A model generated the notes under the pieces. That model worked only from the letters and a program-made list of their open reading frames with translations. It was not told where the DNA came from and did not search any database. The translations under genes and the position numbers were made by a program. DNA of 33,547 bases. Source: an uncultured Nocardioidaceae bacterium (GTDB lineage Bacteria; Actinomycetota; Actinomycetes; Propionibacteriales; Nocardioidaceae). The stretch lies in assembly GCA_902805855.1 (NCBI GenBank), contig CADCUJ010000044.1:1-33547 (forward strand), read 5' to 3'. Positions 1 through 33,547 of this stretch are shown here, piece after piece. Position 1 is the first letter of the stretch. Each line of letters opens with the position of its first letter.

Positions 1-255
1 CGGAAGATCGTCGTCTCTTGCCGGGGCGACGTGAATGAATCCGATGACCTCGAGGCCGGCCTGCAGAACGAAGGCTCCTGTCCGAGGAAGGTCCGTCTCC
101 GCCAGGATGCGACTCCAGATGTCCCGTCGCCGTTCGACGGACAAGGCGTCGAGGTAGGCGTCCGGAAGCAGGCCGCCGTACGCGTGCTGCCAGCTCCGGA
201 CATGGACAGCAGCGACAGCCTCCGCATCGTCAACCGTCGCGACACGAACCTCCAT
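1..255 (-). CDS. GNAT-family N-acetyltransferase (N-terminal part, cut by window edge)
   Basis: An open frame on the minus strand runs from ATG at 255 to base 1 without a stop, giving 85 codons; the C-terminal part lies outside the window. The protein begins MEVRVATVDDAEAVAAVHV and continues with RSWQHAYGGLLPDAYLDAL, the usual first strand, helix and RSW-x3-Y-x-GLLP pattern of GNAT acetyltransferases that modify small molecules or amino groups with acetyl-CoA. A strand ending in VIGFIHVAP follows, as expected for beta strands 2-4 of the fold. The acetyl-CoA pyrophosphate loop (R/Q-x2-G-x-G/A) would lie beyond the edge and cannot be checked. I see no strong ribosome-binding site. The substrate cannot be told from the sequence. 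Confidence 0.82.
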   Translation of the reverse strand, partial: MEVRVATVDDAEAVAAVHVRSWQHAYGGLLPDAYLDALSVERRRDIWSRILAETDLPRTGAFVLQAGLEVIGFIHVAPARDDDLP

Positions 256-370
256 GGACAGAGGATGACCGACGCGCGGCCGACCGCGGTCCGAAACTCG
301 ACAGGTACTCGACACGGCCTGACTGCACGCGGAGGATGCTCGCTATCCAGGAGGCGTTCGAGCCGCCGGC

Positions 371-469
371 GTGACCCTGATCGTCTCTGGGCTCGTCGCC
401 GTGGGGCTCGTCGCCGAGAGTGTGCGCCGGTTCCGTCCGCGCTCGGCCAGTGCCGGCTCCGGGAGCTGA
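371..469 (+). CDS. possible small membrane protein (32 aa)
   Basis: GTG at 371 opens a 32-codon frame ending in TGA at 467-469, only 5 nt before the next gene. The product starts VTLIVSGLVAVGLVAESVRR: a short hydrophobic segment, then a basic stretch and a Ser/Gly tail, as in single-pass small membrane proteins. A perfect AGGAGG sits at 349-354 but is 16 nt from the GTG, which is too far for normal initiation. The GTG also overlaps the stop of a 12-codon ATG frame (336-374), so coupling is possible. I recognise no family, and chance cannot be excluded at this length. Confidence 0.3.
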   Translation: MTLIVSGLVAVGLVAESVRRFRPRSASAGSGS

Positions 470-474
470 CGTCG

Positions 475-1047
475 ATGCGCCTTCCGGTCCCTGGTCCTCG
501 CGACGTGCTCGACGTGCTCGAGCGTGGTGCCGGTGCGGTCGAGCAGCTGCTCGCCGCCGTACCCCGGATGGTCGCCCTGCTCGACGAGGCGGAGCGCACG
601 CTGTCGCGGGTCGACGGGCTGCTGGCACGCATCGAGGCCACCCGTGCCTCGGCGGACGCGGTGGTACGCCGCACCGACGGCGTCGTCACCGACGCGGACG
701 AGCTCTTGTTGACGATGACGGAGTTCTTCGGCCGCCTGATCCCCCTGCTCGACGCGACCGAACCCTCCGTCCTGAAGCTGCAGCCGACGCTGGAGCGGCT
801 CGCCGAGACCACCGACCCGCGCGAGGTCGACGCTCTGGTCACCATGATCGACATGCTGCCCGTCCTCGCGAACCAGATGGAGACACAGGTGGTGCCGGTG
901 ATGAACACGCTCAGCACCGTCTCCCCGGACCTGCACGACCTGCTCGACGTCTCCCGCGAGCTCAACGAGATGCTGGCCAAGCTCCCCGGTCTGGGCAGGA
1001 TCAAGCGCAGGGTCGACGAGGAGCAGGCTCTGGAGGCCCGCGACTGA
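475..1047 (+). CDS. coiled-coil hypothetical protein (190 aa)
   Basis: The ATG at 475 is chosen because GGGAG lies 9 nt upstream (461-465) and because coding character begins there; the frame stays open further upstream but overlaps the opposite acetyltransferase gene. The product starts MRLPVPGPRDVLDVLERG, has no signal peptide or clear membrane segment, and is mostly heptad-like helix with regular Leu/Val spacing. The tail KLPGLGRIKRRVDEEQ is basic, then acidic. Short actinobacterial proteins starting with this RLP-PGPRDVL pattern are, from memory, sometimes named 'ribulose 1,5-bisphosphate carboxylase large subunit'. Nothing here supports Rubisco: there is no catalytic lysine motif and the length is wrong. 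Function unknown; the helical pattern suggests a scaffold or envelope-associated role. Confidence 0.8.
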   Translation: MRLPVPGPRDVLDVLERGAGAVEQLLAAVPRMVALLDEAERTLSRVDGLLARIEATRASADAVVRRTDGVVTDADELLLTMTEFFGRLIPLLDATEPSVLKLQPTLERLAETTDPREVDALVTMIDMLPVLANQMETQVVPVMNTLSTVSPDLHDLLDVSRELNEMLAKLPGLGRIKRRVDEEQALEARD

Positions 1048-1171
1048 CCCGGCGGCGTGGTCGGCGGCGCGTTCCTCGCGGCGGGGTTGCGGTGGCACCA
1101 CAGCGCTGCTAGGACTTGTCGAAATCGAAACGGCTCGCAGGCCCTTCTGGCGAGATGACTCGGGAGGTCTC

Positions 1172-2815
1172 ATGGCCACCACCACCGGCGAACAACCGAC
1201 ACCGCAGGACCGATCGAACGAACGTATCGACGTCGAGCAGGCGCTGCTCGGCGGTTCCACCTACAAGGGGCTCGCCGAGCAGAGCCTGTCGCCTCGTGAA
1301 GAACGTTTCGAGAAGCGCAGGCGCACCACCGGCTTCGTGCTCGCCCCGCTGACAACCATCGTCATCTTCCTGCTCCCACTCGACATTCCGCAGGTGCAGC
1401 ACACCGTGGCGGCCGTGCTGGCCGGTGTCATCGTCGCCTGGGTCACCGAACCGATCCCGATCCCGATCTCAGGTCTGATCGGGGCATCGGTACTGGTCCT
1501 TTTCGGCCTCGGTGGCGAGGAGGGCGCCGACGCGGTGCTGGCGCCGTTCGGCTCGGGCACCATCTTCACCTTCATCGGGGCGTTCATCCTCGCCCAGTCC
1601 ATGCTGAAGCACGGCCTTGCGCGACGCTTCGCGTTCCGCATCCTGTCCTTGCCCGGCGTCGGCAAGAGCACGAGCAGGGTGATCATCGCGTTCGGGCTGA
1701 TCACCGCGCTCCTGTCGGCGTTCGTGTCGAACACGGCCACCGTCGCCATGCTGCTGCCGACCGCGTTGGGCATCCTCGCGGTCATCGCCAACCTGATCCA
1801 GGACCAGCGCCTGGAGCAGGGGGAGATGAGCGGCTTCGACCCCACGCGGCTGCGCGTCGGGTTCGCCATCATGCTGATGCTGGCCTACGGCGCCAGCGTC
1901 GGTGGTCTGCTGACCCCCGTCGGCAGCCCGCCCAACCTGATCGGCCGTGAGCTCATCGAGCAGGCCACCGGCGAGCCGATCCCGTTCGCGAACTGGATGG
2001 CCTTGGCGTTCCCGGTATGTGCGCTGATGTTCGTGGCGCTCGCCCTGATCCTGCTGCTGCTGAACAAGCCGGAGATCAAGCACCTGACCGGGGTCGAGCA
2101 GTACGTGCAGGAGCAGCGAGCGCAGATGGGTCCGCTCTCGCGGGCGGAGAAGAACACGCTGGTCGCGTTCCTCGTCACCGTCTCGATGTGGATCTTCCCC
2201 GGCCTCGTCGCGCTGGTGGCCGGCGGGGACTCGGAGATCTACACGACGATCTCGACGCGGATGGACGAGGGCGTGGTTGCCGTGCTGGGTGCTTCCCTGC
2301 TGTTCATCCTGCCCGTCGACTGGAAGAAGCGCGAGTTCACCTTGACCTGGGGCGACGCGGCGGCGATCGACTGGGGCACCATCGTGCTGTTCGGCTCCGG
2401 GGTGGTGTTCGGCACGCTGCTGGAGGAGTCGGGCCTGGCCGAGACCATCGGCCAGGGCAGCTACAACGCCCTCGGCTTCGGCAGCGCGATCACGATCACG
2501 ATCTTCGCGGTGGTCCTCGCCATCGCCGTCTCGGAGACGACGTCCAACACCGCCTCCGCAGCCGTCGTGGTGCCCATCATCATCCCGCTGGCGGACGCCG
2601 CCGGGGTGAACCCCCTGGTACCCGCCCTGGCGGCGACGTTCGCGGCGTCGTTCGGTTTCATGCTCCCGGTCTCGACTCCGCAGAATGCGGTCGTCTACGG
2701 CTCCGGGGCCGTGCCGATCACCAAGATGATCCGGTCCGGCATCAGCTTCGACATCCTGGGGGCGATCTTGATCCTGATCCTGCTGCCGCTGCTGATCCCC
2801 GTCTTCGTCGGCTAG
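1172..2815 (+). CDS. DASS/SLC13-family anion (dicarboxylate) transporter
   Basis: A 547-residue inner-membrane carrier. After a hydrophilic 50-residue N-terminus come about 11-12 hydrophobic segments. Two Ser-Asn-Thr motifs, SNTATVAMLLP (about 186-196) and TSNTASAAVVVP (about 457-468), sit in the two inverted repeats; in this family they bind the carboxylate substrate and sodium. The stretch LTPVGSPPNLIG (about 250) and a VSTPQNAVVYGSGAVP segment near the C-terminus are also typical. The ATG has GGGAGG 4 nt upstream (1162-1167). Known members move succinate, malate, tartrate or citrate with sodium. The next gene is a tartrate/D-malate-type dehydrogenase 13 nt downstream, so tartrate or malate is a sensible guess, but specificity is inferred from context only. 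Confidence 0.92.
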   Translation: MATTTGEQPTPQDRSNERIDVEQALLGGSTYKGLAEQSLSPREERFEKRRRTTGFVLAPLTTIVIFLLPLDIPQVQHTVAAVLAGVIVAWVTEPIPIPISGLIGASVLVLFGLGGEEGADAVLAPFGSGTIFTFIGAFILAQSMLKHGLARRFAFRILSLPGVGKSTSRVIIAFGLITALLSAFVSNTATVAMLLPTALGILAVIANLIQDQRLEQGEMSGFDPTRLRVGFAIMLMLAYGASVGGLLTPVGSPPNLIGRELIEQATGEPIPFANWMALAFPVCALMFVALALILLLLNKPEIKHLTGVEQYVQEQRAQMGPLSRAEKNTLVAFLVTVSMWIFPGLVALVAGGDSEIYTTISTRMDEGVVAVLGASLLFILPVDWKKREFTLTWGDAAAIDWGTIVLFGSGVVFGTLLEESGLAETIGQGSYNALGFGSAITITIFAVVLAIAVSETTSNTASAAVVVPIIIPLADAAGVNPLVPALAATFAASFGFMLPVSTPQNAVVYGSGAVPITKMIRSGISFDILGAILILILLPLLIPVFVG

Positions 2816-2828
2816 GCGGCGGCGCGAG

Positions 2829-3893
2829 GTGAGCACCCGACCACAGCGCATCGCCGTGATCCCCGGGGACGGCATCGGTCACGAGGTGATCGCGGTGGCC
2901 CGCTCGGTGCTCGACACGGCGGCCGCACGCTACCGGCTCGAGCTGGACTACGAGACGTTCGACTGGTCCTGCCAGCGGTACGCCGAGACCGGGGCGATGA
3001 TGCCGGCCGACGGCGTCGACGTGCTCCGCGGGCACGACGCGATCCTGCTGGGTGCGGTCGGGTGGCCCGGCGTTCCCGACCACGTCTCACTGTGGGGTCT
3101 GCTCATCCCCATCAGGCGCGCCTTCCGTCAGTTCGCCAACGTCCGTCCCGCGCGGGGACTGGCCGGCGTGGACAGCCCGGTGCGCGGCGCCGACCGAATG
3201 GACCTGGTGGTGGTCCGGGAGAACGTCGAGGGTGAGTACTCCGAGATCGGCGGCCGGCTCAACCGCGGCTTCGCCGATGAGATGGCGGTGCAGGAGTCGG
3301 TGTTCACCCGCGCCGGCGTGACCAGAATCGTCCGGCACGCGTTCGAGATGGCCGAGCAGCGCCGGGGACGGCTCACCTCGGCGACCAAGTCCAACGGGAT
3401 CGTGCACACGATGCCGTTCTGGGACGAGGTGGTGCGCGATGTCGCCGACGGCCACCCCGATGTGGAGTGGGAGCAGATGCACATCGACGCGCTCGCCGCC
3501 CGCGTCGTCTTGGACCCTGCCCGCTTTGACGTCATCGTGGGCAGCAACTTGTTCGGGGACATCTTGTCCGACCTGACGGCCGCGGTGTCCGGTTCTCTCG
3601 GGGTGGCGCCGTCGGCGAACCTCGACCCCACCGGAGCGCACCCCTCGATGTTCGAGCCGGTGCACGGGTCCGCCCCCGACATCGCGGATCAACGGATCGC
3701 CAACCCGGTGGCCGCGGTGTGGTCGGCCGCCATGATGCTGGACCACCTCGGTCACGCGGATGCCTCGGCGCACGTCTTGCGTGCGGTGGAGGAGTCCCTG
3801 GCCGATCCCGCGACGCGCACCCGTGACCTCGGCGGCTCCGCATCGACCGAGGAGGCCGGCGCCGCCATCAGCCGTCTGTTCGATCAGGTCTGA
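2829..3893 (+). CDS. ttuC: tartrate dehydrogenase / D-malate dehydrogenase (decarboxylating)
   Basis: A 354-residue member of the isocitrate/isopropylmalate dehydrogenase family, which oxidises a hydroxyacid with NAD and a divalent metal and may then decarboxylate it. Visible landmarks are IAVIPGDGIGHEV (8-20), the substrate arginines R96, R106 and R130 (the last in VVVRENVEGEYS with Y137), the catalytic K187 in SATKSNGI, and metal ligands D220, D244 and D248. The NAD loop FEPVHGSAPDIA is near 275-286. The segment DHVSLWGLLIPIRR (84-97) is the signature I associate with the TtuC/DmlA branch rather than LeuB. The start is GTG at 2829, 13 nt after the transporter stop, so the two are probably co-transcribed. 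Tartrate and D-malate cannot be told apart from sequence alone. Confidence 0.9.
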   Translation: MSTRPQRIAVIPGDGIGHEVIAVARSVLDTAAARYRLELDYETFDWSCQRYAETGAMMPADGVDVLRGHDAILLGAVGWPGVPDHVSLWGLLIPIRRAFRQFANVRPARGLAGVDSPVRGADRMDLVVVRENVEGEYSEIGGRLNRGFADEMAVQESVFTRAGVTRIVRHAFEMAEQRRGRLTSATKSNGIVHTMPFWDEVVRDVADGHPDVEWEQMHIDALAARVVLDPARFDVIVGSNLFGDILSDLTAAVSGSLGVAPSANLDPTGAHPSMFEPVHGSAPDIADQRIANPVAAVWSAAMMLDHLGHADASAHVLRAVEESLADPATRTRDLGGSASTEEAGAAISRLFDQV

Positions 3894-3903
3894 GGCTGAT
3901 CAG

Positions 3904-3926
3904 CCGGTGACGCCGCCGGTCACCGG
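3904..3926. terminator. hairpin between convergent genes (candidate two-way terminator)
   Basis: CCGGTGAC at 3904-3911 pairs perfectly with GTCACCGG at 3919-3926 around a 7-nt loop. It lies between the dehydrogenase stop and the VOC gene on the other strand and covers the latter's stop codon. There is no T-tract, as is common in high-GC actinobacteria. Confidence 0.5.
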
Positions 3927-4336
3927 GCGCTGCGGGTGACCTCCTGCACGACCCAGCCGTTGCCGTCCGGGTCGTCGAAGAAGATGAACGACCCGTAGTC
4001 GACTCTGCTCGGGTCCGGGCCCGGCGTCATCTCGCCTTCGACGAAGTGCTTGATGCCACTGGTCTGCACTCCGGCAGCCTCCAAGCTCGCGTGCGCTGCT
4101 TCGATGTCCGGGACGACCAGATGCAGTCCCCTCGTCGTGCCGGGCTCTCCCGCCCCGACGTTGACGCCGAAGGTGATCGAGCAGGCGGACCCGGGCGGTG
4201 TCGCCTGCACGACCCGGAAGGAGTCACCGGCTGCATGGTCGACATCGAGCCGGAACCCGAGCCTCTCGGTGTAGAACGACTTGGCCCGATCCACGTCCGA
4301 GACGGGCAGGACCACGACCTCCAGCTGCCAGTCCAT
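3920..4336 (-). CDS. VOC-family (glyoxalase/bleomycin-resistance fold) protein
   Basis: A 138-residue protein with the paired beta-alpha-beta-beta-beta modules of the vicinal oxygen chelate superfamily. The first module opens with QLEVVVLPVSDVDRAKSFY, the second with RGLHLVVPDIEAAHASLEAAG, and the protein ends in FFDDPDGNGWVVQEV, the usual last strand with its metal-ligand-type Glu. Members include glyoxalases, dioxygenases and drug-binding proteins, so the substrate is open. The ATG has AAAGGA about 6 nt upstream. It is the downstream gene of a pair of VOC proteins on the minus strand, 55 nt apart. Confidence 0.9.
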   Translation of the reverse strand: MDWQLEVVVLPVSDVDRAKSFYTERLGFRLDVDHAAGDSFRVVQATPPGSACSITFGVNVGAGEPGTTRGLHLVVPDIEAAHASLEAAGVQTSGIKHFVEGEMTPGPDPSRVDYGSFIFFDDPDGNGWVVQEVTRSAR

Positions 4337-4391
4337 AGGGAGTCCTTTCGGAGAAGGGGTCGAGGACCGGTCAGCTCGAGCCGACCGGCGC

Positions 4392-4805
4392 TCAGGCTGC
4401 CTGCTGGGCGATGTTGACCATCCAGGAGATGCCGAACTGGTCGACGCACATGCCGAACTCGTCGCCCCACATCTGCTTCTCCAGTGGCAGGGTCACGTTG
4501 CCGTTGCTGCTGAGACGGTCCCAGTAGCCGCGTAGCTCATCGGAGTCCTCTCCGCTCAGGCTCACCGCGAAGTTGTTGCCCGGGTGGTGCTCCATCCCGG
4601 GCGGCGTGTCGGCACCCATCAGGACGAAACCCTGGTCGGTCTCGAGCTGGCCGTGCATGATCTTGTCCGCGTCGGGGGCGTCCGGCGATCCGAAGTCACC
4701 GAACGTGCTCAGCGCGAGGCTTCCGCCGAAGACGCTGTTGTAGAACTCCATGGCTTGCCGGGCGTCGCCGGCGAAGCTCAGGTACGGGTTGAGACGAGTG
4801 GTCAC
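4392..4805 (-). CDS. PhnB-like VOC-family protein
   Basis: A 137-residue protein starting VTTRLNPYLSFAGDARQAME, a pattern typical of PhnB-like VOC proteins (the group once named '3-demethylubiquinone-9 methyltransferase-like'). Also present are FYNSVFGGSLALSTFGDFG, the HPGNNFAVSLSG strand, and the end WGDEFGMCVDQFGISWMVN. The GTG at 4805 is chosen over a possible start 18 codons upstream because GAGGAGG lies about 10 nt before it and homologues begin at this residue. The longer form would run into the stop of the next gene. These proteins rarely have a known substrate; no enzymatic role is claimed. Confidence 0.9.
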   Translation of the reverse strand: MTTRLNPYLSFAGDARQAMEFYNSVFGGSLALSTFGDFGSPDAPDADKIMHGQLETDQGFVLMGADTPPGMEHHPGNNFAVSLSGEDSDELRGYWDRLSSNGNVTLPLEKQMWGDEFGMCVDQFGISWMVNIAQQAA

Positions 4806-4831
4806 TGGCCCCTCCTCGGTGTGACGTGGGT

Positions 4832-4848
4832 CGACTAGTCGCACCCTA
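4832..4848 (-). promoter_or_regulatory. candidate -10 box and 10-bp palindrome before the PhnB-like gene
   Basis: On the minus strand TAGGGT (4848-4843) resembles an actinobacterial -10 box and overlaps the stop of the TetM-like gene. It is followed by the perfect palindrome CGACTAGTCG (4841-4832), about where transcription would start. This would leave a leader of about 30 nt carrying the GAGGAGG site. Confidence 0.35.
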
Positions 4849-6804
4849 GCGGGGAACATCGCGAAACCAGGTGGCCCGGTCCAGCGGGTCGATGCCGGTT
4901 CGTCGTCGCGACGGGGTCCGGTCCCCGGTCACCGGGGAATAGTGGTCGACCTCGGAGACGAGCACCCCTTCACCGCCGGTCATTCCGGGTAGCCGCGAGG
5001 CGAGCTCGGGGACCGCTGCCGAGGGCAGGTGGCCTACGAGCAGGCTGTGGCCGGTGGACGCGACCGTGTCCAGGATCGCTGCCTGCAGCCGGCCGAGCAG
5101 GGAGGTGACCGGACCGAACGCCTCGTCCGGCACCTCGAGCTCGAACCGGTCGACGGGCTGGCACACGTGGGTGCCGGCCTGAGCCAATGCCGCCAGCACG
5201 ACCACCGGGGCGAGGTTGCGGAAGTCTGCGGCCACAGTGGAGATCGACTTGTCGAACTTCTGGTGCGGCTTGCTCTGACGTGGCCAGTAGTCCGACTCGG
5301 TCATGGTCACCGTGCAGTCGGTGACCTCCCAACCGCGGAGCCCCTGTCTCAGCGCCGACCGCACCCCCTGCTCGGTTGCGGTGATGAAGGCCGGTGGCAG
5401 GTTGCCTCTCTCGACACCGGGCGAGAACTCGACGCCGCTCCCAGTGGGCGCCGCCCGCACGCGCAGCCCGATCCCCGCCAGGTACGGGTTGCCGCTCAGC
5501 CTGATCCGGTCCGCCGAGGCCCCGCCGCCGACAACCCGCTCGAGGCACACCACCGTCGTGGCCCGAAACTGTGCCCGCACACCGAAACGCTGCTCCAGCA
5601 GCGCAGAGATCACCTGCTTCTGGACCTCGCCGTGCAGGCTGACCGCTGCCTGCCCTTCGGCCTGGTCCAGGTGCAGGTCGATGAGCGGGTCCTCGTCCGC
5701 GAGGTGCTCCAGAGCCGCGAACAGCGCCGAGCGCTGGGTCGGGTCCTCCGGCTCGACGAGCGCCTGCAAGGTGGCAGGAGGAAAGCGGTGGGTGCGACGC
5801 CGCGGTGGCCGGCCGATGGTGTCCCCGATCCGGGCTTCGGGCCCCCGCACCACGGTGATCTGCCCGGAGCGGGCCACCGCACCCACCCTCGGGCCGCCCG
5901 GCTCGCTGACCGCCAGCTCGGTCACCCGCTCAGGCCTTCCCCGGCCGATCACGACAAGTTGTCGCACTCGGAGCTCGCCGGACCAGAGCCGGACCCAGGC
6001 CCTGCGCCCGCGCCCGTCACGGTCGACGGCGAACACCGTCCCGGCGAGGGACCCGTCGCGTCGGGCCGCACGCGGCATGATCTCGCGCAGCACTCCTCGC
6101 AGCTGCGGCATCCCTGCGCCGGTGATCGCCGAGCCGTAGACGAGGCCGGTGAGCGCGCCGTGCCGTACTCCCTGTCGTAGCGCTCGTAGCACGTCGGGGC
6201 GTCGAGCGGCCTCTCCGGCCACCCACCGTGCGAGGACCTGGTCGTCGGCCCCGGCCACGACCGAGACGACGGACTCCTCGGTCAGCGGAACGGCCGTGAC
6301 CCTGGCCGCTGCGCCGCCTTGGTCGCGCACCTCGGCGAGCTCGACGACAGCGGGCGTCAGCCGGCGACGCACCTGCTCCAGCACCCGGCCCACGTCGGAG
6401 CCGGCCCGGTCGACCTTGTTGACGAACAGCACTGTGGGGATGCCGATCCGCCGCAGGGCGCGCCAGATCACCACGGTCTGCGCCTGGACGCCTTCGACGG
6501 ACGACAGCACCAGCACGGCGGCGTCGAGGACGCCGAGGCAACGCTCGACCTCGGCGACGAAGTCCGGGTGTCCAGGAGTGTCCACGAGGTTGACCACGAG
6601 GCCGCCGATCGAGAATGAGGTCACGGCCGCGCGAATGGTGATCCCACGCCGGCGCTCCAGCTCCATCGAGTCGGTGCGCGTGGTGCCGGCATCGACGCTC
6701 CCCGGTGTGGCGACCACACCTGCTTCGAAAAGCAGGCGCTCGGTCAGGCTGGTCTTGCCGGCGTCAACATGCGCGACGATGCCGAGGTTGAGTGATGAGG
6801 ACAA
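4846..6804 (-). CDS. TetM/OtrA-like ribosomal protection GTPase (EF-G paralogue)
   Basis: A 652-residue translational GTPase of the EF-G-like ribosomal protection group, close in length to TetM and OtrA. The G domain has VAHVDAGKTSLTERLL (G1, from about 10), the ERRRGITI switch region (50-57), DTPGH (75-79) and NKVD (129-132). EF-G-like domains II-V follow, with a domain IV stretch SISTVAADFRNLAPVVV that lines up with the TetM tip-loop region. TTG at 6804 is chosen because GGAG lies 7 nt upstream and homologues begin SLNLGIVAHVDAGK; a longer frame to 7002 would overlap dinB. Known relatives release tetracycline from ribosomes. The tip loop here lacks the YSPVS motif I remember for TetM, so resistance is not assured. 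Confidence 0.88.
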   Translation of the reverse strand: MSSSLNLGIVAHVDAGKTSLTERLLFEAGVVATPGSVDAGTTRTDSMELERRRGITIRAAVTSFSIGGLVVNLVDTPGHPDFVAEVERCLGVLDAAVLVLSSVEGVQAQTVVIWRALRRIGIPTVLFVNKVDRAGSDVGRVLEQVRRRLTPAVVELAEVRDQGGAAARVTAVPLTEESVVSVVAGADDQVLARWVAGEAARRPDVLRALRQGVRHGALTGLVYGSAITGAGMPQLRGVLREIMPRAARRDGSLAGTVFAVDRDGRGRRAWVRLWSGELRVRQLVVIGRGRPERVTELAVSEPGGPRVGAVARSGQITVVRGPEARIGDTIGRPPRRRTHRFPPATLQALVEPEDPTQRSALFAALEHLADEDPLIDLHLDQAEGQAAVSLHGEVQKQVISALLEQRFGVRAQFRATTVVCLERVVGGGASADRIRLSGNPYLAGIGLRVRAAPTGSGVEFSPGVERGNLPPAFITATEQGVRSALRQGLRGWEVTDCTVTMTESDYWPRQSKPHQKFDKSISTVAADFRNLAPVVVLAALAQAGTHVCQPVDRFELEVPDEAFGPVTSLLGRLQAAILDTVASTGHSLLVGHLPSAAVPELASRLPGMTGGEGVLVSEVDHYSPVTGDRTPSRRRTGIDPLDRATWFRDVPR

Positions 6805-6931
6805 GGGGCAGCTCCACGACAGGACGGATGGGGGTCCGGGGCGTGGTGGCTGCTCGCACTGGCTTCTCCTCGGTCGGCTCAGGAGTGGATTCCATCGAGG
6901 ATGGCAGGGGCACCAGCCGTGGTCGAGTGGT

Positions 6932-8011
6932 TTACGCCGGGCCGCCTCGGCGACCGTGCGTGCGCGGCGGGTCGTAGCCGCCTTCCGGCGGCACCATCTC
7001 ACCCCGCACGCCGAGCAGCCTTATCGGTCGGTCGTCGTCGAGCTTGAGCAGCAGCTCGAGTGCGGTCTGCGCGATCACCGCGGCGTCGTAGGTCGGCTCG
7101 GGCAGCTTGCGGATCCTGGTCACGGTGAAGAACGGTGCGAACCGAACCTTGAGATGCACCCGCGCGCATGCACGGCCCTCTCGGTGCAGGTCCGCCACCA
7201 CCTGGTCGGACAGCGCGCGCAGTGCTCGGGCCACCTCATCGGGGGTGGTCAGGTTGCGCTGAAAGGTCATCTCGCGGCCGTGGGCGCGCGCGACCCAGGG
7301 TGTGTCGTCGACGGTGGCGCTGCTGACGCCGCGTCCCAGCCGCCGAAAGTGCGGCCCCGTGTTGGGGCCGAACTCCTCGATCAGCGGCGCTTCCGGCGAC
7401 AGCGCGAGCTCACGCACCGTGTGGATGCCGAGGGCAGCGAGGCGCGCTGCGATGCGGTTGCCGACGCCCCACAGCGCACTGGTGGGACGCCCACCCATCA
7501 CCTCCATCCAGTTCTCGCGGGTCAGCCGGAAGACGCCGCGCGGCTTCCCGAACTCGGTGGCGATCTTGGCGCGCACCTTCGTGTCGCCGATGCCTATCGA
7601 GCAGTGCAGTCGGGTCGCCTCCAGCACGGCGCCCTGGAGCGCGCGAGCGGTGGCCTCCGGGTCGTCGCTGTCGACGCCGACGAACGCCTCGTCCCAGCCC
7701 AGCAGCTCCACGACGGTGCCAGGGAAGTCCCGCAGGGTGTCCATGACGAGGGCCGACGCCGCCTCGTAGACCGGGAAGTCGACCGGCAGGAAGATCGCGT
7801 CCGGGCAGCGACGTACCGCGGTCTTCAACGGCATCCCCGACCGGATGCCGAACTCGCGGGCCTCATACGACGCCGTCGAGACCACTGCACGCTCGGTCGG
7901 GTCGCCGCGACCGCCGACGACCACCGGACGTCCTGCGAGCTCGGGGTGTCGCAGCACCTCGACCGCCGCGAGGAACTGGTCCAGGTCGACGTGCAGCACC
8001 CAGCTCGTCAT
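6932..8011 (-). CDS. dinB2: DinB2-type Y-family DNA polymerase IV with leucine steric gate
   Basis: A 359-residue Y-family translesion polymerase. Catalytic carboxylates are D9 (HVDLDQF) and D107/E108 (GWDEAFVG). The fingers motif SYEAREFGIRSGMPL (48-62) and the thumb helix-hairpin-helix ALWGVGNRIAARLAALGI are clear, followed by the little-finger domain. ATG at 8011 is used, with AGGA 8 nt upstream; the upstream extension is non-coding in character. Residue 14, where E. coli DinB has the steric-gate Phe13, is leucine (DQFLAAVE). As I recall, mycobacterial DinB2 carries the same Leu14 and readily inserts ribonucleotides. The C-terminus lacks the usual QxxLF-type clamp peptide as far as I can see. 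The gene is divergent from the hydrolase, with a long palindrome between. Confidence 0.92.
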   Translation of the reverse strand: MTSWVLHVDLDQFLAAVEVLRHPELAGRPVVVGGRGDPTERAVVSTASYEAREFGIRSGMPLKTAVRRCPDAIFLPVDFPVYEAASALVMDTLRDFPGTVVELLGWDEAFVGVDSDDPEATARALQGAVLEATRLHCSIGIGDTKVRAKIATEFGKPRGVFRLTRENWMEVMGGRPTSALWGVGNRIAARLAALGIHTVRELALSPEAPLIEEFGPNTGPHFRRLGRGVSSATVDDTPWVARAHGREMTFQRNLTTPDEVARALRALSDQVVADLHREGRACARVHLKVRFAPFFTVTRIRKLPEPTYDAAVIAQTALELLLKLDDDRPIRLLGVRGEMVPPEGGYDPPRTHGRRGGPA

Positions 8012-8061
8012 GAGGACATCCTGACCGGAGGTCGCCCACGCGGCCAGGAACGCCGTGGCGG

Positions 8062-8087
8062 GGAGCACGACCCGCGGGTCGTGCTCC
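8062..8087. repeat. perfect 26-bp palindrome in the dinB2-hydrolase spacer
   Basis: GGAGCACGACCCG (8062-8074) is followed at once by its exact reverse complement (8075-8087). It lies 51 bp upstream of dinB2 and 51 bp upstream of the hydrolase ATG, so it is centred almost exactly in the 126-bp divergent spacer. It could be a dimer-binding operator for both genes, or a hairpin in the dinB2 leader. Confidence 0.7.
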
Positions 8088-8125
8088 GGCGAGGGGCTCC
8101 TCGTAGCGTCTTTGCGAATAAGCGC

Positions 8126-8131
8126 TAGCGT
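8126..8131 (+). promoter_or_regulatory. -10 box of a leaderless promoter (hydrolase gene)
   Basis: TAGCGT ends 6 nt before the ATG at 8138, so transcription is predicted to begin at the start codon; no Shine-Dalgarno sequence is present. The box has the same TAGnnT form and spacing as four others in the window. Confidence 0.5.
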
Positions 8132-8137
8132 GCCCGC

Positions 8138-8842
8138 ATGGAGATCGTCCTCGTCCCCGGCCTCTGGCTGCACGGGTCGTCGTGGGACGCCGTGGTCCCC
8201 CGCCTGGAAGAGGCTGGTCACCGCGTTCAGGCCCTCACCCTTCCGGGGATGGAGAGCAAGGACGCCGATCGATCCGGCGTCACCCTGGCCGACCAGGTCG
8301 ACACGGTGGTCTCCGCGATCGACCGGGCCGGCGGACCGGTCCTCCTGGTGGCCCACTCGGCCGGCAGCGGCATCGCACACTGTGGCGTCGATGCGCGGCC
8401 CGACCGGGTCACTCGGGCGGTCTACGTCGGTGGCTTTCCCTCACCCGACGGCAGCCCGCTGCTCGATGGCCTCCCTGCGCACGACGGCGAGGTGATGATG
8501 CCGGACTGGGTGGAGATGGGCGAGGCGGCGAACGTCGTCGACTTGGACGAGGAGTCGATCTCGCGCCTGTACGCCGAGGCGATCCCGGCCCCGGAGCGGG
8601 TTCTCACCACCCCCGTGCGGCTCCGCGACGAGCGGCGGTACTCCGTGCCCGTCACCGCGGTCTGTCCGGAGTACACGGCGGCCGACCTCCGCGGCTGGGT
8701 GGAGTCCGGCGAAGAGGCGGTGAGCGAGCTGGCGCGGACCGCGGACGTCGAGTACGTCGACCTGCCAGGGGGCCACTGGCCACAGCTCACCCAGCCGGAC
8801 GCCCTCGCTCGGATCATCCTCGACGCCGCAGGCGCGGGCTGA
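8138..8842 (+). CDS. alpha/beta hydrolase
   Basis: A 234-residue alpha/beta-hydrolase of the small esterase / EstA-like type. It starts MEIVLVPGLWLHGSSWD, which carries the oxyanion HG element. The nucleophile elbow is AHSAGSG (nucleophile Ser about residue 74), and the catalytic His lies in LPGGHWPQLTQP near the C-terminus; an acid in the PVTAVCPEYTAADL stretch is likely. There is no signal peptide, so it is cytosolic. The substrate is unknown; relatives act on esters, lactones and C-C bonds. The gene appears leaderless and stands alone, divergent from dinB2 and convergent with dnaB. Confidence 0.9.
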   Translation: MEIVLVPGLWLHGSSWDAVVPRLEEAGHRVQALTLPGMESKDADRSGVTLADQVDTVVSAIDRAGGPVLLVAHSAGSGIAHCGVDARPDRVTRAVYVGGFPSPDGSPLLDGLPAHDGEVMMPDWVEMGEAANVVDLDEESISRLYAEAIPAPERVLTTPVRLRDERRYSVPVTAVCPEYTAADLRGWVESGEEAVSELARTADVEYVDLPGGHWPQLTQPDALARIILDAAGAG

Positions 8843-8849
8843 CCCCAGA

Positions 8850-8879
8850 CGAGCAGCTAGCCAGGCGGGGCGCTGCTCG
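8850..8879. terminator. hairpin between convergent hydrolase and dnaB genes
   Basis: CGAGCAGC (8850-8857) pairs with GCTGCTCG (8872-8879) around a 14-nt loop that itself has short GCC/GGC pairing. It lies just past the hydrolase stop and before the dnaB stop on the other strand. No T-tract follows, so it is a GC-type terminator candidate. Confidence 0.45.
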
Positions 8880-8925
8880 GCCCGCGATGCCGGTGGGCGA
8901 GGCCGCTGATCGGGTGGACCGCCGG

Positions 8926-10305
8926 TCAGCCCACCGCCATGTCGACGAAGCGGGAGTAGTGGCCCTGGAAGGCGACCACGACGTCGCGGGTCGGGCCGTT
9001 GCGGTGCTTGGCGACGATCAGGTCCGCCTCACCCGGCCGGGTCGACTCGCGTTCGTAGGCGTCCTCCCGGTGCAACAAGATCACCACGTCGGAGTCCTGT
9101 TCCAGGCTGCCGGACTCGCGCAGGTCGCTGAGCATCGGGCGCTTGTCGGCGCGCTGCTCCGGGCCTCGGTTCAACTGGGCCAGCGCGACCACCGGGACGT
9201 CGAGCTCCTTGGCGAGCAGCTTCATCTGCCGCGAGAACTCCGAGACCTCCACCTGCCGCGACTCCACCTTCTTGCCGGAGGTCATCAGCTGAAGGTAGTC
9301 GACCACGATCAGCCGCAGGCCGTGTCGCTGCTTGAGCCGGCGAGCCTTGGCTCGGATCTCCATCATCGTCATGTTCGGCGAGTCGTCGATGAACAGCGGC
9401 GCCGAGGACACCTCACCCATCTTGCGCGCGAGCTTGGCCCAGTCCTCGTCGTTCATGTGCCCGTTGCGCATGTGGTTCAGCGGGATCCTCGCCTCCGCCG
9501 ACAGCAGCCGCATCGTGATCTCGTTGCGGGTCATCTCCAGCGAGAACAGCACGCTGGTCATGTTGTGATGGATCGACGCGGCACGGCACAGGTCCAGGCC
9601 CAACGTCGACTTGCCCACGGCCGGTCGAGCCGCGACGATCACCATCTGGCCGCCGTGCAGGCCGTTGGTGAGCTCGTCGAGATCCGCGAACCCGGTGGGG
9701 ACACCGACCATCTGGCCGTCCCGGTTGGAGATCGCCTCGATCTCGTCGAGGGCGGACTCCATGATGTCGCTCAACGGCGCGTAGTCCTCCGACGTCCGCT
9801 TGTCGGTGACGCCGTACACCTCGGCCTGGGCGCGGTCGACCACGTCGTCGACCTGGCCCTCGCCGGAGTAGCCCATCTGGGCGATGCGGGTCCCGGCGTC
9901 CACCAGCCGGCGCAAGATGGCCTTCTCCCGGACGATCTCGGCGTAGTAGCCGGCGTTCGCGGCGATCGGCACGCTCGCCGAGAGCGTGTGCAGGTAGGGC
10001 GCGCCGCCCACCCGGGCCAGCTCGCCTCGTCGCTGCAGCTCGGCGACGACCGTGACCGGGTCGGCCGGCTCCCCCCGTCCGTAGAGGTCGACGACGACGT
10101 CGAAGATGGTCTCGTGGGCCGGGCGGTAGAAGTCGGTGCCGCGCACCGACTCGACCACGTCGGCGATCGCGTCCTTGGACAACAGCATGGACCCGAGCAC
10201 GCTCTGCTCCGCGTTGTGGTCCGCGGGCGGCGTCCGGTCCCCGCCGACCGGACCCGCGTGCATGAAGGTCGCCGCGTTCCAGGCCTCGGCGTCCGTGACG
10301 CTCAT
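8926..10305 (-). CDS. dnaB: replicative DNA helicase DnaB
   Basis: A 459-residue hexameric replicative helicase that unwinds DNA ahead of the fork. The N-terminal domain holds NAEQSVLGSMLLSKDAI (31-47). The RecA-like domain follows, with TGFADLDELTNGLHGG (204-219), Walker A ARPAVGKST (226-234, K232), the Walker B/H3 segment LIVVDYLQLM, and the arginine-finger end AKHRNGPTRDVVVAFQ. No intein interrupts the frame; the Walker A position where many actinobacterial DnaB inteins sit is intact. ATG at 10305 is preferred over GTG at 10311 because GAGG (10314-10311) is 5 nt from the ATG but abuts the GTG. The region upstream carries several DnaA-box-like sequences. Confidence 0.97.
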   Translation of the reverse strand: MSVTDAEAWNAATFMHAGPVGGDRTPPADHNAEQSVLGSMLLSKDAIADVVESVRGTDFYRPAHETIFDVVVDLYGRGEPADPVTVVAELQRRGELARVGGAPYLHTLSASVPIAANAGYYAEIVREKAILRRLVDAGTRIAQMGYSGEGQVDDVVDRAQAEVYGVTDKRTSEDYAPLSDIMESALDEIEAISNRDGQMVGVPTGFADLDELTNGLHGGQMVIVAARPAVGKSTLGLDLCRAASIHHNMTSVLFSLEMTRNEITMRLLSAEARIPLNHMRNGHMNDEDWAKLARKMGEVSSAPLFIDDSPNMTMMEIRAKARRLKQRHGLRLIVVDYLQLMTSGKKVESRQVEVSEFSRQMKLLAKELDVPVVALAQLNRGPEQRADKRPMLSDLRESGSLEQDSDVVILLHREDAYERESTRPGEADLIVAKHRNGPTRDVVVAFQGHYSRFVDMAVG

Positions 10306-10436
10306 CGACACCTCGCAATCACGAATTTTGTGTTCGAACCCAGTAGCTCATCGAGCACCGACAGTGCTGGGGCGAGGCCGCGGACGGGCGCGCGCAGCAG
10401 GGACGTTACGGCTCCGCCGGCAGTCCCGGAAGCCCG

Positions 10437-10526
10437 CCGTCCACAGCCTGCTGTGGACAAGGCGCACCGGGCTGTGGAACAAGCCCCGCCCAGGTGTGCA
10501 CAGCCTGTTCACATCGCTGTGGACAA
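10437..10526. promoter_or_regulatory. cluster of DnaA-box-like 9-mers upstream of dnaB
   Basis: The spacer 10306-10729 has no convincing gene. Within it are TGTGGACAA at 10452-10460 and at 10518-10526, both exact reverse complements of TTGTCCACA, the DnaA box form preferred in high-GC actinobacteria (known). Looser matches are CCGTCCACA at 10437-10445, TGTGGAACA at 10473-10481, TGTGCACAG at 10495-10503 and TGTTCACAT at 10506-10514, with TGTTCACAA further on at 10648-10656. CCGTCCACA and the first exact box face each other 6 bp apart. This may be a DnaA-regulated promoter or a DnaA-binding locus; it is not the usual oriC site between dnaA and dnaN. Confidence 0.55.
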
Positions 10527-10685
10527 AGCAGGACCGTCCTCACCGGCTCACGCGCTGACCTGCGAGAACGCCGTCCCCGCCGTGTGGATCCGGAAAACCT
10601 GGCCACTTTCTGTTCACCGTCCGGCACCTGCCTCCGACTGCCACATCTGTTCACAATGAGGAGCCAATACCATGGATACACACAG

Positions 10686-10715
10686 GTTGCGTCCGGTCTC
10701 ACGCAACTACCGGAC
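10686..10715 (+). other. interlocked inverted repeats in the leader of the first sulfotransferase-like gene
   Basis: GTTGCGT (10686-10692) pairs with ACGCAAC (10701-10707). GTCCGGT (10691-10697) pairs with ACCGGAC (10709-10715). The arms alternate, so the RNA could fold as two alternative hairpins or, with 2 nt sacrificed, an H-type pseudoknot. The second arm ends 2 nt before the GGGAGGG ribosome site at 10718-10724. Confidence 0.5.
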
Positions 10716-10729
10716 GTGGGAGGGAACCC

Positions 10730-12049
10730 GTGGACACCACCGAGGCGACACCTGCTCGGCCGGTCATCTTCTTGCACATCGGAGCGATGAAGACCGGGAC
10801 CACCTTCCTGCAGGCGCTGATGATCGCCAACAAGGACAACCTGGCGGCAGCGGGCTACTGCTTCCCCGGCCGGCGCTGGCACGAGCAGGACAAGGCCACC
10901 CGCGACGTGCTCGGCATGGATCGGGACGACCCGGCGATGCGAGCGAGCACCGAGGGGATGTGGGACACCCTCGCCCACGAGATGCTCACCCACCCTGGTC
11001 GGGCCTCGATCTTCTCGATGGAGTTCTTGAGCTTCGCGAGCCGGACGCAGGCCGCCCGGATCGTCGACTCGCTGTCCGCCGCCGAGGTGCACATCATCCT
11101 CACGGTCAGGGACGCAGTGGGCGCGATACCGGCGCAGTGGCAGACCCACAGCCGCAACCGCGGCAAGGCGTCCTGGCCCGCGTACGCTCGCAGCGCCCGG
11201 CGCTCAGCCCGGCTCGGCCGCTTCGCCCGCGGAGAGGGTGCGCGGATCTTCCAGAAGGGCCAGGGCGTCCCACGGATGCTGCGGGCGTGGGGGTCGGCCG
11301 TGCCGCCCGAGCGCCTGCACGTGATCACCGTGCCACCGCCGGGGTCGGACCCCTCGCTGCTGTGGCAACGCTTCGCAGGCGTGGTCGGGCTCGACCCCGC
11401 GGTGTGCACGCACAGCGCCGGCCGGACGAACCCCTCACTGGGCCTGGCGTCGGCGGACCTGATGCGACGGATCAACCTCGAGCTCGGCAAGATCCCGGTC
11501 AGCGACTACCAGCCCACCCTCAAGGCCAAGCTGGCCAACGGCATCCTCGCCGCCCGCTCCACCATGGAGCCAGGCGCCAAGCTCGACCGACGGACCCGGG
11601 CGTTCGCGCTCGGCTGGAACAAGCGGGTCCGCGCGGCGATCACGCGCAGCGGTGCCGACCTGGTCGGGCACCTCGACGACCTGCCGGTCCGGGCCAGCCA
11701 GACCACCGCCGAGTACGTCGCCAGGCTCAGCGATCCGCCCGCCGAGGACGTCCTGGCCGCCGCGGCGGCGGCCAGAGACGGCCTGGTGAGGCTCGTCGAC
11801 CGTCGCGCGAAGCGGGTGACCCGGCTCGGGGGCCAGGTGCAGGCGACGCTCGACCAGGCGGACGCGGCAGGCGTCCGAGGAGGCTTCACCGTCGGCGCGG
11901 AGGTGCCGACCCCGCAGGGGCGATGGAGTGCGGAGCCGGACCCGGTCGCCGCGGCCGCGGCCGAGCTGGCCGCGCTTGCCCGGCGAGCCATCGACCTGAG
12001 GTCGCAGGCAGCCTCGCTGAAGAACTCGTCGGTTGGGTCGCGCAGGTGA
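10730..12049 (+). CDS. sulfotransferase-like P-loop protein (first of tandem pair)
   Basis: A 439-residue protein whose N-terminus carries the 5'-phosphosulfate-binding loop of PAPS-dependent sulfotransferases, FLHIGAMKTGTTFLQ, with the presumed catalytic K21. A second motif, LTVRDAVGAIPAQWQ, matches the 3'-phosphate-binding strand/helix (R127), but the usual serine eight residues after the Arg is Ala135. The C-terminal third is helical and Ala/Arg-rich with no motif I know. There is no signal peptide, so sulfation, if any, is cytosolic. GTG at 10730 is supported by GGGAGGG 5 nt upstream and by alignment with the next gene. An ATG at 10672 with a perfect GAGGAG site is in another frame. The acceptor substrate is unknown. 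Confidence 0.82.
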   Translation: MDTTEATPARPVIFLHIGAMKTGTTFLQALMIANKDNLAAAGYCFPGRRWHEQDKATRDVLGMDRDDPAMRASTEGMWDTLAHEMLTHPGRASIFSMEFLSFASRTQAARIVDSLSAAEVHIILTVRDAVGAIPAQWQTHSRNRGKASWPAYARSARRSARLGRFARGEGARIFQKGQGVPRMLRAWGSAVPPERLHVITVPPPGSDPSLLWQRFAGVVGLDPAVCTHSAGRTNPSLGLASADLMRRINLELGKIPVSDYQPTLKAKLANGILAARSTMEPGAKLDRRTRAFALGWNKRVRAAITRSGADLVGHLDDLPVRASQTTAEYVARLSDPPAEDVLAAAAAARDGLVRLVDRRAKRVTRLGGQVQATLDQADAAGVRGGFTVGAEVPTPQGRWSAEPDPVAAAAAELAALARRAIDLRSQAASLKNSSVGSRR

Positions 12050-12063
12050 CCGTCGGGTGCTGG

Positions 12064-12069
12064 TAGGTT
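12064..12069 (+). promoter_or_regulatory. -10 box of a leaderless promoter (second sulfotransferase-like gene)
   Basis: TAGGTT lies 7 nt before ATG 12077, inside the 27-nt gap after the first paralogue, and no clear Shine-Dalgarno site is present. It would give the second gene and the MATE gene their own transcript. Confidence 0.45.
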
Positions 12070-12076
12070 CCGCGAT

Positions 12077-13417
12077 ATGCCAGAGCTACGGCGGCTGATC
12101 AGCGGGGCCGTTCGCCGTTCCCGGCCGGTGATCTACCTGCACGTCGGCGCGATGAAGACCGGGACCACATTCGTCCAGCACCTGATGCAGGTGAACCGTG
12201 ACAACCTCCTCGCGGCCGGCTTCCTGGTCCCGGGCGACCGCAACGAGCAGGGGTACGCGACTCGCGACATCCTCGGCACCGCCCACAAGACCCCCGAGAT
12301 GCTGGCCCTGTGCGAAGGGGTGTGGGCGCGACTGGCGGGCCAGATGTTCGCCCACAAAGGCACCGCATCGATCTTCTCCCACGAGTTCCTCAGCTTCGCC
12401 GACAGCGAGCAGGCCCAGCGCGTCGTGGGGTCGCTGGAGGGGGCCGACGTCCACGTGATCTTGACCGTGCGGGACACCAGCGGCGCTCTGCCCTCGCAGT
12501 GGCAGACCAGCAGCCGCAACGGCGGCACGGCCAACTGGCCGAGGTTCGCCAGGAGCGTCCAGAAGGGCGTGCGTGGCAGCGGTCCGCCGCGCGGACAGGG
12601 CGCGCGGACGTTCCTGCGCGCCCAGGACATCCCCCGGATGCTCGAGGTCTGGGGAGCGACGGTCCCACCAGAGCGCCTGCACGTGGTCACGGTCCCGCGT
12701 TCGAGGAACGACCCGCTGCTGCTGTGGAAGCGGTTCGCGAGGGTCGTCGGGGTGGACCCGGAGGTCTGCTCGATCCCCGCGCAGCGTGACAACCCCTCGC
12801 TCGGGTATCCCTCCGCCGAGCTGATGCGGCGCATCAACGTCGCGCTGGGCAAGCTGCCGCCCGGCCAGTACGAGCCGACACTGAAGGCCGAGCTCGCCAC
12901 CCGGATCCTGGCCCTGCGGGCGCCGCTGGAGTACCCACCAGCCCTCGACCTGCGCACCCGCCGGTTCGCGATCAGCTGGAACCGCCGGGTGCGCCGGGCG
13001 ATCCGGGCGAGCGGTGCGCACCTGGTCGGTCCTCTGGGCGACCTCCCGCGCCAACTGCCCGCCGACGTGGTCAAGACGCTGCCGAAACGGCTGACGGTGC
13101 CCACAGACGAGGAGTTGCTCGCGGCCGCCGAGACCGCCCGGGACGGACTGCTCGCCCTGATCCAGCGGCGTGAGCACCATCTCCACCGCTCCGAGGCCAA
13201 CGGCGTGCCGCCGAGCGACGCACCCACGAGCGCACAGCGGTGGCACGACGAGGAGTCGCCGGTCAAGGCGGCTGTCGCCGAGCTCGTCGCATTGGTGCGC
13301 ACGGCCATCGACCTCGACCAGCAGCTCAAGAAGACAGCCGCGCAGCCCGCGCCGGGCCTCGTTGACATCGCCGAGGACGATGTGGCCCCGACCATCCTCG
13401 ACTCCCAGTCCGCCTGA
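12077..13417 (+). CDS. sulfotransferase-like P-loop protein (second of tandem pair)
   Basis: A 446-residue paralogue of the preceding gene, similar along the whole length. It has the PAPS loop YLHVGAMKTGTTFVQ (K27) and the 3'-phosphate motif LTVRDTSGALPSQWQ, in which both R132 and S140 are present, so unlike its neighbour it keeps the complete cofactor-binding set. Shared blocks include the SIFS-x-EFLSFA segment, the PPERLHV strand, the NPSLG stretch and a helical C-terminal third. It follows the first copy after 27 nt and is followed after 10 nt by a MATE exporter, so the three are probably at least partly co-transcribed. The acceptor could be a small metabolite, lipid or glycan; nothing in the sequence decides. 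Confidence 0.83.
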   Translation: MPELRRLISGAVRRSRPVIYLHVGAMKTGTTFVQHLMQVNRDNLLAAGFLVPGDRNEQGYATRDILGTAHKTPEMLALCEGVWARLAGQMFAHKGTASIFSHEFLSFADSEQAQRVVGSLEGADVHVILTVRDTSGALPSQWQTSSRNGGTANWPRFARSVQKGVRGSGPPRGQGARTFLRAQDIPRMLEVWGATVPPERLHVVTVPRSRNDPLLLWKRFARVVGVDPEVCSIPAQRDNPSLGYPSAELMRRINVALGKLPPGQYEPTLKAELATRILALRAPLEYPPALDLRTRRFAISWNRRVRRAIRASGAHLVGPLGDLPRQLPADVVKTLPKRLTVPTDEELLAAAETARDGLLALIQRREHHLHRSEANGVPPSDAPTSAQRWHDEESPVKAAVAELVALVRTAIDLDQQLKKTAAQPAPGLVDIAEDDVAPTILDSQSA

Positions 13418-13427
13418 CGTACCACCG

Positions 13428-14783
13428 GTGAGCTCCGAGACTCCTTCGGGTCAGGCGACCTCACGGGAGCACCGCCGACACGACCGCGAGATCGTCCGGC
13501 TGGCAGTGCCCGCGTTCCTGGCGCTCGTCGCGGAGCCGATGTTCCTGCTCGCCGACTCCGCGATCATCGGACACCTCGGCACGCCCGAGCTCGCCGGTCT
13601 CGGCATCGCCGGTGCCATCATCTCGACGGCCGTCGGCCTGTGCGTCTTCCTCGCTTACGGGACGACCGCCTCAGTGGCCAGGCAGATCGGCGCCGGGCAG
13701 ACGAGGGCGGCGCTGACCCAAGGCATGGACGGCGTCTGGCTCGCGGTCATCATCGGCAGCCTCGCCACCGTCGGTGGAATCGTGCTCTCCGGTGCGCTGG
13801 TCGGACTGTTTCCGGGCGGCCCCGAGGTCACCGAGCACGCCACCACGTACCTGCGCTGGGCCTTCCTCGGCATGGTCCCGCTGCTCGTGATGCTCGCCAC
13901 CACCGGCGTCCTGCGCGGGCTGCAGGACACCCGCACCCCGCTGTACGTCGCCGTGGCGGGAAACCTGGTCAACATCGCACTCAACCTGCTCCTGGTCTAC
14001 GGGCTCGACCTCGGGATCGCCGGTTCCGCGATCGGCACCGTCCTCGCTCAGGCCGCCTCCGCCGCGGTGCTGGTCGCGGTGGTGGTGCGAGCGGTGCGCC
14101 GTGAGGGTGCGTCGCTGCGGCCGGACCTTCCCGGGGTACGGCGGGCGGCTCACGCCGGTGCTGCCCTGGTGGTCCGCACCCTGACCTTGCGCGCCTCGCT
14201 GCTGGTGATGACCTACAGCGCCGCCGCCCTCGGCGCGACCTCGGTCGCGACGAACCAGCTCGCGCTGACCGTGTGGACGTTCCTGGCCTTCGCTCTCGAC
14301 GCGATCGCCATCGCGGCACAGGCGATAACCGGCCGCTTCCTGGGCGCCGGGGACGTGGCCGGCACTCGCACGGTCACCGAGCGGATGATCTGGTGGGGCG
14401 TCCTCAGCGGCGTGGCCACCGGCCTCATGCTCGCGGCCACCGCACCGTTCCTGGGGCCGCTGTTCACCGATGACCCGGCGGTGCACGACCTGCTGTGGCC
14501 GGTGCTGCTGGTGGCGGCGGTGTTCCAGCCCGTCGCGGGGGTGGTGTTCGTGCTCGACGGGGTGTTGATCGGTGCCGGCGACGGGAGGTACCTGGCCTGG
14601 GGAGGGCTGCTGGTCCTGGCCGTGTTCGCCCCGCTCGCCCTGCTCACCGCGTGGGCGCAGCCGGCTGCCGGGTCACCGCTGGTGTGGCTCTGGGTCAGCT
14701 TCGGTGTTGGGTTCATGGGCGCTCGTGCCGTCGTGCTCCTGCGCCGGGCACGCGGTGAGCGGTGGATGGTGACCGGCGCGTGA
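13428..14783 (+). CDS. MATE-family efflux transporter (DinF-like)
   Basis: A 451-residue, roughly 12-helix inner-membrane antiporter. It starts VSSETPSGQ and enters the first MatE module at REIVRLAVPAFLALVAEPMF, continuing with LADSAIIGHLGTPELAGLGI and the loop TTASVARQIGAGQ. The segment TTGVLRGLQDTRTPLYVAV closes the first half, and the second half begins near 250. MATE proteins expel cationic drugs or metabolites using Na+ or H+. GTG at 13428 is used because the longer frame overlaps the preceding gene. From memory a MATE/DinF gene at this place between rplI and dnaB is conserved in Streptomyces. If so, it was here before the sulfotransferase pair and need not be functionally linked to it. 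Confidence 0.92.
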   Translation: MSSETPSGQATSREHRRHDREIVRLAVPAFLALVAEPMFLLADSAIIGHLGTPELAGLGIAGAIISTAVGLCVFLAYGTTASVARQIGAGQTRAALTQGMDGVWLAVIIGSLATVGGIVLSGALVGLFPGGPEVTEHATTYLRWAFLGMVPLLVMLATTGVLRGLQDTRTPLYVAVAGNLVNIALNLLLVYGLDLGIAGSAIGTVLAQAASAAVLVAVVVRAVRREGASLRPDLPGVRRAAHAGAALVVRTLTLRASLLVMTYSAAALGATSVATNQLALTVWTFLAFALDAIAIAAQAITGRFLGAGDVAGTRTVTERMIWWGVLSGVATGLMLAATAPFLGPLFTDDPAVHDLLWPVLLVAAVFQPVAGVVFVLDGVLIGAGDGRYLAWGGLLVLAVFAPLALLTAWAQPAAGSPLVWLWVSFGVGFMGARAVVLLRRARGERWMVTGA

Positions 14784-15130
14784 CGGCGCTGCAGAAGCTC
14801 GCCATGGGCTTGGTGGTGGCCGTCGTGGATCCGAGGTTCGCCGGGTTCGACGGCGTACCCGACGTCTTGGGCTGGCTGTTGGTGCTTCTCGGTCTGCGCG
14901 ACCTGTGGGCTCGGCTCGGTGGCTACCCGATGCTGATGCTCCTGGCGGGCCGCCTCGGCGGTCGTGGCGACGGTGCTGGTGTGGCCCCGGCTGACCGAGG
15001 AGCTGGACGCCGCCGCCGGCTCGAGGTGTCGCGATGGACCTTCGTGGTGCTGACGCTCGCCACCGCTGTGGTGTACGGCGGCCCCTGCAGAGGTAGTCCC
15101 AGGTCGGCGCTCAGGCAGGGACGACGTTGA
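14780..15130 (+). pseudogene. decayed small integral membrane protein gene
   Basis: GTG at 14780 overlaps the MATE stop (GTGA) and opens with TALQKLAMGLVVAVVDP and DVLGWLLVLLGLRDLWARLG, clearly membrane-protein-like. After about 14945 this frame becomes Gly/Arg-rich. The +1 frame over about 14949-15020 instead reads AASAVVATVLVWPRLTEELD, another membrane segment with its loop. The first frame then resumes its membrane character at SRWTFVVLTLATAVVYGG (about 15030-15085) before running out inside the 3' end of rplI. I read this as a multi-helix protein with at least one frameshift, an apparent loss of the middle and a truncated end. Full-length relatives of about 200 residues occur in Nocardioides, from memory. 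Confidence 0.6.
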
Positions 15131-15557
15131 GGTTGACCAGCGCGTCGACCTCGTCGTGCACCTTGACCGTGACCTGGTGCGAGCCCAGCGACTTGATCGG
15201 GTTGCCGAGGACGATCCGGCGCTTGTCGATGCTCGACCCGCCACCCTGCGAGATCGCGGCCGCGATGTCGCCGACGGTGACCGCGCCGAAGAGGCGGCCG
15301 CTCTCGCCGGCCCGGACCGGCAGGTTGAAGGTGGCACCTTCGAGCCTGGCCTTGACCTCGTTCGCCTGGTCGAGGTCACGGACCTCGCGGGTCGCCCGAG
15401 CGGCCTTGATCGACTCGATGGTCTTCTCCCCGCCGCGGGTCCAGCGGATCGCGAAGCCACGCGGGACCAAGAAGTTGCGGCCGTAACCGTCCTTGACCTC
15501 CACGACGTCGCCCGCGGAGCCGAGTCCGTCGACCTCCTGGGTCAAGATGAGCTTCAT
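15111..15557 (-). CDS. rplI: 50S ribosomal protein bL9
   Basis: A 148-residue bL9, normal in length, starting [21 protein letters not shown] with the signature [17 protein letters not shown]. The N-terminal domain binds 23S rRNA near the L1 stalk. A long central helix leads to the C-terminal domain, ending [18 protein letters not shown]. It follows rpsR by 10 nt as the last gene of rpsF-ssb-rpsR-rplI. Its 3' end overlaps the tail of the decayed membrane-protein gene on the other strand. Confidence 0.98.
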
Positions 15558-15567
15558 GTCTGTCCCC

Positions 15568-15804
15568 TCAGCGTGCGGTGGAGGTGTAGGGCAGCAAGGC
15601 GACCTCGCGCGCGTTCTTCACCGCGGTCGCGACGTCACGCTGGTGCTGCACGCAGTTGCCGGTGACCCGGCGTGCGCGGATCTTGCCCCGGTCGGAGATG
15701 AACTTGCGTAGCAAGGTGGTGTCCTTGTAATCGATGTAGGACACCTTGTCCTTGCAGAACTGGCAAACCTTCTTCTTCGGCTTGCGGAGTACGGGCTTGG
15801 CCAT
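15568..15804 (-). CDS. rpsR: 30S ribosomal protein bS18 (zinc-ligand form)
   Basis: A 78-residue bS18 that pairs with bS6 on the 30S platform. It starts [20 protein letters not shown] and contains [20 protein letters not shown] and the [15 protein letters not shown] core. C14, C17, C51 and H54 form a plausible zinc site, so this is the cysteine-containing (C+) version; many actinobacteria keep a second Cys-less copy elsewhere for zinc-poor growth. The ATG at 15804 has GAGGAGC about 8 nt upstream; the longer frame upstream overlaps ssb and is not real. A strong hairpin lies just before the ribosome site. Confidence 0.97.
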
Positions 15805-15818
15805 CGTGGTGCTCCTCA

Positions 15819-15834
15819 GGAGGCCTCGGCCTCC
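15819..15834 (-). promoter_or_regulatory. hairpin just upstream of the rpsR ribosome-binding site
   Basis: On the mRNA strand GGAGGCC and GGCCTCC (15834-15819) are separated by 2 nt and form a tight stem. The last bases, CTCC, can instead pair with the GGAG of the rpsR ribosome site across a TGA loop, so the two folds compete. This arrangement could control rpsR and rplI translation; no factor is implied by the sequence itself. Confidence 0.4.
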
Positions 15835-15895
15835 GGTAGCTCGGTGAGTGTCGGCGTGGGTCGTTCGGACGGGCGTGCTGGGGTGGGCGTGGCGC

Positions 15896-16453
15896 TCAGA
15901 ACGGCGGGTCGTCGGAAGAGCCGCCCCCTGGGCTGGCCCCGGTCGCCCACGGGTCACCCGCGCCCTGGCCACCGCCTTGCTGGCCACCGCCTTGCTGGCC
16001 ACCCCAGCCGCCACCGGAGGACTGGGACGCCCAGGGGTCGTCCCCGCTCGAGGAGCTGTTGTAGCCACCGCTGCTGCCGCCTCCGGAGCGGGTGGTCTTG
16101 GTGACCTTGGCGGTGGCGTACTTCAGGCTCGGGCCGACCTCGTCGACGTCGATCTCGAAGACCGTGCGCCGCTCTCCCTCGCGGGTCTCGAACGTCCGAG
16201 ACTTCAGGCGTCCTTGGATGACAACGCGCATGCCCCGCTGCAGCGACTCGGCGACGTTCTCGGCCGCCTGCCGCCACACCGAGCACGACAAGAACAGTGC
16301 CTCGCCGTCCTTCCACTCGTTCGCCTGCTTGTCGAAGGTCCGCGGCGTCGAGGCGATGCGGAAGTTGGCCACCGCCGCACCCGAGGGGGTGAAGCGCAGC
16401 TCCGGGTCGTCGACCAGGTTGCCGACGATGGTGATGGTGGTCTCGCCTGCCAT
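15896..16453 (-). CDS. ssb: single-stranded DNA-binding protein
   Basis: A 185-residue SSB. The OB-fold domain (about 1-115) starts [20 protein letters not shown] and includes [26 protein letters not shown] and [14 protein letters not shown], all standard for actinobacterial SSB. A Gly/Gln/Ser-rich flexible tail follows, containing a GGQQ-type repeat and two DPWA motifs. The protein ends SSDDPPF, the acidic tip that recruits replication and repair proteins. In DNA the tail shows tandem copies of a 15-bp unit near 15968-16005. It sits between rpsF and rpsR as in many bacteria; co-transcription ties it to ribosomal-protein expression. Confidence 0.98.
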
Positions 16454-16503
16454 GTTCAGGTCTCCAGTCTCGAGGTCGCGCCGGCCAGTGCCGCCGGGCG
16501 GGG

Positions 16504-16794
16504 TCAGCGAACGTCGGGGCGCACGACCTTGGTGCGTAGCACCGACTCGTTCAGCGTCAGCTGACGGTCCAGCTCGCGCACCGTGGCCGGCTCCGCCTGA
16601 AGCTCGATGACGGCGTAGATGCCCTCGGTGTTCTTGTCCATCTCATAGGCCAGCCGTCGCCGGCCCCAGATGTCGACGGACCCGACCGAGCCGCCGTCCT
16701 TGCGGACCACGTTCAGGTAGGTGTCGAGCGAGGGCGCGACAGTGCGCTCTTCGAGATCGGGGTCGAGGATGACCATGACTTCATATGCACGCAA
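16504..16794 (-). CDS. rpsF: 30S ribosomal protein bS6
   Basis: A 96-residue bS6, first gene of the rpsF-ssb-rpsR-rplI operon. It begins (TTG)[18 protein letters not shown] and contains [20 protein letters not shown], the standard core. TTG at 16794 is chosen because family members begin M-R[15 protein letters not shown] and because GGAG lies about 7 nt upstream. A GTG four codons earlier directly abuts the AGGAGG and would add METAL-type residues not seen in relatives. bS6 binds bS18 and 16S rRNA on the 30S platform. A -10-like TACCCT at 16952-16947 would give a long leader of about 145 nt. Confidence 0.96.
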
Positions 16795-17007
16795 AGCGGT
16801 CTCCACCTCCTCTGGACTCGGACGGCCACGGTGTCTCCGCGGCAGGAGGGCTGTGCGTTCGTCGCGCCGCCTCCGCGCCGAAGCGGTGCAGGTGGTCGAC
16901 GTACCGGGCTCGAGCCGCGCTGGTGCGGGTCTGCGCCGGTCGACACAGGGTAGCAGCGGACACGCCGAGGGCTAAATCCTTGTCCCCAGCCGTCGCCGGA
17001 GAGGACA
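16795..17007. promoter_or_regulatory. divergent spacer with the rpsF promoter and long leader
   Basis: On the minus strand TACCCT at 16952-16947 resembles a -10 box; transcription from about 16940 would leave roughly 145 nt of GC-rich leader before rpsF. In other bacteria this leader can hold an RNA motif bound by the bS6:bS18 complex. I could not identify the conserved CCG-bulge structure with confidence. No gene is seen in the spacer. Confidence 0.35.
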
Positions 17008-17286
17008 GTGGTCTGTGTGAACACCGCGGTCACCGGCGAGGGTCGACACCATCCGCTGCAGAGCGCGCTGGCTGCATCCACGGTCGTTCTCGGGCTGGTC
17101 GCGGTTCTCGGGCTGGCCTTGGGCTCCTGGAACCTCGCGATGTGGGTCGGGCTGAGCGGCGCCGTCGTGGCCGCGTACGACGAGTTCATCGCGCAGACCT
17201 CCGGCGAGCGGCGGGTCATCCTGGCCGGCTTCCTGCTCTGCCTGGTCGCCATCGCCGTGTCGATGTCGAACGGCGCGCTCTTCTAG
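17008..17286 (+). CDS. small integral membrane protein (92 aa)
   Basis: A 92-residue hydrophobic protein with a short polar N-terminus and probably three membrane helices: STVVLGLVAVLGLALGSWNL, MWVGLSGAVVAAYDEFIA and VILAGFLLCLVAIAVSMSN. GTG at 17008 has GGAG 6 nt upstream (16998-17001); GTG at 17017 is a possible alternative. It is divergent from rpsF and lies 67 nt before the endonuclease IV gene, which has its own leaderless promoter. I recognise no named family. The conserved-looking AYDEFIAQTSGERR loop between helices 2 and 3 would be the part to search with. Confidence 0.75.
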   Translation: MVCVNTAVTGEGRHHPLQSALAASTVVLGLVAVLGLALGSWNLAMWVGLSGAVVAAYDEFIAQTSGERRVILAGFLLCLVAIAVSMSNGALF

Positions 17287-17340
17287 TCGCGCCCCGCTGG
17301 TCGCGCCGCCGGCGCCGGTGGTGGCGGTGGTGGCGGCACC

Positions 17341-17346
17341 TAGGCT
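17341..17346 (+). promoter_or_regulatory. -10 box of a leaderless promoter (nfo-femX-racemase operon)
   Basis: TAGGCT lies 7 nt before the ATG at 17354. It supports that ATG over an in-frame GTG at 17318, which would lie upstream of the predicted transcript. Confidence 0.5.
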
Positions 17347-17353
17347 GGGGGAC

Positions 17354-18193
17354 ATGCCGCAGACCGCAGCGACGCTGACCATCGGAGCCCACGTCGACCA
17401 GGGCGATCCCGTCGGCGCGGCGCTGGAGCGCGGGGCCACCCTGACCCAGTTCTTCCTCGGAGACCCCCAGGGGTACAAGGGACCGGAGGTCGCCTACGAC
17501 GGTGGAGCAGATGCGCTGCGCCGGGCCGCCGACGACAGCGGTGTCGGCATGTACGTGCACGCGCCGTACATCATCAACGTCGCCACCACGAACAACCGGA
17601 TCCGGATACCGAGCCGCAAGCTGCTCCAGCAACACATAGACGCTGCGGCCGCAGTCGGAGCCAGAGGGTTGATCGTGCACGGCGGTCACGTCGACAGAGC
17701 CGGCGAGGATGACGAGCTGCTGGAGAAGGGCTTCGACAACTGGCGCAAGGCCGTCGAGCAGACCGACCTGAAGCTTCCGCTGTTGATCGAGAACACTGCC
17801 GGTGGCAGCAACGCCATGACCCGCTACCTGGACCGCATCGGCCGGGTCTGGGACGCGATCTCGGCCGCCGAGGGAAGCGACATGGTGGGCTTCTGCCTCG
17901 ACACCTGTCATGCCCATGCCGGAGGCAACGACTTGTCCACCATCGTCGAGGCGGTGGTGAAGATCACCGGCAAGGTCGACCTCGTGCATGCCAACGACAG
18001 TCGGGACTCGTTCGACTCCGGAGCCGACCGGCACGCGAACCTGGGCAAGGGCAACATCGACCCCGACGAGCTGGTGGCGGTGGTGCGGGACGCCGGTGCG
18101 CCGGTGATCGTGGAGACCCCGGGCGGCGCCGACGGCCACCGCGCCGACTTCGCCTGGCTGCGCGACCGGCTCGCCCAGGGTCGGTCAGCGTGA
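17354..18193 (+). CDS. nfo: deoxyribonuclease IV (apurinic endonuclease)
   Basis: A 279-residue AP endonuclease 2 family enzyme that cuts 5' of abasic sites in base-excision repair using a three-zinc centre. Metal-binding motifs appear in the expected order in the TIM barrel: YVHAPYIINVAT, GLIVHGGHVD, LLIENTAGG, CLDTCHAHAGG, DLVHANDSRD with ADRHANLGKGNI, and VIVETPGG at the C-terminal end. ATG at 17354 is preferred because homologues begin close to TIGAHVDQGDP and a -10 box sits 7 nt before. The stop overlaps the GTG of the next gene (GTGA), so translation is coupled. Length is normal. Confidence 0.95.
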   Translation: MPQTAATLTIGAHVDQGDPVGAALERGATLTQFFLGDPQGYKGPEVAYDGGADALRRAADDSGVGMYVHAPYIINVATTNNRIRIPSRKLLQQHIDAAAAVGARGLIVHGGHVDRAGEDDELLEKGFDNWRKAVEQTDLKLPLLIENTAGGSNAMTRYLDRIGRVWDAISAAEGSDMVGFCLDTCHAHAGGNDLSTIVEAVVKITGKVDLVHANDSRDSFDSGADRHANLGKGNIDPDELVAVVRDAGAPVIVETPGGADGHRADFAWLRDRLAQGRSA

Positions 18194-19350
18194 CGACGTC
18201 GCCTGCGCTGACTGTCCGGACGATCACCGCGGCGCAGCACCTGGACTTCATCCGCACCCTTCCGTCGGCGAGCTTCCTGCAGACGCCGGCGTGGGGGGAG
18301 GTCAAGAGCGAGTGGCGGCGGGAGTCGGTCGGGTGGTTCGACCCGCAGCAGAGCCTGGTCGGGGCGGGGCTGGTGCTCTACCGACAGACGCCGCTCGTCA
18401 AGCGCTACCTCGCCTACCTTCCCGAGGGACCGGTGATCGACTGGGCGTGCGAGGACCTGGCCGGTTGGCTGGCCCCATTGTCCGCGCACCTGAGACGGCA
18501 GGGGGCCTTCGGGGTGCGGATGGGGCCACCGGTGCTCGCCCGCCGATGGAGCGCCGAGGCGGTGAAGAAGGGGGTCGCCGACGACGCGGTGCGCACGCTC
18601 GGTGACGTGGCCCCGGACGAGCGGTCCCAGCGCGGCGCCCAGGTCGTCTCACAGTTACGTGCCCTCGGGTGGCAGCAGCAGGCCGTCGACGGCGGCTTCT
18701 CTGCGGGGCAGCCGCAGTTCAACTTCCAGATCCCGCTCACCCACGACGGCGTGAGCCGCACCGAGGACGACCTGCTGAAGTCGATGAACCAGCAGTGGCG
18801 GCGCAACATCAAGAAGGCCCTCAAGCAGGGCGTCGCGGTCACGACGAGCTCGGCCGCCGACGACCTCAAGGCCTTTCACGACCTGTACGCCGTGACTGCC
18901 CAGCGCGACCATTTCACCCCTCGGCCGCTGTCGTACTTCCAGACCATGTTCCGGGCCCTCGCCGCCGAGGAGCCGGACCGGATCCGGCTCTACCTGGCCC
19001 ACCACGAGGGCACCCTGGTGGCCGCCACGGTCTGGGTCCGCGTCGGCGGGCACACCTGGTACTCCTACGGCGCCTCATCGACGGACAAGCGTGAGGTGCG
19101 CGGCTCCAACGCGATCCAGTGGGCGATGATGCGCGACGCGCTCGCCACCGGAGCGGACGTCTACGACCTGCGAGGAATCACCGAGACGCTCGATCCCGAC
19201 GATCCGCACATCGGGCTCATCCAGTTCAAGGTGGGGACCGGCGGTGAGGCGGTGGAGTACGTCGGCGAGTGGGACCTGCCCCTGTCCACTGTTGTCTACC
19301 GGGCGTTCGCGTTCTACATGCGCCGTCGTTCCGGCTCAGGTCGGCGCTGA
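18190..19350 (+). CDS. FemX/FemAB-type peptidyltransferase (peptidoglycan branch)
   Basis: A 386-residue protein with the doubled GNAT fold of the Fem family, which transfers amino acids from aminoacyl-tRNA to the lipid II peptide to build the cross-bridge. The first module includes FLQTPAWGEVKSEW and a VKRYLAYLPEGPV strand. The Fem signature MNQQWRRNIKKALKQGV is near 200-215, and the second module ends in TWYSYGASSTDKREVRGSNA and YDLRGITETLDPDDPHIGL. The GTG overlaps the nfo stop by GTGA. The racemase-like gene follows after 2 nt, which fits a cell-wall role. Which amino acid is added cannot be read from sequence. Confidence 0.9.
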   Translation: MTTSPALTVRTITAAQHLDFIRTLPSASFLQTPAWGEVKSEWRRESVGWFDPQQSLVGAGLVLYRQTPLVKRYLAYLPEGPVIDWACEDLAGWLAPLSAHLRRQGAFGVRMGPPVLARRWSAEAVKKGVADDAVRTLGDVAPDERSQRGAQVVSQLRALGWQQQAVDGGFSAGQPQFNFQIPLTHDGVSRTEDDLLKSMNQQWRRNIKKALKQGVAVTTSSAADDLKAFHDLYAVTAQRDHFTPRPLSYFQTMFRALAAEEPDRIRLYLAHHEGTLVAATVWVRVGGHTWYSYGASSTDKREVRGSNAIQWAMMRDALATGADVYDLRGITETLDPDDPHIGLIQFKVGTGGEAVEYVGEWDLPLSTVVYRAFAFYMRRRSGSGRR

Positions 19351-19352
19351 GC

Positions 19353-20393
19353 ATGCCGTTGACGCTGTACGTCGACGGCGACCGCTGGCGTGCCCACCTG
19401 CGAGCGATGCTCGCCACGCATCCGCAGATCGTCCCCGTGGCCAAGGGCAACGGTTACGGCCTGGGCATCCCCCGGCTCGCACGCAAGGCAGGATGGCTCG
19501 GTGTCGACACGCTCGCCGTCGGTAGCTATCGCGAGGTGAGCGAGGCGGCTCCCCGCTTCGACGGCTCGGTGCTGGTGCTCTCGCCGTACCGCCAGTTCGA
19601 CGAGGCGGCCGTCTTCGACAAGCGGGTGATCCACACCGTCGGCCGGCTCCAAGACATCGAGCAGCTTGCCTCCCGTGACGACCGACCGCGGGTCGTGCTC
19701 GAGCGGGTGACCTCGATGCTGCGCCACGGTCTGGACGCCGCTGACCTGCGCCGGGCCGGCCGGATGGTCGCCGACGCGGGACTGCAGGTGGAGGGAGTGG
19801 CACTGCACCTGCCGCTGTCACAGCGCTCGCACGTCGCGGAGGTGGAGCGGCTGATGACCGACGTCGTGGCAGCGGGGCTGCCGACCGAGCAGATCTTCGT
19901 CTCCCACCTGACCCGGGCCGAGCTGCACACTTTGGCCAACGCCTACCCCGACTACAGCTTCCGTCCTCGCATCGGCACCGAGCTGTGGCTCGGAGACCGC
20001 GAAGCCATGCCGGTGCGCGCCACGGTGCTCGACGCCCACGGCGTCGAACGCGGCGACGTCTTCGGCTACCGGGGGAGGACAGCTCCCCGCGCCGGCACGA
20101 TCCTGGTGGTCTCGGGAGGTACGGCGAACGGGATCGGTCTCGAGGCGCCCAGCGGTGGAGCGACCTTGAAGCAGCGCGCAACCGTGATCGCGAGGGGAGG
20201 CCTCGACGCGGCAGGGTTCGTGCGCTCGCCGTTCACCATCGACGGCAAGCAGCGCCTGTTCGCCGAGCCCCCACACATGCAGATCTCGATGCTCTACCTC
20301 CCGGCCGGCGCCCGAGTCCCGCACGTCGGCGAGGAGGTGGCCGTGCGGGTGCGCTACACCGCTACGAGCTTCGACCAGGTGGTGGTCAGCTGA
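19353..20393 (+). CDS. alanine racemase-like PLP enzyme
   Basis: A 346-residue PLP-dependent fold-type III protein. The N-terminal barrel opens MPLTLYVDGDRWRAHLRAM and then PVAKGNGYGLGIPRLA, where K31 is the expected PLP lysine. The usual VVKADAYGHG of Alr is altered to VAKGNGYGLG, so it is a divergent member. A phosphate-binding GTANGIGLEAP stretch and FRPRIGTELWLGDRE follow, then a C-terminal beta domain beginning about 225. The ATG is 2 nt past the femX stop. The operon with FemX suggests supply or editing of a cell-wall amino acid, but racemase activity and substrate are inferred. The 3' end overlaps the wrecked gene on the other strand by 8 nt. Confidence 0.82.
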   Translation: MPLTLYVDGDRWRAHLRAMLATHPQIVPVAKGNGYGLGIPRLARKAGWLGVDTLAVGSYREVSEAAPRFDGSVLVLSPYRQFDEAAVFDKRVIHTVGRLQDIEQLASRDDRPRVVLERVTSMLRHGLDAADLRRAGRMVADAGLQVEGVALHLPLSQRSHVAEVERLMTDVVAAGLPTEQIFVSHLTRAELHTLANAYPDYSFRPRIGTELWLGDREAMPVRATVLDAHGVERGDVFGYRGRTAPRAGTILVVSGGTANGIGLEAPSGGATLKQRATVIARGGLDAAGFVRSPFTIDGKQRLFAEPPHMQISMLYLPAGARVPHVGEEVAVRVRYTATSFDQVVVS

Positions 20394-20857
20394 GCCTCCA
20401 CGACGGGCTGCGGCCGCTGAGCCCGACCAACCGGTCCAGCGGCGGCGCGTCGGGAGGTACCTCTACCACCGGCCCGAACAGTCCCTCCCGCCCGGCGCCG
20501 TCCTCGGGCCCAGACATCTCGCTCACGAACTCCATGCTCGCCTCGAGCGCCGACTGGTCCACCTCGCCGGCTGGCCACTGGCCCGAGCCACGCCTGTGCC
20601 ATCTCGGCCAGGTACTGCGGGAAGGCAGCGCGCCAGTTCGCCGGCAGCTCGCCCGAGCCGACCGCGGGGGCTTGCGACGTCATCGGCCCGACGTCCTTGG
20701 CCGCAGCGGCAGTCAACGCCTGGGCGAGTTCGCCGACGTGGCTGATCAACGCACCCAGGCAGGTACCCGCACACGGTGTCGGCGCGGACAGCTGGTCGTC
20801 GGTGACGCCGCCCAGCAGTCGGGTCATCTCGCCGGCCGCCGGTCCCAGGTCGAGCAT
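20386..20857 (-). pseudogene. wrecked TIGR03086-type maleylpyruvate isomerase-like gene
   Basis: From ATG 20857 (AGGAGG about 5 nt upstream) the frame reads MLDLGPAAGEMTRLLGGVTD and SHVGELAQALTAAAA, the N-terminal helices of the DinB/MDMPI fold, to AEMAQAWLG near 20580. It then becomes Arg/Gly-rich. A different frame picks up as WPAGEVDQSALEASMEFV and ends with REGLFGPVVEVPPDAPPLD and the stop at 20388-20386, which is the family's C-terminus. The total of 472 nt is not divisible by three, and the stretch between, where relatives have the HGWD-type metal-ligand helix, is missing. So there is a frameshift plus an internal deletion of perhaps 40-50 codons. Relatives can be mycothiol-dependent isomerases; this copy should be inactive. 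Confidence 0.7.
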
Positions 20858-20922
20858 CGGGCCTCCTTGGTGCAGGGTCGTGGTCGTCGGTGATGACCCC
20901 GGGCGCCGCGGAAACCGATCGG

Positions 20923-21972
20923 TCAGGACAAGGTGATCACGGTCTTCACGTCGTTCGGCTGCGCCTCGAACGCCTCGGCGAAGCGGTCCAGCGGGACCCG
21001 TCGGGTGACCAGCCGGCCCAGCCAGCCGAGGTCCGCGTCGGCGAGTGCATCGGCGGCTTGCCGGTAGTGCCGCTGGTTCGCGTTGACCGTCCCCACCACT
21101 GCGTCGTTCTCGAGCACGATGTCGCGGTTGATCAGCCCGGCATCGACCCGCAGACGCCGCCCTCCGCTGGAGACTCCGGTGAGGGCGACGATGCCGTACG
21201 CCGCGGTCCCGGCCATCGCCCCGATCACCAGCTCCCCGACGCCGGTCGCCTCGATCACGACGTCCGGCTCGACCTCTTCGGTGACCGCGTCGATCCCGTC
21301 GTGGTGGTAGGTGGCACCGAGATCGCGCACCAGCTGCGGTTTGGGGCCTTCGGTCACGACGTCGAGAACGTGCACCTCGAGGCCGCGCTGGACGCCGAGC
21401 AGCGCGGCGAGCAGCCCGACCGGACCCGCTCCGGTCACCAGAGCGGTCCTTGGCTCGAACCACGCCCGGCGCCCGATCCGCTCGATCTGCTCCCACGCCT
21501 TGGCCACCACGGTGGTGGGCTCCATCAGCATGCCCACGTCCTCCAGCCGCGCATCCAGCCGCACCGCATAGTCGCTCTCCACGCTCCAGAGCTCACTGGC
21601 GAACCCGTCGAGCGCCTTGATTCCCCGCTCGGTGTACCGCCCGTTGCGGCACATGTCGAACTCCCCGTGGGCACATGCCCCGCACGGCGCCGGGTCGGGA
21701 CGACGTACCACGCCGACCACCAGGTCACCGACCTCGAATCCGGACTCCGGCGGCGCCTCACGCACTCGGCCCAGAGACTCATGCCCGAGCACCAGCCGAT
21801 CCCGGGCAGGCGGAGCCCAGCCGTACTCAGCCGCCACGATCTCCCGGTCGGTCCCGCAGACCCCCACGGCCAGCCCCTCCACCAGGAGCTCTCCGCCACC
21901 CGGAACCGGGTCGGGCACGTCGGTGACCTCGAGGGAGTCGACCGTCCCCGGCCTGACCGTCAGCGCTCGCAT
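20923..21972 (-). CDS. glucose 1-dehydrogenase-like zinc alcohol dehydrogenase
   Basis: A 349-residue medium-chain dehydrogenase resembling archaeal-type glucose dehydrogenases. It starts MRALTVRPGTVDSLEVTDV. Catalytic zinc ligands are C39 (VGVCGTDRE) and H64/E65 (LVLGHESLG). The structural-zinc loop shows C97, C100 and C108, one cysteine short of the usual four. LMEPTTVVAKAWEQIERI and the Rossmann motif VTGAGPVGLLAALLGV follow. The C-terminal half, including GVGELVIGAMAG, NRDIVLENDAVVGTVNANQ and HYRQAADALA, is the glucose-dehydrogenase C-terminal type. Glucose oxidation to gluconolactone is the family's usual reaction, but other sugars or alcohols are possible. Its first 146 nt overlap the end of the GT87 frame, which is odd. 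Confidence 0.88.
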   Translation of the reverse strand: MRALTVRPGTVDSLEVTDVPDPVPGGGELLVEGLAVGVCGTDREIVAAEYGWAPPARDRLVLGHESLGRVREAPPESGFEVGDLVVGVVRRPDPAPCGACAHGEFDMCRNGRYTERGIKALDGFASELWSVESDYAVRLDARLEDVGMLMEPTTVVAKAWEQIERIGRRAWFEPRTALVTGAGPVGLLAALLGVQRGLEVHVLDVVTEGPKPQLVRDLGATYHHDGIDAVTEEVEPDVVIEATGVGELVIGAMAGTAAYGIVALTGVSSGGRRLRVDAGLINRDIVLENDAVVGTVNANQRHYRQAADALADADLGWLGRLVTRRVPLDRFAEAFEAQPNDVKTVITLS

Positions 21973-23398
21973 GCGGCCAGTCTGCACCGCTCGGCACTCG
22001 CCGGTGCTCGGCGGGCTGCATGGGGTCGTCGACCAGGCCGTCGGCGCGGACCGGGTCGCACCAGGGGCGCAGGACATCACGCACCACGACCGCGACAAGG
22101 TACAGCTCGCAGGTGACCCGGACCGCGATCGCCAACCAGTAGAACCGGTCCGGCTCCCCCGAAGCTCCGGGCGCGGTGAACCCGCCGAGGTAGAGCCACA
22201 CCGCGCCGAAGTAGAACACCTCGCCTGCCTGCCAGATCGCGATGTCGCGCCACCGCGGGCGGGCCAGCACGGCGAACGGCAGCAGCCACAAGACGTACTG
22301 CGGCGAGTAGACCTTGTTCACCAGCAGGAACCCGGCAACCACCAAGAAGGCCAGCTGTGGGATCCGGGGGGTGCGGGGCGCGAGCATCCCGAGCGTCAAC
22401 ACGGCCACGCACACCGCGATGAAGAACAGCCAGGAGACCGTGTTGATCAACCCGGGATCGACCTGCGCACCGGACTGTTGCACGATCAGCCACAACGACC
22501 CGAGGTCAGCGCCCCGGTCGGCGTTGAAGGACCAGAAGATCTTCCACTGCTCGAACCCCCAGGCCATCGCGGGTGCGTTCACCAGCAACCAGGCCGCCGC
22601 CGCCGCGCCGGTGGCCGCCAGGAACGGCTGCAACCGGCGTCGTCGCAGGCACACCACGAACAGGGCTCCGAGCAGGAACAGGGGATAGAGCTTGGTCGCC
22701 GTCCCGATCCCGACCAGGATGCCGGTCAGGACGGGCCTGCCTCGGGCCCACGCCCACATGGCGCCGGCCGACAGGGCGACCGCCAGCAGGTCCCAGTTGA
22801 TCAACCCGCTCAGCACCAGTGCGGGAGAAGCGGCGAACAGCATGGCGTCCCAGGGCCTGCCCCGGTGCGCTCCCGCCATGAACCAGGCCGCTGCCATCCC
22901 GGCGATGCCGAGCAGGACGGCGCTCACCATGAAGTACAGCCCGCTCTCCCGCGCAACGCCTCGGGCGGAGTAGACCGTGTCCGAGGGTCGGAAGGCTCGC
23001 TGCTCCAGGTCCGGCCAGCCGCTGACGGCATGGGTGAGCGCCGCGGCGCCGTACGCGAAGTAGCCGATCATGACCGGGTACTCCATCGCCGGGTACCTGT
23101 CGTCGTCGGCGCCGTAGGGGAAGCGCAGCTCCGCGAACCCACGACCGGTGTAGAGGTAGGGCACGTCGGAGTAGCACATCGCGGCGTACCGTTCGTCGCC
23201 GCCGGTCCAGTTCGCGTTCACGCAGGGCGTCTTCTGCACCATTCCGAGCAGGAGGGCGAGGGCCGCGAGCGCGAGCACCACACGCACCGGCGTCCACCAC
23301 GGATGCGGCCTCGCCCGGTCCCCGACCGGACCACCGATGCCCTCGCTGGCGGCGGTGACCAACGGATCCTCGCGGGTGGGCCTCACGACCCTGCTCAC
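21827..23398 (-). CDS. GT87/DUF2029-type membrane glycosyltransferase
   Basis: A 523-residue polytopic membrane protein of the GT87 kind, whose studied actinobacterial members are polyprenol-phosphomannose-dependent mannosyltransferases. It has a first membrane segment VVLALAALALLLGMVQKTPC, an extracytoplasmic loop with CYSDVPYLYTGRGF and YPAMEYPVMIGYFAY, and about 9 more helices. The motif GIGTATKLYPLFLLGAL and the late NKVYSPQYVLWLLPFAVL are typical. GTG at 23398 is 3 nt after the PBP stop with GGGAG 6 nt upstream, so the two are co-translated. After DPVRADGLVDDP the last 60-70 residues are Arg/Gly/Pro-rich and read through the start of the dehydrogenase gene in another frame, so the natural C-terminus may have been lost by a frameshift. 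Confidence 0.88.
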   Translation of the reverse strand: MSRVVRPTREDPLVTAASEGIGGPVGDRARPHPWWTPVRVVLALAALALLLGMVQKTPCVNANWTGGDERYAAMCYSDVPYLYTGRGFAELRFPYGADDDRYPAMEYPVMIGYFAYGAAALTHAVSGWPDLEQRAFRPSDTVYSARGVARESGLYFMVSAVLLGIAGMAAAWFMAGAHRGRPWDAMLFAASPALVLSGLINWDLLAVALSAGAMWAWARGRPVLTGILVGIGTATKLYPLFLLGALFVVCLRRRRLQPFLAATGAAAAAWLLVNAPAMAWGFEQWKIFWSFNADRGADLGSLWLIVQQSGAQVDPGLINTVSWLFFIAVCVAVLTLGMLAPRTPRIPQLAFLVVAGFLLVNKVYSPQYVLWLLPFAVLARPRWRDIAIWQAGEVFYFGAVWLYLGGFTAPGASGEPDRFYWLAIAVRVTCELYLVAVVVRDVLRPWCDPVRADGLVDDPMQPAEHRRVPSGADWPHASADGQAGDGRLPRGHRRARPGSGWRRAPGGGAGRGGLRDRPGDRGG

Positions 23399-23401
23399 CG
23401 G

Positions 23402-25807
23402 CTACTCCCGACGGGGTGAGGGGTTCCCGGAACGGCTACGCGTCGGACTCGGGCTCGGACTCTGGCTCGGACTCTGGCTCGGGGTCAGGCTAGGCGTGGG
23501 CACGCTCTGCGACTGCGAGGGGGATGGTGGTGAAGGCGAGGGCTCTCTGGTCGGGCTCGGCTCCCGCGTCGGCTCCGGCGACGGGCTCGGCTCCGGCGAC
23601 GGGCTCGGCTCCGGCGACGGGCTCGGCTCCGGCGACGGGCTCGGCTCCGGCGACGGGCTCGGCTCCGGCGACGGCTCCGGGGTGAACGACGGCTCCGGCG
23701 ACGGCTCCGGAGTGAACGTCGGCTCCGGCGACGGCTCCGGGGTGAACGTCGGCTCGGGCGACGGCTCCGGAGTGAACGTAGGAGCGGGATCGTGGCCCGC
23801 GCTGGGCGCCTCGCCGTCGACGAAGGCCGGGGCGGGGAACTGCAGGATCGGGGTGCCGGCGAGGGCGCGCTGCATCACCGCCGTCCATGTGCGAGCGGGG
23901 AAGGACCCTCCGAAGAACTCCGGCAGGAAGCCGTTGAGCGGGTCGTTCCCGTCGCCACGCACGTACATGACCGCCGTGGACAACTGAGGTGTGTAGCCGA
24001 CGAACCACGACGACGACACGTTTCCGTCGTCGTCGGTGGCAGTCCCGGTCTTGGCGGCAGCCGGTCGGCCCAGGGCCTGCGCAGCGGTGCCGGATCCAGT
24101 TTTCACCACCTGTTGCAGCGCGAAGGTCGTGTCGGCGGCGATGTCGGCGGACAGGGCGCGCTCGGTCCCCTCGTCGTGCTCGAACATCGCCTCGCCGTCA
24201 CTGGACTCGACGCCCTCGATCACATACCAGTCGGCGGCCTGACCCTCTTCGGCGATCGTCGCGTAGCCGTTGGCCATGTCGATCGGGCTGACGGTCCCCG
24301 AACCCAGCGCCACGCCGACCTGCGGCTCCAGCCCGGGGGCGTTGCGCGGGACGCCGAGGTCGACGGCGGTGTCGATGATCTTGTCAGGACCGTCGTCCAT
24401 GCTGACGGTCATGTCGATGAAGGCGGTGTTGATGGAGTTCGCGGTCGCGGTGATCATGCTGACCGCGCTCCCGTAGTCCTGGTCCCCCTGGTTCTCCACA
24501 TCGGTGCCGTCGGGGAAGACGTAGGGCGAGTTGCCCTCGAAGGTGTCCTTGAGGCTGAAGCCGTCCTTGATGGCCGCAGCCACGGCGTAGGCCTTGAAGG
24601 TGGATCCCGGCTGACCTCCCTCGACGGCCCAGTTGAGCTGGCTCTTGAGGTAGTCCTGCCCACCGAACATGCCGCGCAGAGCGCCGGTTCCCGGCTGTAC
24701 CGAGGCCACCGCGACGTGCAGCTTCCTCAGACCGGCTGGCCGTTGCTCCTGGACGGCCTGAGCGGCGGCGGTCGTGCCCTTCTCGGTGAACGTGGTGGTG
24801 ACCCGCAAGCCACCGCCCTCGATCTCGGCGTCGCTGAACCCCTCGTCGCGCAGCTGCTGCTTGACCAGGGTCAGCATGTGACCACGCTGGCCGCCGTAGG
24901 CATCGGAGTCGTTGATCTGGGGTAGCCGGGGCAGCTTGCGAGCGGCCCGGTCCAGGCGCGCCGACGGGAGCGCGCCCATCTGGTCCATCCCGTCCAGCAC
25001 GTAGCGGTAGCGGTCCTGGAGTCGCCGCTTCGCGGCCCTCCCGTTCTCCGGATCGAGGTTGCCCGGGGAGTTCAGCACCGCGGCGAGTACGGCGCCCTCC
25101 TGCACGTCGAGGTCAGCGGCGTCCTTGTCGAAGAACGCCTGCGCCGCAGCCTGGACGCCGTAGGCCCCTCGGCCGAAGTAGATGGTGTTCAGGTAGCCCT
25201 CGAGGATCTCGGACTTCGAGGTCTCCCGGTGGATCTTCAGCGACAGGATCGCCTCCTTCACCTTGCGGGTCAGGGACTGCTCCTGGGTCAGGTAGAGCAC
25301 CTTGACGTACTGCTGGGTGATCGTCGAGGCCCCCTGCGTGCTGTCGCTGGTCACGTTGCTGAACGCCGCACGGACGATGCCCTTGGGGTCGATCCCCTGG
25401 TTGGTGTAGAACGTGCGGTCCTCCGCGGCGATCACCGCCTCCTGGACGTGCCTGGGTACGTCGGCGAGCGGGATGCTCTGTCGGTCCTGGGTCGCGAACC
25501 TGCCCAGCTCACGCTCGCCGTCGGCGTAGTAGACGAAGGTCGTTTCGGTCTGGAAGCCACGGTTCGGGTCCGGGATGTCGATCGTCGCGTAGGCGTAGGC
25601 GAACGCCGCGCATCCGAGCAACAGCGCGAGCAGGCCGGTGACGAAGACCCATCTCACGATGCGCCGGGGCAGGCTCCTGCGCGGCTTGGCTGCTCTCGCC
25701 CGGCCGGTCGCCGACTTCTTGCTGGGCGATCTACCGGCGGGTCCAGCCGATGACCTGCCGCCGCTAGGCCTCCTCGCGGGCGAGGCGGTGCTGCGCTGCT
25801 GGGTCAA
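23402..25807 (-). CDS. class A penicillin-binding protein (bifunctional, PBP1A-like)
   Basis: An 801-residue bifunctional peptidoglycan synthase. A basic cytoplasmic N-terminus leads to a membrane anchor (about 51-74). The glycosyltransferase domain has catalytic Glu129 in VIAAEDRTFYTNQGID, then GASTITQQYVKVLYL and the GYLNTIYFGRGAYGV motif. The transpeptidase domain shows SxxK as GSTFKAY (S402, K405), SxN as NSINTAF (S458, N460) and KTG as AAKTGTATDD (K586). The tail from about residue 670 is a low-complexity Pro/Ser/Glu repeat (TPEPSPEP and SPSPEP units). TTG at 25807 is chosen because GGAG lies 7 nt upstream; GTG at 25864 is the alternative and adds 19 residues. It heads an operon with the GT87 gene. 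Confidence 0.93.
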   Translation of the reverse strand: MTQQRSTASPARRPSGGRSSAGPAGRSPSKKSATGRARAAKPRRSLPRRIVRWVFVTGLLALLLGCAAFAYAYATIDIPDPNRGFQTETTFVYYADGERELGRFATQDRQSIPLADVPRHVQEAVIAAEDRTFYTNQGIDPKGIVRAAFSNVTSDSTQGASTITQQYVKVLYLTQEQSLTRKVKEAILSLKIHRETSKSEILEGYLNTIYFGRGAYGVQAAAQAFFDKDAADLDVQEGAVLAAVLNSPGNLDPENGRAAKRRLQDRYRYVLDGMDQMGALPSARLDRAARKLPRLPQINDSDAYGGQRGHMLTLVKQQLRDEGFSDAEIEGGGLRVTTTFTEKGTTAAAQAVQEQRPAGLRKLHVAVASVQPGTGALRGMFGGQDYLKSQLNWAVEGGQPGSTFKAYAVAAAIKDGFSLKDTFEGNSPYVFPDGTDVENQGDQDYGSAVSMITATANSINTAFIDMTVSMDDGPDKIIDTAVDLGVPRNAPGLEPQVGVALGSGTVSPIDMANGYATIAEEGQAADWYVIEGVESSDGEAMFEHDEGTERALSADIAADTTFALQQVVKTGSGTAAQALGRPAAAKTGTATDDDGNVSSSWFVGYTPQLSTAVMYVRGDGNDPLNGFLPEFFGGSFPARTWTAVMQRALAGTPILQFPAPAFVDGEAPSAGHDPAPTFTPEPSPEPTFTPEPSPEPTFTPEPSPEPSFTPEPSPEPSPSPEPSPSPEPSPSPEPSPSPEPSPSPEPTREPSPTREPSPSPPSPSQSQSVPTPSLTPSQSPSQSPSPSPTRSRSGNPSPRRE
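23571..23780. repeat. tandem repeats encoding the PBP Pro/Ser tail: 5 x 18 bp then 4 x 30 bp
   Basis: Five perfect copies of GGCTCCGGCGACGGGCTC fill 23571-23660. They are followed by four 30-bp units (23661-23690, 23691-23720, 23721-23750, 23751-23780), each starting GGCTC(C/G)GGCGACGG and ending in a GTGAACG-type block, differing at a few bases. On the coding strand they give SPEPSP and PTFTPEPSPE-type units. All unit lengths are multiples of three, so copy-number change would keep the frame. Confidence 0.9.
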
Positions 25808-25883
25808 CGAGTGGCTCCGGACACGAAGACTGAATCGGGTGCCCCACAGGGTAGCGAGGGTCACCGGTACGGATTCGGTGATA

Positions 25884-25896
25884 TATCGCTACGATA
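25884..25896. promoter_or_regulatory. TATCG-CTA-CGATA palindrome between pbp and padR (candidate PadR operator)
   Basis: The two 5-bp arms are perfect and 3 bp apart, in an unusually AT-rich patch of the divergent spacer. TACGAT (25890-25895) on the plus strand and TATCGT (25896-25891) on the minus strand both look like -10 boxes and overlap the palindrome. A repressor bound here would block both genes; PadR, encoded just downstream, is the obvious candidate. Confidence 0.45.
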
Positions 25897-25961
25897 GGTC
25901 TGCCTGATAGGCGGCACGGTCCAGCACGGCGATGACGCGCACCGGAGAGGAGGTCAGCCCG

Positions 25962-26555
25962 ATGGCCCGACGCGGCGAGACCCTCGAGTTCGCGGTGCTC
26001 GGCCTGCTGCACGAGTCGCCGATGCACGGCTACGAGCTTCGCAAGCAGCTCAACGCGGTCCTCGGCTGGGGACGGCTGCTCTCCTACGGCTCGCTCTACC
26101 CCGCGCTGAAGAAGATGCTGCGGACCGGCTGGATCGAGGAACAGGTCAGAGAAGCGGCCCTCGGAGCCGGCGTCTCACGCCGGCAGCGGATCGTCTACGA
26201 GCTGACCGACGCAGGCAACGCGCGGTTCACCCGGTTGATGTCCGAGGCCGGGCCGTCCGCGTGGGAGGACGACAGCTTCGACGTGCGGTTCGCGTTCTTC
26301 AGCCGGACCGACATGGAGATCCGGCTGCGCATCCTGGAGGGTCGCCGTACCCGACTGGAGGAGCGACTCGAGCGGGTCCAGGCGCAGCTGGCTCATACCC
26401 AGCAGCAGATGGACCGCTACGCCACCGAGCTCCAGCGTCACGGCGTCGAGTCCGTCGAGCGAGAGGTGCTCTGGCTCTCGGAGCTGATCAAGGCCGAACG
26501 CTCCGCGAGCCCAGCCAAGACGTCGCTGACCCCGCGACCCACCGAAAACACCTGA
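25962..26555 (+). CDS. PadR-family transcriptional regulator
   Basis: A 197-residue regulator. The N-terminal winged helix-turn-helix begins [20 protein letters not shown] and includes [20 protein letters not shown], the recognition helix and wing of PadR proteins, then [17 protein letters not shown]. The C-terminal half (about 105-180) is a charged helical dimerisation domain with heptad character: [23 protein letters not shown] at 25962 has AGGAGG 8 nt upstream (25948-25953). It precedes ino1 by 70 nt. A PadR gene beside ino1 is, from memory, also found in Streptomyces and in M. tuberculosis (Rv0047c/Rv0046c), suggesting control of inositol supply. The ligand is unknown. Confidence 0.93.
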
Positions 26556-26583
26556 TCGCGGAGACACCACCACAGTCCAGAAC

Positions 26584-26610
26584 GGTTCCGACAGTTCCAA
26601 CAGTTCCAAC
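26584..26610 (+). repeat. 9-bp tandem repeat (3 units) in the ino1 leader
   Basis: GGTTCCGAC, AGTTCCAAC and AGTTCCAAC follow one another directly, then AGTG leads into the GAGGAG ribosome site of ino1. The last two units are identical. The repeat lies wholly between padR and ino1. Confidence 0.75.
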
Positions 26611-26625
26611 AGTGAGGAGAGCCCG

Positions 26626-27705
26626 ATGGGTTCGGTACGAGTAGCAATCGTAGGAGTCGGCAACTGCGCGACATCCCTGGTCCAGGGCGTGGAGTACTAC
26701 CGCGGCGCCGACCCACAGGGATCCGTGCCCGGGCTCATGCACGTGAAGTTCGGTGACTACCACGTCTCGGACGTCGAGTTCGTGGCCGCCTTCGACGTCG
26801 ACGCGAAGAAGGTCGGCTTCGACCTCGCCGACGCCACCACGGCCTCGGAGAACAACACGATCAAGATCTGCGACGTCCCGCCGACCGGCGTGACCGTCCT
26901 GCGCGGCCCGACGATGGACGGTCTGGGTCGGTACTACCGCGAGACCATCGAGGAGGCCGACTCCCCGCCCGTCGACGTGGTAGCCGCGCTGAGGGAGGCC
27001 GAGGTCGACGTCTTGGTCTCCTACCTGCCGGTGGGCTCGGAGCAGGCCGACAAGTTCTACGCACAGTGCGCCATCGACGCCGGGGTCGCCTTCGTCAACG
27101 CACTGCCCGTCTTCATCGCCTCCGACCCGGACTGGGCGAAGAAGTTCGAGGACGCCGGGGTCCCGATCGTCGGTGACGACATCAAGTCCCAGGTCGGCGC
27201 GACCATCACCCACCGGGTCCTGGCCCGGCTGCTCGAGGACCGCGGCGTGGTGCTCGACCGGACCTACCAGCTCAACGTCGGCGGCAACATGGACTTCAAG
27301 AACATGCTGGAGCGGGACCGGCTGGAGTCCAAGAAGGTCTCCAAGACCCAGGCCGTCACCAGCAACATCTCCCACGACCTCGGTGCCAAGAACGTGCACA
27401 TCGGTCCGTCGGACTACGTGCAGTGGCTCGACGACCGGAAGTGGGCCTACGTACGCCTTGAGGGCCGAGCGTTCGGTGACGTCCCGCTCAACATGGAGTA
27501 CAAGCTCGAGGTCTGGGACTCCCCGAACAGCGCCGGAATCATCATCGACGCGGTGCGGGCCGCAAAGATCGCGCTCGACCGCGGCATCGGCGGGCCGATA
27601 CTTTCCGCCTCGTCGTACCTGATGAAGTCCCCACCCGTGCAGCGTCCCGACGACCAGGGCCGTGCGAGCGTGGAGGCGTTCATCCGCGGCGACGTCGAGC
27701 GCTGA
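26626..27705 (+). CDS. ino1: inositol-3-phosphate synthase
   Basis: A 359-residue enzyme of the short actinobacterial/archaeal type, converting glucose 6-phosphate to myo-inositol 3-phosphate with NAD. It starts [20 protein letters not shown] (Rossmann loop 9-14). Further landmarks are [38 protein letters not shown], the catalytic-site strand [29 protein letters not shown] and APNSAGI-like [23 protein letters not shown] lies about 8 nt before the ATG. In actinobacteria the product feeds phosphatidylinositol, its mannosides and mycothiol. Placement after PadR suggests regulation by it; a 9-bp tandem repeat in the leader is an added oddity. Confidence 0.96.
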
Positions 27706-27773
27706 GGTCCGTCACCGACGGTGAGGGGGATGCCCGAGGGCTCCGGTCACCAGGGGGCGCGGACAATGGCCCG

Positions 27774-29081
27774 ATGAGGTCGGCGCACCACCTTCGGCAC
27801 CTGCTGCGCGGGGTGTGGTTCCGCCGGCTGTTCCTGGTGCGGGTGTCCAGCCAGTTCACCGACGGCGTGTTCCAGGTGGCGCTGGCCTCCTACATCGTCT
27901 TCTCACCAGAGCAGCAGCCCGATGCAGCGGCGATCGCCGCCGCACTGGCGACGGTGCTGCTTCCGTTCAGCGTGCTCGGCCCGTTCGTCGGCGTCTTCTT
28001 GGACCGATGGTCGCGGCGACAGGTGCTCGCGCTGTCCAACTTCGTCCGAGTCGCCCTGGTGATGCTGCTGGCAATGGGCTTCGCCTCGGACCTGCGCGGA
28101 CCTGGGTTGTTCGTGCTGATCTTGGCGTGCCTGTCGGTCAACCGGTTCCTGTTGGCCGGGCTGTCAGCGGCGTTGCCCCACGTCGTCGACCGCGACGAGC
28201 TGATCACCGCCAACGCGCTGACCCCGACCGCTGGCACGCTCGCGTTCATCGCAGGACTGCCGGTCGGCACGCTGGCTCGGTCGGTGGGCACCTCGGCCGG
28301 GATCGACGGTGATGTTGCCGCGCTGGCAGTTGCCGCGGTGCTGTACGGCGTGGCCGGCATGCTCGCGCTGCGGATGCCCAGGGACCTGCTCGGGCCCGAC
28401 TTCGCTCCGGACCGACCGGCGGTCCGCGACGCGCTCGGAAACGTGGCGCGTGGTCTGCGAGAGGGCCTGGTGCACCTGGGGCAGCGTCGTTCCGCGGCAT
28501 ACGGGCTCGCCGCCATCGGCGCGCACCGGTTCTTCTACGGGGTCTCCACGGTGGCGACCATCCTGCTCTATCGCAACTACTTCTACGCCAGCGACGACGT
28601 CGACTCCGCGCTCGCCGGACTCACCCTCGCGGTGCTGGTCAGCGGCGCCGGGTTCCTGCTCGCCGCGGCCGTGACCCCGATGGCCACCCGCAGGGTCAGC
28701 ACGCGAGTATGGGTACTGCTGCTGTTGGCGGCTGCGGCGGTGACAGAGGTGTTCCCCGGTGCGTTGTACACCGAGCCGTCCCTGCTCGTCGCGGCGTTCT
28801 TCCTCGGCCTGGCCTCGCAGGGCGTCAAGATCTGCGTCGACACGCTGCTGCAGGCCGACGTCGACGACGCGTTCCGGGGGCGGGTCTTCGCGCTGTACGA
28901 CGTGATCTTCAACGTCGCGTTCGTGGCGGCCGCGGCAGTCGGCGCGATCGTTCTGCCAGACAGCGGCAAGTCGTACCCGGTGCTCGCCGCGATCGCGCTC
29001 GGATACGCGCTCACTGCCGTTGGCTACGGCCTGGTCACCCGGCGCCCTACGAGCAGGGTCGCCGCACCCAGCACGATGTAG
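27774..29081 (+). CDS. major facilitator superfamily transporter
   Basis: A 435-residue, 12-helix membrane transporter. Helix 1 is preceded by WFRRLFLVRVSSQFTDGVFQ. The conserved loop between helices 2 and 3 is VGVFLDRWSRRQVLALSNF, the MFS motif A variant G-x3-D-R-x-x-R. The second half starts near 225, after the cytoplasmic stretch GLREGLVHLGQRRSA, with DAFRGRVFALYDVIFNVAF late in the protein. The substrate is unknown; the pattern resembles drug or metabolite exporters of the MFS_1/enterobactin-exporter type. No ribosome site is obvious. GACAAT ends 6 nt before the ATG, so a leaderless start is possible. Convergent with the CCA transferase gene 40 nt away. Confidence 0.9.
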   Translation: MRSAHHLRHLLRGVWFRRLFLVRVSSQFTDGVFQVALASYIVFSPEQQPDAAAIAAALATVLLPFSVLGPFVGVFLDRWSRRQVLALSNFVRVALVMLLAMGFASDLRGPGLFVLILACLSVNRFLLAGLSAALPHVVDRDELITANALTPTAGTLAFIAGLPVGTLARSVGTSAGIDGDVAALAVAAVLYGVAGMLALRMPRDLLGPDFAPDRPAVRDALGNVARGLREGLVHLGQRRSAAYGLAAIGAHRFFYGVSTVATILLYRNYFYASDDVDSALAGLTLAVLVSGAGFLLAAAVTPMATRRVSTRVWVLLLLAAAAVTEVFPGALYTEPSLLVAAFFLGLASQGVKICVDTLLQADVDDAFRGRVFALYDVIFNVAFVAAAAVGAIVLPDSGKSYPVLAAIALGYALTAVGYGLVTRRPTSRVAAPSTM

Positions 29082-29121
29082 ACCGCGATGTGACCGCGAT
29101 GTGACCGAGCGTCTGCCCCAC

Positions 29122-30621
29122 TCAGCCGGAGCGCCGCGCGTGCCACTCGAGAAGGGCGGCCTTGGCGTCGTCGTAGGACATCGGGCCGCGCTCCAAGCGG
29201 AGCTCGAGCAGATGGTTGTAGGCCTGGCCGACCTCGGGGCCCGGCTCGATGGCGAGGATCGCCATGATCTGGTTCCCGTCGAGGTCGGGCCGGACCGATG
29301 CGAGCTCTTCCTCGTCGGCGAGGCGCGCGATGCGCGCTTCGAGGTCGTCATAGGTGCGCCGCAGCCGGTCCGCCTTCCGCTTGTTGCGCGTGGTGCAGTC
29401 GGCGCGCGTCAACACGTGCAGCCGGTCCAGGTGCCTTCCGGCGTCACGCACGTAGCGGCGCACCGCCGAGTCGGTCCACTCCCCCGAGCCGTAGCCGTGG
29501 AAGCGTAGGTGTAGGGCGACCAGGTCACAGACAGCGTCGGTCACCTCCCTGGAGAACCGCAGCGCCTGCATTCGCGCCCGGGTCAGCTTGGCGCCCACCA
29601 CGTCGTGGTGGTGGAAGGTCACCGAGCCGTCGTCCATGAAGCGTCGGGTCCTCGGCTTGCCGACGTCGTGCATCAGCGCAGCGAACCGGCACACGAAGTC
29701 GGGGCCTCCTTCGGGCAGCCGGTCCTCCAGCTCGATGGCCTGCTCGAGCACGGTGAGCGTGTGCTCGTAGACGTCCTTGTGCCGGTTGTGCTCGTCCCGC
29801 TCGAGCGCCAGCGCAGGCAGCTCGGGAAGCACCTGCTCGGCCAACCCGGTCGAGACCATCAGCGACAGGCCGAGCCGGGGTTCGGGCGAGTTGATCAGCC
29901 GCACCAGCTCGTCGCGCACCCGCTCGCCGGAGACGATCCGGATCCGAGCAGCCATCGAGGTGATCGCACTGACGACCTGGGAGTCGACAGCGAACCCGAG
30001 CTGGGACGCGAAACGAGCGGCACGCATCATCCGCAGCGGGTCGTCGGCGAAGGAGTCTTCGGCCCGCCCCGGCGTCCGGAGCACCCGGCCGGCCAGGTCC
30101 GCCAGCCCGGAGTACGGGTCCGCGAAGGTGCGGCCCGGCAGCGACAACGCCATCGCGTTGACGGTGAAGTCGCGGCGCCCGAGGTCACCGGCCAGTGAGT
30201 CGCCGAAGTCCACCTGCGGCTTGCGGGAGGTGGGGTCGTAGTGCTCCGACCGGTAGGTGGTGATCTCCAGGTGCCACCGTCCCCGACGTGCGCCGATCGT
30301 GCCGAAGGCGCGGCCGAGGTCCCAGGTCGCGTCAGCCCAGCCCTCCATGAGCTTCTCGCTCACCTCGGGCCGGGCGGAGGTGGTGAAGTCGAGGTCGTTC
30401 TGCAGCCGCCCGAGAAGGGCGTCCCGCACCGAGCCGCCGACCAAGGCGATCTCCTCACCAGCCGCCTCGAAGCGCGCTCCGAGCTCGTCGATCACCGGCG
30501 CCACCCGCAGCAGCTCGTGCACGGCGTTGCGCTGCACGTCGCTCATCCGCACCGAGGCCGCCACGGACCTCGCCGCTGCCTGCTCGGGGCGGCGGCGGGA
30601 GGCTTCGGGCCGGTCGGACAC
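29122..30621 (-). CDS. CCA tRNA nucleotidyltransferase with HD domain
   Basis: A 499-residue class II nucleotidyltransferase that adds or repairs the 3' CCA of tRNA. The head has GGSVRDALLGRLQNDLDFTT (62-81) with metal-binding D76 and D78. Then come RRDFTVNAMALSL, DDPLRMMRAARFASQLGF (the template-forming region) and SGERVRDELVRLI. An HD domain follows, with HNRHKDVYEHTLTVLEQA and AALMHDVGKPRTR, as in long actinobacterial forms. GTG at 30621 is chosen because TAGAGT ends 7 nt upstream, giving a leaderless start; ATG at 30546 is an alternative that would drop 25 poorly conserved residues. Divergent from the DUF6049 gene with only 64 bp between. Confidence 0.94.
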   Translation of the reverse strand: MSDRPEASRRRPEQAAARSVAASVRMSDVQRNAVHELLRVAPVIDELGARFEAAGEEIALVGGSVRDALLGRLQNDLDFTTSARPEVSEKLMEGWADATWDLGRAFGTIGARRGRWHLEITTYRSEHYDPTSRKPQVDFGDSLAGDLGRRDFTVNAMALSLPGRTFADPYSGLADLAGRVLRTPGRAEDSFADDPLRMMRAARFASQLGFAVDSQVVSAITSMAARIRIVSGERVRDELVRLINSPEPRLGLSLMVSTGLAEQVLPELPALALERDEHNRHKDVYEHTLTVLEQAIELEDRLPEGGPDFVCRFAALMHDVGKPRTRRFMDDGSVTFHHHDVVGAKLTRARMQALRFSREVTDAVCDLVALHLRFHGYGSGEWTDSAVRRYVRDAGRHLDRLHVLTRADCTTRNKRKADRLRRTYDDLEARIARLADEEELASVRPDLDGNQIMAILAIEPGPEVGQAYNHLLELRLERGPMSYDDAKAALLEWHARRSG

Positions 30622-30628
30622 GGGAGGA

Positions 30629-30679
30629 ACTCTAGGGCGTGGCCGGTTCGCTGCTCCTGACCCGGGCCATGGCTAGCAT
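30629..30679. promoter_or_regulatory. face-away pair of leaderless promoters (CCA transferase / DUF6049)
   Basis: On the minus strand TAGAGT (30634-30629) ends 7 nt before GTG 30621. On the plus strand TAGCAT (30674-30679) ends 6 nt before GTG 30686. The 64-bp spacer holds both, so their -35 regions must interleave. Confidence 0.5.
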
Positions 30680-30685
30680 CGACGC

Positions 30686-32971
30686 GTGACTCGACCGGTT
30701 CTCGCGCGCGCTGCCGCCTGCCTGGTCGGGGTCGCGCTCGCGGGGATCGCGTCATCGCCCGGCTCCGCCCTGGGGCCCGCCGGCGACCCGGCTGCCGCTG
30801 CCAGTGAGCCCACTCCTCTACAGGTGTCGATGGACTCGATCACCCCCTCGGTCATCCCTTCCAACGGGAAGATCACCGTCACCGGGCAGATCACCAACGC
30901 CTCCGACGACCTGTGGAAGGACCTCAACGTCTACCTGCTGACCTCCGAGGCACCGTTCGTCAGCGGCCAGGAGCTGGAGGAGGCACAGGCCACCGACCCG
31001 ACGGCCGAGATCGGGGCCCGGCTCACCGCGGCGGAGCTCTACGACCCGATCGGGGACCTGCAACCGGGCTCGAGTGCCGGTTACACCCTCAGCGTCGACC
31101 GCGACGACCTCGAGGTGAGCGGGGAGGCCGGTGTGTACTGGCTCGGTGTGCACGTGCTCGCGGCCAACCGCGAGGGCCGGGACACCGTGGCCGACGGTCG
31201 TGCTCGCACGTTCGTGCCGCTGATGGAGCGCGGCGGGCCGCGCACGTCCTTGTCGGTGGTGATGCCCGTCAAGGCCGACGTCCAGCGCAGGCCCAACGGA
31301 AAGCTCGAGCGGCTGCGCACCTGGCAGGAGCTGCTCACCGAGGAGGGTCGACTGGGCAGGCTGCTACAGCTGAGCGGTACCTCGCGGAACCATCGGCTCA
31401 CCTGGGTGGTCGACCCGGCCGTGATGGACGCCGTCTCCTCCGTCGCCATCGACAATCCCTCTCGGCGGTCGGTCCGCACCCAGGACTCGGGGCAGGACCG
31501 GGGCGAGAGCGGTGGATCCGGTGGTGAGCGCGACGAGGGGCCCAGTGATGGGGCCAGTGACGGGGCCGGGGACGAGACCGGTGACGGGGCCGGTGACGGG
31601 GCGGGTGATGAGCCAGGTGAGGGTCCCGGCGACGCGGCCTCCGGACAGTCCGACGACGAGCCGTCCGAAGCCGCCCCGGGAGCGGACCGGCCGAGCGAGG
31701 TGAGCCCGCAGGCGGAGGTGGCGGCGTCATGGCTGGACACCTTCCGGCGCCAGGCCGGCCAGCACACCGTGCTCACCGTCCCCTACAGCGACCTGGATGT
31801 GGCCTCGACGCTGCGCCTCGGCTTCGTCGGCCTCTACCGGGACGCCACCGAGCTGAGCGCCGACGCCATGCAGGAACTCGGCATCGAGGCCCAGCCGGTC
31901 GTGGCACCGGCGAACGGGTTCCTCCCGCGACCGGTGTTCCCGCGGATGGATCCGGAGCAGGACGTCCTGCTCTCCGGGACGGCGGCACCGGGCGCACCGT
32001 CACCGGCGGTGCTCACCCCGCGTGGTCAACGGCTGGTGCTGGCGGACGTCTCGACGCTGGCCGGGGGCCCGGGTCCGACGCCGCCGTACCGTGCGCTCGC
32101 GCTGCGCCAGCGGATCCTCGCTGAGGCCGCCGTCCATGCGCTGGGCGCGGATCGTGACGAGCCCCTCGTGGTCACCACGCCACAGCTGTGGGATCCAGGC
32201 AGCGACTGGCGCTCGGCAGAGTTCTTCGCCGGGCTCAAGACGCCCTGGCTGCGCAGCGTGGACCTGCCCGCCGTCGCCGCAGACGGCGGCCCGTCGGACC
32301 GAGCCGAGCGTGACTTCCAGCTCGAGCTCGTCTATCCGCCAGCCGCGAGACGCGCGGAGCTTGCCATCGAGAACGCGCTCGCCGCCGAGGCGCTCGACAA
32401 GACCGGGGAGGTCTACGCGAACCTGCTGAGCCAGGACAGGACCGTCGACGAGCTCTTGTCCCGCTCTGCCATGCACGCCGTCGGATGGGGTGCCAGAGCG
32501 CACCCCGACAGCTCGGCCGAGCTGGCCCGCAGGACGACGACGCGGGTGGAGGCGGTGATGGAGCGGGTCCGGATCGAGGGTCCCTCGTTCGTGACCATGT
32601 CCAGTGAAGAGGGGACCTTCGCGATCACGCTCGTCAACGACCTCGAGGAGCCGGTCACCGTCGGCGTGCGAGCGGTGACCCGGAGCAGCCAGCTGAAGAT
32701 CCCCTCGCCCGAACCGATCTCCCTGGGTCCGGGGCAGCGGGCGTCGGTGCGGCTGCGCGCCAACGCGAGCGACATCGGGGTGCACTCGGTGATCCTGGTC
32801 CCCACCAACGGTGACGGCCAGACCCTGGGAAGCCCCGCCCGGTTCAACGTCCGCGCCAGCGAGGTCGGGCAGGTGATCTGGGCGGTGATGGGTGTGGGCG
32901 CCGCCGTACTGTTCCTTGCCATCGCCGTCCGGCTCGTCAACCGCCTGCGCGGGCACCGGCCGGCCCGGTGA
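30686..32971 (+). CDS. DUF6049-family secreted, membrane-anchored protein
   Basis: A 761-residue envelope protein. A basic N-terminus and hydrophobic stretch (AAACLVGVALAGIASS) form a signal peptide. It is followed by an immunoglobulin-like region (about 45-175) beginning SMDSITPSVIPSNGKITVTG, and later by a polysaccharide-deacetylase-like body with LTWVVDPAVMDAV and VLTVPYSDLDVASTLR. Between them (about 255-348) is a Gly/Asp/Glu-rich linker with DGAGDETGDGAGDG repeats. A final beta domain precedes the C-terminal membrane helix VIWAVMGVGAAVLFLAIAV and a short basic tail. The gene sits between the CCA transferase and murJ, which it overlaps by GTGA. From memory this placement is conserved in actinobacteria and suggests a cell-wall role; no reaction is known to me. 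Confidence 0.88.
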   Translation: MTRPVLARAAACLVGVALAGIASSPGSALGPAGDPAAAASEPTPLQVSMDSITPSVIPSNGKITVTGQITNASDDLWKDLNVYLLTSEAPFVSGQELEEAQATDPTAEIGARLTAAELYDPIGDLQPGSSAGYTLSVDRDDLEVSGEAGVYWLGVHVLAANREGRDTVADGRARTFVPLMERGGPRTSLSVVMPVKADVQRRPNGKLERLRTWQELLTEEGRLGRLLQLSGTSRNHRLTWVVDPAVMDAVSSVAIDNPSRRSVRTQDSGQDRGESGGSGGERDEGPSDGASDGAGDETGDGAGDGAGDEPGEGPGDAASGQSDDEPSEAAPGADRPSEVSPQAEVAASWLDTFRRQAGQHTVLTVPYSDLDVASTLRLGFVGLYRDATELSADAMQELGIEAQPVVAPANGFLPRPVFPRMDPEQDVLLSGTAAPGAPSPAVLTPRGQRLVLADVSTLAGGPGPTPPYRALALRQRILAEAAVHALGADRDEPLVVTTPQLWDPGSDWRSAEFFAGLKTPWLRSVDLPAVAADGGPSDRAERDFQLELVYPPAARRAELAIENALAAEALDKTGEVYANLLSQDRTVDELLSRSAMHAVGWGARAHPDSSAELARRTTTRVEAVMERVRIEGPSFVTMSSEEGTFAITLVNDLEEPVTVGVRAVTRSSQLKIPSPEPISLGPGQRASVRLRANASDIGVHSVILVPTNGDGQTLGSPARFNVRASEVGQVIWAVMGVGAAVLFLAIAVRLVNRLRGHRPAR

Positions 32972-33547
32972 GCAACGAGGAGCCCGCGGGCGAGGCGAAG
33001 GCGCAGGCGGACACGGACGACAGCGCGGTCCTGCGCGCAAGTGCCGTGATGGCTGCGGGAACCGTGGTCTCCCGGCTCAGCGGCTTCGCCCGAGGATCCT
33101 TGCTCGCGGCTGCTCTCGGTGCGTACCTGCACGCCGACCTGTTCAACATCGCCAACACCGTCCCGAACATGCTCTACATCCTGCTGGCCGGCGGTGTCTT
33201 CAACGCGGTGCTCGTGCCACAGCTGGTGCGGGCGATGAAGTCCGACGTCGACGGAGGTGACGCCTACACCAACCGGGTCATCACTTTGGCCGGACTCTTT
33301 CTCGCGGGGGCGACAGCGGTCATGGTGCTCACCGCACCGCTGCTGATGCGGATCTTCCTGGCCGACGACTTCCTCACCCCGCAGCTGGCAGCGCAGCGCG
33401 AGTCGGTGATCGACTTCGCCCGTTTCTGCCTGCCGCAGGTCTTCTTCTACGGCATGTTCGTGCTGGTCGGCCAGGTGCTCAACGCACGCGGTCGGTTCGG
33501 CCCGATGATGTGGGCGCCGATCGTCAACAACGTGGTGTCGATAGCTG
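32968..33547 (+). CDS. murJ: lipid II flippase MurJ (N-terminal part, cut by window edge)
   Basis: GTG at 32968 overlaps the DUF6049 stop (GTGA) and the frame runs open for 193 codons to the window end. After about 30 polar residues comes MAAGTVVSRLSGFARGSLLA, the MviN/MurJ signature with the arginines needed for lipid II export. Then follow FNIANTVPNMLYILLAGGVF, AVLVPQLVRAM and FCLPQVFFYGMFVLVGQVLN, helices 2-4 of the MOP-superfamily fold. MurJ moves undecaprenyl-linked peptidoglycan precursor across the membrane. In mycobacteria and other actinobacteria the protein carries a C-terminal pseudokinase extension; that part would lie beyond the window. Confidence 0.93.
   Translation, partial: MSNEEPAGEAKAQADTDDSAVLRASAVMAAGTVVSRLSGFARGSLLAAALGAYLHADLFNIANTVPNMLYILLAGGVFNAVLVPQLVRAMKSDVDGGDAYTNRVITLAGLFLAGATAVMVLTAPLLMRIFLADDFLTPQLAAQRESVIDFARFCLPQVFFYGMFVLVGQVLNARGRFGPMMWAPIVNNVVSIA

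Follow-up and report, generated by a model that had tools for sequence, protein, structure and literature searches.

Sulfotransferases that use PAPS to modify polysaccharides are characterized, in the review PMC11625862, by a PAPS strand-loop-helix fold, a loop Lys or Arg, a Ser in the 3'-phosphate helix and a His or Glu acting as base; six bacterial genera are counted there for sulfated polysaccharides. A 2026 actinomycete study (PMC13390465) describes such polysaccharides as uncommon outside cyanobacteria and calls its own case unverified. The wps-1 cluster of Actinoplanes missouriensis, as described there, encodes two predicted sulfotransferases, one of them with a heparan-sulfate sulfotransferase domain, and a glycosyltransferase that groups with galactofuranosyltransferases. 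By this description it is an actinomycete polysaccharide cluster that may count among the nearest known counterparts of the genes reported here, from which it differs in being a Wzx/Wzy-type exopolysaccharide cluster.

We analyzed a pair of tandem genes, ST1 and ST2, in a 33,547-nucleotide stretch of DNA (the window) from an uncultured Nocardioidaceae bacterium. In the predicted structure of ST1, the closest known proteins are the heparan sulfate N- and 3-O-sulfotransferases. Our search of the open-licence literature found no description of the family to which ST1 and ST2 belong (hereafter, the ST family).

Organization of the locus

ST1 (positions 10730–12049, forward strand, GTG start, 439 amino acids) and ST2 (12077–13417, forward strand, ATG start, 446 amino acids) are both intact open reading frames (ORFs), in agreement with the initial annotation of two full-length paralogues between dnaB and a MATE gene. 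Their products share 54% identity across 422 alignment columns (E 2e-146). The replicative helicase gene dnaB (8926–10311, reverse strand; Pfam DnaB and DnaB_C) is divergent from the MATE efflux transporter gene (13428–14783, forward strand, GTG start), whose start lies 10 nt from the ST2 stop, as previously noted. The product of the latter gene is a clear MATE family member by both the Pfam and NCBIfam models, scoring 149.7 bits on PF01554 (cut-off 24.9) and 274.4 bits on TIGR00797 (cut-off 147.4). The MATE stop is overlapped by the start of a small membrane-protein gene (14780–14878, forward strand), in which homology is lost after ~28–33 residues, as seen by tblastn and three-frame translation. 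Further downstream, tblastn matched rplI (15114–15557), rpsR (15571–15804), ssb (16088–16453) and rpsF (16507–16818), all on the reverse strand; the housekeeping block around the ST genes is thus real, its dnaB side being confirmed by Pfam.

GC content ranged from 0.67 to 0.74 across positions 8000–18000, and the long direct repeats at the locus were the two ST genes themselves; neither composition in this interval nor the repeat scan pointed to a mobile element. Positions 10280–15120 were scanned for promoters and terminators with no hit, the sigma-70 pattern being probably ill-suited to this GC content, and Rfam at gathering scores gave no match in the window, conserved spacer included. Farther away, a DASS ("sodium:sulfate symporter") gene at 1172–2815 was considered as a feeder of sulfation and set aside: it adjoins an isocitrate/isopropylmalate dehydrogenase-type gene, and we presume from this neighbour that it encodes a dicarboxylate transporter.

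Predicted fold and conserved residues

The initial annotation labelled both proteins as sulfotransferase-like. Sequence models did not bear this out: no Pfam or NCBIfam model reached its cut-off for either protein, PF13469 (Sulfotransfer_3) scored ST1 at 12.2 bits where its cut-off is 27 (E 0.21) and did not match ST2, and at E 0.001 the same model found nothing anywhere in the genome of the window. Judged by these searches, the ST family is absent from Pfam and NCBIfam. A phmmer search of ST1 against PDB sequences returned nothing at E up to 1, and ST2 had no match at E 1e-5 in 72,556 plasmid records. The profile of A2 gave three matches at E up to 1 (best 0.0006, entry m4D2), which were judged to be chance helical matches and rejected.

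For ST1, the predicted fold did bear out the label. The AlphaFold model (pLDDT 92.7, pTM 0.90) has a beta-sheet flanked by helices and the PAPS-binding strand-loop-helix. Its sole Foldseek match with E ≤0.001 was the bacterial protein 3rnl from Alicyclobacillus (E 6.4e-4), a sulfotransferase according to its entry title, and nine of the first ten rows were sulfotransferases. With VIA-align, rows 1–15 were NDST1, 3-OST chains and 3rnl (Z 14.8–16.2; 15.4 for 3rnl), SULT and TPST rows had Z of 11.1 or less, and glycan sulfotransferases outranked Mycobacterium STF1 and STF9. The likeness to the heparan sulfate enzymes (NDST1 sulfotransferase domain 1nst and HS3ST1/3/5) covers residues ~8–323 of the model and includes the loop Lys and the Arg of the 3'-phosphate site; unlike them, ST1 is bacterial, has Ala in place of the 3'-phosphate Ser and carries extra C-terminal helices at 338–438, and identity is 10–14%. 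Identity with 3rnl, a chain of 247 residues, is 13–17%. Fold likeness of a predicted model does not prove the reaction.

Both proteins carry the loop motif KTGTTF[LV]Q, upholding the annotated PAPS-binding-type loop in each paralogue. We aligned 92 members of the family: ST1, ST2 and 90 others picked by rank and length from a collection of 140 homologue ORFs. The loop Lys (K21 in ST1 and its equivalent in ST2) is kept in 88, and Arg127 of ST1, at the position of the 3'-phosphate arginine, in all 92. Glu98 is kept in 90, the other two having Asp, and by this conservation it is a candidate for the catalytic base. The 3'-phosphate-helix serine, located by its R-x7-S spacing, is present in ST2 and replaced by Ala135 in ST1; across the alignment the position is Ala in 59 members, Ser in 32 and Thr in one.

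Genomic context of the ST family

The ST family has 2–17 copies in 17 of the 19 nearest Nocardioidaceae genomes. Its genes lie within 3 kb of 10 of 15 LicD-like genes (0.15 expected) and 7 of 16 GlfT2-domain genes (0.18 expected), the expectations assuming random gene placement and independent genomes; the remaining five LicD-like and nine GlfT2 genes have no ST within this distance. The same count was 0 of 16 for APS kinase, taking the 16 strong matches of genomes G000–G018 and leaving out weak partial ones. The genome of the window (G000) encodes a full APS kinase on another contig, and the window's own contig has no match, as the initial annotation had stated for the vicinity of the pair. 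Candidates for the PAP-phosphatase CysQ score below the model cut-off.

In a tree of 64 rows, from which a motif filter left out one ST locus (L116), ST1 and ST2 fall in a clade of 15 rows (support 95/87). Eight rows of this clade, representing six loci, all have Fe-ADH (G1PDH-type) and NTP-transferase neighbours, together with a GlfT2 neighbour in seven and a LicD neighbour in five. Neighbourhood genes were predicted with a simple ORF caller, with approximate start codons, and named by similarity clusters, so some cluster members may be opposite-strand artefacts, as several rows of the NTP-transferase cluster seem to be. No glycan genes of the counted kinds (LicD-like, GlfT2) were found at the ST1/ST2 locus itself, and the other ST loci of the same genome have them in two cases out of eight. 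Elsewhere in the family, genes of the acyl-CoA dehydrogenase or lyase/carboxylase type are repeatedly the neighbours, so that the context of the family is mixed.

History of the dnaB-MATE slot

Divergent adjacency of dnaB and the MATE gene is the rule in Nocardioidaceae: dnaB lies within 10 kb of the MATE match in 102 of the 111 genomes having such a match, and in most of the family the MATE gene (TIGR00797, PF01554) adjoins dnaB without any ST. The gaps, measured between protein matches and not between annotated genes, are ≤755 nt in 89 of the 102 genomes, which leaves no room for an ST; among the 13 larger ones, STs occur only in the genus of the window (three genomes with a resolved slot, out of four). 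Nocardioides jiangsuensis, a cultured relative with the dnaB-ST-MATE order, has a single ST in the slot. Within the dnaB-ST1 spacer (10312–10729, without strand), blastn showed that positions ~10427–10600 resemble the spacer between dnaB and MATE in relatives that lack an ST there, and the ST genes thus sit downstream of the old spacer. An insertion beside an older MATE gene, one of the two possibilities raised in the initial annotation, is supported by these comparisons. The approximately unbiased (AU) test decided neither the sisterhood of ST1 and ST2 (p 0.338) nor the grouping of all slot STs in one clade (p 0.196).

Alternative explanations

The other possibility raised in the annotation was an export unit, in which ST1 and ST2 would sulfate some small molecule for the neighbouring MATE transporter to pump out. 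It would account for the short ST-MATE junction, kept at about 6, 10 and 22 nt in the three genomes of the genus whose slot is resolved, despite identities of 75–76% for MATE and 50–53% for ST, and for the lack of a terminator-like site within 10280–15120. We nevertheless regard it as improbable, and the survey of relatives did not uphold it: an ST lies within 5 kb of MATE in only three of the 19 nearest family genomes, all of the window's genus, and not in the other 16, in 89 of 102 genomes the MATE gene stands beside dnaB with no space between them to fit an ST, and two other genera have an ABC exporter cassette in the same slot. Moreover, tandem ST pairs occur ~260 kb from MATE in genomes G011 and G044, the very arrangement named beforehand as evidence against a unit. 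Among 97 loci around ST matches, some of which overlap or represent the same contig twice (e.g., L037/G003, L038/G018, L040/L048 and L138), a MATE-like gene was called in two, both from this genus.

A second alternative is that the pair uses PAPS on something other than an envelope glycan, such as a lipid, a protein tyrosine or a free metabolite. The absence of counted glycan genes at the pair's locus and at six of the eight other ST loci of the genome is in keeping with this, as are the several ST groups adjoining acyl-CoA genes; we consider it rather unlikely given that, in the fold comparison, glycan sulfotransferases come out ahead of SULT, TPST and Mycobacterium STF1/STF9, and given the family-wide linkage to LicD-like and GlfT2 genes. 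The proteins could also be P-loop proteins whose sulfotransferase reaction was lost or changed, using another donor or only binding one. The failure of every database model searched to reach its cut-off points this way, as do the Ala that replaces the 3'-phosphate serine (in ST1 and, overall, in 59 of the 92 aligned members) and the matches of nucleotide kinases to the fold, at lower Z (8.8–8.9). Such a change seems improbable with the loop Lys and Arg127 kept in 88 and 92 members, PAPS enzymes as the best fold matches, and weak matches (E up to 0.01) to Sulfotransfer_3 in 12 of the 92 members; Sulfotransfer_1 (PF00685) has three.

Discussion

The reading we favour, with a little better than even confidence, is that the pair consists of sulfotransferases that use PAPS to modify envelope glycans, and that their genes were inserted where an old MATE transcription unit begins. 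In the ancestors of the window's genus, an ST gene would have moved in between the divergent dnaB and MATE genes, on the downstream side of the old intergenic region and immediately before the MATE start codon, and would now stand as the tandem pair seen in the window's genome. PAPS would be made by the separate APS kinase, and the two enzymes would probably move sulfate from it onto cell-envelope glycan intermediates, an acceptor suggested by analogy with their kin in GlfT2- and LicD-type loci. MATE would be the older resident, probably co-transcribed with the STs by now, and not a dedicated exporter. This reading is supported by the NDST1/3-OST-type fold, the conserved loop Lys, Arg127 and Glu98, the history of the slot, the glycan-gene linkage and the presence of an APS kinase; it is weakened by the Ala at the 3'-phosphate serine position in ST1 and most aligned members, by the lack of LicD- or GlfT2-type genes at the pair's own locus and their presence at only two of the eight others, by the mixed context of the family and the LicD-like and GlfT2 genes with no ST nearby, and by the sub-threshold scores of the CysQ candidates. 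A broader proposal, which we put forward tentatively as possible, is that the family, with its up to 17 copies, writes a sulfation pattern on galactofuranose- and LicD-modified envelope polymers, the dnaB-MATE pair being one dispersed set, perhaps read from the old MATE promoter region.

The history of the slot indicates that a transporter gene next door says little in favour of a biosynthesis-export unit. The ST family has been missed by sequence models; of the 19 nearest Nocardioidaceae genomes 17 have it, often in many copies, and galactofuranan- or LicD-type genes are frequent neighbours. If the STs do act on envelope glycans, many members of a large family of soil bacteria could carry sulfated envelope polymers, and if the family-wide sulfation-pattern reading is also true, these would be Gram-positive soil bacteria with a sulfated cell surface.

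Gene content and layout

Two tandem sulfotransferase-like genes had been placed between dnaB and a MATE efflux transporter gene in the initial annotation, and the pair is real. ST1 (10730-12049) and ST2 (12077-13417) are intact, co-directional open reading frames 27 nt apart; the MATE gene (13428-14783) follows ST2 after 10 nt, and the divergent dnaB (8926-10311, minus strand) lies on the other side of the pair. Further downstream, beyond MATE, the minus strand carries rplI, rpsR, ssb and rpsF. The assembly totals 2.64 Mb, and the window is its contig 44; the window's relatives are Nocardioidaceae.

In relatives, MATE is followed by a small membrane-protein gene; in the window, 14780-15100 (plus strand) retains homology for the first 28-33 residues only, and the frame appears broken. 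At 1172-3893 (plus strand) a DASS-type transporter (Pfam "sodium:sulfate symporter") adjoins an isocitrate/isopropylmalate dehydrogenase-type gene, a neighbour that would suit the use of dicarboxylate better than that of sulfate.

Fold, active site and donor supply

With ST1 and ST2, every Pfam and NCBIfam model stayed under its cut-off. Across 92 aligned members of the family, Pfam gave weak hits (E up to 0.01) to Sulfotransfer_3 in 12 and Sulfotransfer_1 in 3, and NCBIfam a single stray match. This fits the point, made in the available part of a review, that bias in the Pfam seeds may leave bacterial enzymes unrecognised (PMC11625862). No description of the family was found in our literature search. 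The AlphaFold model of ST1, built from the 92 aligned sequences, was confident (mean pLDDT 92.7, pTM 0.90). Its top Foldseek match in the PDB was the bacterial sulfotransferase 3rnl (E 6.4e-4), and nine of the ten leading rows were sulfotransferases. With VIA-align 2, rows 1-15 were chains of NDST1, 3-O-sulfotransferases and 3rnl (Z 16.2-14.8 over 224-251 residues, identity 10-14%); other sulfotransferases followed at Z 11.8 and less, and nucleotide kinases at 8.8-8.9.

The same part of the review lists a lysine, a 3'-phosphate-helix serine and a His/Glu base as shared sulfotransferase features, and gives an R-x7-S spacing for Sulfotransfer_1 (PMC11625862). The loop lysine is present in ST1, ST2 and 88 of the 92 aligned members, and Arg127 is invariant (92/92). 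At the R-x7-S position ST2 has Ser and ST1 has Ala. Counts there across the alignment are 59 Ala, 32 Ser and 1 Thr, so ST1 shares its departure from the textbook site with most of the family. Glu98, kept in 90 of 92, is a candidate active-site residue. As had been claimed, no adenylylsulfate kinase gene lies near the pair; a full match to APS kinase is present elsewhere in the genome, on contig C48 (E 7.3e-57), and PAPS synthesis is therefore plausible. Three proteins matched the CysQ model (PAP removal), all below its cut-off. The acceptor and the reaction of ST1 and ST2 we infer.

Family expansion and glycan-gene neighbourhoods

The window's genome has ten ST1 matches, ST1 included. Of 30 relatives searched, 17 of the 19 family genomes have 2 to 17 matches, and 3 of the 11 from the rest of the order have one each. 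The densest array seen, nine matches with a GlfT2 gene, is on a 48 kb contig (G006:C147:34759-48075).

Genome-wide in the relatives, an ST gene stood within 3 kb of 10 of the 15 LicD-like genes (queried with the LicD/methyltransferase protein of locus L121; 0.15 expected) and of 7 of the 16 genes with a GlfT2 domain (0.18 expected). Of 16 strong APS-kinase matches, used as control, none had an ST gene that close. Expected counts assume random placement, and the test ignores shared ancestry among genomes, so that its probabilities are too small; the effect is large. Recurrent neighbours with Pfam names, from representatives, are LicD with methyltransferase, NTP_transferase, Fe-ADH_2, GlfT2, polysaccharide pyruvyl transferase, PLD-like and Exo_endo_phos. 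ST genes were called in 74 of 75 loci from named genomes, and 36 of these 75 have one or more neighbours of LicD, GlfT2, GT2, NTP-transferase or Fe-ADH type no further than 5 kb away. Some ST groups adjoin acyl-CoA dehydrogenase or lyase/carboxylase-type genes, named from sequence likeness rather than Pfam (acyl-CoA-dehydrogenase type in 12 of the 75). In the window's own genome, only two of the eight other ST loci (C76, C14) have glycan neighbours of the counted kinds.

In a 64-row tree, ST1, ST2 and an ST gene of Nocardioides jiangsuensis from the same dnaB-MATE slot cluster together (support 91/82), with rows of G059, G048 and Nocardioides sp. 1609 as neighbours. A wider 15-row clade (95/87) includes eight rows from six loci, all with Fe-ADH- and NTP-transferase-type neighbours, GlfT2 in 7/8 and LicD in 5/8. 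In a 26-row tree, ST1, ST2 and the N. jiangsuensis gene form a trio without resolved order (84/83). AU tests rejected neither the four slot genes as one clade (p 0.196) nor ST1 and ST2 alone as a clade (p 0.338). Judged from these placements, the ST1/ST2 duplication, at 54% identity over 422 aligned columns, is not recent.

History of the dnaB-MATE slot

MATE, dnaB and ST1 were searched in one shared draw of 120 family genomes, with matches to MATE in 111 and to dnaB in 116. The two lie within 10 kb in 102 genomes, divergent in every one, and in 89 of these the gap is at most 755 nt (match to match), with no room for an ST gene. Among the 13 larger gaps, three hold ST genes (the window and same-genus G002 and G003), and none was called in the ten outside the window's genus. 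Eight have an ABC ATPase gene together with one for a permease: G011 and G044 (one genus) and G035, G051, G061, G068, G074 and G080 (a second), with a MarR-like regulator called nearby in at least five; the last two hold an AMP-binding enzyme (G081) and a DUF929 protein (G108). The Pfam search of this cargo covered one ATPase and two regulators as well as one permease, which stayed below the cut-off (E 2.8e-4); the remaining labels come from likeness of sequence and order. Slot cargo differs by genus, with an ABC exporter cassette in two (L141, L145-L151) and ST genes in the window's. In other MATE-matching genomes, dnaB and MATE are far apart (six) or on different contigs (two); G001, the fourth of the window's genus, is uninformative, since it lacks a dnaB match and its MATE match runs to the contig end.

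In nine of the 120 genomes (G013, G037, G052, G053, G056, G057, G059, G062, G065) the dnaB match breaks into two parts around residue 240 while the long frame stays open, as would be expected from an in-frame insert, for example an intein.

Two readings had been proposed for the pair: a sulfation-and-export unit with MATE, or an insertion beside an older MATE gene. The junction is retained within the genus (~6, 10 and 22 nt in the three genomes, with 75-76% identity for MATE and 50-53% for ST), so the ST transcript probably runs on into MATE there; such co-transcription would not be evidence of shared function. Among the 19 nearest family genomes, MATE has an ST gene no more than 5 kb away in 3, all of the window's genus, and a MATE-like gene was called in only 2 of 97 ST-centred loci (75 from named genomes and 22 further regions, some overlapping), both from that genus. 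In G011 a tandem ST pair at 1686776-1689270 and MATE at 1951254 are ~260 kb apart, and so are the pair at 4293065-4295538 and MATE at 4555112 in G044. An export unit is unlikely. Insertion is supported by the spacer. The window's dnaB-ST1 spacer (~10427-10600) resembles the dnaB-MATE spacer of ST-free G014 and G046 (72-76% over 50-109 nt), as do the spacers of both other ST-bearing genomes, so the ST genes came in downstream of the older spacer and ahead of the start of MATE. Genera across the family share this block at 10427-10600, which precedes the MATE unit and has no Rfam match.

By eye, a TAnnnT-like box lies ~6 nt before a start codon in three ST-free MATE genes (L139, L140, L142), for which leaderless transcripts are possible; none is visible before the window's MATE. 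ST2 is preceded, at 7 nt, by TAGGTT.

Three things stand as results: the predicted fold, the history of the slot and the linkage of the family to glycan loci. An Actinoplanes polysaccharide cluster has two predicted sulfotransferases, and its sulfated polysaccharide output, in the portion of that report available, awaits verification (PMC13390465). The best reading of ST1 and ST2 is as PAPS-dependent sulfotransferases of the glycan type, from a family that neither Pfam nor NCBIfam models, inserted at an old dnaB-MATE junction.
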